In this document: positions 1 to 64,000 of the stretch, piece by piece
Position numbering within the stretch: position 1 is the stretch's first letter
How the letters are laid out: the number at the start of each line of letters is the position of its first letter
Translations under genes and position numbers: made by a program
NCBI RefSeq assembly: GCF_033025475.1
Contig: NZ_CP130322.1
Coordinates: forward strand, 1,992,001 to 2,056,000
Origin: Sphingomonas sp. C3-2
Lineage (GTDB): Bacteria; Pseudomonadota; Alphaproteobacteria; Sphingomonadales; Sphingomonadaceae
Length of the DNA stretch: 64,000 nucleotides
Reading direction: 5' to 3'
Notes under the pieces: generated by a model
The model's database searches: none
The model's input: only the letters and a program-made list of their open reading frames with translations
What the model was told of the DNA's origin: nothing

Positions 1-991
1 TCGCCGCTTGGACGCCCGCCGCCGTCGCGATCGACAGGCCCATCGCCATATAGCCGACCTGCGCGATGATGTGGAAGGCGAAGAGGCGGCGCAGATCGGT
101 CTGCGCGAGCGCGCCCGCGACGCAGATGAGCATGGTGCAGCACGCCATGACCGCGATGATTTCGGAAAAGCCCGGCAGCATGCGAACGCCGAAGAGCGAG
201 ATCAGCACGCGCAGCGCCGCGTAGAAGCCCGCCTTGGTGAGCAGCCCGGCGAACACCGCCGAGGCTGCGACCGGCGCGGTGTGGTAGGACGCAGGCAGCC
301 AGAAGAAGAAGGGGAAGAGCCCTGCCTTCAGCATGAAGCCGGCAAGCATCAGCACGCCGCCGGTGACGAGCGACAGCGACGGATCCGTCGTCCGCGTCCG
401 CGCGGCGAGATCGGCGAGGTCGAGCGTGCCGGCTTCGGCGACGACAAAGGCGATGCCGATAAGGATGAAGGTGGCGCCGAGCATGCTGATCGCGGCGTAG
501 CGGATCGCCCCGTCGATCTGCGCCTTGCGCCGATCGAGCGTGATGAGCCCGAGCGCGGTGAGCAGCATCAGTTCGAACCAGACATAGAGGTTGAACAGAT
601 CGCCGGTCAGAAACGCGCCGTTGACTGCGGCGAGCAGCCCGAGGAACAGCGCGTCGAAGCCCGCACGGCGGCGGCGCGCCGCCACCTCGGCGCGGGCATA
701 GATTGCCCCGGCGACGCCAATGAGCGCGGTGACGAGCGAGAGCGGCGCGGCGAGCGCATCGCCCACAAAGCTGATACCGAAGGGGCGCGGCCATCCGCCA
801 AAGGTCATCACCACCGCGCCCTCGCGCTGGACGGTGACGAAGAGCAGGAGCGAGGCAAGCGCCATGAGCCCGACACTGGCTTCCATCGCCAGCCGCTGCG
901 CGCGCGGACGCCCATAGAGCATCGCGGTGAGCGCGGCGCCCAGCAGCGGGACGAGCACGGGGGCGATAAGCAGAAGGCCGGTCAGATTCAT
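1..991 (-). CDS. mrpD: Na+/H+ antiporter subunit MrpD (3'-truncated by window edge)
   Basis: Proton-translocating NuoM/NuoN-like membrane subunit of the Mrp (Mnh/Pha) multi-subunit Na+/H+ antiporter. The reverse complement from the ATG at 991 opens MNLTGLLLIAPVLVPLLG and stays hydrophobic for 330 codons before the window ends; the family is usually about 500 residues. Visible family features are a glutamate at about residue 140 in a LYVWFELM helix and an FFWLPASYHTAP loop. The start overlaps the mrpC stop as ATGA, so the two are translationally coupled. The remaining Mrp subunits (E, F, G) would lie beyond the left edge. Assignment rests on family resemblance and on the A-B-C-D gene order. 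Confidence 0.9.
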   Translation of the reverse strand, partial: MNLTGLLLIAPVLVPLLGAALTAMLYGRPRAQRLAMEASVGLMALASLLLFVTVQREGAVVMTFGGWPRPFGISFVGDALAAPLSLVTALIGVAGAIYARAEVAARRRRAGFDALFLGLLAAVNGAFLTGDLFNLYVWFELMLLTALGLITLDRRKAQIDGAIRYAAISMLGATFILIGIAFVVAEAGTLDLADLAARTRTTDPSLSLVTGGVLMLAGFMLKAGLFPFFFWLPASYHTAPVAASAVFAGLLTKAGFYAALRVLISLFGVRMLPGFSEIIAVMACCTMLICVAGALAQTDLRRLFAFHIIAQVGYMAMGLSIATAAGVQAA

Positions 992-1368
992 CCCGCGCGC
1001 TTCCCCGGTTCGTCGGGATTGCCCAGTTCGGCGGCGCTGCGCATCTGCGAGGCATCGAGCGTGCGTTCGCCGCGCCAGGCGCGCAAGCTGAGCGTGGCGA
1101 GGACGAGCGTGAGCGCAAAGCCGATGACGATCGCGGTGAGCACCAGTGCCTGCGGCAGCGGGTCGGCGCTGGCCCCCAGCGTCTTTGCGCCTTCGTCGAT
1201 CAGCGGCGGCGCCGCGCTTTTGATCCGCCCGGCCTGGAAGATGATGATGTTGGTCGCGGTGGTGAGCAGCGACAGCCCGAGCAGCAGTCGCACCAGATGG
1301 CGCGACAGGATCATGTAGATCGCGCAGCCGAACAGGATCGAGGCCATGAGCGCATAGACGATGTTCAC
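988..1368 (-). CDS. mrpC: Na+/H+ antiporter subunit MrpC (NuoK-like)
   Basis: Small NuoK-like integral membrane subunit of the Mrp antiporter, 126 residues, close to the family norm. Three hydrophobic segments are visible (about residues 3-20, 27-46 and 72-96), followed by a short charged cytoplasmic tail. Its ATG overlaps the stop of mrpAB by four bases, and its own stop overlaps the mrpD start in the same way, so A/B, C and D form one tight operon. In Mrp complexes this subunit sits between the large MrpA and MrpD antiporter subunits. Confidence 0.93.
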   Translation of the reverse strand: MNIVYALMASILFGCAIYMILSRHLVRLLLGLSLLTTATNIIIFQAGRIKSAAPPLIDEGAKTLGASADPLPQALVLTAIVIGFALTLVLATLSLRAWRGERTLDASQMRSAAELGNPDEPGKRAG

Positions 1369-4109
1369 CGTTCGGCCCCCCTTTGCAGCCCGAAGAGGAA
1401 GGAGAGGACCGCGCCGAGCACGACGACATAGACGCCGAGATCGAAGACCATCGTGGTGCTCGTCTTGAGCACGAGGCCGCCGAGCGACAATTCGTACCAG
1501 GGCTGGACGAGATAGGCGCCGCGTTCAAAAAATCCCGGAAGTCCGGCGAGGAGCACCAGCAGCATTCCCGCGCCGATCACGGAAAGCGGATGGAAATGGA
1601 GCGCGATACGGGCACGGTCGATCCCATGCGCAAGCGCGATCATCGCAAAGGCGAGCGCGGCGACGAGCCCGCCGATAAAGCCGCCGCCCGGTTCGTTATG
1701 GCCGCGCAGCATGATCCACACCGACAGCGCGAGCAGCACCCAGAAGAACAGCCATGCCGTCTTTACCAGGATGAAGGCGGGCTGGCGCCGCGCGCGCGGG
1801 CTGCTCAGCGGTTCGTACAGGCGCGGGCCGAGCAGCGACCAGGCAAGGATCGCCGACATGCCGATCACCATGGTTTCGCCCAGCGTGTCGAACGCGCGGA
1901 AATCGACGAGGATGACGTTGACGACATTGCGCCCCTTGGCCGCGACATAGCTTTCGGCGCCGAAAAAGGCGGAAACCGCGCCGTCATTGCCGCCCGCCGC
2001 CATGTCGAGCAGCGCAACCAACATGATGAGCCCGGCGACGACCGAGAGGATGATGTCGAGCCTGCGCTCGCGGTAGCGGCGCGTGGGCGGAATGCCGAGC
2101 GGGATGGCGAGGAGCAGCGCGGTGAGCATCACCACGATGAGCGCCTCAACCGAGAATTGGGTGAGCGCCAGATCGGGCGCGCCGTTGAGCAGGAAGCCGA
2201 TCGCCACCGAAAAACCGGTGAGCCCGACCGCGATCATCGCCGAGACGAGCCCGCGCATCCAGGCGGCGGCGAGCGCCCCGACCACGCCGATCGCCGCGAT
2301 GAGGAACGCCCCCCATTCGATGGGTGTCGGCTGGGGCAGGCGCGGCGCGATTCCGGCGGCGAGCCAGGCGGTGGGCAGGAGCAGCGCGGTGGCCGCGATG
2401 ACGACGAGCAGATGGCGCCGCAGATCGCCGTGCTGAATCGTGCGCGTGAGCGCGCGCGCGCCGCGAAACACCGTGAGGATCGCGCGTTCGTAGAATTGTT
2501 CGACCCCGGCGCGTTCGAACCAGTTGCTGCCGCGCAGCCGCAAATGGATGCGTTTCCAGTTGAGCGCGATCAGCCCGCCGATCGTGACGACGACCAGACT
2601 GAGCAGCAGCATCGGCGTCAATCCGTGCCACAGCGAGACATTCACCTCGACCGCGCGGCCATAAACCTCGACTGCGGCGGGGCGCAGCACATTGGCGGTC
2701 ACCCATTCGGGATCGAGGCTGAGGAACAGCCCGGCAAAGGCGAGCACGAGCGGGCCGAGCACCAGCCCCACGCTTTCGCCGTGGCGCAGTTCGCTGACCT
2801 TGCCGCGATTGAGGAAGAAGGGCCGCAGCGTGATGACCGAGGCAACCCCCACCATCACCGCGTTGACGAGCACGATAATCGCCATGGGGAGCAGTTCGGG
2901 CGTGCTTTCAAGCTGCGCCTGGAACAGGAATTCCTTGGAGATGAAGCCGAAAAAGGGCGGAAGCCCGGCCATCGACAGGCTGGCGAGCAATGTCGCGAGC
3001 GCGGTCAGCGGCAGATAGCGCACAAGCCCGCCCATCGACCTGAGCGTGCTGAGACCGGTGGCGTGCAGCACCGAGCCGGCGCAAAAGAAGAGCGCGGCCT
3101 TGTAGAGCGCATGGGCAAAGAGGAACCCGACCATCGCGACGCTCGACGCCGGGCCGGTGAGCCCGATCAGCGTGACGAGAATGCCGAGCGAGGCGATGGT
3201 GGAATAGGCGAGCGCGGTCTTGAAGTTTTCCGCGCGCAGCGCCTGCAGCGCGGCGATCAGCATCGAGAGCGCGCCCACCGCGATCAACGTCTGCCGCCCG
3301 CCGGGCACCGCGGCGATCAGCGGCTCGAACCGCGAGAGCAGATAGATGCCGAGCTTCACCATCGTCGCCGAATGGAGATAGGCCGAGGCGGGGGTGGGCG
3401 CCTGCATCGCGTTGGGCAGCCAGAAATGGAACGGGAACTGCGCCGATTTGGTGAAAGCGGCGATCATGATCCCGGCGAGGATCGGCACGACCATCGGGCT
3501 GGCGGCAAGTTCGGGGATGCGTTCCTTGATGTCGCCGAGCGAATAGGTGCCGAGCACCTGCCCGATCATCAGGATCGCGGCGAGCAGCGCCAGCCCGCCA
3601 AAGGCGGTGACATAGAGCGACATCAGCGCCGACCGCCGCGAGCGGACATTCTTGCCGTCGAACCCGATGAGGAGGAACGACAGGATGCTCGTCGCTTCCC
3701 AGAAGACGAGCATGACGATCAGATTGTCGGCCAGCACCGCGCCGAGCATCGCGGTCATGAACAGCAGGATGAGCGTGAAGAAACGGCCCCGGTCGGATGC
3801 CGATTTCTCGTTCATATAGGCGCCCGAATAGATGACGACGAGCGCACCGATGCCGGTGATCAGCAACGACATCATGAACGAGAAGCCGTCGAGCCGGAAG
3901 GTGAGGTAGATGCCGAGATGCGGCGCCCAGTTCAGCCCGTCCCCCAGCACCCAGCCGCGTTCCATGACGGGCGCGGCGGCAATCAGGGCGACGAACAGAC
4001 CGGCGGGGAGGAGTGCGAGGACCCAGCCCGCCCAGCGCCCCGCAAGGCGCGACACGGGGCTGGCAAGGCAGCTGCCGGTTAAGGCGATCAGGAGTATCCA
4101 GATCAGCAT
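1365..4109 (-). CDS. mrpAB: Fused Na+/H+ antiporter subunits MrpA-MrpB
   Basis: A 914-residue membrane protein combining the NuoL-like MrpA subunit with MrpB at its C-terminus, an arrangement known from Pha/Mrp systems of proteobacteria. The MrpA part (to about residue 750) shows the FWEATSILSFLLIGFD helix and the KSAQFPFHFWLPNAMQAPTP segment typical of proton-translocating NuoL homologues. The last about 140 residues carry the MnhB-type RGHNEPGGGFIGGL loop and a terminal STTMVFDLGVYVVV helix. It is the first gene of the operon; the start at 4109 begins directly with a membrane helix. Likely role is cytoplasmic pH and sodium homeostasis. No promoter is obvious in the 180 bases upstream. Confidence 0.95.
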   Translation of the reverse strand: MLIWILLIALTGSCLASPVSRLAGRWAGWVLALLPAGLFVALIAAAPVMERGWVLGDGLNWAPHLGIYLTFRLDGFSFMMSLLITGIGALVVIYSGAYMNEKSASDRGRFFTLILLFMTAMLGAVLADNLIVMLVFWEATSILSFLLIGFDGKNVRSRRSALMSLYVTAFGGLALLAAILMIGQVLGTYSLGDIKERIPELAASPMVVPILAGIMIAAFTKSAQFPFHFWLPNAMQAPTPASAYLHSATMVKLGIYLLSRFEPLIAAVPGGRQTLIAVGALSMLIAALQALRAENFKTALAYSTIASLGILVTLIGLTGPASSVAMVGFLFAHALYKAALFFCAGSVLHATGLSTLRSMGGLVRYLPLTALATLLASLSMAGLPPFFGFISKEFLFQAQLESTPELLPMAIIVLVNAVMVGVASVITLRPFFLNRGKVSELRHGESVGLVLGPLVLAFAGLFLSLDPEWVTANVLRPAAVEVYGRAVEVNVSLWHGLTPMLLLSLVVVTIGGLIALNWKRIHLRLRGSNWFERAGVEQFYERAILTVFRGARALTRTIQHGDLRRHLLVVIAATALLLPTAWLAAGIAPRLPQPTPIEWGAFLIAAIGVVGALAAAWMRGLVSAMIAVGLTGFSVAIGFLLNGAPDLALTQFSVEALIVVMLTALLLAIPLGIPPTRRYRERRLDIILSVVAGLIMLVALLDMAAGGNDGAVSAFFGAESYVAAKGRNVVNVILVDFRAFDTLGETMVIGMSAILAWSLLGPRLYEPLSSPRARRQPAFILVKTAWLFFWVLLALSVWIMLRGHNEPGGGFIGGLVAALAFAMIALAHGIDRARIALHFHPLSVIGAGMLLVLLAGLPGFFERGAYLVQPWYELSLGGLVLKTSTTMVFDLGVYVVVLGAVLSFLFGLQRGAER

Positions 4110-4291
4110 CGAACGAGTTCAGCACCTGCCTTTATTGGTGCCGAAATGCGGCAGGGTTCCTGCACCGCGCACCATCCGAAAGATGGCTATTCAATGCAGG
4201 GCAGATGCAGAATTGGCAACCGTTGATCCGGTTTTTCGCGGGAAAAGTTAACGCGGCCCCGGCGATTTAGTCTGCGCGCGCCAGCCGGACA

Positions 4292-4326
4292 CAAAAACGC
4301 CCCCGGAAACTGGTTTTTCCGGAGGC
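4292..4326 (-). terminator. Rho-independent terminator after the CoA-transferase gene
   Basis: An 11-bp stem (4299-4309 with 4316-4326, one mismatch) and a 6-base loop lie just past the stop of the leftward CoA-transferase gene. Read on the minus strand the stem is followed by GTTTTTGTG. It would isolate the catabolic left arm from the Mrp operon. Confidence 0.75.
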
Positions 4327-4347
4327 GGTTTTGCTTGGGGGCGAGGC

Positions 4348-5508
4348 TCAGGCGGCGAGATCGGCGATTTCGTCTTCGCTGAGGCCGAGATCGGCGAGGA
4401 TGGCGCGCGTGTCGGCACCCGGCTGGGGCAGGACCGACGCGGCCGCCGCGAGCTGGCCGTCGAACGCGATAGGCAGCGCGGGCAGGCGGGTTTCGCGGCC
4501 ATCGGCCAATGTGACGGGTTCGAGCGCGCCGGTGGCGGCGAGGTGCGGATCGTCGAACATGTCCTCGGGCTTGCCGATCGGCGCGAAGGGCAGGCCGGTG
4601 CCTTCGAGGCGCGCGATCACCTCGTCCCGCGTGAAGCCTGCAATCAGTTCGCGGATCTGCGGCAGGATCTGATCGCGCTTGAGCACGCGGTCGTTGTTCT
4701 TGCGCAAGCCTTCATCGGCCCAGAGCGCGTCGAGCCCGAAGAGCGCGCAGAATTTCTCCCACAGCCCGTCGGTGACGACGCCGATGAACACCGGATCGTC
4801 CCTGGTTTCGAACACGTCGTAGATCGCCCAGGCCGAAATGCGCGCGGGCATCGGGTTCGCCGCCTTCCCGGTGACGGCAAGCTGCGCCATGTGCTGGCCA
4901 ACGAGGAAGACCGTGGTTTCGAAGAGCGAGGCCTGGATGAGCTTGCCCTTGCCCGTGCGGTGGCGTTCCTCAAGCGCGGCGAGCACGCCGATCACGCCGA
5001 ACATGCCGCCCGTCACGTCGATGACGCTGGAGCCGGCGCGAAGCGGGCGTCCCGGCGGGCCGGTCATATAGGCGAGCCCGCCCATCATCTGCGCGACTTC
5101 GTCGAGCGCGGTGCGCTTTTCATAGGGGCCGGGGAGGAAGCCCTTGGCCGAGCAATAGATGAGGCGCGGATTGGCCTGCGACAGCGCGTCGTAGCCAAGG
5201 CCGAGCTTTTCGAGCGCGCCGGGGCGGAAATTTTCGATCAGGATATCGGCCTTGGCGGCGAGCTTCTGGGCGATGGCCAGCCCTTTTGCCGATTTCAGAT
5301 CGAGCGAGATGCTCTTCTTGTGGCGGTTGTACATCGGGAAATAGCCCGATCCCGAACCGAGCAGCGTGCGTGTCTTGTCGCCCTCGGCGGGTTCGACGCG
5401 GATCACTTCCGCGCCCAGCGCGGCGAGCATCGCGCCCGCCGCCGGGCCCATCACCATATGCGTGAATTCGACAACCTTGATGCCTGCAAGTGGTGCGGGC
5501 GTGTTCAT
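4348..5508 (-). CDS. CaiB/BaiF family (type III) CoA-transferase
   Basis: Type III acyl-CoA transferase that moves CoA between carboxylic acids through an aspartyl-CoA thioester. The 386-residue length fits the family. The N-terminal GIKVVEFTHMVMGPAAGAML block, an ENFRPGALEKLGLGY motif and the candidate catalytic Asp136 in KRTALDEVAQMMGG are visible. It is the last gene of the left arm, and its start overlaps the HMG-CoA-lyase-like stop by four bases (5505-5508). That pairing suggests it makes the CoA thioester that the lyase cleaves, for example a citramalyl-CoA or methylmalyl-CoA type substrate. The substrate itself is not readable from sequence; related enzymes act on succinyl, citramalyl, mesaconyl, itaconyl and carnitinyl groups. 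Confidence 0.85.
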   Translation of the reverse strand: MNTPAPLAGIKVVEFTHMVMGPAAGAMLAALGAEVIRVEPAEGDKTRTLLGSGSGYFPMYNRHKKSISLDLKSAKGLAIAQKLAAKADILIENFRPGALEKLGLGYDALSQANPRLIYCSAKGFLPGPYEKRTALDEVAQMMGGLAYMTGPPGRPLRAGSSVIDVTGGMFGVIGVLAALEERHRTGKGKLIQASLFETTVFLVGQHMAQLAVTGKAANPMPARISAWAIYDVFETRDDPVFIGVVTDGLWEKFCALFGLDALWADEGLRKNNDRVLKRDQILPQIRELIAGFTRDEVIARLEGTGLPFAPIGKPEDMFDDPHLAATGALEPVTLADGRETRLPALPIAFDGQLAAAASVLPQPGADTRAILADLGLSEDEIADLAA

Positions 5509-6434
5509 GCTGCAACCTTTCCGAAGCCGAGCGGCAGACCCGCATCGGGGGTGAAACCGTAAAGCGGCTCGCCGGGCAGCGCGTCCGCGATGATGCTGCG
5601 CACCTTGAGCAGCTTTTCGAGATCGATCCCGGTGTCGAAGCCCATCGCCTCGAGCATGAAGACCAGATCCTCGGTGACGATATTGCCCGACGCGCCGGGC
5701 GCGAACGGGCAGCCGCCCAGCCCGCCGAGCGAGGAATCGAGCGTGGTGATGCCTTCCTCAAGCCCGGCCAGCGCGTTGGCGAGGCCAAGGCCGCGGGTGT
5801 TGTGAAGGTGGAGCGTGTTGAGCCGATCGGCGCCGATATCCGCCTTGATCGCGCGGACCATGCGCTTCACCTGCGCGGGATTGGCGTAACCGGTGGTGTC
5901 CGACAGCCCGACCTCGCGCGCGCCCGCTTCGATCGCGGCCCCGGCGAGGCGGCGGACAGCGTCTTCGCTCACCGGCCCCTCGATCGTGCAGCCGAACGCG
6001 GTGGCGAGACCCACCTCGAAATGCGGGCGCGTGGCTTCGGGCTGCTGCGCGACGAGATCTGCGATCGCGCGGATTTCGGCGAGCATCGCGGCGTGATCCT
6101 TGCGGACATTCTTCAGGCTGTGCGTTTCGGACATCGAGAAGGGGATGGAGATTTTTTCCGCCCCAGCTGCGATCGCGCGTTCGGCGCCCTTCAGATTGGG
6201 GACGAGCGCGGCAACCGACAGCCCCTCAATCCCCCTGGCGAAGGCGATCAGTTCGGCGGTGTCCGCCATCTGGGGCAGCAGGCTGGGCGGCACGAAGCTG
6301 CCGACCTCGATTTCGGGCACGCCGGCGGCGGCTTCCGCGGCGATCCAGGCCTTTTTCGCTTCGAGCGGCATCACCCGGTCGATGCTCTGCAGGCCGTCGC
6401 GCGGGCCGACTTCGCTGATATGAATGCGCGTCAT
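5505..6434 (-). CDS. Hydroxymethylglutaryl-CoA lyase-like enzyme
   Basis: A 309-residue DRE-TIM metallolyase of the HMG-CoA lyase family, which cleaves a 3-hydroxyacyl-CoA diacid to acetyl- or propionyl-CoA plus an oxo acid. The PRDGLQ motif (metal Asp13), the LHLHNT metal histidines (209, 211) and the flexible-loop cysteine 242 in GGLGGCPFAPGASGN are all present. ATG 6434 is chosen because the protein begins with the canonical ISEVGPRDGLQ and overlaps the leuD-like stop as ATGA; an upstream in-frame extension reads through leuD in the wrong frame. The neighbours (CoA-transferase, LeuCD-type hydratase) argue for a citramalyl-CoA- or alkylmalyl-CoA-like substrate rather than leucine-derived HMG-CoA, but that is inference. 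Confidence 0.88.
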   Translation of the reverse strand: MTRIHISEVGPRDGLQSIDRVMPLEAKKAWIAAEAAAGVPEIEVGSFVPPSLLPQMADTAELIAFARGIEGLSVAALVPNLKGAERAIAAGAEKISIPFSMSETHSLKNVRKDHAAMLAEIRAIADLVAQQPEATRPHFEVGLATAFGCTIEGPVSEDAVRRLAGAAIEAGAREVGLSDTTGYANPAQVKRMVRAIKADIGADRLNTLHLHNTRGLGLANALAGLEEGITTLDSSLGGLGGCPFAPGASGNIVTEDLVFMLEAMGFDTGIDLEKLLKVRSIIADALPGEPLYGFTPDAGLPLGFGKVAA

Positions 6435-7048
6435 GGTTGAACGTCTCCGAGATAGATCCAGGGGCGCGCGGCTTTGTCGGCCTCCTGAAAGGCGGCGATT
6501 TCCGCCTGGTTCTTGAGGGTGAGATCGATCGCGTCGAGCCCTTCGTAGAGCATGGCCTTGGCCTCGGCGCCGATCTCGAACGACCACTCGGTGCCGCTGG
6601 CGAGCGTCACCGTCTGCGCCGCGAGATCGATCGTCACCGGCCCGCCATCCTGCGCGATGGCGGCAACGGCCGCCTCGGCGAGCACCAGCGGGACAATGCC
6701 GTTGCGCGTGCAGTTGCCCGCGAAGATCGGCGCGAAACTGGGCGCGATCACCGCGCGGATGCCATATTCGGCAAGCGCCCAGACCGCGTGTTCGCGGCTG
6801 GAGCCACAGCCGAAATTCGTGCCCCCCAGCAGAATTTCAGCCTGTGCGAATGCGGGCTGGTTGAGCACGAATTCGGGGTTGGGATCGCGTCCCCCCGGCG
6901 TCAGATAGCGCCAGGCGGAGAACAGCCCCTCGGCAAGGCCGGTCTTGCCCGTGCTCTTCATCTCGCGCGAGGGGATGATGGCGTCGGTATCGATATTGTC
7001 GCGGATTAGCGGCGCCGCGACCGAGGTGACAGTGGTGAAGGGGGTCAT
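6431..7048 (-). CDS. leuD: LeuD-type hydro-lyase small subunit (3-isopropylmalate dehydratase family)
   Basis: Small (swivelling-domain) subunit, 205 residues, of an aconitase-superfamily dehydratase. The family motif FGCGSSREHAVWAL and the preceding NIDTDAIIPSRE segment are clear. Start ATG 7048 overlaps the stop of the large subunit by four bases. In leucine synthesis LeuCD isomerises 2- to 3-isopropylmalate. Here there is no leuA or leuB beside it, while an HMG-CoA-lyase-like gene and a CoA-transferase follow, so a dedicated catabolic hydratase (citraconate, dimethylmaleate or maleate type) is at least as likely. The leuD symbol names the family, not a proven role. Confidence 0.85.
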   Translation of the reverse strand: MTPFTTVTSVAAPLIRDNIDTDAIIPSREMKSTGKTGLAEGLFSAWRYLTPGGRDPNPEFVLNQPAFAQAEILLGGTNFGCGSSREHAVWALAEYGIRAVIAPSFAPIFAGNCTRNGIVPLVLAEAAVAAIAQDGGPVTIDLAAQTVTLASGTEWSFEIGAEAKAMLYEGLDAIDLTLKNQAEIAAFQEADKAARPWIYLGDVQP

Positions 7049-8451
7049 GCCGCAATCTCCCGCGGATCGGCGATATGGCCCGCGATCGCGCTGGCGGCGA
7101 CGGTTTCGGGGCTGGCGATATGGGTGCGGATATTGGGGCCCTGACGCCCCTCGAAATTGCGGTTGGTGGACGAGATCACGCGCGATCCGGCGGGAAAGCT
7201 TTCGCCGCCCGCATAAAAGCACATCGAGCATCCGCTCATCCGCCATTCGAACCCGGCTGCGGTAAAGACCTGGTCGAGCCCCTCGGCCTCGGCGGCGCGG
7301 CGTACCGCCATCGATCCGGGGACGACGAGCGCCTTGACGCCGGGCGCGACATGGCGGCCCTTCAGCAGCGCGGCGGCACGGCGCAGATCGGACAGGCGGC
7401 CATTGGTGCAACTGCCGATAAAGGCGGCGTCGATGGGGATGCCGGCCAGCTTTTGCCCCGGTTCCACACCCATATAGGCGCGCGGGCGTTCGGGCGCGTC
7501 GGCGGGCACCTGCCCCGAAATGCCGGTGGCGTGTTCGGGCGAGGTGCCCCAGCTGACCATCGGTTCGATGGCGGCGGCGTCGATGGTGATGTCGGTGTCG
7601 AACGCGGCGTCCGCGTCGGAGGCGAGCGTCCGCCATTCGGCGATCGCGCGGTCGAGCACCGCCCCTCTGGGCGCGTAGCGGCGGCCGGCAATCCAGTCGA
7701 ACGTCTTCTGATCGGGCGCGATCATGCCCGTCATCGCGGCGAATTCGGTGGCCATGTTGCAGAGCGTCATGCGCCCTTCCATGTCGAGCGCGGTGACCGC
7801 ATCGCCCGTGAATTCGACGGCATAGCCCTTGCCGCCGCCGGCGCCGTGGCGCGCGATCAGCGTCAGGATCATGTCCTTGGGGGTAACGCCCGGTGCCAGC
7901 GTGCCGGTAAAGGCGACGCGCATCGTTTTCGGGCGGGTGAGGCGCAGCGTGCCCGTGGCCATCGCATGTTCGGCCTCGGACGAGCCGATGCCCCAGGCCA
8001 GCGCCCCAAAGGCGCCCTGCGTGCAGGTGTGGCTGTCGGGCGCGATCAGCGTGCAGCCGGGCAGCACGATCCCCAGTTCGGGCGAGACGACATGGACGAT
8101 CCCCTGATCGGGGTCGGTCACGTCGAACAGCGTGATTCCGGCTTCGGTCGCCGCCGCACGGGTTTCGGTGATGAACGCCTGCCCGCCGGGCATCAGCGTC
8201 TGATCCCCGCGCCCCGGGCGCGTGTCGACGATATGATCCATCACGCAAAAGACGCGCGCGGGATCGGCGACCGTCCGGTTGGCCGCCTTGAGACTGTTCA
8301 AGGCGGCGGCACCGGTGCGTTCATGCAGGAAGATCCGGTCGATGGCGATCAGTTCGGCGCCACCGGAGAGACCGGCAACGACGTGCCGGTCCCAGATTTT
8401 CCCGAACAGGGTGCGAGGATCAGGCAGCCTGATTCTCCATTTCCTTTTCAA
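7045..8451 (-). CDS. leuC: LeuC-type hydro-lyase large subunit (4Fe-4S)
   Basis: Large, Fe-S-carrying subunit of a LeuCD-type dehydratase, about 460-468 residues. The three cluster cysteines are in FIGSCTNGRLSD (Cys348) and GCSMCFYAG (Cys408, Cys411), and the substrate loop PDSHTCTQGAFGALAWGIG is well conserved. The start is uncertain. There is no ATG before the conserved RTLFGKIWDRHVV block. The longest frame begins at TTG 8451 inside the end of the upstream gene; CTG 8427, preceded by AGGAAATGGAG, is an alternative. Either way translation is coupled to the upstream gene. It forms a complex with the LeuD-like subunit next to it. Whether it serves leucine synthesis or the surrounding catabolic route is open; context favours catabolism. 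Confidence 0.85.
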   Translation of the reverse strand: MKRKWRIRLPDPRTLFGKIWDRHVVAGLSGGAELIAIDRIFLHERTGAAALNSLKAANRTVADPARVFCVMDHIVDTRPGRGDQTLMPGGQAFITETRAAATEAGITLFDVTDPDQGIVHVVSPELGIVLPGCTLIAPDSHTCTQGAFGALAWGIGSSEAEHAMATGTLRLTRPKTMRVAFTGTLAPGVTPKDMILTLIARHGAGGGKGYAVEFTGDAVTALDMEGRMTLCNMATEFAAMTGMIAPDQKTFDWIAGRRYAPRGAVLDRAIAEWRTLASDADAAFDTDITIDAAAIEPMVSWGTSPEHATGISGQVPADAPERPRAYMGVEPGQKLAGIPIDAAFIGSCTNGRLSDLRRAAALLKGRHVAPGVKALVVPGSMAVRRAAEAEGLDQVFTAAGFEWRMSGCSMCFYAGGESFPAGSRVISSTNRNFEGRQGPNIRTHIASPETVAASAIAGHIADPREIAA

Positions 8452-8920
8452 GAGCGGCCCAGTCGCGGCTGACGAGCTTTTCCTGAATGGCGGTGCGGGT
8501 TTCGAGCAGGCCGTTGCGGATCCAGTGCCAGGTGCGGCAGCGCGTCTGGCCGTCGTCCGAAAGCTGGATCATCTCGTAGAGATACAGGCTGGGGTCGCCC
8601 TGGCGCTGCCAGTAGAGCATCACGGTGCGGTTATATTCGTCGAGACCGACTTCGGCGGCCCAGCCCTTGATCAGATCATTGTCCCACCACACGCGCTTGT
8701 CGGCATAGGTGGCCGGGAAATCGCGCACATCGGTGCGGCCATCGTCCCAGATATAATGGTTGGTCTGGTGATAGGGCGTGTCGCTGTCGTCCTTGAAGCG
8801 GCAGAACAGGCGCGACTTATGCTCGTCGATCTTCTCGCCGGCAGCGTTGTAATAGGTGTAAACACCGTCCCACACGCCCTCATGGCGTGCCAGCAGCGGC
8901 ATGTCTTCACGAATACCCAT
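8420..8920 (-). CDS. Uncharacterised 166-residue protein, possibly lipocalin-like
   Basis: I do not recognise a function. The protein is soluble, without a signal peptide or membrane segment, and rich in Trp, Tyr and Asp. The opening LARHEGVWDGVYTYYN and the repeated W-x-D/N beta-strand-like segments (HYIWDDGRTDVRDFP, RVWWDNDLIKGW) resemble lipocalin/DUF3598-like beta-barrels that hold small hydrophobic ligands, but this is only a fold guess. It lies 12 bases downstream of the alpha/beta hydrolase and overlaps the start of leuC, so it belongs to the left-arm operon and probably acts on, binds or carries an intermediate of that pathway. Confidence 0.7.
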   Translation of the reverse strand: MGIREDMPLLARHEGVWDGVYTYYNAAGEKIDEHKSRLFCRFKDDSDTPYHQTNHYIWDDGRTDVRDFPATYADKRVWWDNDLIKGWAAEVGLDEYNRTVMLYWQRQGDPSLYLYEMIQLSDDGQTRCRTWHWIRNGLLETRTAIQEKLVSRDWAALEKEMENQAA

Positions 8921-8932
8921 TATCTTCTCCCT

Positions 8933-10486
8933 TTAAAAACCTTCAGGTGCCCAGATGTCGGTCCGGCCGGTGGCCCAATCCGCCTTTTCCCAGCGGGTGA
9001 TGGCGGGGGCGGCGGCGATGATCGCATCGCGGTCCGCCGCGACGAGCGCACCGAGAAGCGCGCGCCCTGCGCGGGCGCGGATCAGGCTGCGATGTTCGGC
9101 GGCAAGCGCTTCCGGCGCGATGTCTTCGGCTTCGAACGGAATGGCGTTGGCGTGCTTTGCCTCGAACCACGGCCAGAAGAAGTGCGCACCGCGCACCGCG
9201 CTCCAGCCGGCGTTCAGATATGCGCCGAAGCGGTCGGGCGTCTGATCGGGGATTGCCTGATCGGCCCAGCGTTCGGCATCGGCCGCCTGCGGAATATGCG
9301 CGGCGATCGCGCCCCAGCCCGGCGCGTTGATGCGCGCGGCAATGGCGCCCGCGAGGAGTGCGGAGAAGCCCTCACCAATGATTTGCGGCGCCTTTGCGCC
9401 CGAGATCGCGGCGATGGCCGCTGCGGCGACCGCGCTCCAGCCCGCGAGATCGGGGGTGTAGCCGGCTTGCCAATTGTCGGACAGGCCGTGGCCGGGCAGG
9501 TCGATCGCCAGCGTATCGGTGGTGTCGATCAGTTCGGCGGCGCGGCCGGGCGCATGGAAGACGATGGTGTCGGCATCGCGCTGGCCCTGCCAGTGGATCA
9601 GGCCGTCGAAACCCGGCACCGCGACATGCGCAAAGCCGCCGTCGCGGCTTTCGGCGATGGTCGGGATCGGCACGGTTTCGGCCGCAAGCAGATGGGCAAG
9701 GCAGGCGTCTTCGAGATCGGTTGGGGTTGCCACCGCTTCGGCGCGCCAGCTTGGCGGCAGTTCGCCGAGGCGCGCGATATGCGCCTGCAGCGGATCGCCA
9801 TTATAGGCCGCGATCAGCACGGGGATGGTCTGCGCATCGACCGCCGGAATATCGCGCGGCGCGCGGAGCACCGCGCCATAGCCGGCGCGGTAAGCATCGC
9901 CGCTGTCGAGCATGTCGCGGATCACCGCATCGGTCTTGACCGGATCGTCGTGCGCGACGCTGATTCGCGCGCCGTGGCGCACGTCGAACCAGGGGAAGAA
10001 CCAGGTCTGTTCGATGATCCGGTTCCACAGCCAGGTCAGGTGCTCGCCGTAGGCGCTGGGCTGGAAGGGGGGCAGATAGCCCTTGTCGAAAATCGCGGAT
10101 TCTTCGGGCGTCCAGATCGCATAACCGCCGGTGGCAAGCGCCGTGAAACGGTCCGGATGGCGCTTGACCGCGCCCACCAGGATGATGCCGCCCGAGTGGA
10201 AGCCATAGGCGGCCGTCCTGGCGATGCCGAGCGCGTCGAGCAGGTCGACAAGCGCGGTTGAAAAGTCGTCAATTTCCGGATTGCCCGGCAGCGGATCGGA
10301 CTGGCCGAAGCCCGGCGAGTCGGGCGCGATGCACGTGAAGTGCTGCCCCCATTTTTCCATCAGCGGTTCATATTCGGCCGAACTGCGCGGACTTTGGTGG
10401 ATCATCAGCAAGGTCGGGCCCTGACCGGCCTTGCGATAATGAACTCGGCGATCGCCGACGCGAATGAAGTGACGGGTGATGCTCAT
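8933..10486 (-). CDS. Tandem alpha/beta hydrolase with a degenerate second domain
   Basis: A 517-residue protein with two alpha/beta-hydrolase modules in a row; most family members have one of about 270-300 residues. Domain 1 (about 1-280) has an oxyanion segment IHQSPRSSAEY, nucleophile Ser98 in YGFHSGGI, a likely acid Asp231 (YNGDPLQAH) and His265. Domain 2 (about 285-517) keeps the AIDLPGHGLSD strand-loop, but its nucleophile elbow reads IIGEGFSAL, with Gly at the serine position, so it looks catalytically dead. ATG 10486 is chosen because it opens a clean family N-terminus (SITRHFIRVGDRRVHYRKAG); the longer in-frame extension runs antisense through the divergent amidase gene. First gene of the left arm, eight bases from the shared palindrome. 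A C-N hydrolase role similar to N-formylmaleamate deformylase is possible but unproven. Confidence 0.82.
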   Translation of the reverse strand: MSITRHFIRVGDRRVHYRKAGQGPTLLMIHQSPRSSAEYEPLMEKWGQHFTCIAPDSPGFGQSDPLPGNPEIDDFSTALVDLLDALGIARTAAYGFHSGGIILVGAVKRHPDRFTALATGGYAIWTPEESAIFDKGYLPPFQPSAYGEHLTWLWNRIIEQTWFFPWFDVRHGARISVAHDDPVKTDAVIRDMLDSGDAYRAGYGAVLRAPRDIPAVDAQTIPVLIAAYNGDPLQAHIARLGELPPSWRAEAVATPTDLEDACLAHLLAAETVPIPTIAESRDGGFAHVAVPGFDGLIHWQGQRDADTIVFHAPGRAAELIDTTDTLAIDLPGHGLSDNWQAGYTPDLAGWSAVAAAAIAAISGAKAPQIIGEGFSALLAGAIAARINAPGWGAIAAHIPQAADAERWADQAIPDQTPDRFGAYLNAGWSAVRGAHFFWPWFEAKHANAIPFEAEDIAPEALAAEHRSLIRARAGRALLGALVAADRDAIIAAAPAITRWEKADWATGRTDIWAPEGF

Positions 10487-10493
10487 GGCGCCT

Positions 10494-10511
10494 AATTTGT
10501 CCGGACAAATT
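10494..10511. promoter_or_regulatory. Perfect 18-bp palindrome, probable operator between divergent arms
   Basis: AATTTGTCCGGACAAATT is fully self-complementary and sits in the 84-base gap between the divergent hydrolase (start 10486) and amidase (start 10571) genes. The TTGTC...GACAA half-sites resemble those bound by FCD-type GntR regulators. No GntR gene is visible in the window, so the binding protein is unknown. Its place, eight bases upstream of the hydrolase start codon, suits repression of the left arm and possibly both arms. Confidence 0.6.
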
Positions 10512-10570
10512 CCGCTCGACAAGTCCTTTTCTTCAACTATCGTACGAATCACGAGTTCGCAGGAGGCATA

Positions 10571-11251
10571 ATGACACTGATCGGGACCCAGATGGTTTGC
10601 GATGGTCGCACGGCGCGTCAGATCTTTGAGGAAGTCATGGCGAACCCGGCGCGCAACAAGTTCGGCTTCGGGGAAAAGCTGGCCATCGTGAACGTGGATT
10701 TCCAGCAGGCCTATACCCGCACGGACATGTTCAAGACGGCGTATGAGACCGATCCGCGCCAGATCGAATATGTGAACATCATTTCGCGCCTTGCCCGTGC
10801 CAAGGGCATGCCGGTGATCTGGAGCCGCGTCGGCTATAAGGACGATGCGGGCGATGCCGGCGTCTGGGGCACGCGCACCAACACCCCGGATTCGCTGCAG
10901 AACATCAAATATGGCAGCGAGCGCCACGCCTTTGATCCGCGCTGCGAGATCGACGCGAACGACCTTGAATACACCAAGCGCATGCCCTCGGCCTTTTTCG
11001 AGACGCCGCTTGCCAGCTATCTGCGCTGGCACAAGGTGGATACGGTTGTCGTCACCGGCGGCAGCACCTCTGGCTGCGTGCGCGCGACCGCAGTGGATTC
11101 GCTGTCCTATGGGTTCCGCACGATCGTTCCGATCGAAACCAGCGCCGACAAGCATGAAAGCTATCACTTCGCCAATCTGACCGATCTTCAGCTGAAATAT
11201 GCCGATGTCGAACCGGTACAGACCGTGATCGACTGGCTGGAGGCCCGCTGA
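10571..11251 (+). CDS. Isochorismatase-fold amidohydrolase (N-carbamoylsarcosine amidase / maleamate amidase type)
   Basis: Cysteine hydrolase of the isochorismatase superfamily, 226 residues, which removes ammonia or a carbamoyl group from an amide. The catalytic triad is visible: Asp43 in NVDFQQAYT, Lys136 in EYTKRMPSAF and nucleophile Cys169 in GGSTSGCVRATA. The GSTSGCVRAT block matches the N-carbamoylsarcosine amidase and maleamate amidohydrolase (NicF) branch rather than true isochorismatases. A strong ribosome-binding site AGGAGG lies just before ATG 10571. It is the first gene of the right arm and overlaps the next start by one base. In context it probably hydrolyses the half-amide released by the downstream ring-opening enzymes. 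Confidence 0.85.
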   Translation: MTLIGTQMVCDGRTARQIFEEVMANPARNKFGFGEKLAIVNVDFQQAYTRTDMFKTAYETDPRQIEYVNIISRLARAKGMPVIWSRVGYKDDAGDAGVWGTRTNTPDSLQNIKYGSERHAFDPRCEIDANDLEYTKRMPSAFFETPLASYLRWHKVDTVVVTGGSTSGCVRATAVDSLSYGFRTIVPIETSADKHESYHFANLTDLQLKYADVEPVQTVIDWLEAR

Positions 11252-12153
11252 TGCGCGAAGGCGAAGCCGATCCCGGCCTGTATGATTTCGCGCCCTATCG
11301 CGGCCGCCCCAGGATTACATGGCCGGGCGGCAAGAAGGTTGCCGTCTGGGTGGCGCCCAATCTCGAATATTACGAGATCGACCCGCCCGCCAATCCGCTG
11401 CGCAAGAGCTGGACCAAGCCGCACCCCGATGTTGTGGGCTTTTCGCACCGCGATCATTCGAACCGCGTGTCGCACTGGCGCATGGCGGAGGCGATGTCGA
11501 AATACGGCTTTCCGGGTTCGGTTTCGCTGTCGGTGGCGCTGTGCCAGCACCATCCCGAGGTGGTGAACGATGCGAACGCGCGCGGCTGGGAATTCTTCAG
11601 CCACGGCATCTACAACACGCGTTATTCCTATGGGATGGACGAGGCGCAGGAACGCGCGATCATCGAGGATTCGATCCGCACCGTGCGCGAGGCGACCGGG
11701 CAGACGATCCGCGGCTGGCTCGCCCCCGCGCTCACCCACACGCCGCGCACGCTCGATCTGATCGCCGAATATGGGCTCGACTATACGTGCGACCTTTATC
11801 ACGACGATCAGCCCCAGCCGGTGCATGTGAAGACGGGCAAGCTCGTTTCGATCCCGTACAGCCTTGAGGTCAACGACCATTACGGCTTCTTCGTCTACAA
11901 CATGTCCCCGCGCGAATATGCCGATACGCTGATCCGGCAATATGAGCGCCTGGCCGAGGAAGGCGCGGAATCGGGCACGGTGATGTGCATTCCGCTTCAC
12001 GCCTATCTGATCGGTCAGCCGCACCGCATCGGCCCCTTTGCCGAGGTGCTCCGCCATATTGCCGAGGATGGCCGCGCCTGGATCGCCCGCGCGGGCGAGA
12101 TCGCCGACCATTATTACGCCCATCATTATGCGGAGGCCCTCAATGGCGCTTGA
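11251..12153 (+). CDS. PuuE/imidase-like polysaccharide-deacetylase-fold hydrolase 1
   Basis: NodB-fold hydrolase, 300 residues, of the branch that includes cofactor-independent allantoinase PuuE and bacterial cyclic imide hydrolases, which open small C-N rings. Visible are the ITWPGGKKVAVWVAPNLEYY N-terminus, SHRDHSNRVSHWRM, and EFFSHGIYNTRYS with His118. The second histidine of the classical deacetylase HxxxH zinc motif is absent, as expected for the PuuE branch. The start overlaps the amidase stop by one base (TGATG). No signal peptide, so it acts in the cytoplasm on a small molecule, not on cell-wall sugar. It is paired with a second, divergent copy directly downstream. Confidence 0.82.
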   Translation: MREGEADPGLYDFAPYRGRPRITWPGGKKVAVWVAPNLEYYEIDPPANPLRKSWTKPHPDVVGFSHRDHSNRVSHWRMAEAMSKYGFPGSVSLSVALCQHHPEVVNDANARGWEFFSHGIYNTRYSYGMDEAQERAIIEDSIRTVREATGQTIRGWLAPALTHTPRTLDLIAEYGLDYTCDLYHDDQPQPVHVKTGKLVSIPYSLEVNDHYGFFVYNMSPREYADTLIRQYERLAEEGAESGTVMCIPLHAYLIGQPHRIGPFAEVLRHIAEDGRAWIARAGEIADHYYAHHYAEALNGA

Positions 12154-13057
12154 TCCCGCCTATCTCGAATATCCCAAGCGCCGGGAGGGGTATGACCATG
12201 ACCTTTATCCATGGTCGTCGATCTTTTCGCGTCCGCCCGTCGCCTGGCCCGAGGGCAAGTCGGTCGCGGTGTGGCTGTGCGTCAGCCTGGAATGGTTTCC
12301 GATCACGCCGACGGACAAGCCGTTCCGCGCGCCGGGCCATATGCAGACCAGCTATCCCGATTATCGCCACTATACGGCGCGCGAATATGGCACGCGCATC
12401 GGCATGTATCGGTTGCTGGATGCGTTCCAGAAGGCGGGGGTACGCGGTTCCTTTGCCACCAACGGCGCGATTGCCGACCGTTACCCCCAACTGATCCGCG
12501 ACATCGTGGCGGACGGGCACGAGATCATCGCGCATTCGACCGACATGAACGGCACGATCGCGACCGGCCTGCCGATCAAGGACGAGCGCGCGCTGATCGA
12601 GGGGGCGATCGCGTCGCTTGAAAAGGCGACGGGCAAGCGCCCCGAAGGCTGGCTGTCGATCGCGCGGTCGCAGAGCTGGAACACGCCTGCGCTGCTGAAG
12701 GAAGCGGGTTTCCGCTATGCGTGCGACTGGGCGAACGACGAACTGCCCTGGCGCTTTGCCAATGGACTGGTCAACCTGCCGCTGAACCATGAACTGTCCG
12801 ACCGGCAGATCATCACCGTCCAGCAGCAATCGGCCGACAGCTATGCCCAGCAGATGATCGATGCCTTCGACTGGCTGGCGGCAGAAGCCAAGACGCATGG
12901 CGGGCGCGTGCTGCCGCTCCACATCACCCCCTATATCATGGCGTTGCCCTACCGCATTTCGGCCTTTGAAAAGCTGATCGGCGAGCTCGCGGCGCGGCCC
13001 GAGGCGTGGTTTGCGCCGGGCAATGAGATCGTATCCGCATGGGAGGCGCAGGCATGA
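12143..13057 (+). CDS. PuuE/imidase-like polysaccharide-deacetylase-fold hydrolase 2
   Basis: A 304-residue relative of the preceding gene, clearly diverged: it shares the WPEGKSVAVWLCVSLEW strand, an EIIAHSTDMNG motif in place of the SHGIYNTR block, and GWLSIARSQSWNTPALLKEAG. ATG 12143 lies inside the end of gene 1 (11-base overlap) and opens MALDPAYLEYPKRREGY, which fits the family; longer frames read gene 1 out of frame. Two such hydrolases in one operon may act as a heteromer or on successive substrates. Same caveat as for gene 1: allantoinase, imidase and other cyclic amide activities cannot be told apart by eye. Confidence 0.82.
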   Translation: MALDPAYLEYPKRREGYDHDLYPWSSIFSRPPVAWPEGKSVAVWLCVSLEWFPITPTDKPFRAPGHMQTSYPDYRHYTAREYGTRIGMYRLLDAFQKAGVRGSFATNGAIADRYPQLIRDIVADGHEIIAHSTDMNGTIATGLPIKDERALIEGAIASLEKATGKRPEGWLSIARSQSWNTPALLKEAGFRYACDWANDELPWRFANGLVNLPLNHELSDRQIITVQQQSADSYAQQMIDAFDWLAAEAKTHGGRVLPLHITPYIMALPYRISAFEKLIGELAARPEAWFAPGNEIVSAWEAQA

Positions 13058-14487
13058 GCCTTGCCGTTGTAAATCCGCGTACCGGTGAACCCGATTACAG
13101 CATCGAACCGCTCGATTCCGCGGCCCTGGGCGCGGTTGCTGCGCACCTACGCGCGGCGCAGCCCGGCTGGGCGGCCGCCACGCCGCAGGCGCGCGCCGTG
13201 CAGCTGCGCGCGCTGGCCGATGCGATCGGCCGTCACCGCGATGCGCTGATCGCCGCGCTGACCGACGATACCGGCCGCGCCGCGATCTCGGTGATCGAGG
13301 TCGATACCATGGCGCGCACCCTGCTCCGCTGGGCGGACAGCGCGCCCGAGATCATCGCGCGCAGCGAGGTGAACGACCGCGCCACCGGGATTCCGACGAT
13401 CACCACCTCCACCCGGCTGGTGCCCTATGATCTGGTCGGCGTGATCAGCCCGTGGAATTTTCCGCTCACGCTGGCGCTGATCGACGCCATCCCCGCGCTT
13501 GCCGCCGGGTGCGCGGTGCTGATCAAGCCGTCCGAAATCACCCCGCGCTTCATCCGGCCGTTGCTGGCGGCGATTGCCGAAGTGCCCGAACTGGCCGGTG
13601 TGCTGACGCTGGTCGAAGGCGACGGCGCAACGGGTGCGGCGCTGGTCGAGCATGTCGATTTCGTGGCCTTTACCGGATCGGTCGCCACCGGCCGCAAGGT
13701 GGGCGAGGCCGCCGCGCGCGCGTTCATCCCGGCCAGCCTTGAGCTGGGCGGCAAGGACCCGATGCTCGTGCTGGCGAGCGCGGACCCGATCAAGGCCGCC
13801 GAAACCGCGCTGCGCGCGTCGATCGTCAACAGCGGGCAGGCCTGCCAGTCGCTCGAGCGAATCTATGTCGCGCGCGCGATTGCCGAGCCGTTTCTCGATC
13901 ATCTCGTCGCCTGCGCCAAGGCGGTGCGGCTCAACTATCCCGATGTGCATCAGGGCGATATCGGCCCGTTCATCTTCGCGCGGCAGGCCGAAATTGTGCA
14001 GGAACAGCTCGACGACGCCGTGGCGAAGGGCGCGCGCGTGCTGGCCGGCGGACAGGTGGAAACGCTGGGCGGCGGCAAATATCTGCGTCCGACGGTGCTT
14101 GCCGATGTGACGCCCGACATGGCGGTGCTGGCCGAGGAAACCTTCGGCCCCGTCATTCCGGTGACGATCTTCGACACCGTCGACGAGGCGGTGGCCCATG
14201 CCAATGCGGGGATTTACGGCCTGTCGGCGGCGGTGTTCGCCGGTAGCGTTGCAGAGGGCGAGGCCGTGGGCCGGCGCATCCGCGCGGGCGGAATCTCGAT
14301 CAACGACGGATCGCTGACCGGGCTGGTCTGGGAAGCCGAGAAGTCAAGCTTCGGCAAGAGCGGGCTCGGCCCGTCGCGCATGGGGGATAGCGGCTTGCTG
14401 CGGTTCTTCCGCAAGCAGGCGCTTATTCGCCAGTCGGGCAGCGCGCTGCCGCTGGCGGCCTATTCGGAAGAAGCGCTGGGCGGCTGA
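13054..14487 (+). CDS. NAD(P)+-dependent aldehyde dehydrogenase
   Basis: ALDH-superfamily oxidoreductase converting an aldehyde to an acid, 477 residues. The oxyanion Asn135 (SPWNFPL), the FTGSVATGRKVG cofactor loop, general base Glu230 (LELGGKDP) and nucleophile Cys264 (NSGQACQSLERI) are all present. ATG 13054 overlaps the preceding stop (ATGA) behind a GGGAGG ribosome-binding site; an ATG 15 bases upstream is possible but less well placed. Last gene of the right arm. It resembles succinate-semialdehyde-type dehydrogenases in length and motif spacing, but the substrate is not resolvable. Probably oxidises an aldehyde released during breakdown of the cluster's substrate. Confidence 0.88.
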   Translation: MSLAVVNPRTGEPDYSIEPLDSAALGAVAAHLRAAQPGWAAATPQARAVQLRALADAIGRHRDALIAALTDDTGRAAISVIEVDTMARTLLRWADSAPEIIARSEVNDRATGIPTITTSTRLVPYDLVGVISPWNFPLTLALIDAIPALAAGCAVLIKPSEITPRFIRPLLAAIAEVPELAGVLTLVEGDGATGAALVEHVDFVAFTGSVATGRKVGEAAARAFIPASLELGGKDPMLVLASADPIKAAETALRASIVNSGQACQSLERIYVARAIAEPFLDHLVACAKAVRLNYPDVHQGDIGPFIFARQAEIVQEQLDDAVAKGARVLAGGQVETLGGGKYLRPTVLADVTPDMAVLAEETFGPVIPVTIFDTVDEAVAHANAGIYGLSAAVFAGSVAEGEAVGRRIRAGGISINDGSLTGLVWEAEKSSFGKSGLGPSRMGDSGLLRFFRKQALIRQSGSALPLAAYSEEALGG

Positions 14488-14504
14488 TCGCCGTCAGGAT
14501 GGCA

Positions 14505-14549
14505 GGATGGCGGGGCCGTGCGCACCGCCATCCCCGGCCTTGGGGCCGG
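14505..14549. terminator. Double hairpin between convergent ALDH and LuxR genes
   Basis: A perfect 9-bp stem (14505-14513 with 14525-14533) is followed at once by a 6-bp GC stem (14534-14539 with 14544-14549). Neither has a T-tract, so factor-independent termination is uncertain, but the place between two convergent genes fits a bidirectional stop. Confidence 0.4.
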
Positions 14550-14579
14550 GCAGGGCGGCTGCGTCAACGATACCGCACA

Positions 14580-14933
14580 TCAATGCCAGATCTTGGGCGC
14601 CTTATCGGCTTCGCCGGCGGCTGGCATATAGCCGATCGGCGTGCGGGCCAGCATGTCCGCCGGGCAACGGCCATTGGCGATCGCGGCGGCGATTTCCGGG
14701 ATGCGTCGACCCTCGATCGACAGGATTTGCGCGGCAATGGCCTTGGCTACCATATGGGTGCGGTTGCGCGCCTGAAGTTTGAGGCGGACATTGTCGATAT
14801 GACGCTCGACAGTGCGCGGCGCGATATCGATTCGCTGCGCGACTTCCTTGGCCGAATAACCCTGAGCGACAAGCTCAAGGATCTGGTATTCACGGCCGGT
14901 GAGCCCGGCAGCGCCATAATGCTGATCAATCAT
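14580..14933 (-). CDS. Small LuxR-type DNA-binding regulator
   Basis: A 117-residue protein consisting mainly of a LuxR/GerE helix-turn-helix: LTGREYQILELVAQGYSAKEVA, then IAPRTVERHIDNVRLKLQARN with the usual recognition-helix pattern. There is no receiver or autoinducer domain before it; the helix-turn-helix begins about ten residues from the start, and a tail of about 40 residues follows. It is convergent with the aldehyde dehydrogenase and is the only regulator touching the cluster, so it may control it, although the palindrome in the central gap looks more like a GntR site. A ligand-sensing role for the C-terminal tail is possible but unsupported. Confidence 0.8.
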   Translation of the reverse strand: MIDQHYGAAGLTGREYQILELVAQGYSAKEVAQRIDIAPRTVERHIDNVRLKLQARNRTHMVAKAIAAQILSIEGRRIPEIAAAIANGRCPADMLARTPIGYMPAAGEADKAPKIWH

Positions 14934-15439
14934 CTGCTTCCCCTTTTAGGTCCGGGGCGCTCCGCGAGTAATTCCCTCTCTTACCCCACGAGCCGCATTG
15001 GTTCCGGTGTGTGTTCAAAAACCAGAAAATCCACCCAAAAGGTGGATCTCAACTCAGCGACCCCATGCGAGTCCCACACCCCGCATGATTGGTTAAGGAT
15101 ACAAGTGCCGGGGTAAGGCGGCAATAATCAATTGAAAGAACAGGCTTCCTTTTTCAATGACTGTCGTCTTGCCGAAATAATCCTTTTTTACAGTAATTTG
15201 TAATTCCGTACTTTGCAGTATCGTCTTGCTTACTGACCGGTGTGTTGGTTGCGGCACCCATTTTTGCGAGGGGCGCTGGCGACAAAAGCGAATCGGCGGC
15301 ACGCGCTCTTCGCCCCGAACGGAAAGGTTTATCCTCCAACGCATTCCCGCACGCGGCGAGCCGTGCGCGGCGTCGGAACCGTCGGTGCACGCGGACGGTT
15401 GGTTCAATGGGTGGAAAGACGAAACGGAGGCCAACCATC
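14934..15439. other. Non-coding stretch upstream of the LuxR gene
   Basis: No convincing gene in these 506 bases. It is visibly less GC-rich than its flanks (15120-15240). Two small hairpins stand out: ATCCACC/GGTGGAT at 15029-15047, about 100 bases upstream of the LuxR start, and an ATTGAAA/TTTCAAT pair near 15130-15158. They could be operators or structured leader elements. Open frames here lack ribosome-binding sites or family resemblance. Confidence 0.5.
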
Positions 15440-15583
15440 ATGAACAGCAAGACCAAGGACCCGAAACCGCAGGCAGCCGAAAAAAAGGATCGCGGTGTCG
15501 AGCAGGTGGAAAAGGGCCAGCAGCCCAAACCCGACAATATCAACCCGCTCGCCCCGCCGATCAACGTGCAGGGCGGCGCCTGA
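15440..15583 (+). CDS. Small hydrophilic protein, 47 residues
   Basis: Short open frame with a good ribosome-binding site (GGAGG, nine bases before ATG 15440). The product is highly charged, Lys/Gln/Pro-rich and probably disordered (KTKDPKPQAAEKKDRG, ending in NPLAPPINVQGGA). It has no signal peptide or membrane segment. I recognise no family. Codon usage agrees with neighbouring genes, which together with the Shine-Dalgarno supports a real gene. Confidence 0.5.
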   Translation: MNSKTKDPKPQAAEKKDRGVEQVEKGQQPKPDNINPLAPPINVQGGA

Positions 15584-15696
15584 TGCGCGAAAAGACGGGT
15601 TGTATCAGCACGTTGCGACAAAATTGCTGCTGACCCTGCCGATACGCTCTCGGTTACAACAGGCCCTGAACAGAAAAAGTAACGGGAGAGAATGGC

Positions 15697-16731
15697 GTGG
15701 AGGAGCGGATTGACGTTGGCGGCGTAGCCATCAACGCGGTGGTCGAGGGCGAAGGCCCCGTCGTTCTGATGGTGCATGGTTTTCCCGGCCTCGCCTGGTC
15801 GTGGCGGCACCAGATGCGCCCGCTCGCCGAGGCGGGCTTCCGCGCCGTCGCGATCGATTCGCTCGGCTATGGCAAAAGCGATCGGCCGAGCGACCCCGCG
15901 CTTTACGATTCGGCGCATATGCAGCGCTATCTGCTCGCCATTCTCGATCATTTCGGGGCAGAGCAGGCCTATGTCGTCGGGCAGGATTTCGGTGCGCAAT
16001 ATGCGTGGAACCTTGCGGTGCGCGCGCCCGAACGGGTCCGCGCGCTGCTGACGACCATTCCCTATGACTATGATCTGGCCGGCCGCGCGATGCTGGGCGG
16101 TGCGCCGCGTCTGCCCGCCGATGCGCCGATCGCGCCGGTCATGGCCTCGCCCGATCAGCTGCCCTCGGCGCGGTTCGCCGCGATGGCGGAGCAGCATTTC
16201 CTTCACCTCCATTATTTCCAGCAAGTCGGCCCCGCCGAACGCGAGCTGGGCGAGAATTTGCGCGAGTTTCTGAAGCGCGATTTCTATGCGCTGTCGGCGG
16301 ACGGCGATCTGTGGAACTGGGTGGGGGTGGAAAGCGCCGATCATGGCTATCTCGATGCGCTGCCGCCCGCGCCGGAGCTGCCCTGGCCGTGGCTGAGCAG
16401 CGCCGAGTTCGACCGGTTCGTCGAAGGCTATGACCATCCCGACATGATGCAGCGGGTGATTGGCGGCCTTAATTCCTACCGGACGGCGGACGCCAATTGG
16501 GAAATCGGGCGCGCATGGGCCGATCATGACGTGACCGTGCCGACCTTGTTCGTGTACGGCGACAAGGACCCGTCCTTCGGCTTCTTCCCTGAGTGGCGCG
16601 AACGGATGGAGCGCCGCGTGCCCGGGCTCACCGGCATTGTCGGGATCGACGGCGCCGGGCATTTCGTCCAGCAGGAACAGCCCGCCGCGTTCAACCGCGT
16701 GCTGCTCGACTTCCTCGCCAGCCAGCGCTGA
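15697..16731 (+). CDS. Epoxide-hydrolase-like alpha/beta hydrolase
   Basis: Alpha/beta hydrolase with an aspartate nucleophile, as in epoxide hydrolases and haloalkane dehalogenases: Asp97 in VVGQDFGAQYAW. The oxyanion motif is VHGFPGLAWSW, the acid is probably in YGDKDPSFGF and the base is His in GAGHFVQQEQP. A cap with HFLHLHYFQQVGPAE suits an epoxide hydrolase. 344 residues. The start is GTG 15697 behind GGGAGAG; the nearby ATG 15692 is out of frame. The sugar-isomerase-like gene follows five bases after the stop, so the two are co-transcribed. The physiological substrate is unknown. Confidence 0.8.
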   Translation: MEERIDVGGVAINAVVEGEGPVVLMVHGFPGLAWSWRHQMRPLAEAGFRAVAIDSLGYGKSDRPSDPALYDSAHMQRYLLAILDHFGAEQAYVVGQDFGAQYAWNLAVRAPERVRALLTTIPYDYDLAGRAMLGGAPRLPADAPIAPVMASPDQLPSARFAAMAEQHFLHLHYFQQVGPAERELGENLREFLKRDFYALSADGDLWNWVGVESADHGYLDALPPAPELPWPWLSSAEFDRFVEGYDHPDMMQRVIGGLNSYRTADANWEIGRAWADHDVTVPTLFVYGDKDPSFGFFPEWRERMERRVPGLTGIVGIDGAGHFVQQEQPAAFNRVLLDFLASQR

Positions 16732-16735
16732 CGCT

Positions 16736-17608
16736 ATGGGCTGGACGCTGCGCTATACAGGGCATCTCGGGCTACGCGGGCCCGAGGCGCCGCTGTTTCG
16801 CCACAGCGCGCGTTCGGCCGATCCCTTCGACCAGATCGACCGGCTCGCCGATCTCGGCTTTGCCGGGGTGCAGGACAATTACGCCGCGTTTCGCGCGCCC
16901 GAGGATCAGGCGCGGATCGCGGCCCATGCGACCAGGCGCGGGCTGGTTATGGGAAGTTTTGTCCATGATCCCGCGCACTGGAACCAACCATGCTGGAGCG
17001 TGGTGGGTGCCGAGGCGCGCGCCGCGCTCGATGCCGCGCTGACGCACAGCCTTGAAACCGCGCAGCGGATCGGCGGGACGGTGATCACCTGCGTCACGGG
17101 CCGCGATCCGCACGCCGACCTGCTTCGTCAACGGACCGCGATGGCAGAGAATCTGCGCCGCGCGGGCGACCGGGCAGCGCGGGCGGGGGTTAAGCTCTGC
17201 GTCGAGGCGACGGCAGCGGCCTGGCTTCCCGACATGCTGGTCGACAGCCTCGATACCGCCCTCGCCATCGTTCGTGCGGCCGATCATCCGGCGGTGCGGC
17301 TGATGTTCGATGCGGGCCATGTTGCGATGGACGGCGCTGATATACTCGCTGCCTATCGACGCGTGCAGGGGCTGATCGGCGCGGTGCAGCTGGCGGACAT
17401 GCCGCGCGATGGTAGTGTCGGGCGCATCGATGTGGGCGGCGGGCGCACCGATTGGGTACCCTTTTTGAATGCCGTCCGCGCCGATGGCTATGACGGGCTG
17501 TTCGAGATCGAACATGAGCCCGAAACCGACAGTGCCGAAGGCGAGGCGCTGCTGATCGCGCGTCTCGCAGGCGTGGATCGTGCCCTTTCCGGCACTGTCG
17601 GGGGGTAA
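16736..17608 (+). CDS. Sugar phosphate isomerase/epimerase-like TIM-barrel protein
   Basis: Xylose-isomerase-like TIM-barrel protein, 290 residues, related to hydroxypyruvate isomerase and other AP-endonuclease-2-fold enzymes. Candidate metal ligands lie in KLCVEATAAAW (Glu), LMFDAGHVAM (Asp, His) and GLFEIEHEPE (Glu). ATG 16736 directly follows the stop of the epoxide-hydrolase-like gene and opens MGWTLRYTGHLGLRG; in-frame sequence upstream overlaps that gene and is not family-like. The reaction is probably an aldose-ketose or hydroxypyruvate-type isomerisation, but members of this fold vary too much to say which. Confidence 0.78.
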   Translation: MGWTLRYTGHLGLRGPEAPLFRHSARSADPFDQIDRLADLGFAGVQDNYAAFRAPEDQARIAAHATRRGLVMGSFVHDPAHWNQPCWSVVGAEARAALDAALTHSLETAQRIGGTVITCVTGRDPHADLLRQRTAMAENLRRAGDRAARAGVKLCVEATAAAWLPDMLVDSLDTALAIVRAADHPAVRLMFDAGHVAMDGADILAAYRRVQGLIGAVQLADMPRDGSVGRIDVGGGRTDWVPFLNAVRADGYDGLFEIEHEPETDSAEGEALLIARLAGVDRALSGTVGG

Positions 17609-17680
17609 CCTCGGCGATTAGAGGGATTCGCCGGGATCGAAAGCAACGGGCTGTGGTCTTGTTTCGCCCGTCACACCGGC

Positions 17681-18121
17681 TCAGGGGTTCATGGCAAGGA
17701 ACTGGGGCAATTCGGTTTCGAACTGCCTTGCATCGCGCGCGGCCTCGGTCTGGGCGAGGCTGCGGATCGATTCGGGCAGCGCGCCGCCATTCGCCATTTC
17801 GCGGCGGACCTTGGTGCACGATCCCGTGCTCATCCCCGATTGCGGCTCGGCGAGCGGGGTGACGCGCGCGAGCGGCGCGATGACGGCGCCATCAGCGCGG
17901 GTGACCGTGCGTTCGAGCGCATAGCGGGTCTTCCATGCGCAACGCGGCATTTCGCGCGGGCCAAGACCCCGCTGCGACACGCTGAGCGTCATTTCGGGGG
18001 TGTAGCGCAGCTGCAGCGCGCCCTGCGGCGAGGGGACCTGATGGTCGATGGTCGTCGCCAAAGCGGGGGTGGCAAGCGCGGCCAGGGCGAGCGGCGCGAG
18101 GATACGCGAAGAAAAAAACAT
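17681..18121 (-). CDS. Putative secreted protein of unknown function
   Basis: A 146-residue protein with an apparent signal peptide (FFSSRILAPLALAALATPALA) and a mature part without recognisable domains. It has two cysteines (PRCAWKT and GSCTKV), which may form a disulfide in the periplasm. The start is uncertain: ATG 18121 gives a clean signal peptide; ATG 18139 would add six charged residues. It is divergent from the porin, and the Pho-box array lies in the shared upstream region, so joint phosphate control is possible. Confidence 0.55.
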   Translation of the reverse strand: MFFSSRILAPLALAALATPALATTIDHQVPSPQGALQLRYTPEMTLSVSQRGLGPREMPRCAWKTRYALERTVTRADGAVIAPLARVTPLAEPQSGMSTGSCTKVRREMANGGALPESIRSLAQTEAARDARQFETELPQFLAMNP

Positions 18122-18226
18122 ATCTGTTCGTTCGTCCATTGGGAGGGATGGCGCGAACCTAGGCGGCAGATGTTGCCTAGAAACCAATGGTTTGTAACAA
18201 AATATTGCCGGTTCCGGCTTATTTGA

Positions 18227-18280
18227 CTGTCATTTTTGTGCAATAAATAGGTCATTGCGCTGTCACAGCACCGCAATAAT
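18227..18280 (+). promoter_or_regulatory. Four tandem Pho-box half-sites and -10 element of the porin promoter
   Basis: Heptamers CTGTCAT (18227), GTGCAAT (18238), AGGTCAT (18249) and CTGTCAC (18260) recur at exactly 11-bp spacing with four-base AT/GC spacers, which is the architecture of two adjacent PhoB boxes. Eight bases after the last one is AATAAT (18275-18280), a fitting -10. PhoB would replace the missing -35 and activate the downstream porin under phosphate limitation. A phoB gene is not in the window. Confidence 0.7.
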
Positions 18281-18328
18281 TGCCCGCTCCGAACGGTGAC
18301 AACCCTACCCTGCGAAAGGATTTTCTTG

Positions 18329-19753
18329 ATGTCGAAGCGGCTGCGGGCTGCCTTGCTAACGGGCACGGGAATCTTGCTGGCCTGCCCCTCTCTGGCGTCG
18401 GCACAGCCGCTGAGCCAGGAAGAGGCGACGGCGCTTCGCGAGGAGGTGGCACGGCTGAAGGCATCGCTCGCCAGGATCGAGGCGCGGCTTGCCGCTGACG
18501 GATCGCAGGCGCCCGCTGATACCGCAGTTGCCGCCGCCCCCGCGACGCCGCCTGCCGCAGCCCCTGCACCGGGCACACCCGCCAAGGCGGAGCCCGCAAA
18601 GCTTGCCGGTGCCAAGGTGGAATGGAAGGGTTCTCCCCAGATCGTCGATGGCGGCCACGCCTTCAAGCCCAAGGGGCGCATCCAGGTCGATGCCGGCTAT
18701 GTCGGCGGCCCCGGCGCCAAGGAAGATCCGGGCCTTGGCTTTTCCACCGAGTTTCGCCGTATCCGGCTGGGCGCCGAAGGGCAGTTCACCGACAATCTGA
18801 GCTACAAGCTCGAGCTTGAACTGTCGGACAACAAGGTCGATCTCGTCGACACCTTCGTGACCTTCAAGAAGGATAATCTGGCGCTCACGGTGGGTAACCA
18901 GAACCAGTTCCAGTCGCTCGACGAACTCACCGGCGACACCACCGGTTCGTTCATGGAGCGCGCGGCGTTTACCGATGCGTTCGGCTTCGAACGCCGGCTC
19001 GGCATCTCGGCGCAGTACAAGCTCGATGCGCTGACGCTGCAGGCGGGCGTGTTCGCCGACGATATCAACGCACTGGCCGCGAGCGACGGTGTGAAGGCCG
19101 ATGAAAACAACGCCTTCAGCCTCGATGGCCGCGTCGTCTATGCCCCCATGGTCGGCACCACCCAGCTGCACTTCGGCGGCTCGGCGCACTGGCGCAAGCT
19201 CAACCGCCTGTCGGGCATCCCGATTTCCTATCGCCAGCGGCCCTTCCTGCACAGCACCGACAGCCGCATTCTGGCGACGCCGTCGGCCTCGATCGCCGAA
19301 GAGCTGAACTACGGCCTCGAATTCGCGGCGATCCATGGCCCCTGGCATGCGGCCGCCGAAGCCAACTGGCTGCGCCCCGACGTCGTCGATGCGCGCAACC
19401 CCTCCTATTTCGGCGGCTATGCCGAGGTCGGCTATTTCCTGACCAAGGGCGACAGCCGCGCCTATGCCAACACCATCTTCGGATCGACCAGTCCGAAACG
19501 CCCGATGGACAAGGGCGGGCCGGGCGCATGGCAGGTCAATCTGCGCTATGACTATCTCGACCTCAACGATGGGCCGTTCGTCGGCGGCAAGCAGAATGCC
19601 TATCTCGCCTCGCTCATCTGGACGCCGATGCGCTATCTGCGTCTGAACCTCAATTACGGCTATCTCGAATATGACCGCGCGGCGCTGTTGCTCGGCGGGC
19701 GGCGCGATTACGGGCTGCACATGCTGGCGACGCGGATGGAGCTCGATTTCTGA
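18329..19753 (+). CDS. Phosphate-selective porin (OprP/OprO family)
   Basis: Outer-membrane beta-barrel protein, 474 residues. A signal peptide ends near ASAQPLSQEE; a coiled-coil segment follows (EEATALREEVARLKASLARI), then an Ala/Pro-rich linker, and from about residue 95 the barrel, beginning with FKPKGRIQVDAGYVGG and closing on a terminal phenylalanine (TRMELDF), as outer-membrane proteins do. ATG 18329 is preceded by GAAAGGA. The upstream Pho-box array supports a role in phosphate or polyphosphate uptake. The OmpR-type regulator starts 100 bases downstream. Confidence 0.85.
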   Translation: MSKRLRAALLTGTGILLACPSLASAQPLSQEEATALREEVARLKASLARIEARLAADGSQAPADTAVAAAPATPPAAAPAPGTPAKAEPAKLAGAKVEWKGSPQIVDGGHAFKPKGRIQVDAGYVGGPGAKEDPGLGFSTEFRRIRLGAEGQFTDNLSYKLELELSDNKVDLVDTFVTFKKDNLALTVGNQNQFQSLDELTGDTTGSFMERAAFTDAFGFERRLGISAQYKLDALTLQAGVFADDINALAASDGVKADENNAFSLDGRVVYAPMVGTTQLHFGGSAHWRKLNRLSGIPISYRQRPFLHSTDSRILATPSASIAEELNYGLEFAAIHGPWHAAAEANWLRPDVVDARNPSYFGGYAEVGYFLTKGDSRAYANTIFGSTSPKRPMDKGGPGAWQVNLRYDYLDLNDGPFVGGKQNAYLASLIWTPMRYLRLNLNYGYLEYDRAALLLGGRRDYGLHMLATRMELDF

Positions 19754-19853
19754 GACCCGTGTAACGAAATGTTGCCGGGTGCGGGCATGGGTGGATAGGC
19801 TGGCCTTGGCTTCCTATCTCCGGGGGCAACCGAAATCTGGAAATATCTGCCGC

Positions 19854-20564
19854 ATGTCCGCTCCCGTTATTCTGCTTGTCGAGGATGATCCCGCGCTGCG
19901 CACGCTCACCGCGCGCGCGCTGCAGCAGAATGGTTACCGCGTCCGGCCCGCATCGTCCGCCCCGGAAATGTGGAATGCGTTCGATGCGGGCAGCGTCGAT
20001 CTGGTGCTGCTCGATATCATGCTGCCCGGCACCAACGGGCTCGACCTGTGCCGCCAGATCCGCCAGCGCAGCGAGGTGCCGATCATCTTCGTCAGCGCCA
20101 AGGGCACCGAGACCGACCGTGTCGTCGGGCTTGAGCTGGGCGCCGACGATTATCTGCCCAAGCCGTTCAGCACGCGCGAGCTGATCGCGCGTGTCCGCGC
20201 GGTGCTGCGGCGCGGCGGGCTCGATCGCCAGCACGGCGAGGGTGGGCAGGGGCAGGCCGGTTTCGACGGCTGGACAGTGCGCTTTGCCCGGCGCGAGCTG
20301 ATTTCGCCCACCGGCGCGGTGGTCGACCTGACCGGGGCCGAGTTCGACCTGCTGTCCGCCTTTCTGGAAAATCCGCAGCGCGTGATCGCGCGCGAACGGC
20401 TGATCGAATTGTCGCGCACGCGGCTGGGTGATTCCTCCGATCGCAGCATCGACGTGCTCGTCAGCCGGTTGCGGCGCAAATTGTCGCGCCCCAGCGCGGT
20501 CGCGCCGATCGTCACCGTGCGCGGTGTCGGCTATATGTTCAGCGCGGCGGTCACCCGCCAGTGA
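19854..20564 (+). CDS. OmpR-family response regulator
   Basis: A 236-residue two-domain regulator. Receiver: acidic pair at residues 11-12, phosphoacceptor Asp54 (LLDIMLPGTNG) and Lys103 (DDYLPKPFS). C-terminal winged helix with FDLLSAFLENPQRVIARERLIEL and SIDVLVSRLRRKL...VRGVGYMF. ATG 19854 is the first start giving a normal receiver. The gene overlaps the kinase start by four bases (GTGA). The pair sits between the porin and the carbonic anhydrase operon and may regulate either. It is not obviously PhoB, despite the Pho boxes upstream of the porin. Confidence 0.92.
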   Translation: MSAPVILLVEDDPALRTLTARALQQNGYRVRPASSAPEMWNAFDAGSVDLVLLDIMLPGTNGLDLCRQIRQRSEVPIIFVSAKGTETDRVVGLELGADDYLPKPFSTRELIARVRAVLRRGGLDRQHGEGGQGQAGFDGWTVRFARRELISPTGAVVDLTGAEFDLLSAFLENPQRVIARERLIELSRTRLGDSSDRSIDVLVSRLRRKLSRPSAVAPIVTVRGVGYMFSAAVTRQ

Positions 20565-21874
20565 GACTGACCCTGCGTCCGTCGGTCGGGCTGTTTGGTG
20601 GCTTTTTCGCGATTCTGCTGCTCGCGCTGATCATCGAGGTCGCGGTCAGCACGCTCCTTCATGAACGCGACAGCCAGCTGCGCGTTCATACCGAGGAACT
20701 GCACCGCGTGGCCGATCAGCTGGCCATTGCGACGCGGCTGATGAACGGCGAGCCCGAGGACGAGCGCGAGGATCTGGCGGCGAGCCTGTCGAGCGCGCCG
20801 CTTGAGGTGCGCTGGCAGGATGACGCGGTGCCGCCGCTGCCGCACAACCCCGCGCTCGATGAAACGCGCGCGCAGATGTTGCTGCGCCAGCCCTCCCTCG
20901 CCAAGAATGACCTGTGTCTCGATCTCGCCAAGCCCGAGCGCGAGGGGGTGATCAACGGCCAGTTGCGGCTGAACGATGGCAGCCAGCTCGAATTCCGGAC
21001 GACGCAGCTCGTCACCCATCCCAAATTCCATTTCAGCGGCTTTCTCCGCTCGCTGATCCCCGCGGTTGTCCTCATCCTTATCGGCGGGGTGCTGGCGGGG
21101 CGGATGCTCTCACCGATGCGGATGCTTGCCGATGCGGCGGTGCGGATCGGCAATGGCGAGCGCGTGCATGTGCCCGAAACCGGGGTTCCCGAAATCCGCC
21201 GCGTGGTGCGCGCGTTCAACGTCATGCAGGAACGCATTCATCAGGCGATCAACGACCGGACCGAGGCGCTCGCCTCGGTGGGGCATGATCTGCGCACCCC
21301 GCTTGCGCGGCTGCAGCTGCGCACCGAGCTGATCGCCGACCAGAGCGTCCGCGCGCCGATCGAAAAGGACGTCAACGAGATGGAGGCGATGGTCGCCTCG
21401 CTCATGGCCTATTTCGGGGGCGACAGCGATCCCGAAAGGCCGGTTCAGGCCGATGTCGCGGTGCTGGCGCAGACGCTGGTCGACGATATGTGCGATATGG
21501 GGGAGAACGCCTCGTATCGCGGGCCCGATCATCTTGAGGTGACCGTCCGCACGCTCGCGCTGAAACGTGCTCTCTCAAACCTTATCGAGAATGCGATCAA
21601 ATATGCCGATGGCGCGCATGTCTCGGTGGAACAGTCGCCCGGATATGTGTCCCTGTGCGTCGAGGACAATGGCCCGGGCATTCCCGAAAGCGAGCTGGAA
21701 CATGTGCTCGAACCCTTTGTGCGGCTCGATCCCGCGCGCAGCCGTGATACCCATGGGCTGGGGCTGGGCATCCCCATCGCGCACCGCATGGCCAAGCGCG
21801 AGGGGGGGCGGCTGATCCTCAGCAACCGTTCCAATGGCGGCCTGCGCGCGGAGATCCGCCTGCCGCATCGTTGA
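20561..21874 (+). CDS. Membrane sensor histidine kinase (EnvZ-like architecture)
   Basis: A 437-residue sensor kinase starting with GTG 20561. Transmembrane helices at about 11-30 and 163-182 flank a periplasmic domain of about 130 residues, followed by HAMP (RMLSPMRMLADAAVRIGNG). Phosphoacceptor His242 is in ASVGHDLRTPLARLQ; the N-box is around residues 338-348 (LSNLIENAIKYA), G1 is VEDNGPGIPESEL and G2 is HGLGLGIPIAHRM. All catalytic elements are intact. The periplasmic domain is acidic and of no family I recognise. It should phosphorylate the overlapping OmpR-type regulator. Confidence 0.92.
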   Translation: MRLTLRPSVGLFGGFFAILLLALIIEVAVSTLLHERDSQLRVHTEELHRVADQLAIATRLMNGEPEDEREDLAASLSSAPLEVRWQDDAVPPLPHNPALDETRAQMLLRQPSLAKNDLCLDLAKPEREGVINGQLRLNDGSQLEFRTTQLVTHPKFHFSGFLRSLIPAVVLILIGGVLAGRMLSPMRMLADAAVRIGNGERVHVPETGVPEIRRVVRAFNVMQERIHQAINDRTEALASVGHDLRTPLARLQLRTELIADQSVRAPIEKDVNEMEAMVASLMAYFGGDSDPERPVQADVAVLAQTLVDDMCDMGENASYRGPDHLEVTVRTLALKRALSNLIENAIKYADGAHVSVEQSPGYVSLCVEDNGPGIPESELEHVLEPFVRLDPARSRDTHGLGLGIPIAHRMAKREGGRLILSNRSNGGLRAEIRLPHR

Positions 21875-21975
21875 GCGGGAAACATTTTCTTACAGGATTG
21901 CTGCATCGCAGAAAAACTCGGGGGGTAGCTTGACGGAAAGCCGGGAAGTGACCGGCACCAGTCGAGGAGTCCCCC

Positions 21976-22665
21976 ATGAACGAGCTCATTGGCCGCGTTT
22001 TCAGCTTTGAAAAGCAGGTCTTCCCCAACCAGAGCGCGCTCTATTCGCGTCTGGCGAGCGACGGGCAGAGCCCCAAGGCGCTGATGATTTCCTGCGCCGA
22101 TTCGCGCGTCGTTCCCGAACACATCATGCAGGCGCAGCCCGGCGATCTGTTCGTCTGCCGCAACGCCGGTAATATCGTTCCCCCCTTTTCGCAGGCCAAT
22201 GGCGGCGTGTCGTCGACCGTCGAATATGCGGTCGCCGCGCTCGGCGTGCGCGACATCATCGTCTGCGGCCATTCGGACTGCGGCGCGATGAAGGCGCTCG
22301 CCTGCGAACAGGATCTGACCGGCATGCCCAATGTCGCGGCGTGGCTGCGCCATGCATCCGCCGCGTACAAGGTGGTCGACGAAAGCTATCCCACGCTCGA
22401 TCGCGACGACCGCATTCGCGCGGTATCGCTCGAAAATGTCGTCGCGCAGCTCAACCACCTGCGCACCCATCCCTCGGTGGCGGCGGGCATTGCGCGCGGT
22501 GAAATCGCGCTGCACGGCTGGTTCGTCGACATCCATGCCGGTCTGGTGCTTGGTCTTGACGGTGCAACCGGCCAGTTCGTGCCGCTGCGCGAGGATCAGC
22601 CGCTGCCGGTTGCGCTGCCGCACGCGGCGCGCCGCGCCGCCGCCTTTGCCGAGGCCGCGGAATGA
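21976..22665 (+). CDS. can: Beta-class carbonic anhydrase
   Basis: Zinc enzyme interconverting CO2 and bicarbonate, 229 residues. The zinc ligands and catalytic dyad are visible: Cys40, Asp42 and Arg44 (ISCADSRVVP), His99 and Cys102 (CGHSDCGAMK). GAGGAG precedes the ATG. The stop overlaps the SulP transporter start by four bases (ATGA), so the two are translated together. Such pairs supply or recover bicarbonate for carboxylases. The 101-base gap upstream contains TTGACG near 21931 that could be a -35 element, so the pair may have its own promoter. Confidence 0.95.
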   Translation: MNELIGRVFSFEKQVFPNQSALYSRLASDGQSPKALMISCADSRVVPEHIMQAQPGDLFVCRNAGNIVPPFSQANGGVSSTVEYAVAALGVRDIIVCGHSDCGAMKALACEQDLTGMPNVAAWLRHASAAYKVVDESYPTLDRDDRIRAVSLENVVAQLNHLRTHPSVAAGIARGEIALHGWFVDIHAGLVLGLDGATGQFVPLREDQPLPVALPHAARRAAAFAEAAE

Positions 22666-24176
22666 GCATCGCCGCCGGTGCACCGGGAAAGACGGCCGTT
22701 CGCGACATTACCGCGTCGGTCGTCGTCTTCCTCGTCGCGATGCCGCTCTGCATGGGCATTGCGATCGCTTCGGGCGTGCCGCCTGAAAAGGGGCTGATCA
22801 CCGGGATCATCGGCGGCATCGTCGTCGGCATGCTCGCCGGTTCACCGCTTCAGGTGAGCGGCCCGGCGGCGGGCCTTGCCGTCATCGTCTTCGAAATCGT
22901 CCAGAAACAGGGGCTGTCCGCGCTCGGGCCGATCCTGATCTTGGCGGGCGCGATCCAGATTGTCGCCGGGCTGTTCAAGCTGGGCGGCTGGTTCCGCGCG
23001 ATTTCCCCCGCCGTGGTGCACGGCATGCTCGCGGGTATCGGCCTGCTGATCGTCGTCGGCCAGTTCCATGTGCTGTTCGATGCCAAGCCGCTGGCCGGCG
23101 GGATCGAGAATCTGCTCGCCATGCCCGGCCGTGTCCTGGGGCTCTCGCCTTCGGGCGGCGGAATTCCGGCGGCGCTGATCACGGGTCTGGTCACCATCGG
23201 CACGATGCTCGCCTGGGGCCGCTGGCACCCGAAATCGCTGCGGCTCATCCCCGGCGCGCTGATCGGCGTGGTTGCCGCGACGCTGCTCGCCTCGGGCCTC
23301 AACCTCGAGGTGATCCGCGTCAACGTGCCCGAATCGATCACCGGCGCGATCGACCTGCCCGATATGGCGGGCCTTGGCGCGATGCTGATGAACCCCACGA
23401 TCATCACCACCGCGATCGCGATCGCCTTTATCGCCAGCGCCGAAACGCTTTTGTCGGCGGCGGCGGTAGACCGGATGCACAATGGCGTGCGCACCAATTA
23501 CAACAAGGAACTGAGCGCACAGGGTGTCGGGAATCTGCTGTGCGGCTTTGCCGGCGCGCTGCCGATGACGGGCGTGATCGTGCGCAGCTCGGCCAATGTG
23601 CAGGCGGGGGCGGTGACGCGCCTGTCGGCGGTGCTCCACGGTGTCTGGATCCTCGGTTTCGTCGCGCTCCTGCCCTGGCTGCTGCGCGAGATCCCGATGG
23701 CGGCGCTGGCCGGCGTGCTGGTGGTGACGGGCTGGAAGCTGGTGAGCTTCGATCATGTCCGCCATCTTTTCTCGCGCTATGGTCTGCTGCCCGCGCTCGT
23801 CTGGGCCGGCACCTTCACCATGGTGGTGGCGACCGATCTGCTGACCGGTGTGCTTGTTGGCCTTGCGCTCTCGATGCTCGAACTGATCCCGCATGTCCGC
23901 AGGCTGGCGCTGCGCGTCGAGAACAGGTTGCACGGCGAGACGCCCGAAATCGTGCTCGATGGGGCGGCAACCTTCGTCGCGCTGCCCAAGATCAGCGCCG
24001 CGCTCGATACCGCGCCGCAGGGCGACCGGCTGAAGCTCAACCTCGAACGGATGAGCCATGTCGATCATACCTGCGCCGAGATGATCGAGGACTGGATCAA
24101 GCGCCGTCGCGAGGCGGGCGCGACGGTCGAGGTGGCCGGATCCTGTTCGAACGCCGCGCGCTGGGCGGCCGCCTGA
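22662..24176 (+). CDS. SulP-family anion transporter with STAS domain (probable bicarbonate transporter)
   Basis: A 504-residue SulP/SLC26-type transporter with about 10-14 hydrophobic segments, a VSGPAAGLAVIVFEIV signature region, ASAETLLSAAAVDRMHNG and RTNYNKELSAQGVGNLLCG, then a cytoplasmic STAS domain from about residue 430 (VALPKISAALDTAP...LERMSHVDHTCAEMIEDW). Members linked to carbonic anhydrase genes are usually bicarbonate carriers, so I infer bicarbonate rather than sulfate uptake. It ends just before a strong terminator. No sulfate-metabolism genes are nearby. Confidence 0.9.
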   Translation: MSIAAGAPGKTAVRDITASVVVFLVAMPLCMGIAIASGVPPEKGLITGIIGGIVVGMLAGSPLQVSGPAAGLAVIVFEIVQKQGLSALGPILILAGAIQIVAGLFKLGGWFRAISPAVVHGMLAGIGLLIVVGQFHVLFDAKPLAGGIENLLAMPGRVLGLSPSGGGIPAALITGLVTIGTMLAWGRWHPKSLRLIPGALIGVVAATLLASGLNLEVIRVNVPESITGAIDLPDMAGLGAMLMNPTIITTAIAIAFIASAETLLSAAAVDRMHNGVRTNYNKELSAQGVGNLLCGFAGALPMTGVIVRSSANVQAGAVTRLSAVLHGVWILGFVALLPWLLREIPMAALAGVLVVTGWKLVSFDHVRHLFSRYGLLPALVWAGTFTMVVATDLLTGVLVGLALSMLELIPHVRRLALRVENRLHGETPEIVLDGAATFVALPKISAALDTAPQGDRLKLNLERMSHVDHTCAEMIEDWIKRRREAGATVEVAGSCSNAARWAAA

Positions 24177-24193
24177 TACCGGATGCTCCCGGG

Positions 24194-24225
24194 GGGCGGG
24201 GTGGGAAACCACCCCGCCCTTTTTT
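24194..24225. terminator. Strong Rho-independent terminator
   Basis: Perfect 11-bp GC stem (24194-24204 with 24209-24219) closed by a GAAA tetraloop and followed by six Ts on the plus strand. It ends the carbonic anhydrase-SulP operon and lies between convergent genes. Confidence 0.9.
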
Positions 24226-24237
24226 CATGGGCGCATA

Positions 24238-25314
24238 TCAGCCGAGCGCTTCGGCCACTGCCTTGCCGCAAGTCACGGTATCGGCACTGCCCTTCAGATC
24301 GGCGGTACGCAGCGCGGGATCGGCGAGCACGGTTTCTATCGCGCGCATGATCGCGGCAGCCGCCTCCGCCTCGCCCAGATGCTCGAGCATCATCGCGGCC
24401 GACCAGATCTGCCCCACCGGATTGGCGATGCCCTTGCCCGCAATGTCGGGCGCCGATCCATGGACGGGCTCGAACAAGGACGGCGCGGTGCGATCGGGAT
24501 TGATGTTGCCCGAAGGCGCCACCCCGATCGTTCCCGTGCAGGCGGGGCCGAGATCGGAGAGGATGTCGCCGAACAGGTTGGACGCGACGACGACGTCGAA
24601 CCGGTCGGGGTTGAGCACGAACTGCGCGGTCAGGATGTCGATATGATATTTGTCCCAGCGCACATCGGGATAATGCGCCGCCATCGCCTCCACGCGTTCG
24701 TCCCAATAGGGCATGGTGATCGCGATGCCGTTCGATTTGGTGGCCGAGGTCAGGTGCCGGTTCGGACGGCGATTGGCGAGTTCGAAGGCATAGCGCAGAA
24801 CGCGGTCCACGCCGTGGCGCGACATCACCGTTTCCTGCAGCACGATCTCGCGCTCGGTCCCCGGATACATGCGGCCGCCGACCGAGGAATATTCGCCCTC
24901 GGTATTCTCGCGCACGATCCACATATCGATGCTGCCCGGCCCGCGCCCGGCGAGCGGCGAGGGGACGCCCGGCATCAGCCGCGCGGGGCGCAGATTGACA
25001 TATTGATCATATTCGCGGCGAAACTGGAGCAGCGATCCCCAGAGCGAGACATGGTCGGGCACCGTATCGGGCCAGCCCACCGCGCCGAAGAAGATGGCGT
25101 CGGCCGCACCGATCCGCTCCTTCCAGTCATCGGGCATCATCTGGCCGTGGCGGGCATAATAGTCGCAGCTCGCGAAATCATGCCATTGCTGCTCGATGGT
25201 AAAGCCGTGGAGCGCGGCCGCGCGTTCGAGCACGCGCACGCCTTCGGGCATCACTTCCTTGCCGATGCCGTCCCCGGCGATGACGGCGATACGATAATGG
25301 CGATCCCGTGCCAT
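24238..25314 (-). CDS. Tartrate / D-malate dehydrogenase (decarboxylating, LeuB-like)
   Basis: Isocitrate/isopropylmalate dehydrogenase superfamily, 358 residues, of the TtuC/DmlA branch that oxidatively decarboxylates D-malate, tartrate or alkylmalates with NAD+. Visible: GDGIGKEVMPEGVRVLE, the RENTEGEYSSVGGR substrate loop (in place of the LeuB loop), SNLFGDILSDLGPA with metal aspartates, and the NAD loop EPVHGSAPDIAGKGIANP. The nearby dicarboxylate symporter and regulator suggest that a C4-dicarboxylate is imported and oxidised. A link with the LeuCD cluster 16 kb away (LeuCD makes LeuB-type substrates) is possible but speculative. Confidence 0.88.
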   Translation of the reverse strand: MARDRHYRIAVIAGDGIGKEVMPEGVRVLERAAALHGFTIEQQWHDFASCDYYARHGQMMPDDWKERIGAADAIFFGAVGWPDTVPDHVSLWGSLLQFRREYDQYVNLRPARLMPGVPSPLAGRGPGSIDMWIVRENTEGEYSSVGGRMYPGTEREIVLQETVMSRHGVDRVLRYAFELANRRPNRHLTSATKSNGIAITMPYWDERVEAMAAHYPDVRWDKYHIDILTAQFVLNPDRFDVVVASNLFGDILSDLGPACTGTIGVAPSGNINPDRTAPSLFEPVHGSAPDIAGKGIANPVGQIWSAAMMLEHLGEAEAAAAIMRAIETVLADPALRTADLKGSADTVTCGKAVAEALG

Positions 25315-25396
25315 GGCGTTTTCCTTCCTGCGCGTGTTCGGCGGACGGTCTGCCAGCGGGGCTTGCGGGTGACGACCCGGATTTAGGGGGGGGCGT

Positions 25397-25951
25397 TCAG
25401 TTCGGCGCGAGATCGCGTGGAAAGCGGTGGATCATCTCGCCGGTAATCGCGGCCCACGCATCGAGCATCGCGTCGACCCGGGCGACTCCGGTATCGGTGA
25501 TCGAAACGATGCCGCGCCGCCGATCGGATACATCGCCGCTCAGCTGGACCATCCCGTCGCGCTTCAGCACGAGCAGCCAGCGATAGGCGGTGGTCGCCGG
25601 CACCATCGAGGCGATATAGGCATCGTTCTGATAGACGGTCCGTCCGCGCTGGCGACAGATATACAGGTCGATCAGCATGTTGAACGCGGCTTCACCGAAA
25701 TAGCCGGGGTTGAAGATATCACGGCGGACCGCGCGGGCGCGCAGGATGGCTTCGGCCAGGGCGATGCGCCAGCGCTGATCGGGATGGATGAGCGTGGCGC
25801 GGGTTCCACAAACCGCTGCTGCGCTTGTGATGGGGGGCCAATGCCCCGGTGCAACAGTTGATGCGCCCTGACGGTTTTTATTCGACACAGTCCGCTCCAC
25901 TTCCGAGTCCGACCATTCCGATAACGTAATGACATTGTTGTCATTTGCCAT
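25397..25951 (-). CDS. MarR-like winged-helix regulator
   Basis: A 184-residue protein whose C-terminal half is a winged helix: FNMLIDLYICRQRGRTVY, then YIASMVPATTAYRWLLVLKRDGMV and a DRRRGIVSITDTG wing. The about 55 N-terminal residues are hydrophilic and unlike the rest. The start is uncertain: ATG 25951 is the first good candidate; longer frames run into the divergent promoter. An inverted repeat AATGACA-TTGT-TGTCATT lies at 25928-25945, inside codons 3-8 if this start is right, and could be the regulator's own operator. It is divergent from the dicarboxylate symporter, which it probably controls. Confidence 0.75.
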   Translation of the reverse strand: MANDNNVITLSEWSDSEVERTVSNKNRQGASTVAPGHWPPITSAAAVCGTRATLIHPDQRWRIALAEAILRARAVRRDIFNPGYFGEAAFNMLIDLYICRQRGRTVYQNDAYIASMVPATTAYRWLLVLKRDGMVQLSGDVSDRRRGIVSITDTGVARVDAMLDAWAAITGEMIHRFPRDLAPN

Positions 25952-26063
25952 CACTTTGTGAAGACACGACAAATTCTTTGCAACTGTCTTTCGACCGCAA
26001 ATCATTTCATCCGTTGCAGAAATTGGATTAAGCGCGGGGGGAATATTCCATCGGGGGACGTAC

Positions 26064-27311
26064 ATGGCGCACGCCTGGCGCATCGTAGCGGGTCTTGTCG
26101 TCGGGCTGGTGCTCGGCATCCTGTGCAGCCGTACGGGCTTTGCCTATCTCGACGCGACGGTCGCGATTGCCGAGCCGGTGGGCGGGCTCTGGCTCGACGC
26201 GCTCAAGATGACGATCATCCCGCTGGTGATCGCGCTGCTGATCACCGGCATTGCGCGCACCGCCGACAGCGCGCGCGGCGGCGGGTTGGCGCTGCGCTCG
26301 GTGGCGTTGTTCATCGGGCTGCTCTGGCTGTCGACCGCGATCGCCGCGATCCTCGTGCCAGCGCTCCTCAATCTGTGGCCGATGCCCGAGGCCGCCGCCG
26401 CCGCGCTGCGGGGGGCGCTGGGGCAGCCGCATGCGGCGGTGACCGCCGCGCCCGGGCTGGCCGAATTCCTGCGGTCGGTGGTGCCGACCAATCCGGTGGC
26501 CGCCGCCGCGAGCAACGCGCTGCTGCCGCTCATCCTGTTCACCGCGCTTTTCGCGCTGGCGGTGACGCGGCTTCCCGCCGCGCAGCGCGAGCCGCTTATC
26601 GCCTTTTTCGGCGCGATTGCCGATGCCATGCTGGTCATGATCGGCTGGGTGCTGTGGCTCGCGCCGCTCGGCGTGCTCGCGCTTGCCTTTGTCGTCGGCG
26701 TCCATGCGGGGACCGCGGCGATCGGTGCGCTTGTCCATTATATCATCATCGTCTCGGCGGCGGGGCTCGCGGCCTGGCTGCTCGCCTATCCGGTCGCGCG
26801 GCTGGGCGGCGGGGTTTCCATCGGCCGCTTCATCCGCGCGGTGGCGCCCGCGCAGGCGGTGGCGCTCAGCACGCAAAGTTCGCTTGCGTCGCTGCCCACC
26901 ATGCTGCGCGGGAGCGAGGCGCTCGGCGTCCAGCACGGCGTGGCGAATGTCTCGCTGCCGATTGCGGTCGCGATCTTCCGCGTCACCAGCCCGGCGATGA
27001 ACCTCGCGGTCGCGCTTTATGTCGCGCACTGGTTCGGTATCGCGCTCACCCCCGGCACGATTGCGGTGGGGGCGGCGGTGGCGGCGATCACCACGCTGGG
27101 TTCGGTCAGCCTGCCGGGGCAGGCGAGCTTCCTTACCTCGATCACCCCGATTGCCGCGGCGATGGGGGTTCCGATCGAACCGCTCGCGCTGCTCGTCGCG
27201 GTCGAGATGATCCCCGATCTGGTGCGCACCGTCGGCAATGTGACGATGGACGTGGCGGCGACGACCGTGCTGCAGCGGATTGAGGATCGCGCGGCCGATG
27301 CGGATGGCTGA
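26064..27311 (+). CDS. Dicarboxylate/amino acid:cation symporter (DAACS family)
   Basis: Sodium- or proton-coupled symporter related to DctA and GltP, 415 residues. Family landmarks: MTIIPLVIALLITGIART near the N-terminus, the re-entrant serine motif STQSSLASLPTM, NVSLPIAVAIFRVTSPAMN, the second re-entrant loop SVSLPGQASFLTSITPI, and DLVRTVGNVTMDVAATTV in the last helix. It is divergent from the MarR-type regulator across 112 bases. Together with the LeuB-like dehydrogenase it looks like a C4-dicarboxylate (malate, tartrate) utilisation unit. The substrate is inferred from context. Confidence 0.88.
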   Translation: MAHAWRIVAGLVVGLVLGILCSRTGFAYLDATVAIAEPVGGLWLDALKMTIIPLVIALLITGIARTADSARGGGLALRSVALFIGLLWLSTAIAAILVPALLNLWPMPEAAAAALRGALGQPHAAVTAAPGLAEFLRSVVPTNPVAAAASNALLPLILFTALFALAVTRLPAAQREPLIAFFGAIADAMLVMIGWVLWLAPLGVLALAFVVGVHAGTAAIGALVHYIIIVSAAGLAAWLLAYPVARLGGGVSIGRFIRAVAPAQAVALSTQSSLASLPTMLRGSEALGVQHGVANVSLPIAVAIFRVTSPAMNLAVALYVAHWFGIALTPGTIAVGAAVAAITTLGSVSLPGQASFLTSITPIAAAMGVPIEPLALLVAVEMIPDLVRTVGNVTMDVAATTVLQRIEDRAADADG

Positions 27312-27649
27312 GCGGTTGTAGAACCCGCCTGATTCGGCGCGGCATTGGGCGCCGAATCGTCAAATATCATCGTTTCACTTGCAACTTTGTGGCGGTTTTC
27401 CGCCATTTCAGACGCAAAATCCTGTCGCTTGTCGACGGGATTATGTCGTTCGTCGCCCGCCCTGCCGTTTGCAGAGACGAGGCGTTTTCCCGTCGATCCG
27501 GCCATGCCCGGCCCTGCGCGTGCGGCTATCAAAAAGGGGAGGCGGATCGAACGAAGTCCCAGAGTCGGACGGTTCGCCCACCTTGGATCAGCAGCCTCCC
27601 CCTTGGGCCGCGACGAGGCGAAAAGACAAGTTTCAGGAAGGATCGAGAA
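27312..27649. other. Intergenic region with two hairpins
   Basis: No gene is supported in these 338 bases. A perfect 10-bp stem (27331-27340 with 27349-27358) lies 20 bases after the symporter stop but lacks a T-tract. A second, smaller hairpin TGGCGG-TTTT-CCGCCA at 27390-27405 is followed by TTT and may be the actual terminator. The right half should hold the promoter of the UrcA gene, whose ribosome-binding site GGAAGGATCGAG lies at 27637-27648. Confidence 0.5.
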
Positions 27650-28045
27650 ATGCATGTCACCCCTCTGCGCATCGCAATCAGTTCTGTAATCGCCAGCGCC
27701 GCCCTCATCGCGGGCGCCACTACGGCCTTTGCCCAGGAACCGATCGTCTCCACCGCAAATCGCAACGTGCACACCGCCGCTGTCAGCTATGCCGATCTCA
27801 ACCTCATGACCGAACAGGGCGTCGACAAGCTCACGGGTCGCGTCCGCATCGCCGCCCGCTCGGTCTGCGATGTCCGCTATGCCCCGCGTCCGGTGGGCGA
27901 GGAAATGGCATCACGCAAATGCTATAGCGGTGCGATGGACCGCGCCTCGCGCGATATCGAACTGGCGGTTGCCAGCGCTCGCAGCGGCGACCAACTCGCC
28001 CGCAACGATGCCGGCGCCCGCATGATCGGCGTATCGCGCCCATAA
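27650..28045 (+). CDS. UrcA family secreted protein
   Basis: A 131-residue periplasmic protein. Signal peptide about 1-28 (ISSVIASAALIAGATTAFA), then the UrcA-type core: TAAVSYADLNLMTEQGVDKLTGRVRIAARSVCD, paired cysteines (SVCDVR and RKCYSGAMD) and a helical C-terminus beginning ASRDIELAVA. The family is small, frequent in sphingomonads and other alphaproteobacteria, and of unknown function. ATG 27650 is preceded by GGAAGGATCGAG. A clear terminator follows, so it is a single-gene unit. It neighbours a LytTR-type two-component pair on the opposite strand. Confidence 0.85.
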   Translation: MHVTPLRIAISSVIASAALIAGATTAFAQEPIVSTANRNVHTAAVSYADLNLMTEQGVDKLTGRVRIAARSVCDVRYAPRPVGEEMASRKCYSGAMDRASRDIELAVASARSGDQLARNDAGARMIGVSRP

Positions 28046-28098
28046 AATACCGGATCGGGGAGACCAGACCCCGTCCCCTTTGCCCCACAAGGCAAGCG

Positions 28099-28137
28099 CG
28101 CTCCCGGCCATCCCTTAGGCCGGGAGCGTTGCCTTTT
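28099..28137 (+). terminator. Rho-independent terminator after the UrcA gene
   Basis: Perfect 11-bp stem (28099-28109 with 28118-28128), 8-base loop, then TTGCC and TTTT. The convergent LytTR regulator ends at 28182. Confidence 0.8.
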
Positions 28138-28181
28138 ATGGGGTGTTTTTTTGTGTCGCTGTTGGCCGGCGGCCTGTGCGG

Positions 28182-28925
28182 TCAGCGCCCGGCAAGCGCC
28201 TTGGCGGCGGGCAGATAGGTTCGCCCGATGCGGATCTCGATATCGCCGAGATCGGCGAACCAGACCCCCGACCCGTCATGCCGCAGCCGCTGGATCCGAT
28301 CGCGCCGCACGATGGTGGAGCGGTGGAGCCGGATGAAGCGTTCGGGATCGAGCCTTTCCTCGAGCGAAGCGATCGTCTGGTGGAGCAGGAAGCTGCGTCC
28401 GCCGACATGCAGCCGCATATAATCGCGCTCGGCGTCGATTCGCTCGATATCCTCGGCGGCGATGCGCACCAGTTCGGAACGGTGCGGCACCCAGAATTCG
28501 CTGGCAAAGGGGGAGGGCGCGGCATCGCCGGGATCGGGCGTGTGGCGGCCTTCGTCCTGGTCGGCATGGCGGCGCGCGCCGACGCGCTGCACCGCGCGCA
28601 TCAGCCGGTCGGGCGCAACGGGCTTCAGCACATAATCGACCGCCTCGATATCGAACGCCTCGACCGCAAAGCCGTCAAATGCGGTGACGAAGATGATCGC
28701 GGGCGCATTGGGCAGGCGCGACAGCGCGCGCGCCACGCCGATGCCGTCCAGTTCGGGCATGGCAATGTCGAGCAACAGCAGATCGGGCTGCAAAGCCTCG
28801 GTCAGCCGCAGCGCGGCCGCGCCATCGGAAGCGGTGCCGATGACGTCAATCGCCGGCTCCTTGGCGCAGATCAGTTGCAGGCGCTCGATTGCAAGCGGCT
28901 CATCATCGACGATCAGGGTTCGCAT
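28182..28925 (-). CDS. LytTR-family response regulator
   Basis: A 247-residue regulator with an N-terminal receiver (RTLIVDDEPLAIERL, phosphoacceptor Asp53 in LLLDIAMPELDGI, Lys in VLKPVAPDRL) and a C-terminal LytTR DNA-binding domain (HRSELVRIAAEDIERIDAE, LHQTIASLEERLDPERFIRL, HRSTIVRRDRIQ). ATG 28925 opens the receiver exactly; the longer frame adds an unrelated leader. It is downstream of, and in the same direction as, the LytS-type kinase, 85 bases away, so they form a pair. LytTR regulators bind direct repeats; targets here are unknown. Confidence 0.9.
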   Translation of the reverse strand: MRTLIVDDEPLAIERLQLICAKEPAIDVIGTASDGAAALRLTEALQPDLLLLDIAMPELDGIGVARALSRLPNAPAIIFVTAFDGFAVEAFDIEAVDYVLKPVAPDRLMRAVQRVGARRHADQDEGRHTPDPGDAAPSPFASEFWVPHRSELVRIAAEDIERIDAERDYMRLHVGGRSFLLHQTIASLEERLDPERFIRLHRSTIVRRDRIQRLRHDGSGVWFADLGDIEIRIGRTYLPAAKALAGR

Positions 28926-29010
28926 CGGCCCCCTGTCTAGCGCAATTTCCGCGAGCGAGGGAATGGCAATTTCGTCACCGAAACGGGCGCTTGCCGAACG
29001 ACCTGGGGTG

Positions 29011-30141
29011 TCAGCGGCAGCCACGGCGTGTCTCGGGCATGGTCAGCCGGACGATGAAGCCGCCTTCTTCGGGCGACATCCATTCGATCCGTGCTTCATC
29101 GCCGAAGCGCGCGGCCAGCCGGTCGCGGACATTGGCGAGCCCGATTCCCGCCCCCTGGATCTTGTTGACGCTATTGTCCTGGCTCACCACCTTGCCATTG
29201 TCGGCAATGGTGATGACCAGCCAGCCATTTTCCGATCGCGCGCTGATTGCGATGGTGACCGGGCGGCTGGCGCGCGACACGCCGTATTTGATCGCATTCT
29301 CGACAAGCGGCTGGAGCAGCAGCCCGGGGACGCAGGCGCTGAGCAGGTCCTCGGGAATGTCGAACCGGGTGCGCAGCCGTTCGGGAAAGCGCACCGCCTC
29401 GATATCGAGATAGAGCTTTTGCAGGCGCACCTCTTCTTCCAGCGTCACATCCTCGAGCGGATCGCCCGACAGGCTGGTGCGGTAGAAGGTCGACAGGTTC
29501 ATGATCATCGCCTCGGCCTCTTCGGGGCGGTTCTTCAGGATCAGCGAACTCAGCGAATTGAGCGTGTTGAACAGGAAATGCGGGTTCACCTGATAACGCA
29601 GCGAACGCAGCTCGGCCTGCTGCGCGGCGCGCGCATATTGCGCGGCGCGGCGTTCGGCCACGCGCACCTCGCCGGCATAGGAAATGGCGATATAGAGCGC
29701 GGCCCAGGCGCAGAAGAAGAAGAAGCGGTTGATCGCCAGCTCGGCAATCTCCTTCCACATCGGCCATTCGCTGCGCTTCATCTCGATATCCGCCTCGCTC
29801 AACAGGCTGTGCGGATCGAAGACGTTGAACATGTAGTAATTCGCCGCCGCGACCGCGATTGCGCAGGGGATGGCGCCGATAAAGGCGGTGGCGACGCGCA
29901 CCCAGAGCGGCTGGCGGTCAAAGGCGCGCACGAGCAGATAAAGCCCCCAGGTCAGCACGATTCCGATCGCGGTGACGACGATGCGCCGCTGGGTCATTTC
30001 GCCCTGTTCGGGGAAATCCATCACCGCCGCGCGCAGCGTCACGACAAGCCCGTAGAAAAGCCAGAACCCGATGATCGAATAAAAGGCCACAAGTGGCCTG
30101 ACCGTGCGCGGAGTCTCAATGTCGTGCTGTGCGAATTCCAT
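29011..30141 (-). CDS. LytS-like membrane histidine kinase (His_kinase family)
   Basis: A 376-residue sensor kinase with four hydrophobic segments in the first about 155 residues (around 15-40, 52-72, 82-105 and 137-157), then the LytS-type phosphoacceptor block ELRSLRYQVNPHFLFNTLNS with His188, and an ATPase domain with LLLQPLVENAIKYG and IADNGK...GAGIGLANVRDRL. There is no large periplasmic sensor, so the stimulus is probably sensed in the membrane. ATG 30141 is used; GTG 30159 would add six residues, and neither has a good ribosome-binding site. It pairs with the LytTR regulator downstream. Confidence 0.88.
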   Translation of the reverse strand: MEFAQHDIETPRTVRPLVAFYSIIGFWLFYGLVVTLRAAVMDFPEQGEMTQRRIVVTAIGIVLTWGLYLLVRAFDRQPLWVRVATAFIGAIPCAIAVAAANYYMFNVFDPHSLLSEADIEMKRSEWPMWKEIAELAINRFFFFCAWAALYIAISYAGEVRVAERRAAQYARAAQQAELRSLRYQVNPHFLFNTLNSLSSLILKNRPEEAEAMIMNLSTFYRTSLSGDPLEDVTLEEEVRLQKLYLDIEAVRFPERLRTRFDIPEDLLSACVPGLLLQPLVENAIKYGVSRASRPVTIAISARSENGWLVITIADNGKVVSQDNSVNKIQGAGIGLANVRDRLAARFGDEARIEWMSPEEGGFIVRLTMPETRRGCR

Positions 30142-30482
30142 CACAAATATGTAACGCACAAAGCGGGTTGATGGCCATGCGCGCTATGTCGTCCGTCGAA
30201 TGGCCCCCGGCTTTTGTCGAAAGCCGCTCACCGGGCGGGGGTGGGGGCGCGCGCCGCCCCGGTTTTGCGCGCGTAACGGCGCGCTTTGCAGGGGATGCGC
30301 TGTTGCCCGTGCGCCACGCCGGGCACGCGAAAGGCGATAAGATTGTTATTTGGTCGCAACCCTATTGAATCCAGCGGGTTATTCTGATTCCATGATGAAT
30401 GGGAGCCGAATGCGCCGTTCAAGCGCGGGCAACCGCGCGGGGTGTATAAAGGCTTCAGGGCAAAAGGTCTGGAGTAACGACC
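30142..30482. other. Divergent promoter region between the LytS kinase and a protein of unknown function
   Basis: 341 bases without a supported gene. GC-rich around 30225-30320, then AT-richer from 30330. The right part contains TTGAAT (about 30364) and TATAAA (about 30446) motifs that could belong to promoters of the rightward gene, and GGAG about eight bases before its ATG. No palindrome or repeat stands out. Confidence 0.4.
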
Positions 30483-31034
30483 ATGGGCACTGCATCACGA
30501 CCCGCAGATGGCACCTTGACGCTGGCGGAACTGAAGGAATTTGCCAGTTTCCCCGCCTCCACCCAGCGTTATATCCGCCGCTCGCTCGATGTGGGGCTGG
30601 AACGGCACGACGCGATCGAACTGTGGTCGCGCGATATCGTCGAGTCGGCGAGCATCAACGCGCAGACACGGGTGTATGAACGGCTTCCCGAAATCCGCGC
30701 GCTGATCCCCGATGATAGCGGGTTGGCGGAGGTGGAGCGCTTTCTGGCGCCGCTCATCACGCTCTCTGCCTTCGATCTGGGGCAGGAACGGATCGACAGC
30801 TTCGGGGCGTATCGCTTCCTCTATGAACGCCTGCTCGGCGCGCATGTGCGTCCCTGGCTGCCCAGCGCGTTTTGCGCGGCGGCGGCGCTGCCGCACCTTC
30901 ATCCCGAACGGCGGCGGATGCTGCTCCAGTCGCTCAGCGAAGCGGCGGCAACGGCAGCGGGTTGGTCGTCACGCGAACCGCATTTCTATCCGGACTGGGT
31001 GGAAAAGGTGGATACCCACGGCGCCAGCGGCTGA
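30483..31034 (+). CDS. Protein of unknown function, 183 residues
   Basis: Soluble, largely helical protein without signal peptide, membrane segment or recognised motif. It opens MGTASRPADGTLTLAELKEF and contains SFGAYRFLYERLLGAHVRPW, a segment rich in aromatic residues. GGAG eight bases before ATG 30483 and normal GC-rich codon usage support translation. It is a single-gene unit closed by a terminator shared with the convergent transglutaminase-like gene. Confidence 0.65.
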   Translation: MGTASRPADGTLTLAELKEFASFPASTQRYIRRSLDVGLERHDAIELWSRDIVESASINAQTRVYERLPEIRALIPDDSGLAEVERFLAPLITLSAFDLGQERIDSFGAYRFLYERLLGAHVRPWLPSAFCAAAALPHLHPERRRMLLQSLSEAAATAAGWSSREPHFYPDWVEKVDTHGASG

Positions 31035-31050
31035 GCGCCCCAAAAAGTAA

Positions 31051-31074
31051 GCCCCGTCGCTTTCGCGGCGGGGC
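31051..31074. terminator. Bidirectional terminator between convergent genes
   Basis: A 10-bp stem with one wobble (31051-31060 with 31065-31074) and a TTTC loop, flanked by CAAAAAG on the left (a T-run for the minus strand) and TCCCTT on the right. It serves both the rightward gene and the leftward transglutaminase-like gene. Confidence 0.7.
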
Positions 31075-31194
31075 TCCCTTGACGATCCAACTCCGAATAG
31101 AAGCGGATCTGTCATCTGCTCTTTCTTTCGATCGAGCATAGGAAGAACGGGCGGGGGCGCTTTCGGTTCCCCGCGCCGTCAAAAAAATTCAGGA

Positions 31195-34100
31195 TCAAGG
31201 CGAAACGCCGAAATCCGCGAAGCGGCCTTCGATATCGGCGTCGATCTTGCGGGCCGCCGCCAGATCGGCGTCCGCTTCCTTGATCATCCCCAGCCGCTTC
31301 TTCGCAATGCCACGGCCGAGCAGGCTTGGGGCCAATCCGGGCATCTTGGTCAGCGCGGCGTCATAATCCGCGATCGCCAGCGCATAATCGCCCTTGCGCA
31401 GATAAACGAGGCCACGGCTGTCCAGATACATGGCGTTGCCGGTACGCGTCACGGCAATCGTGCAATCCTCAAGCGCCTTGTTGAGGCCGATATTGCGGTT
31501 GGCGCGCTCCCAGCAGGCGTTGTTCCGACGCGCCATGTTTTCGGGTTGTTCCTGAACAAGCCCATCCAGATATGCCAGTAACGGCGCCGGGTCGCCTGCA
31601 ATCGCATCCAGGTTTGCGGCGGCGCCCAGGATATGCGTTTTATGGGTCGGATATTGCTTTGCGGCATCGGCATAGGCCAGTTTCAGGCGCTGGAACGCGC
31701 CCTGATCGGCGGCCACGCGCTTCATGGCGGCCATGTCGAAATTGCGCGTTGGCTCAATGGCAATCGCCGCGACAATGTCGTCGGCTATTGCGCTGGTATC
31801 GGGATAACTGTCGATCATCGATAAGCGTACGCCATAGGCATCTGCCGAAGGCTGCAGCGCGAGCGATTGTTTGATCGCTTCAAGGGCTTCCTTCTTTCGA
31901 TCGAGATTGACGAGCGCATTGGCGCGCAGGGCGTGGGCATATGGGTTGTTCGGAAGACGCTTTGCAAAGGCATCGGCAGCCGCCAGCGCCTGATCGAGAT
32001 TGCGGCTTCTGGTATATGCTCTGGTGAGCCCGATATTCGCTTCAACATCGTCTGGCATCCGATCGACCGCGATGGCGAAATCGGACTGCGCGGCGTCGAA
32101 CTGGTCTAGCGCCAGGCGCAGGCCGCCGCGCTTTTCATATGCGCGTCCATTTTGCGGATCACGAAGAATGATCCGGTCCATCAGGTAGATGGCATCTTCA
32201 ACCCTGCCGGTCCTGACGAGAAACTCGGCCTTCATCCAGTTTGCGTTCGCATGATCGGGATTCGTCGCCAGTGCAGCGTCCAGATCCTGTCCTGCAGCCT
32301 GAAAACGGCCCAGGGCGATTTGCGCTCCGGCGCGGGCCGCCAGCGTGTCGGGCGTCCGTTTGCCTTGGGCGATCAGCGGATCGAGCAGCAGAAGCGCCTT
32401 TTCGGGCGTGCCGCTCGTCACAAGCTTGCCGGCTTCGGCAATCGCCTGCGCTTCCGTGGATTGTGGCGCTGCCGCTGCCGGCTCCGAAGCATTTTTCGGC
32501 GCGCGGATGAACAGGGTCTTTGCGAATATGTCGTCGCTTTGCGAATCGGCCGCCTTGACGGCGGCAAGGCTTAGTTCGCCGGGGACCGAGCGGTCGAGCG
32601 CCGTCATGTCGAAGCGCCCGTCCTTCAGGCTGGCGGTGCGCTTATACTGAACGCCGCCAATGGTCTCGTCGAAGCTTTCGCCTTCGATCGAAAACCCCTT
32701 GCCCGCATCGGGCAACAGGATGGTCTGGTGGGTCATGATATGCTTCGCATCGATCAGCACGGGAAAATCGGGCGCGCCGGTTTCCCTTTTGGGCGCAAGG
32801 TTGCGGCCAAGGCGCGATTTGTCTGCCTCGTACCGCAGAGCGCCGTCATCGTCCCAGTCCATCGTGGCGGTGCCGGTAAAGCCCAGACGAACTTCGCCTG
32901 TCGTGGCCACGATCTCTTGCGAAACCGCGTCGATCGACACCCAGTCATGACGTTCCGCCCATAGCTGGCGCAGAAATTCGTCCCGCTGGGTGCTGTTCAC
33001 CAGCGACAGGAATGTGCGCATCTGCATGGCATAGTCGCCGCGCAGGATGGCCGTTCCCGTCGCCTGCGCGGGCTTGTCGAGGCCCTTGCGTGCATCCAGA
33101 TCGAGCCGCCATTCATGGGTGGGGGTAGTGGGCCCGTTCCAGACGATCGGCGTCAGCGCGGTGGTATCGCCCCGCAGCACCAGCCCCCATTTGAAGGGCG
33201 GGGTGTCGATCGTGTCGATCGCGCCATCACCGGTTCGGGTGCCGTCGATCCAATAGGTTTTTCCGCCGATCGTGGTGCGCACGATGACATGATCGAACCG
33301 CCCGGGCGCGGGCAGGGCTTCGTCCACCCCGTCGGACCGTTGCGCGGAAACCAGCACGGGTGCGGCTTCGATTCCGAGCCCGTGAAGCAGTGCGAGGAGG
33401 AGCGCCGTCTTGCCTTTGCAATCGCCGCTGCGCGCCTGCCACACGGCGTCGGCGGCGGTGGGGATGTAATTGCCCAGCCCGCCAAGATCGGCGAAATAGC
33501 GCACATCGGTCTGGACAAGGCGCAGCGCCTCGGTGGCGCGGGCCATGGGATCGCTTGAGCGCGCGGCAATGCGCGCAATTTCCTCCGCAAGCGGCGAATC
33601 CGGTGCCAGCATCGCCGCCTGCGCGTATTTCGGTGCCATCAGGCGCGCAATGGCGCCCCAGTCCGCGAAATCGGAAATCTGCACCAGCCCCTGATCGACG
33701 AAGCGGCCCGGCGTGGCATCGGGAAATTTGACGCTGGTGTAATTGGACTGATCGACGGTCAGCGTGGTGAAGCCGGCGGCATCACTCTTTTTCGGCTTCG
33801 GGATTGCGCTGCCGAAACGCCATTTCACCGCGCGCTTGGCGGGCCAGCTGTACCGCAGGTGGAGCCTTTCCGTCTTTTGGCCGCCGAGGAACATGTTGTT
33901 CGCCTCGACATGCCCGTCCAGCGCCTCATCGGCGAGGTCGATCGTGACCCCCAGCTCGAGCGTATCGCCGACCCTGAGCCCGGGAACCGGTGCCACTGCG
34001 GTGCGAATGCCGTTGATTTGCGCCTGCTCAAGCGCGGCTTCGCGCTGCAATATCTTGAAGTGGCTGCCATCGCCGAGCACGTTGATCACCTGCCCATCGC

Positions 34101-34416
34101 GGTGGATGGCAAGCGTATGGACCGTCGCCGAGCCCTTTTCGGGCTGCCAGGCGACGGTGGCGGTGCCCGCCGCCTGAACCGCCGCCGGTGTCGTCAGGTG
34201 AAACAGCTGGCGCGAATATTGATGCAGCCCGGCGTCATCGATCCGCATCTGGTAATCCGCCAGGCGCGCGCTGAGGCCCTCCTCCTTGGGGGGCGGAGCA
34301 GAGGGGGCATCCACCTTGACTACCCAGGCCGGTGTCGGCCCCACCTTTACCTTGTCTTCCGCCTGCGCCGCAGTGGCCATCGCCACCACGGCTGCGCCCA
34401 AGAGCCACCGTTTCAA
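31195..34416 (-). CDS. DUF3857 / transglutaminase-like / TPR periplasmic protein
   Basis: A 1073-residue exported protein. Signal peptide about 1-19 (cleaved near AQAED). Residues about 50-260 resemble DUF3857. The transglutaminase-like core follows, with Cys333 (RSGDCKGKTALLL), His376 (RFDHVIVR) and Asp391 (YWIDGTR) forming an intact triad. From about residue 650 to the C-terminus there are repeated TPR-like helix pairs (for example NPDHANANWMKAEFLVRTGR and ENMARRNNACWERANRN). The combination is typical of large envelope proteins in sphingomonads and Bacteroidetes; protein cross-linking or proteolysis is possible, but no function is proven. Transcribed alone; the DUF3800 gene begins 660 bases upstream. 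Confidence 0.82.
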   Translation of the reverse strand: MKRWLLGAAVVAMATAAQAEDKVKVGPTPAWVVKVDAPSAPPPKEEGLSARLADYQMRIDDAGLHQYSRQLFHLTTPAAVQAAGTATVAWQPEKGSATVHTLAIHRDGQVINVLGDGSHFKILQREAALEQAQINGIRTAVAPVPGLRVGDTLELGVTIDLADEALDGHVEANNMFLGGQKTERLHLRYSWPAKRAVKWRFGSAIPKPKKSDAAGFTTLTVDQSNYTSVKFPDATPGRFVDQGLVQISDFADWGAIARLMAPKYAQAAMLAPDSPLAEEIARIAARSSDPMARATEALRLVQTDVRYFADLGGLGNYIPTAADAVWQARSGDCKGKTALLLALLHGLGIEAAPVLVSAQRSDGVDEALPAPGRFDHVIVRTTIGGKTYWIDGTRTGDGAIDTIDTPPFKWGLVLRGDTTALTPIVWNGPTTPTHEWRLDLDARKGLDKPAQATGTAILRGDYAMQMRTFLSLVNSTQRDEFLRQLWAERHDWVSIDAVSQEIVATTGEVRLGFTGTATMDWDDDGALRYEADKSRLGRNLAPKRETGAPDFPVLIDAKHIMTHQTILLPDAGKGFSIEGESFDETIGGVQYKRTASLKDGRFDMTALDRSVPGELSLAAVKAADSQSDDIFAKTLFIRAPKNASEPAAAAPQSTEAQAIAEAGKLVTSGTPEKALLLLDPLIAQGKRTPDTLAARAGAQIALGRFQAAGQDLDAALATNPDHANANWMKAEFLVRTGRVEDAIYLMDRIILRDPQNGRAYEKRGGLRLALDQFDAAQSDFAIAVDRMPDDVEANIGLTRAYTRSRNLDQALAAADAFAKRLPNNPYAHALRANALVNLDRKKEALEAIKQSLALQPSADAYGVRLSMIDSYPDTSAIADDIVAAIAIEPTRNFDMAAMKRVAADQGAFQRLKLAYADAAKQYPTHKTHILGAAANLDAIAGDPAPLLAYLDGLVQEQPENMARRNNACWERANRNIGLNKALEDCTIAVTRTGNAMYLDSRGLVYLRKGDYALAIADYDAALTKMPGLAPSLLGRGIAKKRLGMIKEADADLAAARKIDADIEGRFADFGVSP

Positions 34417-34484
34417 ATCTGTTCCCCCGCTTAATGCGGGAGAAACAATAGCATGGCCTTATGTTGCGGCAATGCTGCGCATGT

Positions 34485-35075
34485 TCAGCCGTGGTGCAGC
34501 CGCAGCACGCTGCTTTGCAGAAAGGGCGCGACGATGCGCTGGACGCGGTCTGACCGGGTGGAGCGGATCGCGAGATTGTAGAAGGAATTGGCGATGACAT
34601 CGGCGATCTGGACGCCGGCGGAGCGGCGGCTGTCGGCGAGTTCGGTGCGGCCGCAGGTGCCGATCAGCGCGGCGATATCCGCGCGGACGGCAGCGAGCAT
34701 CGCGGGGGAATAGCGACCATCGTCGATGACGATTTCGGCGCAGCCTTCCACCTCGGGCAACCAGGCGCCGACGACCTGTTCGAGCAGGCGGACATAGACC
34801 TTCAGGTCGAAATCCTGCTCGCCGGGTTGCGGGCGCGGCATCGTCTTGTCGTCGAACGCGGCGACGATCGCGCGGCCGTGATAGCGTTCGAGCAGTTCGA
34901 AGAAGAGCGCGCGTTCGACGAGCGAGATCCGGCTGCCCTTCATCTCGCCGCGCAGCCCCGTCACCGTCTTGAAGCGGTCGAGAAGATCGTCGGCGGCATC
35001 CGCGTCGATCGACACGGCGGCAAAGACCATCGCACCGGCCGAAACGCCGCCGCTTTCATCGCAATAGATCGGCAC
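34485..35075 (-). CDS. DUF3800 family protein
   Basis: A 196-residue protein with the RNase-H-like DUF3800 pattern: an N-terminal IYCDESGGVSAGAMVFA (acidic Asp6, Glu7), a central acidic strand EIVIDDGRYSP, and the C-terminal SRRSAGVQIADVIANSFYN. These positions suggest a metal-dependent nuclease fold; DUF3800 genes are frequent in mobile and defence-associated regions, although nothing mobile is visible here. A 35-base gap separates it from the periplasmic gene upstream, so they may share a transcript with ftsH. Biological role unknown. Confidence 0.75.
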   Translation of the reverse strand: MPIYCDESGGVSAGAMVFAAVSIDADAADDLLDRFKTVTGLRGEMKGSRISLVERALFFELLERYHGRAIVAAFDDKTMPRPQPGEQDFDLKVYVRLLEQVVGAWLPEVEGCAEIVIDDGRYSPAMLAAVRADIAALIGTCGRTELADSRRSAGVQIADVIANSFYNLAIRSTRSDRVQRIVAPFLQSSVLRLHHG

Positions 35076-35110
35076 TCACTTCCCCTCTCTGCCCAGCATT
35101 GGCGCTGGTT

Positions 35111-35509
35111 TCAGACGCACGGATAGCGTTTTTTCATGAGATCGGCATAGACCATGCTCACCCCCATCTCCGCGCGCTTTTCGGGCGGCACGGCACCCAG
35201 CGCGCCGAACAGGTCGGACGAGGTGAGCCCCGAGCGTGGCGGCGGGCAGCTGTGCGGCGGCTCGCCGCGCCCCGTGCTCTGGGTCAGCATTGTGCGATAG
35301 CCGCGCGCGATCCGCGCGATATCGCGCTTCATCGCGGCCAGCTCTTCCGACTCTGCTGCGAGCGGGCCGAGCGCGCGCACCGCATCGGCGCGGGCGAGCA
35401 GGTCCTTGACGCTGATATCCTGCGCGCTGAGCGGGGGGGCAGAAACGCCAACGGCGCCTGCAGGTGCAAGCGCCGTCACGGTCAGCAGCCAGGCCGACAA
35501 CAAAGGCAT
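35111..35509 (-). CDS. Small putative periplasmic protein of unknown function
   Basis: A 132-residue protein with an N-terminal hydrophobic leader (LLSAWLLTVTALAPAGAVGVSA) that looks like a signal peptide, a helical charged middle (AESEELAAMKRDIARIARGYRTM) and two cysteines (HSCPPPR and the terminal YPCV). It starts six bases after the ftsH stop and is probably co-transcribed with ftsH. I recognise no domain. Confidence 0.6.
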   Translation of the reverse strand: MPLLSAWLLTVTALAPAGAVGVSAPPLSAQDISVKDLLARADAVRALGPLAAESEELAAMKRDIARIARGYRTMLTQSTGRGEPPHSCPPPRSGLTSSDLFGALGAVPPEKRAEMGVSMVYADLMKKRYPCV

Positions 35510-35514
35510 TACGA

Positions 35515-37470
35515 TCAGGCGCCCTGTGGCGCCGGATCACCGAACCCGCCACCGCGCGGGCGCCGGGTCTTGGGGATGGACGACCCCCCCGTGCCCAGTG
35601 CCTGCGGACGCCGGTAGCTGCCGTCATGGCGGCCGATATCCTCGCCCACGATGACGCGCTTCGATTCCTCGCCCGAGAGCGTCTCATATTCGAGCAGCGC
35701 TTCGGCCAGACGGTGGAGCTGATCGAGATTGTCGGTCAGCACCTTGCGGGCGGCTGCCTCGCCTTCCTCGACCAGACGGCGCACTTCGCTGTCGATGAGG
35801 CGCGAGGTTTCTTCGGACATGTTCTGCGCGCGGGCAACCGAATGGCCGAGGAACACCTCGTCCTGATTGTCGCGGTAGCGCAGCCAGCCGAGCTTTTCGG
35901 ACATGCCATATTCCATCACCATCGCACGGGCCATGTCGGTGGCCTGCTGGATGTCGTTGGAAGCGCCGGTGTTGAGCTCGTCCATGCCGTAGATCAGCTG
36001 TTCGGCGATCCGGCCACCGAAGCAGAGCGCGAGCTTAGCCTTCATCTGCTTCATCGTCATCGAATAGCGATCGCGATCGGGCAGGTTCCAGGTCACGCCC
36101 AGCGCGCGGCCGCGCGGAATGATCGTCACCTTGTGCAGCGGGTCGCAACCCGGCACGTGGAGCGAAACGAGCGCGTGGCCGGCTTCGTGATAGGCGGTGG
36201 CCTTTTTCTCGTCCTCGGTCATCGCCATGGACTTGCGTTCGGAGCCCATCATGACCTTGTCCTTGGCCTCTTCGAACTCCTGCATCGCAATCAGGCGCTT
36301 GCCCTTGCGCGCGGCGAGGAGCGCGGCCTCGTTGACGAGGTTGGCGAGATCGGCACCCGAAAAGCCCGGCGTGCCGCGCGCGATGGTGCGCGGATCGACA
36401 TCGGGGGCGAGCGGCGTCTTCTTCATGTGGACGAGCAGGATCTTCTCGCGGCCCTCGATATCCGGGCGGGGAACGACGACCTGGCGGTCGAAGCGGCCCG
36501 GACGAAGCAGCGCGGGATCGAGCACGTCGGGGCGGTTGGTGGCCGCGACGATGATGATGCCTTCATTGGCCTCGAAACCGTCCATCTCGACGAGCAACTG
36601 GTTGAGCGTCTGTTCACGCTCGTCATTGCCGTTGCCAAGACCGGCGCCGCGGTGGCGGCCGACCGCATCGATTTCGTCGATGAAGACGATGCAGGGCGCG
36701 TTCTTCTTGGCCTGTTCGAACATGTCGCGGACACGGCTCGCGCCGACGCCGACGAACATTTCAACGAAGTCCGACCCCGAAATGGTGAAGAAGGGGACGC
36801 CCGCTTCGCCCGCAATTGCACGGGCGAGCAGCGTCTTGCCGGTGCCGGGCGAGCCGACGAGCAGCGCGCCCTTCGGGATCTTGCCGCCGAGGCGGGCGAA
36901 TTTGGTCGGGTCCTTCAGGAAGTCGACGATTTCCTGCAGCTCCTCGCGCGCCTCGTCGATGCCGGCGACGTCGTCAAAGGTCACGCGGCCTTCCTTCTGC
37001 GTCAGCATGCGCGCGCGCGACTTGCCGAAACCCATCGCGCCCGAGCCTGCATTTTTCTGCATCTGGCGCATGATGAAGAACGCGATGCCGATGATCAGGA
37101 TGAAGGGCAGCGACTGATAGAGGATGACCATCCAGATCGACGGCTGTTCCTCGGGCTTGGCGCTGAAATTGACGTTCTTTTCCTTGAGACGCTCGATCAG
37201 CATCGGATCGTTCGGCGCATAGGTGCGGAACGCCTTGTCGTCGGTCAGCGTACCCGAGACGACGTCGCCCGCGATCTCGACCTTCTTGACCGAGCCTTCA
37301 TCGACGCGCTGGAGGAATTCGGAATAGGCGATCCCCTCCGCATTCGCGATGCGCGTGCGTCCGTCGAACATGGTTACGAACAGCGCCAGCGACACGAGGA
37401 TACCGACCCAGATGAGAAGGCTCTTCATCCAGGGGTTGGTTTCGGGCGGCTTGTTGTCGTTTTCGTTCAT
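35515..37470 (-). CDS. ftsH: ATP-dependent zinc metalloprotease FtsH
   Basis: Inner-membrane AAA+ protease that degrades unstable and misassembled membrane proteins and regulators; 651 residues, normal length. Two transmembrane helices (about 17-35 and 113-133) flank a periplasmic domain. Walker A is GSPGTGKT (206-213), Walker B is IVFIDEID (261-268), the second region of homology includes [19 protein letters not shown], and the zinc site is HEAGH (428-432). The C-terminus is Gly/Pro/Arg-rich. Transcription is leftward from a gap of about 90 bases after tilS that holds a CCCCTATTT element, a possible heat-shock -10. Confidence 0.97.
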
Positions 37471-37499
37471 CAGGGTTTCCGCAAAGAATCTCTGTCCCT

Positions 37500-37540
37500 A
37501 AAATAGGGGTTCAAAGTTTAAACACAATGCAACGGCCGTG
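37500..37540 (-). promoter_or_regulatory. Candidate ftsH promoter
   Basis: Read on the minus strand this stretch is TTGCATTGTG followed by TTTAAACTTTGAA and CCCCTATTTTAGGGAC. The CCCCTATTT element resembles the -10 of sigma-32 promoters, and CCCTAAAATAGGG is also a small palindrome. The -35 match is weak, so this is only suggestive. Confidence 0.3.
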
Positions 37541-37560
37541 TATTTCGGTCCGCTGGTCGC

Positions 37561-38502
37561 TCAATTCGCCGCGCGTCGGGCAGGGGCTGGCCAGATTCTC
37601 CACAATGCCCCGCCGCGCACCAGCAGCGCGCCGAGGCTCGCTTGCCGGCCTTCGGCCAGCGCCGCCAGCGCGCGGTCGAGCTCGGGGCCGCTGGGCGCGG
37701 CCTCGGGGCTGAGCAGCGTGATGGCGCGCAGCACGAGCCGGCGCAGGATTTCGGGGGGCAGCGCATCGGGCGTGATCAGCACCGCGCCGTCCTCGCGCCG
37801 CAAATGGGTGGGCTCCAGCTGGTCGACCGACCATGTAATCGCCTGTTCGGCCTCGGCCAGATGGCGCGCGCTGCGGGCGAGCGCGGCGCGGTCTATCCAG
37901 TTCGCCTCGGCCAGATGGCGGCGCATGCGTACGCGGTCGAAACGCGGATTCTCGTTGGACGGATCGCGCAGTGCGACGAGGCCCGCCTGCCCCACGATCG
38001 CCTCCAACTCGGCGCGCCGCCAACCCAGAAGCGGGCGGACGACCGCGCCGTTCACCGCGCGAATGCCCGCAAGCCCCCCCACGCCCGCGCCGCGGTTGAG
38101 CCGCATCAGCAGCGTTTCGGCCTGATCATCGGCATGGTGCGCGGTCAGGATGAACGCTGCGCCCCGGCTTTGGCGCAGGGTTTCGAGCAGATGGTAGCGC
38201 GCGCGCCGCGCCTCGGCCTGCAGCGATCCGGTGATCGGCGCATCGGGCGCAAGGATGGCGTGCGCGATGCCGCGCGCGGCGCAGATCTGCGCGACATATG
38301 TCGCCTCGGCCGCCGATTCCGCGCGCAGGCCATGGTCGACCGTGGCGGCGATGACGCGGTCACCCCAGGCCGCCTCGGCGAGCAGCAGCAGCGCAAGGCT
38401 GTCCGGCCCACCCGACACCGCGACGATCAGCGGCGCGGACGACCGGTCAACATCGGCAGCATCGGCGCGAAAGCGCGCCAGATCGGCAGGCGAAATGGTC
38501 AA
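37561..38502 (-). CDS. tilS: tRNA(Ile)-lysidine synthetase TilS
   Basis: ATP-dependent enzyme that converts C34 of the CAU-anticodon isoleucine tRNA to lysidine, needed to read AUA codons. 313 residues with the PP-loop SGGPDS at 30-35 and the TAHHADDQAETLLMRLNRGAG block. It lacks the long C-terminal domain of the E. coli enzyme, which is common for alphaproteobacterial TilS. It lies between mic60 and ftsH in the same direction; the order with ftsH is common in related genomes. Confidence 0.93.
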   Translation of the reverse strand: MTISPADLARFRADAADVDRSSAPLIVAVSGGPDSLALLLLAEAAWGDRVIAATVDHGLRAESAAEATYVAQICAARGIAHAILAPDAPITGSLQAEARRARYHLLETLRQSRGAAFILTAHHADDQAETLLMRLNRGAGVGGLAGIRAVNGAVVRPLLGWRRAELEAIVGQAGLVALRDPSNENPRFDRVRMRRHLAEANWIDRAALARSARHLAEAEQAITWSVDQLEPTHLRREDGAVLITPDALPPEILRRLVLRAITLLSPEAAPSGPELDRALAALAEGRQASLGALLVRGGALWRIWPAPARRAAN

Positions 38503-38521
38503 TGCAGGCGCCGACCCCGCA

Positions 38522-39505
38522 TCAGGACGGGGTGTTGGCGGCGGGCGCGGGCGGGGTCGCCTGCGCGGTGGGCTCGGGGGTCTGTGGCTGCACTTCGGGC
38601 TGCGCGTCGGGCTGCGGCACGGGGAGCGCCGGTTGCGTCGGGGCGGGTGCCGGATTGCCCGACAGGATGCGCGGCGTCAGGATCGCGGCGGCTTCGAGCG
38701 TGTCGAGCGCGCGGCGTGCCTCGACATAACGGCGCGCGGCCGCCATCCAGTCATCGGCCTTGGCGCGGCCGGGCATGCGGGCCACTTCGGTCATCGCCGC
38801 ATCGACCTGATTGCCCTCAAGCCGGCGCTTGGCGCGGGCCAGCCGTTCGGACGGAATGGGCGAGGGGGTGCCCGCCTTGCGCAGCACGAAAAGCTCGCCC
38901 ACCTCGCGCTTCACGCCGTCCCACCAGCCGGCTTCGCTGCCGCCGCCGGTCAGCTCGGGGCCAAGATCGCCGAGGCTCGTCTGCAGATCGTTGAGCGTCA
39001 CCGGCTGGCGCGAGGCGGCGATGATCGTCGCCACCGCGCGCGGCTGGCTGTCGCCGAAGCGGTCGCGCAGCTGGCCTTCGATATAGCCGAGCGCCATGCC
39101 GCGATCGAGCGCGCGGCGCGCGGCAAAGGCCACAAGCAGCCCTTCGGCGCGCGCGGCATTGCCCGATGCCGCATCGGCGCTGACGCTGATCCGCGCCAGC
39201 CGCTGTTCAAGATCGCGCACGCGGGTGAGCAGTTCGTCGGCGGCCTGCGGATCGACCACGGCCTGCACCGGCGGAACCGCGTTCACCGCGCCATCGGGTG
39301 CAATCTTGCGATCGAGTTCGGCGACCGCCGCGCTGCGCACCGGCGCGGGCTGGCGGGTAAACCATGACGCGCCGTCGCTGCTTTTGAGGAACCAGCCCAT
39401 CGCGATCAGGCCTGCGGCAAAGGCGATGACGACCGCAATCAGGATCGTCCGGATCGGTCGTCCCGGTCTGGCTTCTCCTTCGATCGGTACGTAATCCCTG
39501 GTCAT
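38522..39505 (-). CDS. Mic60/mitofilin-family inner-membrane protein
   Basis: A 327-residue protein with a short cytoplasmic N-terminus, one transmembrane helix (about 19-40), a coiled coil (around 85-110, DELLTRVRDLEQRLARI) and a C-terminal helical mitofilin-like domain (RRLEGNQVDAAMTEVARMPG...AARRYVEARRALDTLEAAA), then an unusual Pro/Gln/Thr-rich tail of about 60 residues. Alphaproteobacterial Mic60 is known to shape inner membranes and is typically encoded beside hemC/hemD, exactly as here. ATG 39505 overlaps the hemD stop (ATGA). Sequence conservation in this family is low, so the call leans on architecture and context. Confidence 0.72.
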   Translation of the reverse strand: MTRDYVPIEGEARPGRPIRTILIAVVIAFAAGLIAMGWFLKSSDGASWFTRQPAPVRSAAVAELDRKIAPDGAVNAVPPVQAVVDPQAADELLTRVRDLEQRLARISVSADAASGNAARAEGLLVAFAARRALDRGMALGYIEGQLRDRFGDSQPRAVATIIAASRQPVTLNDLQTSLGDLGPELTGGGSEAGWWDGVKREVGELFVLRKAGTPSPIPSERLARAKRRLEGNQVDAAMTEVARMPGRAKADDWMAAARRYVEARRALDTLEAAAILTPRILSGNPAPAPTQPALPVPQPDAQPEVQPQTPEPTAQATPPAPAANTPS

Positions 39506-40218
39506 CCGGCCTTGTCCTCGCTCAAACTGTCGCTGTGTTTGCACATATGGGCCGCCAGCGCCAGCAGTGCCGCATCGTCGGGATGCTCGGCAATCGCCAC
39601 GCGCTGCCATCCGGGGCCCGCGGCCTCAGCGGCGTTGGCGCTGATCGCGGCGATCGCGATACCGCGCCTGTCGGGCACCAGCTTCGCGAAATGCATCGCT
39701 GCGCGGGGCGAATGGAGCATGGCGACGGGGGTCTCGGCCAGCGCGGCTTCCAGCCCGTGCGGGTGCTCGACGGCGCGCGCGGCATAGGTGGCGATGCGGG
39801 TGATCGCGACGCCCCGGCTATCGGGCTCGCGGCGATCGGCGCCGCACAGATGGAGCACGCGCGCCACCCCGTTTTGCACGAGCAGATCGATCAGCCCGAT
39901 CGCGTCGCCGGGGCCGATATGGACGGTTTCAAAGCCGGCGGCGCGCACCGCAGCGGCGGTGGCACCGCCAACGACATAGGCGGGGAGTGCCTGGTAACGC
40001 GCAACATCCACGCCGCCGTGGCGCAGCGTGTTGGCGCTGGTGATCATCACCGCGTCGAACGCTTCCGGCGCGGGCGGTGTCCAGGCGAGCGGGCCGACGG
40101 TGAACAGCGGCACCGTGCGCGCGCTGAGGCCCAGCGCCTGTGCGCGGGCCAGCGTCTCCGCTGCGCCCGGCTCGGGACGCAGGATCAGAAGCGGGCGCCG
40201 ATATGCGGGGGGCGTCAT
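39502..40218 (-). CDS. hemD: Uroporphyrinogen-III synthase
   Basis: Cyclises hydroxymethylbilane to uroporphyrinogen III for heme, siroheme and cobalamin synthesis. 238 residues. HemD sequences are poorly conserved; the recognisable parts are PLLILRPEPGAAETLARA at the start, FDAVMITSANTLRHGG, AYVVGGATAAAVRAAGF and the C-terminal AISANAAEAAGPGWQRVAI. ATG 40218 overlaps the hemC stop by four bases; upstream in-frame sequence belongs to hemC in another frame. The position between hemC and mic60 supports the call. Confidence 0.88.
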   Translation of the reverse strand: MTPPAYRRPLLILRPEPGAAETLARAQALGLSARTVPLFTVGPLAWTPPAPEAFDAVMITSANTLRHGGVDVARYQALPAYVVGGATAAAVRAAGFETVHIGPGDAIGLIDLLVQNGVARVLHLCGADRREPDSRGVAITRIATYAARAVEHPHGLEAALAETPVAMLHSPRAAMHFAKLVPDRRGIAIAAISANAAEAAGPGWQRVAIAEHPDDAALLALAAHMCKHSDSLSEDKAG

Positions 40219-41141
40219 CCCGTGAAAAGGCTCCGCAGCGCGGGGCTGGCGCGGTCGAGCAGGCTTTCGGCGAGCGCGTAAACCGCTGCGTGGTCGCCGG
40301 GGGCAAGGCGCGTCTCGCCGCCATGCTGCTCGGCGCCGTCCATGCTGAGGATCTCGGCGCGCAGCCACAGATCATCGCCCGCGCGCACCGCAAGCGCGGC
40401 GACGGGGGCATGGCAATCGGCGCCCAGCTTTTCCAGAAGCGCGCGTTCGGCCATCACGCAGGCAAAGGTGTCTGCATGGCAGATCGCGTCGATCGCCGCG
40501 CGCAGATCGGCGCGGGCACCGAGGCATTCGATCCCCACCGCGCCCTGCGACGGGGCGGGAAGCATGGTTTCCACCGGAATCGCATGGCCGACATCGTCGC
40601 GCCCCAGCCGGTCGAGCCCGGCGGCGGCGAGCAGCGTCACCTCCGCCTCGCCCTCGGCCAATCGGTTGAGCCGCGTGTCGACATTGCCGCGGAACAGTAC
40701 GACCGACAGGTCGGCGCGTGCGCGGCGCATCTGCGCGGACCGGCGCGGCGAGCTGGTGCCCACCCGGCCATTTTGCGGGATTGCGGCGAGGCTGTCCGCG
40801 CCGATCAGCCGATCGCGGACATCGGCGCGTTCGAGCATCGCGGCGATCACGATCTCTGGCGGGCGGATCGTTTCGACATCCTTCATCGAATGGACCGCGA
40901 AATCGATCCGGCCGTCGAACAGCGCGATATCGAGCTCCTTGGTCCACAGCGCCTTGCCGCCGATATCGGCGAGCGCGCGGTCCTGCACCTTGTCGCCCGT
41001 GGTCTTCACGATCACGATTTCGATGGCGTTATCGGCCCAACCATGGGTGGCGATCAGCGCGTCGCGCACCATATGCGCCTGCGTCAGCGCCAGGGGCGAG
41101 CCGCGTGTTCCGAGCTTCAGGGGAAAGGAGAGGGATGTCAT
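40215..41141 (-). CDS. hemC: Hydroxymethylbilane synthase (porphobilinogen deaminase)
   Basis: Polymerises four porphobilinogens into hydroxymethylbilane. 308 residues. Visible: KLGTRGSPLALTQAHMV at the N-terminus, HSMKDVETIRPPEI, GTSSPRRSAQMRRARADL, FRGNVDTRLNRL, and the dipyrromethane-cofactor cysteine in GADCHAPVAALAV. It begins the hemC-hemD-mic60 run and is divergent from tsaD across 43 bases, so a bidirectional promoter is likely. Confidence 0.95.
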   Translation of the reverse strand: MTSLSFPLKLGTRGSPLALTQAHMVRDALIATHGWADNAIEIVIVKTTGDKVQDRALADIGGKALWTKELDIALFDGRIDFAVHSMKDVETIRPPEIVIAAMLERADVRDRLIGADSLAAIPQNGRVGTSSPRRSAQMRRARADLSVVLFRGNVDTRLNRLAEGEAEVTLLAAAGLDRLGRDDVGHAIPVETMLPAPSQGAVGIECLGARADLRAAIDAICHADTFACVMAERALLEKLGADCHAPVAALAVRAGDDLWLRAEILSMDGAEQHGGETRLAPGDHAAVYALAESLLDRASPALRSLFTG

Positions 41142-41184
41142 GGCGGCTTGTGCTAGCGATGAACGGCACTAGAGAAAAGGACCA

Positions 41185-42231
41185 ATGGCACTCATCCTCG
41201 GCATAGAATCCAGCTGCGACGAAACCGCCGCCGCTGTCGTCAGCACCGATCGGCAGATTCTGTCGCATGCGCTGGCGGGACAGGAAGAGGCGCATCGCCC
41301 CTTTGGCGGGGTGGTGCCCGAAATCGCGGCGCGCGCGCATGTCGAGGCGCTGGAGCCGCTGGTCGCGCAAGCGCTGGCCGATGCTGGCGTGACGCTCGAT
41401 CAGATCGATGCCGTCGCCGCGACCGCCGGGCCGGGGCTCATCGGCGGGGTGATGGTGGGGCTGGTCACCGCCAAGGCGCTGGCGCTGGCGGCGGACAAGC
41501 CGCTCATCGCGGTCAACCATCTCGAAGGCCATGCGCTCTCGCCGCGGCTGGCCGATCCCGATCTGCAATTTCCCTATCTGCTGCTGCTCGTTTCGGGCGG
41601 GCACTGCCAGCTGCTGCTTGTCGAGGGCGTCGGCAATTATCGCCGGCTCGCGACGACGATCGACGATGCCGCGGGCGAGGCGTTCGACAAGACGGCCAAG
41701 CTGCTTGGCCTTGGTTTTCCGGGCGGGCCGCGCGTCGAGCAGGCGGCGAAGCTGGGCGATCCCAAGGCGGTGAAGCTGCCGCGCCCGCTGGTCGGCACGG
41801 CCGAGCCGCATTTCTCCTTTGCCGGGTTGAAGAGCGCGGTGCTCCGCGCGCGCGACGCCAACACCCATTCGGCCGAGGATATCGCCGCGTCGTTCCAGCA
41901 GGCGGTGGTCGATTGTCTCGTCGATCGCACGCGCCGCGCGCTGGCGCGCGTGTCCGAAGAGGCGGTGCAGCCCACTGCGCTGGTGGTGGCTGGCGGGGTG
42001 GCGGCCAATCAGGCGGTGCGCGGGGCGCTCGAGGCGCTGGCGGCTGCGCATGATCTGCCCTTTTTTGCGCCGCCGCTCTGGCTGTGCACCGATAATGGCG
42101 CAATGATCGCCTGGGCCGGGGCCGAACGGTTCGAAGCGGGGCTGACCGATCCGCTCGATTTCGCGGCGCGGCCGCGCTGGCCGCTCGACCCCAATGCAGA
42201 AAAGGCGCGCGGCGCGGGAGTGAAGGCATGA
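41185..42231 (+). CDS. tsaD: tRNA N6-adenosine threonylcarbamoyltransferase TsaD
   Basis: Catalytic subunit of the complex that puts the t6A modification on ANN-decoding tRNAs. 348 residues; [16 protein letters not shown] at the start, [13 protein letters not shown], the metal histidines His112 and His116 in [10 protein letters not shown], and [11 protein letters not shown]. An AAGGA ribosome-binding site precedes the ATG. The stop overlaps the gpsA start by four bases. Confidence 0.96.
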
Positions 42232-43205
42232 AGATCGGGGTGATCGGGGCGGGCGCATGGGGCACCGCGCTGGCGCAGGTGGCGGCATCGGATGGCGCGC
42301 CTGTCACGCTCTGGGCGCTCGAGCCCGAGGTCGTGGATGCGGTCAACGCCACGCACGAGAACACGCATTATCTGGCCGGTGTGTCGCTCAACCCCGCCAT
42401 CCGGGCGACGGGCTCGCTCGCCGATCTGGACGATTGCGACGCGCTTCTGGTGGTCACCCCGGCGCAGCATGTGCGCCGCGTGCTTTCGGGCATGACGGTC
42501 GGCACCCGCCCGCTGGTCCTGTGTTCGAAGGGGATCGAGGCGGGTACGCAAAAGCTCGTCTCCGAAATCGTGGCCGAGGTGCAGCCCCAGGCGCCGATCG
42601 CGGTGATCTCTGGCCCGACCTTCGCGGCCGAGGTGGCGCGCGGGCTGCCCACCGCGGTGACGCTTGCCTGCGCCGATGACGCGGCTGCGCAGGCGCTCGC
42701 CGAACGCATGGCGCAGCCCTATTTCCGGCCCTATCTGTCGAACGACGTGGTGGGCGCCGAAATCGGCGGCGCGGTCAAGAATGTGCTCGCCATCGCTTGC
42801 GGCGTGGTCGAGGGGCTGGGCCTTGGCCTCAATGCCCGCGCCGCGCTCATTGCGCGCGGCTTTGCGGAAATGACGCGGTTCGGCACCGCACGCGGCGCGC
42901 GCGCCGAAACGCTGGGCGGGCTTTCGGGGCTGGGCGATCTCGTCCTCACCTGCTCGTCCACCCAGTCGCGCAACTTCTCGCTCGGCCATGGACTGGGCGA
43001 GGGGCGGCCCGCTTCCGAATTGCTCGCCGACCGGCGCACCGTGGCCGAAGGCGCGTTCACCGCGCCCGTGCTGCACCAGGCGGCGCGCGCGGCGGGCGTG
43101 GAGATGCCCGTGGTCGAAGCGGTGTGCGCGCTGCTGGAAAACAGCGCGCCGGTGGGCGCGGTGGTGGCCGATATGCTGTCCCGCCCCATTCGCGCCGAAA
43201 CCTGA
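42228..43205 (+). CDS. gpsA: NAD(P)-dependent glycerol-3-phosphate dehydrogenase
   Basis: Makes sn-glycerol 3-phosphate from dihydroxyacetone phosphate for phospholipid synthesis. 325 residues with an N-terminal Rossmann motif [17 protein letters not shown], the substrate-binding block [22 protein letters not shown], the catalytic Lys in [19 protein letters not shown], and [19 protein letters not shown]. It overlaps tsaD (ATGA), forming a two-gene unit. A short tandem repeat begins 33 bases after its stop. Confidence 0.96.
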
Positions 43206-43238
43206 TCGCGGCGGTCAGCGGCCAAGGGGCAATCCGCG

Positions 43239-43293
43239 CAAGGGCCGAGACACGCAAGCGCCAAGACACTCAAGGGCCAGGACACTCAAGGGC
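43239..43293. repeat. 16-bp tandem repeat, about 3.4 copies
   Basis: Units CAAGGGCCGAGACACG, CAAGCGCCAAGACACT and CAAGGGCCAGGACACT followed by a partial CAAGGGCT lie head to tail downstream of gpsA. They differ at three or four positions. No open frame with a ribosome-binding site covers them, so this is probably a small non-coding variable repeat. Confidence 0.85.
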
Positions 43294-43345
43294 TTGTCTC
43301 TCCCCGGTCTTTCGGCAATCCTCTCTGACGAACAGGGAGGAACGC

Positions 43346-43531
43346 ATGATCAGGCCCGTCGCATCCGGATACAGGATCGCCGCGATCGATCCTGCCGCAC
43401 GCGCGCAGAAGCGCCCCGCTCCTTCCCAAAGCTCGGAAGTGCACGCCGGCAGCAAGGCCGGATCGGCAAGCGAAGGAGAGCGAAATGGCGGAAAAGGCAA
43501 AGACCGGCACGACAGGGGCTGGCAATGCTGA
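43346..43531 (+). CDS. Possible small basic protein overlapping the phasin start
   Basis: A 61-codon frame starting at ATG 43346 behind an excellent GGGAGG ribosome-binding site, ending 47 bases inside the phasin gene. The product (RPVASGYRIAAIDPAARAQK..., ending GKGKDRHDRGWQC) is basic, hydrophilic and of no known family. The overlap and low complexity make it doubtful; it could be a leader frame coupling translation into the phasin. Confidence 0.3.
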   Translation: MIRPVASGYRIAAIDPAARAQKRPAPSQSSEVHAGSKAGSASEGERNGGKGKDRHDRGWQC

Positions 43532-43832
43532 TGCGAACAAGCCGGGGCTTGAGGGGTTTTTCGAGCCATTGACCGATGCCGGGCGCAAGGCGGCGGAAAA
43601 TTCGGCGACGATCAGCCTCAAGATGATCGAACATGCCGAAGCCAATAGCCGCGACGCCTTTGCCGCGATGCGCGCGGCGGCCACCGCCGGCAGCCTGGCC
43701 GAGGTGCTGCGCATCCAGGGCGATTATATCCGCGAACAGGGCGCGCGGAACATGTCGATGGCGCGCGAGGTGGGCGACCTGATCGTCCAGCTTGGCAAGC
43801 GCGCGATCGACAGCGAAGGGGGCGGGAAATAA
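43485..43832 (+). CDS. Phasin family protein
   Basis: A 115-residue helical protein without signal peptide. The central segment (SLKMIEHAEANSRDAFAAMR, SLAEVLRIQGDYIREQGARN) matches the phasin pattern of proteins coating polyhydroxyalkanoate granules. AAGGAGAG lies just before ATG 43485. N- and C-terminal ends are Gly/Lys/Asn-rich and flexible. No PHA synthase gene is in the window, so granule association is a family-based inference. Confidence 0.75.
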   Translation: MAEKAKTGTTGAGNADANKPGLEGFFEPLTDAGRKAAENSATISLKMIEHAEANSRDAFAAMRAAATAGSLAEVLRIQGDYIREQGARNMSMAREVGDLIVQLGKRAIDSEGGGK

Positions 43833-43851
43833 CCCCCGAGCCCGCAATATC

Positions 43852-43888
43852 GCAGACCGGGCGTGCGCAGCCGCGCCGCCCGGTCTGC
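43852..43888. terminator. Large hairpin after the phasin gene
   Basis: Perfect 12-bp stem (43852-43863 with 43877-43888) around a 13-base loop. No T-tract follows, so it may be a factor-dependent terminator or an RNA-stabilising hairpin. It ends 17 bases before the next start codon. Confidence 0.5.
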
Positions 43889-43904
43889 TGCTGAAGCCCG
43901 CCGC

Positions 43905-44528
43905 ATGACAGCCGGGCAGATCGGCGCGCTGCTGGGCTGTGCGATCAGCCTAGCCGCGCTTGCCGTTCACGGCATCGTCGTCTTCCCGGCCTCGCTTGCG
44001 GCGGGGCACGGCATGGTGGAGGCGGTCGGCGGCTATCTCTTCGCCTTTGCCGTCATCACCCATATCGGCGCGCTGCTCGTCTATCTGTCCTATCTCGCCA
44101 GCGAAGGCTGGCTGCGCTTCTTCCGCGTCTCGGTCCACCGCGCGGCGATCGCCGCGGCGATGCTGTTCGTCATCCTGTTCCAGCAGGTTACGCAAAGCGT
44201 GGGCGGGCTGCCCGGCTATCCCGCGCCGCTCGCCAGCCTGCTCCTCATCATCATCGGGCCGATCTTCTATCTGGGCTGGTGGCTCGCCTTTGATCGCAAC
44301 CAGCCGCTGCTGTGGAACACGGTGCCGCGCATGCTCGCCTATCCCGTGCTCTATGTGCTCGCGGTGCTCATGCGCGGCGCGATCACGCATCGCTATCCCA
44401 CCCCGCTGCTCGATGTCATGCGCCACGGCTATGTCGAGGTGATCGCCAATGCGGTGATGCTCTTCATCCTGTTCGGGGCGCTGTGCGTGCTGGTCGTCGT
44501 GGTCGACCGGCTGGTGCCGCGGCGATGA
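43905..44528 (+). CDS. Pr6Pr-family integral membrane protein
   Basis: A 207-residue protein with six hydrophobic segments (about 4-22, 36-60, 70-86, 98-116, 128-148 and 172-200), matching the Pr6Pr (FAR-17a/AIG1-like) family of six-helix membrane proteins of unknown function. ATG 43905 is the first start giving a normal membrane N-terminus; a longer frame reads the preceding hairpin. The conserved GGLPGYPAPLASLLL and RYPTPLLDVMRHGY loops are typical. No clear operon partner; pabBC follows 60 bases later. Confidence 0.7.
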   Translation: MTAGQIGALLGCAISLAALAVHGIVVFPASLAAGHGMVEAVGGYLFAFAVITHIGALLVYLSYLASEGWLRFFRVSVHRAAIAAAMLFVILFQQVTQSVGGLPGYPAPLASLLLIIIGPIFYLGWWLAFDRNQPLLWNTVPRMLAYPVLYVLAVLMRGAITHRYPTPLLDVMRHGYVEVIANAVMLFILFGALCVLVVVVDRLVPRR

Positions 44529-44588
44529 ACGCGCGCATTTCACGAGTTTCGCTTTACGAAGCGCCCCTGTTCGGGGCAACAGCGCGCT

Positions 44589-46364
44589 ATGGCGCTCGAT
44601 CCGGCTAAGCCCTTTGTCCTTTTCGACGACGCGCGCACCTCCGGCGCGGCGCCCGCGCGGCTTTATGCTGATCCGGTCGAGGTGGTTGCGGCGCAAGGGG
44701 CGAGCAATGTCTCCGCCGCGCTCGACCGCATCGCCGCCGCGCAGGCCAAGGGGCTGCACGCTGCCGGTTTCCTGTCCTATGAGGCGGGTCTTGCGCTCGA
44801 GCCGCGGCTGCGCGCGCTCCAGCATCCGGGCGGGGTGCTGCCGCTGCTCTGGTTCGGGCTGTTCCGTGGTTACGAGCAGATCGATGCCGATGCCGTGGCG
44901 GGGATGCTCCCCGATCCGGCGGGTGCGCTGGTCAGCGCGCCGCGCCCCAGCATCTCGCGCGCCGATTATGAGGCCGCGCTCGGCCGTGTGCAGAATTATA
45001 TTTCGGCGGGCGACATCTATCAGGCCAATCTCACCTTTCAGGCGACGGTCGATCTGATCGGCCATCCGCTCGCGGTATATGCCGGGCTGCGCCGTCGCGC
45101 GCGCGCGGGCTATGGCGGGGTGGTCTACACCGGGCATGACTGGCTGTTGTCGCTTTCGCCCGAGCTGTTCTTCAGCCTGCGCGGCGGCCGGCTCACCACC
45201 CGCCCGATGAAGGGCACCGCCACGCGCGGCGCCTCGGCAGAGGCGGACGCGGCGATTATCGAGCAGCTGCGCACCGACCCCAAGCAATGCGCCGAAAATC
45301 TGATGATCGTCGATCTGCTGCGCAACGACCTGTCGCGCGTCGCGGTCTCGGGGTCGGTGAAGGTGCCCGCGCTCTTCGCGGTCGAAACCTACCCCACCGT
45401 CCATCAGATGACATCGACCGTCACCGCCGACATCCTGCCCGGCAAGGCCGCGGTCGACGTGCTGCGCGCCATCTATCCGTGCGGATCGATCACCGGCGCG
45501 CCCAAGATCCGCGCGATGGAAATCATCCATGAAGTCGAGCGCGAACCGCGCCACGCCTATACCGGCGCGCTCGGAAGAATCGATCCAAATGGTGACGCCG
45601 CGTTCAATGTCGCCATTCGCACGCTACATATAAAGGATGGCGATACGCGTGCGATGATGGGACTGGGCTCGGGCATAGTGGCGGATTCACGCCCCGGCGA
45701 CGAATGGAACGAATGCCTGGCCAAGGGCGCGTTCGTCGAAGGGCCGCGCCCACGTTTCGATCTGGTCGAAACCATGGGCTTCGATCCGGCCGAAGGGTTG
45801 CTCCACCTCGACCGGCACCTCGACCGGCTGAAGGCCAGCGCCGATGTTTTCGGTTTCGCGTTCGACCGGCATGTCGTGCGCAACGAGCTTCAGGCCGCGA
45901 CCTTCCGGCTGCGCCATCCCTCGCGTGTGCGGCTGCTCTTGGCGCGCAGCGGTGCGCTCGCGGTCGAAACACGGCCGCTGCCTCAGGCGCCCGACGGCCC
46001 GGTTTCGGTAGCGATCGCGCCGCTTCCGGTGCATCCCGGCGATTTCCGGCTGCGCCACAAGACGACCGACCGGGGTTTCTACACCCGCGCGCACAAGCAA
46101 TCGGGGTGTTTCGAGGTGGTGTTCACCGATCCGCAGGGGCGGCTCACCGAAGGCAGCTTCACCTCGCTCTTCGTCGAGCGCGACGGGGTGTTGCTGACCC
46201 CGCCCAGCGCGCGCGGGCTGCTGCCCGGCGTGCTGCGCGACTCGCTCATCGCCGAAGGGCGCGCGGTCGAGCGCGATCTGGAGCCCGACGACCTGCGCGG
46301 CGGCTTCCTGATCGGCAATGCGTTGCGCGGTCTGATCCCGGCGCGGCTCTCAAGCAAGGTTTGA
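44589..46364 (+). CDS. pabBC: Fused aminodeoxychorismate synthase component I and aminodeoxychorismate lyase (PabB-PabC)
   Basis: Bifunctional p-aminobenzoate enzyme for folate synthesis, 591 residues. Residues 1 to about 375 are PabB (GDIYQANLTFQATVDL, TRPMKGTATRGASAEADAA, and the signature PCGSITGAPKIRAMEII). From about residue 390 the PabC-type fold class IV PLP lyase begins (ETMGFDPAEGLLHLDRHLDR), with the catalytic Lys in LRHKTTDRGFY and LTEGSFTSLFVERDG. Such fusions are known in proteobacteria. The glutaminase subunit PabA is not nearby and must be encoded elsewhere. Confidence 0.93.
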   Translation: MALDPAKPFVLFDDARTSGAAPARLYADPVEVVAAQGASNVSAALDRIAAAQAKGLHAAGFLSYEAGLALEPRLRALQHPGGVLPLLWFGLFRGYEQIDADAVAGMLPDPAGALVSAPRPSISRADYEAALGRVQNYISAGDIYQANLTFQATVDLIGHPLAVYAGLRRRARAGYGGVVYTGHDWLLSLSPELFFSLRGGRLTTRPMKGTATRGASAEADAAIIEQLRTDPKQCAENLMIVDLLRNDLSRVAVSGSVKVPALFAVETYPTVHQMTSTVTADILPGKAAVDVLRAIYPCGSITGAPKIRAMEIIHEVEREPRHAYTGALGRIDPNGDAAFNVAIRTLHIKDGDTRAMMGLGSGIVADSRPGDEWNECLAKGAFVEGPRPRFDLVETMGFDPAEGLLHLDRHLDRLKASADVFGFAFDRHVVRNELQAATFRLRHPSRVRLLLARSGALAVETRPLPQAPDGPVSVAIAPLPVHPGDFRLRHKTTDRGFYTRAHKQSGCFEVVFTDPQGRLTEGSFTSLFVERDGVLLTPPSARGLLPGVLRDSLIAEGRAVERDLEPDDLRGGFLIGNALRGLIPARLSSKV

Positions 46365-46414
46365 GGGCACATATACGAAATCTTTGGTCGGTGCCGTTGC
46401 GAGACCGGGGCTAG

Positions 46415-47659
<1,245 letters not shown>

Positions 47660-47670
47660 GCCGGTGGGAC

Positions 47671-47702
47671 CGGGTGGCTCCGGCCGCCCGTCTCTCTTTT
47701 TT
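47671..47702 (+). terminator. Rho-independent terminator after the aminotransferase gene
   Basis: 8-bp GC stem with one wobble (47671-47678 with 47683-47690), TCCG loop, then TCTCTCTTTTTT. Confidence 0.85.
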
Positions 47703-47808
47703 CGCCATTTTTCCGTTCACCGGACGGAAAGGGGCATGGTGGCATCTGCCACGCATTGTTTTCGGTTTTATGACGCGCCGCGCGTATTTGCGGCCCGGAG
47801 ATGTGAAC

Positions 47809-47949
47809 ATGGCTGCACTGTTGAAATCGGATCTGTTCCAGCGTTTCGCCGGCGGCTTCGGCATTGGCGCGCTCGTTATGCTGCTGGCGCAGCCGGATAT
47901 CGTCAATCCGGTCGTCGACGCGCTCAAGGCCGCTGCGGGAATCGCCTGA
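47809..47949 (+). CDS. Small membrane-like protein, 46 residues
   Basis: Short frame opening MAALLKSDLFQRFAGGFGIG, with one hydrophobic helix (GIGALVMLLAQPDIVNPVV) and a small C-terminal tail. A GGAG lies about nine bases upstream of ATG 47809; an in-frame ATG at 47770 is an alternative start. Codon usage is in line with neighbours. No known family. It may be a single-pass membrane peptide. Confidence 0.5.
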   Translation: MAALLKSDLFQRFAGGFGIGALVMLLAQPDIVNPVVDALKAAAGIA

Positions 47950-47964
47950 CGCGGTTCCGGCCGT

Positions 47965-49101
47965 TCAGCCGCTGCGCTTGAACGGCCCCATTTCGGTGAG
48001 CGCGGCGATATCGTGCGCCACCGCCTCGCGTTCGCGGCGCAGAAAATCACTGACGGCCCCGCGAAACCCCTTATCCGCGATATAATGCGCCGACCATGTG
48101 GCCACCGGCTCATAGCCGCGCGCGAGCTTGTGATCGCCCTGCGCCCCCGCCTCGACCCGCGCGAGCTTACGCGCGATCGCGGCCTCGATCGCCTGATAAT
48201 AGCAGAGCTCGAAATGGAGGAAGGGCACCTCCTCGGTGCAGCCCCAATAGCGCCCGTAAAGTGTATCCGCGCCGATCAGGTTGAGCGCGCCGGCAATTGC
48301 CCGCCCGCCGCGCCGCGCGAACATCAGGAGCAGCCTGTCCCCCATCCGCTCGGCCAACAGGCTGAAAAAGTCGCGGGTCAGATAGGGGCGGCCCCATTTG
48401 CGCGCGCCGGTGTCCTGGTAAAAGACCCAGAACGCATCCCAGTCGGCCTCGGTGATCGCGCGGCCCTGGAGCTGGACGATCTCGATCCCCGCCAGCGCGG
48501 CGGCGCGTTCCTTGCGGATCGCCTTGCGCTTGCGCGAGGCGAGGGCACCCAGAAAATCGTCGAAATCGCGGTAGTCGCGGTTCGCCCAGTGATATTGGCT
48601 GTCGGATCGGATGAGCCAGCCGGCATCCTCGAACAGGCCAAGCTGCTCGGGGCTGACAAAGGTCGCATGCGCCGAGCTGAGCCCGTTCTGGCGGACAAGC
48701 GCCTCGGCGGCGGCGATCAGCGCGTGCGCGCTGGCCGGGTCCTGCGCCAGCACCCGTGGCCCCGGGACCGGCGAAAAGGGCACCGCGATCTGCAGCTTGG
48801 GATAATAATGGCCGCCTGCGCCCTCATAGGCCTGCGCCCAGCCTTGATCGAAGACATATTCGCCCTGGCTGTGGCTCTTGCCATAAGCGGGCAGCGCACC
48901 GGCCAGCCCGCCGGGGCCGTCGATCACGATCGGCAGCGGCTGCCATCCGGTGCCGCGCCCCACGCTTCCCGAATCTTCCAGCGCGGAGAGGAAAGCATGG
49001 GACACGAACGGATTTGCCGCGCCCGCAAGGCGGTCCCAGGCGCGCGCATCGATCGATGCGATGCCGGGCGCGATGCGGGCGATGATGTCGGCGTCGCTCA
49101 T
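47965..49101 (-). CDS. Predicted N-acyltransferase of the COG3146 family
   Basis: A 378-residue GNAT-superfamily protein resembling FemAB-like acyltransferases. Typical parts are NPFVSHAFLSALEDSGSVG, AYGKSHSQGEYVFDQGWAQAY, the basic stretch ASRKRKAIRKERAA, TLYGRYWGCTEEVPFLHFE and the C-terminal HKLARGYEPVATWSAHY. Members are widespread in proteobacteria; substrate unknown. It lies 17 bases downstream of the RidA gene on the same strand, suggesting a shared transcript. Confidence 0.85.
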   Translation of the reverse strand: MSDADIIARIAPGIASIDARAWDRLAGAANPFVSHAFLSALEDSGSVGRGTGWQPLPIVIDGPGGLAGALPAYGKSHSQGEYVFDQGWAQAYEGAGGHYYPKLQIAVPFSPVPGPRVLAQDPASAHALIAAAEALVRQNGLSSAHATFVSPEQLGLFEDAGWLIRSDSQYHWANRDYRDFDDFLGALASRKRKAIRKERAAALAGIEIVQLQGRAITEADWDAFWVFYQDTGARKWGRPYLTRDFFSLLAERMGDRLLLMFARRGGRAIAGALNLIGADTLYGRYWGCTEEVPFLHFELCYYQAIEAAIARKLARVEAGAQGDHKLARGYEPVATWSAHYIADKGFRGAVSDFLRREREAVAHDIAALTEMGPFKRSG

Positions 49102-49118
49102 GGCAGAGCCGGTTCGGT

Positions 49119-49586
49119 TCAGGCGGGGCGCACCGCGACGATTGCGTCAACCTCCACCGCCGCGCCCAGCGGCAGCACGGGCACGCCCACGGCGCTGCGC
49201 GCGTGGCGGCCGGCATCGCCGAACAGCGCGACCATCAGTTCGGACGCGCCATTGGCCACCTTGGGCTGGTCGGTGAAATCGGGGGTCGACGCTACGAACG
49301 CGCCGAGCTTGACGATGCGTTCGACACGGTCGAGCGAGCCGAGCGCCTTTTCGATCTGCGCCACGAGCATCAGCGCGCAGGCGCGTGCGGCTTCATAGCC
49401 ATAATCGGTGTCCCGGTCTTCGCCGAGGCGGCCCTTCATCAGCGCGCCGTCCTTGAACGGCAGCTGGCCGGAGACGTGGAGCAGCCCGCCCGCTTCGACG
49501 GCGGGGACATAGGCGGCGACGGGGGCAGCTGCCTCGGGCAGCGACAGCCCGAGTTCTGCGAGTTTCTGCGTAATGCTGTCAGTCAT
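49119..49586 (-). CDS. RidA/YjgF family enamine/imine deaminase
   Basis: A 155-residue RidA-type protein; such trimers hydrolyse reactive 2-aminoacrylate-like intermediates released by PLP enzymes. Visible are AGGLLHVSGQLPFKDGALMKG, the dimer/trimer core ACALMLVAQIEKALGSLDRV and the conserved RSAVGVPVLPLGAAVEVDAI with its substrate arginine. ATG 49586 opens MTDSITQKLAELG; in-frame sequence upstream lacks family character. It precedes the COG3146 acyltransferase. Confidence 0.88.
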   Translation of the reverse strand: MTDSITQKLAELGLSLPEAAAPVAAYVPAVEAGGLLHVSGQLPFKDGALMKGRLGEDRDTDYGYEAARACALMLVAQIEKALGSLDRVERIVKLGAFVASTPDFTDQPKVANGASELMVALFGDAGRHARSAVGVPVLPLGAAVEVDAIVAVRPA

Positions 49587-49647
49587 GCCACCGGGTTCCG
49601 CTCTTTGCGCGCCGCCGTCAAGGGGCGCCGTGTTCAGGCCGGCGGCG

Positions 49648-50742
49648 TCAGCGCCGTCGCCGCACCGCGAATTCCTGCGTCCGGTCGACAAGGTCGCCCA
49701 GGTCGCGTTGCAATTGCTCGAACGCGAACCCGATCCCATAGATCCGCGCGATCATGTCGTCCGACAGGCCCGATGCCGTCTGGTCGCGGCGCAGCGCCGA
49801 TGCGGCGGCGACATAGGCCGAGATCGCGTCGCTGACCGCGGCCATCGAGCGCGGCGGTTCATGGCTCGCCAGCGCATCGGCGGTTTCGCGCAGGAAGATG
49901 CTGATCGCCTGAATCGCCGCAAGTGTTACCGGCGTCAGCGCGGCGGCGTCACCGGGCAGCGGGTCGGGGGTGGCACGTCCGATCATCGTCATGTCGTGGC
50001 GGATACGGCGGAGCGTGCGGCAGATCGGCAGCGGATCGGGCGCGGAGGTGAGGTTGATGCGCTTTTCGCGGGCGGCCTCGTCGGCGATCGTCTCGGCCAG
50101 CGCGATCGCCTTGCGGATCTGGTCGTGCTGGCGGAAAAACGCCGCCGTGTCGCCCGTGCCGGCCAGCCCGCGCCCCAGCATGTCGGCCAGATTGGCGAGC
50201 AGCCCCAATGCGCGCCCGGCGGCATTGGTCAGTGCCTCATGCGCGCGCGTCGGGAAGATGACGAGCGAGACGACAAGCGCCACCGCGCTGCCGAGCGCGA
50301 TTTCGAGCATCCGCTGGATCCCCGTTTCGAACACCCCGGTGCCGGGCAAGGCAGGGGTGAGCATCAGGATGATCGCGGTAACCGGCGCGATCCGGTAGGC
50401 GGGTTTCATCGCGACGAGCAGCGCCAGCGGGGCGAGCGCGACGGCTAGCGCCACGCCCAGCGCGACCGGATCGCCGTGCGGCATCGCCACCGAAACGATC
50501 ACGCCCCAGATCGCGCCGCCCAGCGATCCGACGAAACGGTCGACCGTCGCCTTCAGCGCGGCGCCCACGCTCGCCTGCATGACGATGACCGAGGTCAGCA
50601 CCGCCCATTCGGCGCGTTCGATGCGCAGCATATGGCACAGGCTGTAGGTGAGCACCGCCGCCACGCAAATCCGTGCCGCCAGGCCAAGCTGCGCCGTGTG
50701 CGACCGAATCCAGTTCATCATCCGCTGTCCCGAAACCCCCAT
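49648..50742 (-). CDS. FUSC-like (aromatic acid exporter type) membrane protein
   Basis: A 364-residue protein whose first about 165 residues form about six hydrophobic segments, including IERAEWAVLTSVIVMQASVGAALKATVDRF, the sequence typical of FUSC/YccS/AaeB-type membrane domains. The C-terminal 190 residues are a soluble helical domain. The start could be ATG 50742 or one of two ATGs at 50721 and 50718. The family is implicated in efflux of aromatic acids and in fusaric acid resistance; the actual substrate is unknown. Confidence 0.8.
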   Translation of the reverse strand: MGVSGQRMMNWIRSHTAQLGLAARICVAAVLTYSLCHMLRIERAEWAVLTSVIVMQASVGAALKATVDRFVGSLGGAIWGVIVSVAMPHGDPVALGVALAVALAPLALLVAMKPAYRIAPVTAIILMLTPALPGTGVFETGIQRMLEIALGSAVALVVSLVIFPTRAHEALTNAAGRALGLLANLADMLGRGLAGTGDTAAFFRQHDQIRKAIALAETIADEAAREKRINLTSAPDPLPICRTLRRIRHDMTMIGRATPDPLPGDAAALTPVTLAAIQAISIFLRETADALASHEPPRSMAAVSDAISAYVAAASALRRDQTASGLSDDMIARIYGIGFAFEQLQRDLGDLVDRTQEFAVRRRR

Positions 50743-50829
50743 CGCTCAACGCAGCTTCTAACCCGGCCGCCGCGCCTTGCGTAGGGGGCTTCCAGACTTA
50801 TCCACAGGCGGGGCCCGCAGTGCTGGCCC

Positions 50830-51801
50830 TCATGATCCGGTAAAATCGAGCTGGATCACCTGGCTGGGCGTTGCGCGGCAATAGATCGACATGCTGCGCG
50901 GCCCATCGGGATAGGTCGCGGTCAGCACGGCGCCGAAGCGCCAGCCGCCATTGCCCTGTTCCAGCGAGACCAGCCGGTCATAACTGATGCGCGATCCCCC
51001 CGTTGCGCCCACCTGCCGCGAGGTTTCGTTGAGGCAGGTCTGGATCGACGGGCGCGCGGCCGAGGGCAGCGGCGAAAGATCCGCCGTCACCGCCGCCGGT
51101 GGGCGGGGCGGGAAGCTGGTCGGGGCCGACGACGGGGGCGGTGCGGGCGCGGTCGGCGTGGTGGGCGTGGATGGCTGGGGTTGCGGCGTGCTGCTCTGCG
51201 CCGGTTCGGCCTGCTTTTTCTTGCCTGCATTGGCGAGCAGCGCGATCAGCCCGCCGGCCACCGCGACGCCCGCGATGATCGCACCGGCGCTGGGGCCGTC
51301 ATCGTCGTCATAGCCATAATCATAATCGGGATAGCCGCTGCCGCCGCCGCGGCGGCCATAGGCGAATTCGGCACGGCAGCCATTGTCCACCCAGATCGAT
51401 CGCCGGTCATAGCCCCAGCTGCGCCCCAGCGTGCAGGTGCCGCCCAGCCGCCGGATCAGGCGGACGCGGTTGTCGGTATCCGCGTTGCAGCGCCGATATT
51501 TATACTTGAGCGATTCGCAGCGCAGCGTCCGTGCATAGCCGCCGCCATAACCCGGATTGACTGGCGGCCGGACGCCCGGGCGCCCGGGCAGCGGTGTCGG
51601 CTTGGTCTCGGGGCGTCCCGGCCAGGGCCGCGTCTGTGGCGGCACGCTCGGCGTGGGGCGTGTCTGCGGCGGAACACTGGGCACGGGCTGCGTCGTCACA
51701 GGCGGATCGCTCGGCACCGGCCGCGTCTGGGCACCGGCGGGGGCGAGGATCGAGCTTGAAAGCAGGGTAAAGACAACCAGTGCCGATATGGGGCTTCGCA
51801 T
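50830..51801 (-). CDS. Secreted protein with DUF3011 domain and proline-rich repeats
   Basis: A 323-residue exported protein: signal peptide about 1-24 (ISALVVFTLLSSSILAPAGA), a Pro/Thr/Arg-rich repeat region (VPPQTRP recurring) to about residue 95, then a DUF3011-type cysteine domain (RCESLKYKYRRCNADT, IRRLGGTCTLGRSWGY, WVDNGCRAEFAYG). A membrane-like helix (AGAIIAGVAVAGGLIALLA), a second Pro/Ser/Thr-rich linker and a C-terminal domain with two cysteines follow. ATG 51801 gives the signal peptide; an upstream extension is possible. Probably an envelope protein; function unknown. Confidence 0.75.
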   Translation of the reverse strand: MRSPISALVVFTLLSSSILAPAGAQTRPVPSDPPVTTQPVPSVPPQTRPTPSVPPQTRPWPGRPETKPTPLPGRPGVRPPVNPGYGGGYARTLRCESLKYKYRRCNADTDNRVRLIRRLGGTCTLGRSWGYDRRSIWVDNGCRAEFAYGRRGGGSGYPDYDYGYDDDDGPSAGAIIAGVAVAGGLIALLANAGKKKQAEPAQSSTPQPQPSTPTTPTAPAPPPSSAPTSFPPRPPAAVTADLSPLPSAARPSIQTCLNETSRQVGATGGSRISYDRLVSLEQGNGGWRFGAVLTATYPDGPRSMSIYCRATPSQVIQLDFTGS

Positions 51802-51861
51802 CACAAGCACCTCTCCGCTGATTTTCGTCAGAGAAGGTACAATCTCTGTTGAATCGTACAA

Positions 51862-51873
51862 TTCAAATTTGAA
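51862..51873. promoter_or_regulatory. 12-bp palindrome upstream of the DUF3011 gene
   Basis: TTCAAATTTGAA is perfectly self-complementary and lies in the AT-rich gap between the divergent DUF3011 gene and the glycosyltransferase operon. It may be an operator, but short AT palindromes arise by chance. Confidence 0.3.
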
Positions 51874-51999
51874 ATGACTGCAAATCCTTCTACCTAAACG
51901 GTCAATTCGTCGATACGCCTCAAGTCAGGTGGAGCGTGGTTGGAAAATTATTAACCACAATCTGGCATTGTCGAATCGGCAGAATGTGAGGAGCAACAT

Positions 52000-53229
52000 A
52001 TGGCCGCGACAGATGCTGCGGAAATAGTCAGAACACCGGTAGGTTTCGTGCCGGAGGCTGCTCACGAAATAGAACTCAGCATCGTTATCCCCTGCCTGAA
52101 TGAAGCGGAAACATTGGCGCAGGTGGTCGATCACGCGCATCGTTTCCTCAAAGCCTATGGAGTGGCGGGGGAGGTTATTGTTGCTGACAACGGATCGACC
52201 GATGGATCCAGGGAGATCGCCGTTGCCGGTGGGGCCCGCGTGGTTCCCATAGCGCAACGCGGCTATGGCGCGGCACTTCGCGGTGGGATTTTCGCAGCGC
52301 GGGGTACCTATGTTGCAATGGGCGATGCGGACTGCAGCTACGACTTCATGGCGTTGATGCCTTTTGTCGAAAAGCTCCGAACCGGGATCGATTTGGTGAT
52401 CGGTAACCGTTTTCAGGGAGGCATAGGCAAAGGCGCGATGCCGCGCCTCCACCGTTATCTGGGTAATCCGGTTCTATCCTTGGCGGGCCGGGTTTTATAT
52501 TCGGCGCCGATCGGTGACTTTCACTGCGGCTTGCGTGCCTTTCGCCGGGAGGGGATACTGGACTTGGGATTGTCGTCGGATGGCATGGAATATGCGTCCG
52601 AGATGATCGTCAAGGCGCAGCTGGTCGGCTTGTCAATGGCAGAAGTGCCCACGACGCTTGTCAAGGATGGGCGGTCGCGCCCTCCCCATTTGCGCAGTTG
52701 GCGTGACGGCTGGCGCCATCTCAAATTCCTTCTTCTGTTCTCTCCCCGCTGGCTCTTTATATATCCGGGACTGGCTCTCATGGCGCTTGGCGTTGCCGTG
52801 CTGGCAATGTTGTTGCCGGGCGATGTACATGCGGGTGGCATCACGCTGAGCATTCATACGTTGCTTTTCGCTGCCGCATCTGTGCTGATCGCCTCTCAAC
52901 TTCTCAGCTTTGGCATGCTGGCCAGCCATTTTGGGGTACGCGAACGATACTGGCTTGCGGGCCCGATGCTAACCAAGGTGAGCGCGTGGCTCAGCATCGA
53001 CAGGGCTTGCATTGTCGGCGGGACGATGATGCTGATCGGTTTCGCCGGTGCGGTCGCGGCGCTCGCAAGTTGGGCCGCCGGCGGTTTCAGTGCGACCCGT
53101 CCCGAAATGCTGATGCGGCTTTCCATCCCGTCTACCCTGCTGCTTGGGGTCGGGCTTCAACTCGCGCTCACGTCGTTCCTGCTGGAACTGCTGTCCCATC
53201 CCGCTCGTGCTACGGAGAATAGGCGATGA
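52000..53229 (+). CDS. Family 2 glycosyltransferase with C-terminal membrane domain
   Basis: A 409-residue GT2 enzyme of the dolichyl/polyprenyl-phosphate mannose-synthase type. The catalytic GT-A part (residues about 25-230) opens ELSIVIPCLNEAETLAQVVD, contains ADNGSTDGS and the nucleotide-sugar/metal motif MGDADCSYDFMALM, and DFHCGLRAFRREGI. About five hydrophobic helices follow (about 245-400). It probably transfers a sugar to a lipid carrier at the inner membrane. Good GAGGAG ribosome-binding site. The stop overlaps the methyltransferase start by four bases. Base composition is visibly less GC-rich than in the housekeeping genes, which may signal acquisition. Confidence 0.88.
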   Translation: MAATDAAEIVRTPVGFVPEAAHEIELSIVIPCLNEAETLAQVVDHAHRFLKAYGVAGEVIVADNGSTDGSREIAVAGGARVVPIAQRGYGAALRGGIFAARGTYVAMGDADCSYDFMALMPFVEKLRTGIDLVIGNRFQGGIGKGAMPRLHRYLGNPVLSLAGRVLYSAPIGDFHCGLRAFRREGILDLGLSSDGMEYASEMIVKAQLVGLSMAEVPTTLVKDGRSRPPHLRSWRDGWRHLKFLLLFSPRWLFIYPGLALMALGVAVLAMLLPGDVHAGGITLSIHTLLFAAASVLIASQLLSFGMLASHFGVRERYWLAGPMLTKVSAWLSIDRACIVGGTMMLIGFAGAVAALASWAAGGFSATRPEMLMRLSIPSTLLLGVGLQLALTSFLLELLSHPARATENRR

Positions 53230-53840
53230 GCCTGCTGAACAAGCTTCATACACAGGCGCATGCCAAGGCCGTATTTGGTCGTCGAGTGGCGGTCCTGGCA
53301 AAAACCATAGCAGATTATATTCCGCAGGGCGCGCGTGTCCTCGATATCGGCTGTGGCAGCGGAACGCTGGCAAAGGCGATCATGAATATCCGCCCGGATG
53401 TTTCGATTGAAGGCATTGATGTATTGGTGCGGCCTGGAACCGACATTCCTGTCACGGCCTTTGATGGTCGGACCATTCCGTGGGGCGATGATCATTTTGA
53501 TGTCGCGCTGTTTGTCGATGTGTTGCATCACACATTGGCGCCGGATGCACTGATGGCCGAGGCAAAGCGTGTCGCCAGACAGGGCATCGTGATCAAGGAT
53601 CATTTGCGGGAAGGTCTGTTTGCAGATGCGACCCTGCGCTTCATGGACTGGGTGGGCAATGCATCACATGGCGTAGTCCTGCCCTATAATTATCTGTCCG
53701 ATAGCGAGTGGCAGGCAATCTGGTCTCGGCTCGATCTCAAGGTGCAGCGCATGCAGGACAAGGTAGGCCTGTATCCGGCTCCCTTCTCCTGGTTTTTTGA
53801 TCGACGCCTGCACTTTGTGGCTCGACTGGCGGCCGATTGA
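53226..53840 (+). CDS. Class I SAM-dependent methyltransferase
   Basis: A 204-residue methyltransferase with motif I RVLDIGCGSGTLAKAI, the acidic end of strand 2 (IEGIDVLVRP), and motif IV-like DVALFVDVLHHTLAPD. It lies between the glycosyltransferase and a large membrane protein, overlapping both neighbours, so all three are translated together. It probably methylates a lipid-linked intermediate or glycan of the same pathway; the acceptor is unknown. Confidence 0.88.
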   Translation: MSLLNKLHTQAHAKAVFGRRVAVLAKTIADYIPQGARVLDIGCGSGTLAKAIMNIRPDVSIEGIDVLVRPGTDIPVTAFDGRTIPWGDDHFDVALFVDVLHHTLAPDALMAEAKRVARQGIVIKDHLREGLFADATLRFMDWVGNASHGVVLPYNYLSDSEWQAIWSRLDLKVQRMQDKVGLYPAPFSWFFDRRLHFVARLAAD

Positions 53841-55387
53841 TGGCAACGGTTGCGCGGAGCGCGCCAGCCCGTTCGCGCACTGCGATCGACGTCATCCTGG
53901 CACATCCGGACCGCTGTTATTGGATTGCCGCGTTGTTGGTCTATGGCCTGGCGGCAAGCAATGCGGCCAATGGCCATTTCCTGTACCAGACCTCGCGCGA
54001 TTTATGGCAGCATCTGGCCGCCCTTCGAACCCTGATTGAAAACCCCTTCCACCCGGCCAATCCTTTCGTGCCTGGGCAGGATGGGTCGCGCCACTTCCAT
54101 CCCTATTGGGTCGGAATCGCGGTGCTTGCGCGAGCAATGGGCTGGACGGCGTGGCAAGCTCTGGCAGCTGCCAGCTTTGTCAGTGCGGGCACCTTGATAT
54201 TGGGCATTCGCGCTTTTGGGTTGGCCTATCACGGTTCGCGGTGGGGGCCCGTGGCATTGTTGCTCGCAATGACCTTGGGGTGGTCGCTCCCGATCAGCCA
54301 TACTGGCTTTCACTCGGTGGAGACATTGGTTGAGGGCGTATCCTATCCCGCCGCACTTCTGATTGGTCTTTCCCTGCTGCTTTGGGCGCTGGTGATCCGG
54401 GCATTGGCACGCCCAATATGGGCTTTGCTTGTTCCCCCGTTGGCGGCGTTCATGTTTGCCACGCATCAGCTAGGTGCGGGTATCGGCTTTGTGACGGCCG
54501 GTGCGTTCATTCTGTTCTGGCCCGAGGCGCGGCTAAAGACGCGTGTCGTCGTCGCTCTGGCATTGGAACTTGGCCTCGCCCTGTCTGCGTTATGGCCATA
54601 TCATAATCCGTTTGATGCGATCATTCGGACCGGTAATCCCACATGGACCGGTGGTATAGATTTCTACGCGCCGAATAAGATTGTGATGATCGTCTTGCCG
54701 TCGATCTTTGGGGTGATTGGGCTTTTGCATCGCACGAGCTGGCGGTGGTCTTTGCCCATATCGGCCAGCGCTACCGCCTTTGCCTTGATTTTCTACGCGG
54801 GCAGCTACGGGATTCTGATTGCCACACGTTTTGCACCACCACTGATGCTGATGCTCCATATCGGCCTTAGTACTTTGATACTGATACTCGCCCGAAATTG
54901 GCATCATATGCCCAAGGCACACCAATTGGGCTGGTTCGCATTGGGGTGTTTTTGTGTCGTGGGCCACGGCATGGTGACTTTCATCTATCTGCGTGGCGAG
55001 GTTCGAGAATCGCGCGTGCTGGGTAATTCCTATACGCAAGGGCTCGCAATCACCCGGGATATTCCCGATCAACAGCCGGTGGCCGTCTGGGATGTGGCAG
55101 CCTGGCCAGTCGTGGCCACGGGCCAGCGGGTGATCTCGGTTCCCTGGCCTGAGCCCATGATCGAGGGACTGGCGCACCGGCAAGCGGCGGTAGAGCAGCT
55201 CTTTCGACCGGATTTGACCCGGGAAGCGCGCTTGTCTTTGGCTCGGCACTGGGGGGTTAAGACGCTTATCCTTGATACAAATGGCCCGTTGCGGCGCGAA
55301 ATGCCTCGCAACTTGCTCCAGACATTACAGCAACAATCCGTTCGTTCAGTCAAAGTGGGGATGTTCATCCGTTTTGATTTGGAGTGA
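53840..55387 (+). CDS. Polytopic membrane protein, possibly GT-C-like
   Basis: A 515-residue membrane protein with about 11-12 hydrophobic helices. The early loop TSRDLWQHLAALRTLIENPF, with an Asp after the first helix, and the soluble C-terminal domain of about 110 residues recall GT-C-type glycosyltransferases, but no family signature is certain. ATG 53840 overlaps the methyltransferase stop by one base; a TTG just upstream in the same frame is less likely. Codon usage is less GC-biased than in the rest of the window, as for its two partners. Best described as the membrane component of a glycolipid or polysaccharide modification module. Confidence 0.65.
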   Translation: MATVARSAPARSRTAIDVILAHPDRCYWIAALLVYGLAASNAANGHFLYQTSRDLWQHLAALRTLIENPFHPANPFVPGQDGSRHFHPYWVGIAVLARAMGWTAWQALAAASFVSAGTLILGIRAFGLAYHGSRWGPVALLLAMTLGWSLPISHTGFHSVETLVEGVSYPAALLIGLSLLLWALVIRALARPIWALLVPPLAAFMFATHQLGAGIGFVTAGAFILFWPEARLKTRVVVALALELGLALSALWPYHNPFDAIIRTGNPTWTGGIDFYAPNKIVMIVLPSIFGVIGLLHRTSWRWSLPISASATAFALIFYAGSYGILIATRFAPPLMLMLHIGLSTLILILARNWHHMPKAHQLGWFALGCFCVVGHGMVTFIYLRGEVRESRVLGNSYTQGLAITRDIPDQQPVAVWDVAAWPVVATGQRVISVPWPEPMIEGLAHRQAAVEQLFRPDLTREARLSLARHWGVKTLILDTNGPLRREMPRNLLQTLQQQSVRSVKVGMFIRFDLE

Positions 55388-55779
55388 TGCAGGAAAGCGC
55401 GCCGCACACGGCATCAAGCCTGCGGGAAGAAGGATGTAGAGCAAAGGCGGGCGCCGTGTCGCGACACGCTATGGCCCCACGAAAAATACCGAAATTTTTG
55501 GAAAGGCTGTGCCACCCGACATGGCTGTATCGTGCCGCCGGGCGTCGCACGAAGCGGAGGGTGGTTCGGCGCCGTTGTCGCTGACCACCTATGCGGCTTG
55601 CCGCGCAGCCCGATCCTGCCCGCGTCGGTTCCCGAGCGCCCCGCATGAACTGGTGCGGCAATTTGCGTTGGCGCGAAGCCCGACGATACCGATCTGATCG
55701 TCGATACCCGCGGGAAAACGGCGGCAACAAATCGGAATCGAAGGGCCGGTATTATGCTATTTGGGAACGGCGCCGAAAA
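55388..55779. other. Region without recognisable gene
   Basis: 392 bases between the membrane protein and the pterin dehydratase. Several short frames exist on both strands, but none has a ribosome-binding site or family resemblance. Composition is mixed, with no repeat or clear terminator. A decayed gene cannot be excluded. Confidence 0.5.
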
Positions 55780-56085
55780 TCACATGCCGGCAATGTGATC
55801 GATCCTTGCGGCAAGTGCGATGTCGCGTTCCGAAACGCCACCTGCATCATGCGTGGTCAGCCAGATTTCAAGCTGGTTATAAACATTGAACCATTCGGGA
55901 TGATGGCAGGTCCGTTCCGCTGCGATCGCGATCCGCATCATTGCCCCGATCGCCTCGGAAAAACTGTCAAATTCGATCTTGCGATAAAGCGCACGGCGAT
56001 TGGGATCATAAGCCCAAAGGGGCAATGTTGCCGCGAATTGCGCGATTTCCTTTTCGGAAAACGCTTTGACCGGGCCGTCATGCAT
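55780..56085 (-). CDS. phhB: Pterin-4a-carbinolamine dehydratase
   Basis: A 101-residue enzyme that dehydrates 4a-hydroxytetrahydrobiopterin, recycling the pterin cofactor of aromatic amino acid hydroxylases. Family pattern: LPLWAYDPNRRALYRKIEFDSF, the histidine motif CHHPEWFNVYNQLEIWLTTHD, and GGVSERDIALAARID. Its start overlaps the SDR stop by eight bases. No phenylalanine hydroxylase gene is visible here; the protein may act on another pterin or serve as a dimerisation cofactor. Confidence 0.88.
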   Translation of the reverse strand: MHDGPVKAFSEKEIAQFAATLPLWAYDPNRRALYRKIEFDSFSEAIGAMMRIAIAAERTCHHPEWFNVYNQLEIWLTTHDAGGVSERDIALAARIDHIAGM

Positions 56086-56743
56086 TGTTGGTGACCGGAA
56101 TAAGCGCCCCGTTTATGGCGCGGGCATTGTCGCTGAGCAGAAAATCCACAACATCGGCAATCGCCACAGGCTTGGTCCACTCATCCGGATTGGCATCGGG
56201 CATGTCGGCGCGGTTGCGCGGCGTGTCGATAATCGACGGCAGAACGGCGTTGATGCGGATCTTGCGTGTTTTCACTTCCGCCGACAGCGCCTCCACCATC
56301 CGGGCCACCCCGGATTTGGCGGCGGTATAGGGCGCCATGCCGGCCTGTGCCTGGTTGGCCGCGGCGGCCCCCACGCAAAGAATCGCGCCGCCTTCGGACA
56401 TGGCGGGAAGGGCGGCCAGAATGGTGCTGAGCGCGGTTTCGACATTCACCGAATAGAGCGTGCGCCACGTTTCGAGCGTCGATTGCTCCACCGGAACCCA
56501 ATCAAACCCGCCCACCAGATGCACCAACCCGTCAATGCCGCCGACAAGCCGTTCCGCCTCGGCAATGGCTGTCGCCGCGCCTTGGCGATCCGCCAGATTA
56601 TCGGCAATGATCTGGTGTGCGGTGTCGGGCAGCTCGGTGTTTTTTTTCCGGTCGATGCCCACAACGGCGTGGCTGCGCGCCAAGAGGGTCTGCACGACAG
56701 CGGTGCCCAATATGCCTGCGGAGCCGGTTACAATGATACGCAT
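56078..56743 (-). CDS. Short-chain dehydrogenase/reductase
   Basis: A 221-residue classical SDR: cofactor motif TGSAGILGTAVVQTLL, LVHLVGGF in place of the usual NNAG, catalytic Tyr-x3-Lys in APYTAAKSGVARM, and INAVLPSIIDTPRNRADM. ATG 56743 opens MRIIVTGSAG behind AGCAGGA. The nucleotide is probably NAD(H), judging by the acidic Asp in VGIDRKKN. Co-transcribed with phhB. Substrate unknown. Confidence 0.82.
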   Translation of the reverse strand: MRIIVTGSAGILGTAVVQTLLARSHAVVGIDRKKNTELPDTAHQIIADNLADRQGAATAIAEAERLVGGIDGLVHLVGGFDWVPVEQSTLETWRTLYSVNVETALSTILAALPAMSEGGAILCVGAAAANQAQAGMAPYTAAKSGVARMVEALSAEVKTRKIRINAVLPSIIDTPRNRADMPDANPDEWTKPVAIADVVDFLLSDNARAINGALIPVTNNA

Positions 56744-56798
56744 TTTTTCCTGCTTTCGGTGTGGGCGGGGCGGGTAACCCCGCCTCCGCCCTTTCGGA

Positions 56799-59090
56799 TC
56801 AGAATTTGAAGCCGAGCGTGACGCCATAGGTGCGCGGCGGCACATAGCTGGCGGTGATAAGGCCCCCCAGACCGGCGCCAAAATCGATGAAATTATCGAC
56901 CGCCTTGCTGTTGAACAGGTTGCGCGACCACAAGGAAATCTCCGCCTCCGATGCGCCCATGGGAATTTCGCTGACGATGATGCGGGCATTGACGATTGCG
57001 TGGCCGTCTACCTTGGTATCCTGCGCCCGTTGATAGGTGGCGCCGCGCAAGGCGAAAGCCGCGGTGTGATAATCGGACACGAAGTTGACATCGGCAATCA
57101 GGTTGAGCTTACCCCAATCGCCCCGCGCTGCCGTCCAGTCGACGCTGGAAAATGCCGTATAATTGGGAACACGGTTGAAAGACCGATTATCCGCCTGGTT
57201 CACGCCATTGTCGATGAACTCTTTATATTTCGGATCGGTATAGGACAGCGATGCCTGGATCAGGATATCGTCAGAGGGCTGGGCTGTCGCTTCGATTTCA
57301 AAGCCGCGGATGCGCGCCTTGCCGGCATTGCGAACTTGTCCAATGGCGCTGTTGCCCACGACGCGCAGCACCGCAAGCTGCATGTCCTTCACTTCGTTCC
57401 AGAACCCTGCGACGTTCAACTGCAGGCGGTTGTCCAGAAGCCGGGTTTTCAGGCCGACTTCGAAGGCATCGACCTTTTCGGGGCGATAGGGCTCGAGCAA
57501 TTCGACGATGGAATTGGTTTCGCCGTTGAAACCGCCGGATTTGAAGCCCTTGGCAAATTTGGCATAAATATTGGTTTCGTCACCGGCCTTGTAGCTGGCA
57601 ATCGCGGTGGGCGACACCGCATTGAACTTGGCTTCGGGCACCAACCCCTTTGGTGCGTCGATCAACGTCGCCCCGCTCACCAGATTGGTTGCCGATCGTT
57701 CAATCGTTTTGGTTTCATGGGTGTAGCGAAGGCCGCCGGTCAGGGTCAGGCGGTCGGTGACGTCGTAATCAAGCTGCCCGAACGCGGCATAGCTTTCGCC
57801 GGTAAAGCCGTAGCGCGCGGCGACGCGGCTGAGGCCGCCCAATGCAAGTTGGGTGTCCTCGCTACGCCCCTTGTCCTTGAAATAGTAAAGACCAAGGGTG
57901 TAGTTGACGGGGCCGGTGCTGCCCGTGAGTTGAAGTTCCTCGCTGAACGCGCTGTACCAGCTTTCCCGTTCTGCGGTGAAGATCGGGAGCGGGGTGCCGT
58001 CGGTATCCTGATTGCCCTGAAAATGGAGCTTGCGATAACCGGTGATCGATTTGAGCGTTGCTTCGCCCAGATCATAGCTGACCGTCAGGCCGTGGCCCCA
58101 AATTTTGGCATAATCGCGGGTCGGCGCGTCGATATGCACCTGCCGATGGCGGGTCTTGTTGACATATAGATGCGCAGGAAAGCTGTTCAGGCCGCCAAAT
58201 ACGCCGCCGGGCGCGAAAATTCCGTTGGGATTCACGGCATAGGGCTGGGTGTAGGTCATGTTCTGATCGGATACGCTGATGTCGAAGCTGTAATCGAACG
58301 TCAGGTCGTTATTCGGTTCCGCCCGAACCTGAATCATACCGCCCTTGGTATTCAGATTGTCGAAGGAGCGATCTTCTGAAACGCCGGCATTGGTGACGCC
58401 CGGAATGGGATTGGGAACCGCTGTGTAAAAGCCGTCGCGCTTTTGCATCTGCCCGGAAAGCTTGGCGGAAAAGATGCCGAGTGCGGGCAGGTCGATGCTG
58501 GCGCGCAGACGCTTATAATCATAATTGCCGTAAGAGGCCTCGATCTTGCCCCCGAGTTCGCCGGACGGCTTGCGCGTAACGAGGCTGAGCGCGCCGGAAA
58601 GCGTGTTGCGGCCATAAAGCGTTCCTTGCGGGCCGCGCAGCACTTCAATGCGTTCCAGATCGGCAACGTCGAACACGGAACCCTGCGATTTGCCGATATA
58701 GATGCCGTCGAGATAGATGCCGACCGTGGGATCGTTGGTCAGAACGGCGTTGGTGGTCGAACTGCCGCGGATCGCGATGCTGGATGTGGTGCCGTTGCCG
58801 GGAGACCGGGTGATGCGCAGGTTCGGCGCGATGCTTTCCATCTGGTTGATCGAACTGATGTCGCGGCTATCCAGAAACGCTTCCGAAACGGCGGTGATGG
58901 CAATCGGCACGTCCTGAAGGCTCTGCGCGCGTTTTTGCGCCGTCACGACGATATCGGCAAGCCCGCCATTAGCATCGGCCATGTCCTGCGCGGTGGCGGC
59001 GCTGGCGGTGAACGCCATTACGGATGCACCGAGCATCAACCCCTGGCGCAAGGCCGATGGACGTAAAAAAAACCTTTTTAGCGTAACCAT
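56799..59090 (-). CDS. TonB-dependent outer-membrane receptor
   Basis: A 763-residue energy-coupled receptor. Signal peptide about 1-34, a TonB box-like stretch (GLADIVVTAQKRAQSL), the plug domain (QDVPIAITAVSEAFLDSRDI, FDVADLERIEVLRGPQGTLY, GRNTLSGALSLVTRKP) and a 22-strand-type barrel ending in GVTLGFKF with a terminal Phe. A GGGAGAG ribosome-binding site precedes ATG 59090. In sphingomonads such receptors take up varied organic compounds, not just iron complexes; the catabolic-looking genes upstream suggest it imports their substrate. The ligand is unknown. Confidence 0.93.
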   Translation of the reverse strand: MVTLKRFFLRPSALRQGLMLGASVMAFTASAATAQDMADANGGLADIVVTAQKRAQSLQDVPIAITAVSEAFLDSRDISSINQMESIAPNLRITRSPGNGTTSSIAIRGSSTTNAVLTNDPTVGIYLDGIYIGKSQGSVFDVADLERIEVLRGPQGTLYGRNTLSGALSLVTRKPSGELGGKIEASYGNYDYKRLRASIDLPALGIFSAKLSGQMQKRDGFYTAVPNPIPGVTNAGVSEDRSFDNLNTKGGMIQVRAEPNNDLTFDYSFDISVSDQNMTYTQPYAVNPNGIFAPGGVFGGLNSFPAHLYVNKTRHRQVHIDAPTRDYAKIWGHGLTVSYDLGEATLKSITGYRKLHFQGNQDTDGTPLPIFTAERESWYSAFSEELQLTGSTGPVNYTLGLYYFKDKGRSEDTQLALGGLSRVAARYGFTGESYAAFGQLDYDVTDRLTLTGGLRYTHETKTIERSATNLVSGATLIDAPKGLVPEAKFNAVSPTAIASYKAGDETNIYAKFAKGFKSGGFNGETNSIVELLEPYRPEKVDAFEVGLKTRLLDNRLQLNVAGFWNEVKDMQLAVLRVVGNSAIGQVRNAGKARIRGFEIEATAQPSDDILIQASLSYTDPKYKEFIDNGVNQADNRSFNRVPNYTAFSSVDWTAARGDWGKLNLIADVNFVSDYHTAAFALRGATYQRAQDTKVDGHAIVNARIIVSEIPMGASEAEISLWSRNLFNSKAVDNFIDFGAGLGGLITASYVPPRTYGVTLGFKF

Positions 59091-59182
59091 TTATGCTCTC
59101 CCTGAGACTGTATTTATGGATGGGACGGACACGACAAAGGCATCGCGCGTGGGCGCGTTGCGGAAAGGAACTGTGAGATGGG

Positions 59183-60383
59183 TCAGTTGGCTGGGTTTTG
59201 ACGTCGGCGAAGCAGAACGGCCCAGAATGCCGTGGCCACAAGCAACCCGCTCATCGCGAAAATGGCGGCCGGCAAACCGAAATGCGATCGGATCGGGTGC
59301 AGGACAAAGGGCGTGGCGAATTGTGCCAGGAAAATGGCGGTAACCTTTAGCCCCATGGCCTTTGCGCGGGCCTCGGCCGTCACGCGGGCGAGGATTTCAG
59401 AGATGACAGCCGGTGCCGCCAGACCCGCGCCCATCCCCGCAAGCGAAAGGCCCAGTCCGATGATATGTTTTTCGGTGGTCAGCACCATGGTGGCCATCCC
59501 CGCCGCCAATAAGATCGCGGCCAGCGCCGCGGCCGTCATCGTTGCGGCAATCCGGGTCAGAAAGCCGAACATGCTGGCGGATAGGATGCTGCTGATGGCA
59601 AAGACCGACAGCAGAAATCCCTGATCCGCAGCGCTGGCGATACCGGCCTCGCCCAGAATGAACGGGCCAAACAGGCTTGGCACGTAAAACCCGATCGAGA
59701 GCAGAAACAGCAGCAGATAGAGATGCAGGATCGATCGGATGGAGCCGGATTGCTTTTGATCGGGCTGATCCGCCGCGATGGGAGCGCTGCGATCGCACCA
59801 GGCCACGGCAAAAATGGCCGCGCCCAGCGCGTAGAGAATAAAGGGCCCGCGCCACCCCCAGACATCAACCAGCACGCCGCCGGCATTAAGCGCTAATATA
59901 CCGGCAATCCCCCCCGCAGAGCCGGCAAAGCCGATCGCGAATGTCCGGCGGGAAATTTCCGGCCAGTGCAAAGGGCAAGGCCGCAACGCCGCCTCCCGCA
60001 AGGCCAAGGAACAGCCGGGAAATAACAAGTTCTGGCAGATTGGATGCATATAGCCCGGCCATGCCTGCGCAGACATAGAGCAGCAGGCATGCGAGCAAAT
60101 AGCGCCGGAAGCCGAATGTGCGGACGGCCCAGCCGGTCAGCGGCGAAGATAGCGCCATGACGGCGGCGGGCAATGTGGTGACGAGTTGCGCGAACAATTC
60201 GCCATTGGACCCCGCTGCAATGGTGCGCGACATTGCGGGCATCGCCGGAATGATCGCCAGCGGAATGAGCGTCGAAAGGATGCTGCCCGAAACGACGATC
60301 GTGCTGGTGGCGAGGCTTGGCCGAAGGTGGGTTTGGTCTGGCACGGTTTGGCCGGTGCCGGGCGTGATCGGTACTCCCGTCAT
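59183..60383 (-). pseudogene. MFS transporter, frameshifted
   Basis: Two overlapping frames together give one major facilitator protein of about 400 residues. The N-terminal half (start ATG 60383, through ISRLFLGLAGGGVAALPFALAG) is in one frame; the rest (from about RRTFAIGFAGSAGGIAG at 59960 to the stop at 59183) continues in the frame shifted by one base. The switch lies at about 59940-59970, around GAAATTTCCCGCCGGAC. The family is that of multidrug or small-molecule exporters and importers. This is either a real inactivating indel or a sequencing error. Confidence 0.75.
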
Positions 60384-60384
60384 A

Positions 60385-60513
60385 TCACGTCCTGCTCAAA
60401 CGCGCAGAAACTGTGGCAAAGATGGGTTCACCCGGGCGTGCGGGGGAAATGGGCAATTCGCTCCAATGCAACGTGCCGGCTTTGCCAAAAGCCTCGATTA
60501 CCATCGCCTTCAT
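60385..60513 (-). pseudogene. N-terminal remnant of a medium-chain dehydrogenase (quinone-oxidoreductase-like)
   Basis: From ATG 60513, behind a strong AGGAGAGG ribosome-binding site, the frame reads MKAMVIEAFGKAGTLHWSEL and PISPARPGEPIFATVSAR, then stops after 42 codons. This is the typical start of MDR-family (zinc-type alcohol dehydrogenase/quinone oxidoreductase) proteins, which are about 330 residues long. The rest is missing: the MFS gene begins within two bases. A deletion remnant is the simplest reading. Confidence 0.6.
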
Positions 60514-60544
60514 AAAGGTCCTCTCCTGTGCCTCGATCGCGGCG

Positions 60545-61447
60545 TTATTCGCCTGTCGCGTGAATTGCGGGGTGCGACCATGGAGGCGGTTCCCGCCGCG
60601 GCAGCGGCGTTTTTCCGTCGAGGCTCATGACCTGTAACCGGGTGGCCCAGGGGTAATGCATGCTGAAAGCGATAAGCCCGGTGCGTTCGCTTGCCGGGCG
60701 ATGGCACATGGCAAGAACGGTTTCCGCCAGATATTCGACATCTTCGGTCGGGTAGTCCTCGGGGATCAGGGCGTTGGCGCCCGCGGTGCGGATCGCCGTC
60801 GAAGGCCCCACCACATTGGCCGCGATCCCATGATCGATCAGTTCTGCGGCAATACCCTGAGTGAAGCGGTGCAGGGCCGCCTTGATCGACGCATAAACGA
60901 CATCGCCGCCCGATTTCGTATAATCGGCGTAGGGGCGCCCCACCTGCAGAGCGGTGACCGAACCGATATTGACGATCCAGCCATCGCCCCGCTCCTTCAT
61001 GTGCGGAACGACTTGTTTGATCAGCGCGAAGGGCGCGCGCAGATAATGATCGACCGTTCTGTCGAACGTAGCGTCCGGCATGTCCTCAACCCGCGCATAA
61101 TCGGCAAAGCCGGCATTGTTGACCAAGATGTCGAGCCGTCCTGCCGCAGCGATTGCGCGTGTGATCAGGCTGTCGCGGTCTTCCGGTTTTTCGAGATCTG
61201 CGGCGAGTGCGATTGCGCGGCCGCCAGCGTTTTCAATTAGTTCGACGGTTTCGGCGAGTGTTCCCGCGATGATTTGCGCCTGACCGAAGCGTTGGCCCGC
61301 ACGGGGCGCCTGGACCGATCGGGCGGTCACGATAACGGTTGCGCCGGCGGCGGCCAGACGCTGGGCGATGGCCCGTCCGATTCCGCGGCTGCTGCCGGTG
61401 ACAAGCGCCACCCTTCCGTCAAGCGACGGTTTTTCATGTTGTTCCAT
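60545..61447 (-). CDS. Short-chain dehydrogenase/reductase
   Basis: A 300-residue classical SDR with cofactor motif VALVTGSSRGIGRAIAQRL, LDILVNNAGFADYARVE, catalytic Ser in NIGSVTALQVG, Tyr-x3-Lys in VVYASIKAALHRFTQG, and ANVVGPSTAIRTAG. ATG 61447 opens EQHEKPSLDGRVALVTG and excludes an upstream extension without family character. The insert after the cofactor site (about residues 45-65) is longer than usual. NAD(P)-dependent oxidoreduction of a hydroxy/keto group is expected; substrate unknown. Part of the leftward catabolic run. Confidence 0.85.
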   Translation of the reverse strand: MEQHEKPSLDGRVALVTGSSRGIGRAIAQRLAAAGATVIVTARSVQAPRAGQRFGQAQIIAGTLAETVELIENAGGRAIALAADLEKPEDRDSLITRAIAAAGRLDILVNNAGFADYARVEDMPDATFDRTVDHYLRAPFALIKQVVPHMKERGDGWIVNIGSVTALQVGRPYADYTKSGGDVVYASIKAALHRFTQGIAAELIDHGIAANVVGPSTAIRTAGANALIPEDYPTEDVEYLAETVLAMCHRPASERTGLIAFSMHYPWATRLQVMSLDGKTPLPRREPPPWSHPAIHATGE

Positions 61448-61534
61448 ATGGGCTCCCTTGCGGATGCCGGCGATGTTTTGCCGGTCAATCCGCAATCTGG
61501 CGCTTACGCGGCAGGAAAATGGTGAGGGTTCGAA

Positions 61535-62350
61535 TTAGCTGCGTTCGGCCCAGGACAGGGATGGGCCGGTGGTGTCGACATATTCGGCGCCCACAAACCC
61601 CAGCTTGGCACGGGCTTCTTCAAGCGGCAGGGCAAATGCGTCTTCATAGCGCGCCATGAAGAAGGGGCCCGATTCCCGCCCGACGCGCATGCCGCGTTCC
61701 ACCGCATTCTGGCAGACCGGCCAGACATGGGGGTAATGCAGCATGGTGCGAACCGTGTAGCGCAGGTTCACAAACATGGAGAGGACAGAGATTTCCCCCG
61801 CAAGTTCCGCGCCGAAATGTTTGAAATGGGTTGTGATACGCGCCCATGCCGGCACGAGTTCGCCCATATAGTTGAAATCGCCACCCGTCATGATGTGCTC
61901 AAGATCATGGGTCTGCCCGTTGCGAAAACGGAAATAATCATATTGCGTTTTCGGTTGTGGCTGTTCGTAAATCACCAGATCGAAGTTTTTGGCGATGACA
62001 TCCTGGTAGAAGACATGGCCCAGCGTGCCTTCTGCATAATCCTTGAAATCATCGGCGCCGTAGGTCGATTGAAACCCTTCGCTGAACCATGCATCAAGTT
62101 CAGGGTTCGTCTGGCGTTCCTTGTGGAACAGCTCCTCAATGTAATCCATGTCCTGAATTTCATCGAGAATGCCGACGATTTCATACATTTCGGCCTGGGC
62201 AGGACGATCGGTCCCATTGCGCTTGAGCGTGATGGTTGAAATCCAGTCCCGCATGCGGGGGTGATTAAGATATTTCGACGAACTGAGCAGAACGCTGCTG
62301 TCTGTCGTAACCGGGGTTACGCCGCGGAGCAGATACGGAATATCGTTCAT
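61535..62350 (-). CDS. Coq4-family protein
   Basis: A 271-residue protein with the Coq4 zinc-type motif HDxxHx11E intact: His148, Asp149, His152 and Glu164 (THDLEHIMTGGDFNYMGE). Coq4 in ubiquinone synthesis has been linked to oxidative decarboxylation at C1 of the ring precursor. Here it is surrounded by dehydrogenase, amidohydrolase and receptor genes, not by ubi genes, so a role on an aromatic or quinone-like growth substrate is conceivable. ATG 62350 opens MNDIPYLLRGVTPVTTD behind GGAGAGG. The flanking helices (LSMFVNLRYTVRTMLHYP) fit the family. Confidence 0.78.
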   Translation of the reverse strand: MNDIPYLLRGVTPVTTDSSVLLSSSKYLNHPRMRDWISTITLKRNGTDRPAQAEMYEIVGILDEIQDMDYIEELFHKERQTNPELDAWFSEGFQSTYGADDFKDYAEGTLGHVFYQDVIAKNFDLVIYEQPQPKTQYDYFRFRNGQTHDLEHIMTGGDFNYMGELVPAWARITTHFKHFGAELAGEISVLSMFVNLRYTVRTMLHYPHVWPVCQNAVERGMRVGRESGPFFMARYEDAFALPLEEARAKLGFVGAEYVDTTGPSLSWAERS

Positions 62351-62378
62351 AAAACCCTCTCCGGTTTCTGGTTCTTTA

Positions 62379-64000
62379 TTATGCTGCAATAGTGGGTGCG
62401 GGTTGTTGGCCGCGCACGAGGCGGCCAGGCAGTTTTCCTGTCGGCTGGCCATTGCGCGCGATCACCGTGCCGCTGACGATCGTCGCCACATAACCATCGG
62501 CCTTCTGATCCAAGCGGCGGCCGCCGGCGGGGAGGTCATGGGTGACATACGGCGCATGAAGCGCCAGTCTGGCTTCATCAAGCAGGTTGAAATCGGCCTT
62601 GTAGCCAACGGCGATGACGCCGCGATCCTGCAGCCCCAGCGCCTTTGCAGGGTCCGCTGCAAGCATCTTGATCGCCTGTGGGATAGTGATTTTGCGCCCC
62701 TGATGATCGCGGGTCCAGTAGGTCAGCAGAAATGTGGGGTAGCTGGCATCGCAGATGACGCCGTAATGCGCGCCGCCATCGCCCAGCCCGACGATCGTGT
62801 CAGGGTGGTTCAGCAGGTCTGCGACCATGTCGAGTTTGCCATCATAATAGTTGCCGATCGCAACATAGAGCATGGCATTGCCGTCATCTTCGAGCAGCCA
62901 GTCATAAACCAGCTCGGTGGGGGTGACGCCTGCGCGCGCCGCCTGCGCCGCAACGCTTTGGTCGGGCGAGGGAGCATAATTGGGCGGGCTTCCGAGCTTG
63001 AACATCCAGTCCCATGACCGCCCAATGACTGCCAGGGGATGGCCGTCTGTCGGATCTTCCGCAAGCAGCGTGGCGCGGGTTTCCGGCTTGCGCAACTCGG
63101 CGATCTTTTCTTCCAGGGGAAGCTTTTCGATAGCGGCATAGCTTGGGCAAAGCCCGAACGGGTTCACCGACAGATTATGGCCGATGATCAATCCGATCGG
63201 ACGGGGAAAAACTTGGGCGGTAATCTGCGCGCCTTCGGCATTCGCCTTCTCGACATGCTTCAGCGCCAGATTCCAATCGGGCGTGCCCTCATTCGCGGTA
63301 CCGAGCGTAAAGGTTGCCGGGCGTCCCGATGCCTGGACAAGGCGCACGAGCGACTTTACTTCGGTTTCCCAATCAAGATGGGGCACGTCCAGCACAAGCT
63401 GCATAATGCCCTTATCGGCATCGCGCAGGCCGGCGGCGATCGCTTCCAGCTCTGCTTCCGATGCATCGAAGCTGGGAATTTGTGCGCCATCACGGGTGCG
63501 GTGAATGAATTGGCGCGAGGTGGCGAAACCCAATGCGCCCGCTTCAACCGCTTCGCGCGCCAAGGCGCGCATTTTGCTGAGATCATCTTCCGAAGCCGGA
63601 TCGCGTGCGGCGCCGCGTTCGCCCATCGCATAGACGCGCAAGGGGGAGTGGGGAAGGTAGGCGGCAACGTCGATATCAAGCGTGCGGCGATCCAGCGCGT
63701 CAAGATATTGCGGGAAGGTTTCCCAGTCCCAGCTCAAGCCATCGGCCATGACCACGCCGGGAATGTCTTCCACACCTTCCATGACGTTGATCAGCGTATC
63801 GCGATCTTCCGCGCGGCACGGCGCAAAGCCAACGCCGCAATTGCCAAGAACCGCAGTCGTTACGCCATGTGCGGAAGATGGGTTGAGCCGATCCGACCAA
63901 ATGGCCTGGCCGTCATAATGGGTGTGTGCATCCACAAAGCCGGGGGTGACGAGCAGGCCGGTCGCGTCGATTTCTTCTGCGCCCGTACCTTCAATGGCTC
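62379..64000 (-). CDS. D-aminoacylase / N-acyl-D-amino-acid deacylase-type amidohydrolase (5' end beyond window)
   Basis: Amidohydrolase-superfamily enzyme, at least 540 residues within the window and open at the right edge. The metal motif DAHTHYDGQ follows GLLVTPGFV, read through to 64000. [32 protein letters not shown] and the C-terminal [19 protein letters not shown] and [22 protein letters not shown] agree with the D-aminoacylase/N-acyl-D-glutamate deacylase branch. It would hydrolyse an amide bond in a small substrate. The Coq4-family gene follows after a 28-base gap. True specificity cannot be read from the sequence. Confidence 0.85.

Follow-up and report, generated by a model that had tools for sequence, protein, structure and literature searches.

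Two divergent operons of Sphingomonas sp. C3-2 as a possible lower arm in the catabolism of a cyclic imide

Two divergent operons in the genome of Sphingomonas sp. C3-2 make up what looks like one half of a conserved, apparently undescribed bacterial pathway; no description of the gene set was found in the literature searched. Judging from the encoded protein families, we propose, with a probability of roughly 58%, that they are the lower arm of a regulon for breaking down an imported N-heterocycle, in which a cyclic imide would be opened, deamidated and hydrated, and a malyl-type CoA ester would be cleaved. The substrate of the two hydrolases PDA1 and PDA2 would be a cyclic imide with a five-membered ring, probably of the maleimide type and carrying a methyl substituent; its opening would give a half-amide, which the amidase ISC would convert to a dicarboxylate. 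LeuCD would then hydrate the double bond of this dicarboxylate, yielding an alkylmalate (probably a tertiary 2-methylmalate). CaiB would transfer CoA onto this product, and HMGL would split the alkylmalyl-CoA in a retro-Claisen reaction into a 2-oxo acid (pyruvate, when the carbinol carbon carries a methyl group) and an acyl-CoA bearing the other ring substituent.

Gene content of the locus

The window, that is, the whole stretch of 64,000 nucleotides that was analysed, carries at 4348–14487 an operon of CaiB, HMGL, LeuD, LeuC, DUF3598 and alpha/beta hydrolase genes and, divergent from it, an operon of ISC, PDA1, PDA2 and ALDH (Table 1). Every family that a preliminary description had named in two divergent, overlapping operons was found there, with Pfam cut-offs passed. 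Adjoining genes overlap by 1–11 bases (32 with the LeuC start at 8451), a single gap of 12 bp lies at 8921–8932, and the divergent gap measures 84 bp. The description had overlooked both the DUF3598 gene (8420–8920) and a palindrome in the divergent promoter (10497–10508), and its right-hand limit of 14933 proved too wide: the LuxR-type gene at that end was seen in none of the other loci labelled, and was for this reason excluded from the cluster.

Table 1. Features of the divergent locus, in window coordinates
Feature	Position	Strand	Match or remark
CaiB-type (family III) CoA-transferase	4348..5508	-	PF02515, E 5.7e-111
HMGL, HMG-CoA-lyase-like retro-Claisen lyase	5505..6434	-	PRK05692, 268.8 bits
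LeuD-like hydratase small subunit, specialised	6431..7048	-	TIGR00171, 191.4 bits
LeuC-like hydratase large subunit, specialised	7045..~8451, start codon uncertain	-	PF00330
DUF3598-like calycin-fold protein	8420..8920	-	PF12204, 24.1 bits
Alpha/beta hydrolase, 517 aa	8933..10486	-	PF00561
Palindrome AATTTGTCCGGACAAATT, proposed operator	10494..10511 (10497-10508)	.	divergent promoter
ISC, isochorismatase-fold amidase	10571..11251	+	PF00857
PDA1, PuuE-branch hydrolase (Polysacc_deac_1)	11251..12153	+	PDB match 3cl6
PDA2, second PuuE-branch hydrolase (Polysacc_deac_1)	12143..13057	+	PDB 3rxz, 1z7a, 3cl6
ALDH, aldehyde dehydrogenase	13054..14487 (alternative start 13039)	+	PF00171
LuxR-type gene, not counted in cluster	14580-14933		

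The DUF3598 gene passes the PF12204 cut-off of 22 bits, and the AlphaFold model of its product (pLDDT 94.6) has as nearest solved folds BFA1, the DUF3598 structure 2o62, the spirocyclase OssO, nitrobindin and CpeS; the protein may bind an intermediate, or act on one as an isomerase or hydratase. The alpha/beta hydrolase contains the motif GFHSGG with S98, and H97 and S98 are invariant in 24 rows; its length is sufficient for two domains. In ALDH, which would contribute an oxidation step, E230 and C264 do not vary across 19 rows. Here and below, we take the invariant residues of the cluster enzymes to be catalytic, their roles coming from general knowledge. The proposed reaction steps use PDA1/PDA2, ISC, LeuCD, CaiB and HMGL; the DUF3598 protein, the alpha/beta hydrolase and ALDH stand outside them.

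Conservation of the two arms

We surveyed the 60 GTDB loci of at least 17 kb among the best 80, and also 19 more distant loci. PDA1, PDA2 and ISC occur together in 60/60 GTDB loci, with PDA2 directly beside PDA1 each time, and LeuC is present in 45/60, always accompanied by HMGL and CaiB. This co-occurrence of the trio and of the LeuC-HMGL-CaiB arm exceeds chance. It is also kept in a second architecture, in which HMGL, ISC, PDA1 and PDA2 follow in a row and CaiB, LeuC and LeuD are divergent, so that the earlier claim of two arms conserved together held up in the gene-set search. In the examined DNA of the remaining 15 of the 60 loci, all of which have the trio, LeuC was not found, and three of these have HMGL alone.

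Among the 19 distant loci, PDA2 and PDA1 share a locus in every case, with one gene in between in a single one (L057). LeuC was not found in the examined DNA of 11 of them (ISC is present in all but one of the LeuC-less loci); it is paired with a PEP-mutase/methylisocitrate-lyase-like lyase in 7/19 and with HMGL in 1/19. In one locus, L199, the trio is accompanied by two CaiB genes, an acyl-CoA dehydrogenase, an MC_hydratase and an HpcH/HpaI lyase, enzymes of a type that is RipB/RipC-like as judged on the representative from genome G142. These family assignments support the view that relatives of the trio employ other lyase families suited to like diacid chemistry.

A second, specialised LeuCD pair

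The cluster LeuD passes the TIGR00171 cut-off of 116.25 bits and differs from its housekeeping counterparts at fixed positions: S27 and an inserted R54 are found in 57/57 cluster rows, against A27 in 11/11 housekeeping rows and a gap at the R54 position in 10/11. The cluster LeuC, in which C348, C408 and C411 are invariant in 51 rows, falls short of the 3-isopropylmalate dehydratase model TIGR00170 (525.7 vs 560.25 bits) and exceeds the cut-off of the broader PRK12466 (672 vs 531 bits). The cluster LeuC sequences form their own clade of 32 rows, separate from housekeeping LeuC (SH-aLRT 100). A further LeuC was present in 14/14 PDA1-bearing genomes tested, whereas 12/12 PDA1-free genomes tested had a single one. 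The other LeuC of this genome (827040–828455, with LeuD) clusters among those single copies. By sequence, the cluster LeuCD is a second, specialised copy and probably not the one of leucine synthesis; at this level, the earlier interpretation, which service in leucine synthesis alone would overturn, was not refuted. Generic family annotation would suggest ordinary leucine-metabolism genes, LeuCD and HMGL, lying beside amidases by chance; the LeuC and LeuD elsewhere in the genome, the 14/14 against 0/12 distribution with its fixed sequence differences, and a linkage kept in two gene orders along with a conserved promoter palindrome make this very improbable.

HMGL keeps its catalytic residues (E8, R12 and D13 in 56/56 rows covering them; H209, H211, C242 and N251 in 57/57) and scores above the genuine HMG-CoA lyase model PRK05692 (268.8 vs 246 bits). 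CaiB, with D164 invariant in 55 rows, has succinate-glutarate CoA-transferase as its best NCBIfam model at 242 bits, far under the cut-off of 750, and reaches 181.9 bits against the 700 of the mesaconate CoA-transferase model; we propose that it forms the CoA ester of a hydroxy-diacid. The human counterpart of succinate-glutarate CoA-transferase accepts HMG. The HMGL score and the best CaiB model would fit a route in which a six-membered methylglutaconimide-type imide, with a methylated pyridine as its source, yields 3-methylglutaconate by ring opening and deamidation. LeuCD would hydrate this to 3-hydroxy-3-methylglutarate, and CaiB would convert the latter to HMG-CoA, which HMGL, as a true HMG-CoA lyase, would cleave to acetyl-CoA and acetoacetate. 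We regard this route as unlikely: aconitase-family hydratases act on vicinal dicarboxylates, which 3-methylglutaconate is not, and in place of HMGL the relatives have methylisocitrate-lyase-like or RipC-like lyases, whose substrates have malate-type skeletons.

Ring-opening hydrolases and amidase

The best PDB match of PDA1 is the PuuE allantoinase 3cl6 (E 1.1e-27), and the phmmer matches of PDA1 and PDA2 (3cl6, 1z7a, 3qbu) place both in the PuuE/HpPgdA branch of the deacetylase fold. In the parts of the two papers drawn on here, PuuE, HpPgdA and HxnM are described as a small-cyclic-imide branch of the polysaccharide-deacetylase fold (PMC3084791, PMC9304392). PDA1 is a candidate cyclic-amide hydrolase, and PDA2 possibly its heteromer partner. 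Neither reaches the 424.6-bit cut-off of the PuuE allantoinase model TIGR03212 (PDA1 117.3, PDA2 89.2 bits), so that the substrate is not readable from homology.

ISC belongs to PF00857 and has D43, K136 and C169 invariant in 75 rows, which we take to be the Asp-Lys-Cys catalytic triad of isochorismatase-fold amidases; we propose it as a putative half-amide (maleamate-type) amidase. Its best PDB match is N-carbamoylsarcosine amidohydrolase 26st, tied with 4l07, a likeness that would also fit a ureide substrate. Together with the PuuE allantoinase among the PDA relatives, this could mean that the ring opened by PDA1 and PDA2 is that of a hydantoin or dihydropyrimidine and that ISC strips off the carbamoyl group, with LeuCD, HMGL and CaiB acting on an unrelated carbon skeleton. 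Such a division of labour seems rather unlikely, since a carbamoyl amidase would yield an amino acid unusable by LeuCD, and the ten cluster genes include no aminotransferase or ammonia-lyase by Pfam.

A shared palindrome and a second gene block

The palindrome of the divergent promoter, TTGTCCGGACAA, is the sole site in the window and one of 5 in this 3.5-Mb genome. It is kept in 21/24 window-type loci, with a core invariant in 8 aligned loci; of the three loci from which it is absent, one (L110) has a one-mismatch version. Further sites stand before etfBA and before two operons, one for a TonB receptor, oxidases and an amidase and one RipBC-like CoA operon, both of which lie at 1.42–1.47 Mb, more than 0.5 Mb from the window arm at 2.0 Mb. 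All palindrome sites fall within one 27–55 kb stretch in 8/12 window-type genomes tested; 27 gene families are common to seven such islands. The etfBA site is present in this genome and in G168, but neither G107 nor any of the eight one-stretch genomes has it among its sites. In one window-type genome (G072), 36 copies are scattered about, and the palindrome was not found in the 4 PDA1 genomes tested from the other architecture.

The cluster looks like one arm of a 30–40-gene set that also includes oxidases, a TonB receptor and three additional C-N hydrolases and that in this genome looks split between the two regions. A GntR/UTRA regulator acting on the palindrome probably co-controls the window arm and the predicted operons at 1.42–1.47 Mb, which would provide uptake, ring release and the handling of a second diacid. 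The pathway from imide to CoA ester, as first described, is upheld in part, namely in the linkage of its arms, in the specialisation of LeuCD and in the like-chemistry lyases of the relatives, and was drawn too narrowly. Of the scheme given here, the gene set, its conservation, the specialised LeuCD and the common palindrome are observations, and the reactions, the operons, the regulator and the substrate are deduced from them.

The 27–55 kb set, equipped with a TonB receptor and a palindrome of its own, turns up repeatedly but patchily across Sphingomonadaceae. The cluster is patchily distributed (34/199 family genomes), plasmid relatives at 80–90% identity occur in 10/90 plasmid records, and window-type arms were also found in two Steroidobacter-type genomes. 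Patchiness, plasmid relatives and several C-N hydrolases would fit a cluster that, instead of feeding on one compound, detoxifies various imides, natural or synthetic, or scavenges their nitrogen. The carbon-cleaving lower arm, the TonB receptor and the sharply bounded set of palindrome-bearing promoters argue against this, and we consider it distinctly unlikely.

Candidate substrates

The boldest substrate candidate for the proposed imide route is maleimides derived from oligopyrroles. The gene set would then be the missing aerobic bacterial route for bilins, for chlorophyll or heme breakdown products, or for prodiginine-like pigments, an idea that we hold to be doubtful. The TonB receptor would import the pigment, oxidases would release the rings as maleimides and succinimides with methyl substituents, and their degradation would be completed by parallel arms: the window arm might, for example, convert hematinic acid imide to pyruvate and glutaryl-CoA, or methyl-ethyl-maleimide to pyruvate and butyryl-CoA, and the RipBC-like arm would handle the reduced ring. 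Some features hint in this direction: a single conserved island carries six C-N hydrolases from four families; there are two different diacid-cleaving arms; the DUF3598 neighbours include nitrobindin and phycobilin lyase CpeS (spirocyclases and fatty-acid-binding proteins are neighbours too); a HapK/REDY-family protein (PF11639, E 1.1e-11) is present; and some proteins are related to tricarboxylate enzymes (MmgE/PrpD within the island, TcuA- and PrpB-like proteins in other variants, the aconitase family). Enzymes specific to heme or bilins were not identified.

Counted against the cyclic-imide proposal as a whole were the missed PuuE cut-off, the ureide likeness of ISC and the passing of the HMG-CoA lyase model by HMGL, and also the LeuC-less loci, the palindrome exceptions and the position of DUF3598, the alpha/beta hydrolase and ALDH outside the scheme. 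The proposal would give a role to deacetylase, isochorismatase, LeuCD and HMGL genes whose present names are misleading. The palindrome allows the set to be delimited in a genome and an inducer to be screened for, and so opens the question of the substrate to direct test. Should a tetrapyrrole product prove to be the substrate, a gap that has long existed in the carbon and nitrogen cycling of pigments would be filled.

Comparison with known systems

PuuE and N-carbamoylsarcosine amidohydrolase share their folds with PDA1 and ISC, respectively, and are their best PDB matches, and PuuE is among the PDA2 matches, but the downstream genes of the cluster differ from those of purine or creatinine catabolism. 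The fungal HxnM and the cyclic imide hydrolase of P. putida, as presented in the parts of PMC9304392 used here, likewise open a cyclic imide with an enzyme of the PuuE/HpPgdA deacetylase-fold branch; there, one enzyme acts on a six-membered ring, whereas the cluster has two tandem paralogues. In the Lum pathway of riboflavin/lumichrome degradation, too, several hydrolases open an imide-containing heterocycle and a retro-aldol reaction ends the route (PMC12746152). That pathway has features of its own, namely a P450, a thiamin-dependent decarboxylase, a xanthine oxidase, and Rieske and catechol dioxygenases, and the main text of the paper mentions neither aconitase nor isochorismatase, deacetylase or CoA lyase (PMC12746152). 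Pfam searches with representatives of the 27 families of the seven islands, within the islands, gave no P450, Rieske or xanthine-oxidase family.

The itaconate pathway RipABC also combines a CoA-transferase, a hydratase and a citramalyl-CoA lyase. The second block of the palindrome-marked set contains RipB- and RipC-like genes, which miss the NCBIfam cut-offs (242.2 bits where RipB requires 340, and 230.6 bits where RipC requires 375, scored on the G142 representative and not on the proteins of this genome, G000), while the window arm has LeuCD and HMGL instead. Nicotinate fermentation ends with dimethylmaleate hydratase (DmdAB) followed by 2,3-dimethylmalate lyase. The cluster differs in its HMGL-like lyase and CoA-transferase, and in the proposed origin of its diacid from hydrolases of the PuuE branch and the isochorismatase fold, but both systems place a LeuCD-family hydratase acting on an alkylmaleate before a C-C lyase, and some relatives of the cluster have a lyase of the PEP-mutase/ICL type.

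Gene content and distribution of the cluster

The divergent operon pair in the window is a real, conserved and specialised arm of what appears to be an undescribed catabolic regulon made of known enzyme families. Upon re-reading the gene families, we agree with the gene list of the preliminary description: genes for CaiB, HMGL, LeuD, LeuC and an alpha/beta hydrolase (ABH) diverging from those for an isochorismatase-fold amidase (ISC), two tandem PuuE-branch hydrolases (PDA1, PDA2) and ALDH. That inventory overlooked a DUF3598 gene and a palindrome, and its range took in a LuxR-type gene, which we reject as a member because it was labelled with the cluster at no other locus. Immediately outside the cluster, on its CaiB side, are genes for Mrp-type antiporter subunits (Oxidored_q2, Proton_antipo_M, MnhB).

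In the family, 34 of 199 genomes, from 26 of 96 genera, have a PDA1 match at E ≤ 1e-60; across the class, 43 of 385 have one with an alignment. The highest identities outside the source genome, 95% and 94%, are in two same-genus genomes. A GTDB scan confirmed at least 555 loci, of which the best 80 were retained, and the counts rest on the 60 of these that span 17 kb or more. Gene calls in relatives, made with our own codon-score script, missed or fused some genes (e.g., ISC in loci L070, L088 and L142), and locus counts therefore rely on thresholded tblastn searches of the DNA, under which weaker isochorismatase genes beside PDA1 (e.g., L152, L220) do not score as ISC. These counts leave out the 20 GTDB loci below 17 kb, L208 (no gene called), four short loci (L197, L212, L221, L224) and close plasmid copies (L146-L148, L154).

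Conservation of the gene set across genomes had been named as a check on the original reading, and the set is indeed conserved among these 60 best GTDB loci: PDA2 and ISC accompany PDA1 in all 60, with PDA1 and PDA2 always adjacent, HMGL is present in 48, and LeuC and CaiB in an identical 45. Two architectures occur, one with the divergent order of the window, including ABH and mostly also DUF3598 and ALDH, the other with HMGL-ISC-PDA1-PDA2 as a consecutive series and CaiB-LeuC-LeuD diverging from it. Among 19 loci with PDA1 at 50–65% identity, hand-picked from the PDA1 matches rather than drawn at random, 19 have PDA2, 18 ISC, 10 a PEP-mutase/ICL-type lyase and 8 LeuC; seven of these eight carry the PEP-mutase/ICL-type lyase and one (L198) HMGL and CaiB. 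Below 50% identity, PDA2 was found in 9 of 17 loci, while tblastn detected LeuC in none and ISC at ≥ 50% identity in none, weaker isochorismatase genes occurring, e.g., in L152.

PDA1 relatives are also present on 90 plasmid records (10 at 80–90% identity), and plasmids pJE1 and pTomTYG65b have an identical layout around theirs. The pJE1 module, another grouping of many ring-opening enzymes, encodes hydantoinase/oxoprolinase A and B (Pfam) as well as HapK, MmgE/PrpD and succinate-semialdehyde dehydrogenase (annotation). We considered pJE1 as a substrate clue, but beyond its gene list we found no paper on the plasmid in the open-access literature. Two contigs of 3–4.5 kb labelled as Rhodopirellula and Verrucomicrobiota MAGs (L100, L110) carry clusters whose PDA1 is 82–84% identical and are perhaps mis-binned sphingomonad DNA.

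Coordinates of features in the window (1992001-2056000 of the source genome), the source genome (3.53 Mb) and other loci
Feature	Sequence	Position	Remark
Mrp-type antiporter genes	window	988-4109	minus strand
Divergent operon pair	window	4348-14487	
DUF3598 gene	window	8420-8920	
Palindrome	window	10497-10508	divergent promoter, ABH-ISC
LuxR-type gene	window	14580-14933	
Other LeuC	source genome	827040-828455	LeuD one gene off
Palindrome	source genome	1359784	before etfBA
Palindrome	source genome	1456858	59 bases from RipC-like gene
Palindrome	source genome	1457651	within over-long ORF; G107 counterpart 70 bases before TonB receptor start
Palindrome	source genome	2832274	near tonB-exbB, within small ORF
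MTc8 gene (example)	L067	15483-16682	
pJE1 module	L324	10803-24800	
Third LeuCD pair	L261 (genome G107)	6283-14001	
Racemase gene (PF01177)	L326 (genome G168)	6771-7571	start 37 bases from palindrome copy

The cluster LeuCD pair

The preliminary description would have fallen had LeuCD served leucine synthesis only, a role that the sequence comparisons speak against. The source genome has another LeuC. In hand-picked rather than random genomes, all 14 PDA1-bearing ones tested (of 34) have a cluster-type LeuC (61–100% identical) and at least one further LeuC at 48–55%, and all 12 PDA1-free ones have a single LeuC at 47–51%; one genome, G038, carries its cluster-type LeuC at a distance from PDA1. 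In a 55-row LeuC tree from a quick search, with SH-aLRT support and no bootstrap, the cluster type forms one clade of 32 rows (SH-aLRT 100) separate from housekeeping rows, and LeuC found beside a PEP-mutase-type lyase forms a third clade, also apart. Two of 14 rows labelled housekeeping fall outside the main housekeeping group, both being single copies of PDA1-free genomes. Cluster rows (51 LeuC, 57 LeuD) and housekeeping rows (11 each) show fixed differences (≥ 85% in each set) at 23 LeuC and 10 LeuD positions. Judged by the further LeuC copy, the fixed differences and the separate clade, leucine synthesis is a very improbable role for the cluster LeuCD, which is specialised. Genome G107 has a third LeuCD pair on its own branch of the tree, with neighbours that are acyl-CoA ligase-like and SDR-like by sequence and a CaiB protein by label.

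A promoter palindrome and a wider island

The palindrome TTGTCCGGACAA is invariant across the divergent promoter of eight aligned window-type loci, including two of Steroidobacter-type genomes. Among the best 80 GTDB loci, it occurs in this promoter in 21 of 24 window-type loci; L110 has it with a single mismatch, and it is absent from L088 and L107. Of the remaining 56 loci, two also contain it, both of them short contigs bearing window-type genes (L114, L132). Additional copies lie upstream of MTc8, a methyltransferase-like family (L099, L117, L137), of a DUF1838 gene (L117), of DUF3108c9/c16 (L144) and of DUF3598 (L090, L199).

The source genome has five sites against 0.1 expected (first-order estimate, window composition) and one for the reversed pattern. 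The etfBA site is common to this genome and G168 only, among the genomes examined, and the tonB-exbB site has no counterpart among the G107 or G168 sites. Genomes for these counts were hand-picked, not random. In eight of 12 window-type genomes (G004, G047, G060, G089, G092, G105, G108, G142) all 4–7 sites fall in a single stretch of 27–55 kb, whereas they are dispersed in the source genome, G107 and G168. Genome G072, unlike every other genome tested, has 36 sites genome-wide (e.g., L290, L296, L301), possibly a repeat element or the mark of a wider regulator. Four PDA1 genomes with the alternative architecture (G031, G057, G133, G160) lack the site, as do nine of 11 PDA1-free genomes; the other two have one each. 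G371, from a different family, has four sites; one, near an aconitase gene, looks like chance, as do two in G107 at phosphomannomutase and flagellin genes. In G168 a copy adjoins a gene of the Asp/Glu/hydantoin-racemase superfamily, which includes maleate isomerases.

The surrounding genes suggest a larger island. In six genomes with one tiled stretch, plus the two loci of the source genome, 27 gene families occur in seven of seven islands and 32 in at least six; in G004, 34 of the 40 commonest families lie within one stretch at ≥ 40% identity. A TonB receptor (PF00593) is followed on the same strand by MFS, FADc12, NITc14, MTc8, c11 and DUF3108c9. The island encodes further C-N hydrolases (a third PuuE-branch hydrolase, an amidase-signature amidase, a nitrilase-fold protein), two MmgE/PrpD proteins, a PaaK-like ligase, a HapK/REDY-family protein, SDR, ECH, an acyl-CoA dehydrogenase that would depend on ETF and, besides the TonB receptor, an MFS carrier, an FAD oxidase and a GntR/UTRA regulator. 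Such a gene content points to a substrate that probably has several C-N bonds and is converted to two or more diacids. The best NCBIfam model for the regulator is HutC (92 bits against a cut-off of 220), and a TTGT-ACAA palindrome suits this regulator class; the protein is the putative binder of TTGTCCGGACAA.

Of the 60 GTDB loci, 40 have a labelled MTc8 (about 400 aa), often together with c11, a small partner; L204 carries three MTc8 copies in tandem. Pfam and PDB sequence searches with c9, c11, c16 and c20 gained little naming; the idea of the membrane protein c16 as a HemJ relative was dropped, Pfam yielding just weak matches to DUF2269/CopD.

Proposed chemistry and comparison with known systems

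The imide-to-CoA-ester chemistry proposed in the preliminary description stands as plausible after the sequence tests named there, but it covers only one arm of the larger gene set. An imide would be opened to a half-amide and then a diacid, which would be hydrated, converted to a CoA ester and split into a 2-oxo acid and an acyl-CoA. The Asp-Lys-Cys triad of ISC is conserved in 75 of 75 rows, Asp164 of CaiB in 55 of 55, the three cysteines of LeuC in 51 of 51, and the catalytic residues of HMGL in every row covering them. The proposed order is best supported by the PDA1-PDA2-ISC trio being paired elsewhere with replacement lower-arm enzymes. One variant has LeuC of other subfamilies and a methylisocitrate-lyase-like protein, sometimes joined by a TcuA-like flavoprotein (4 of 19 distant and 8 of 60 GTDB loci). 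In L199 the trio occurs with two CaiB proteins, an acyl-CoA dehydrogenase, a mesaconyl-CoA-hydratase-like protein and an HpcH/HpaI-type lyase, and G142 orthologues of these lower-arm genes score RipB- and RipC-like. The three lyase families suit a malate skeleton, which favours a malate-type diacid; the native substrate of HMGL carries a tertiary methyl carbinol, and 2-methylmalyl-CoA fits as its substrate here. Genome G371 holds two trio clusters, L198 with LeuCD/HMGL/CaiB and L199 with CaiB/acyl-CoA dehydrogenase/MaoC/HpcH-HpaI.

We found no description of this gene set in the open-access literature searched. PDA1 and PDA2 match PuuE and HpPgdA by phmmer and miss the PuuE cut-off; these two are described, together with HxnM, a cyclic imide hydrolase from fungi, as related enzymes that act on small imides and have the deacetylase fold (PMC3084791, PMC9304392). 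A riboflavin/lumichrome reading is unsupported: the Lum pathway runs on enzymes other than those of this cluster (PMC12746152).
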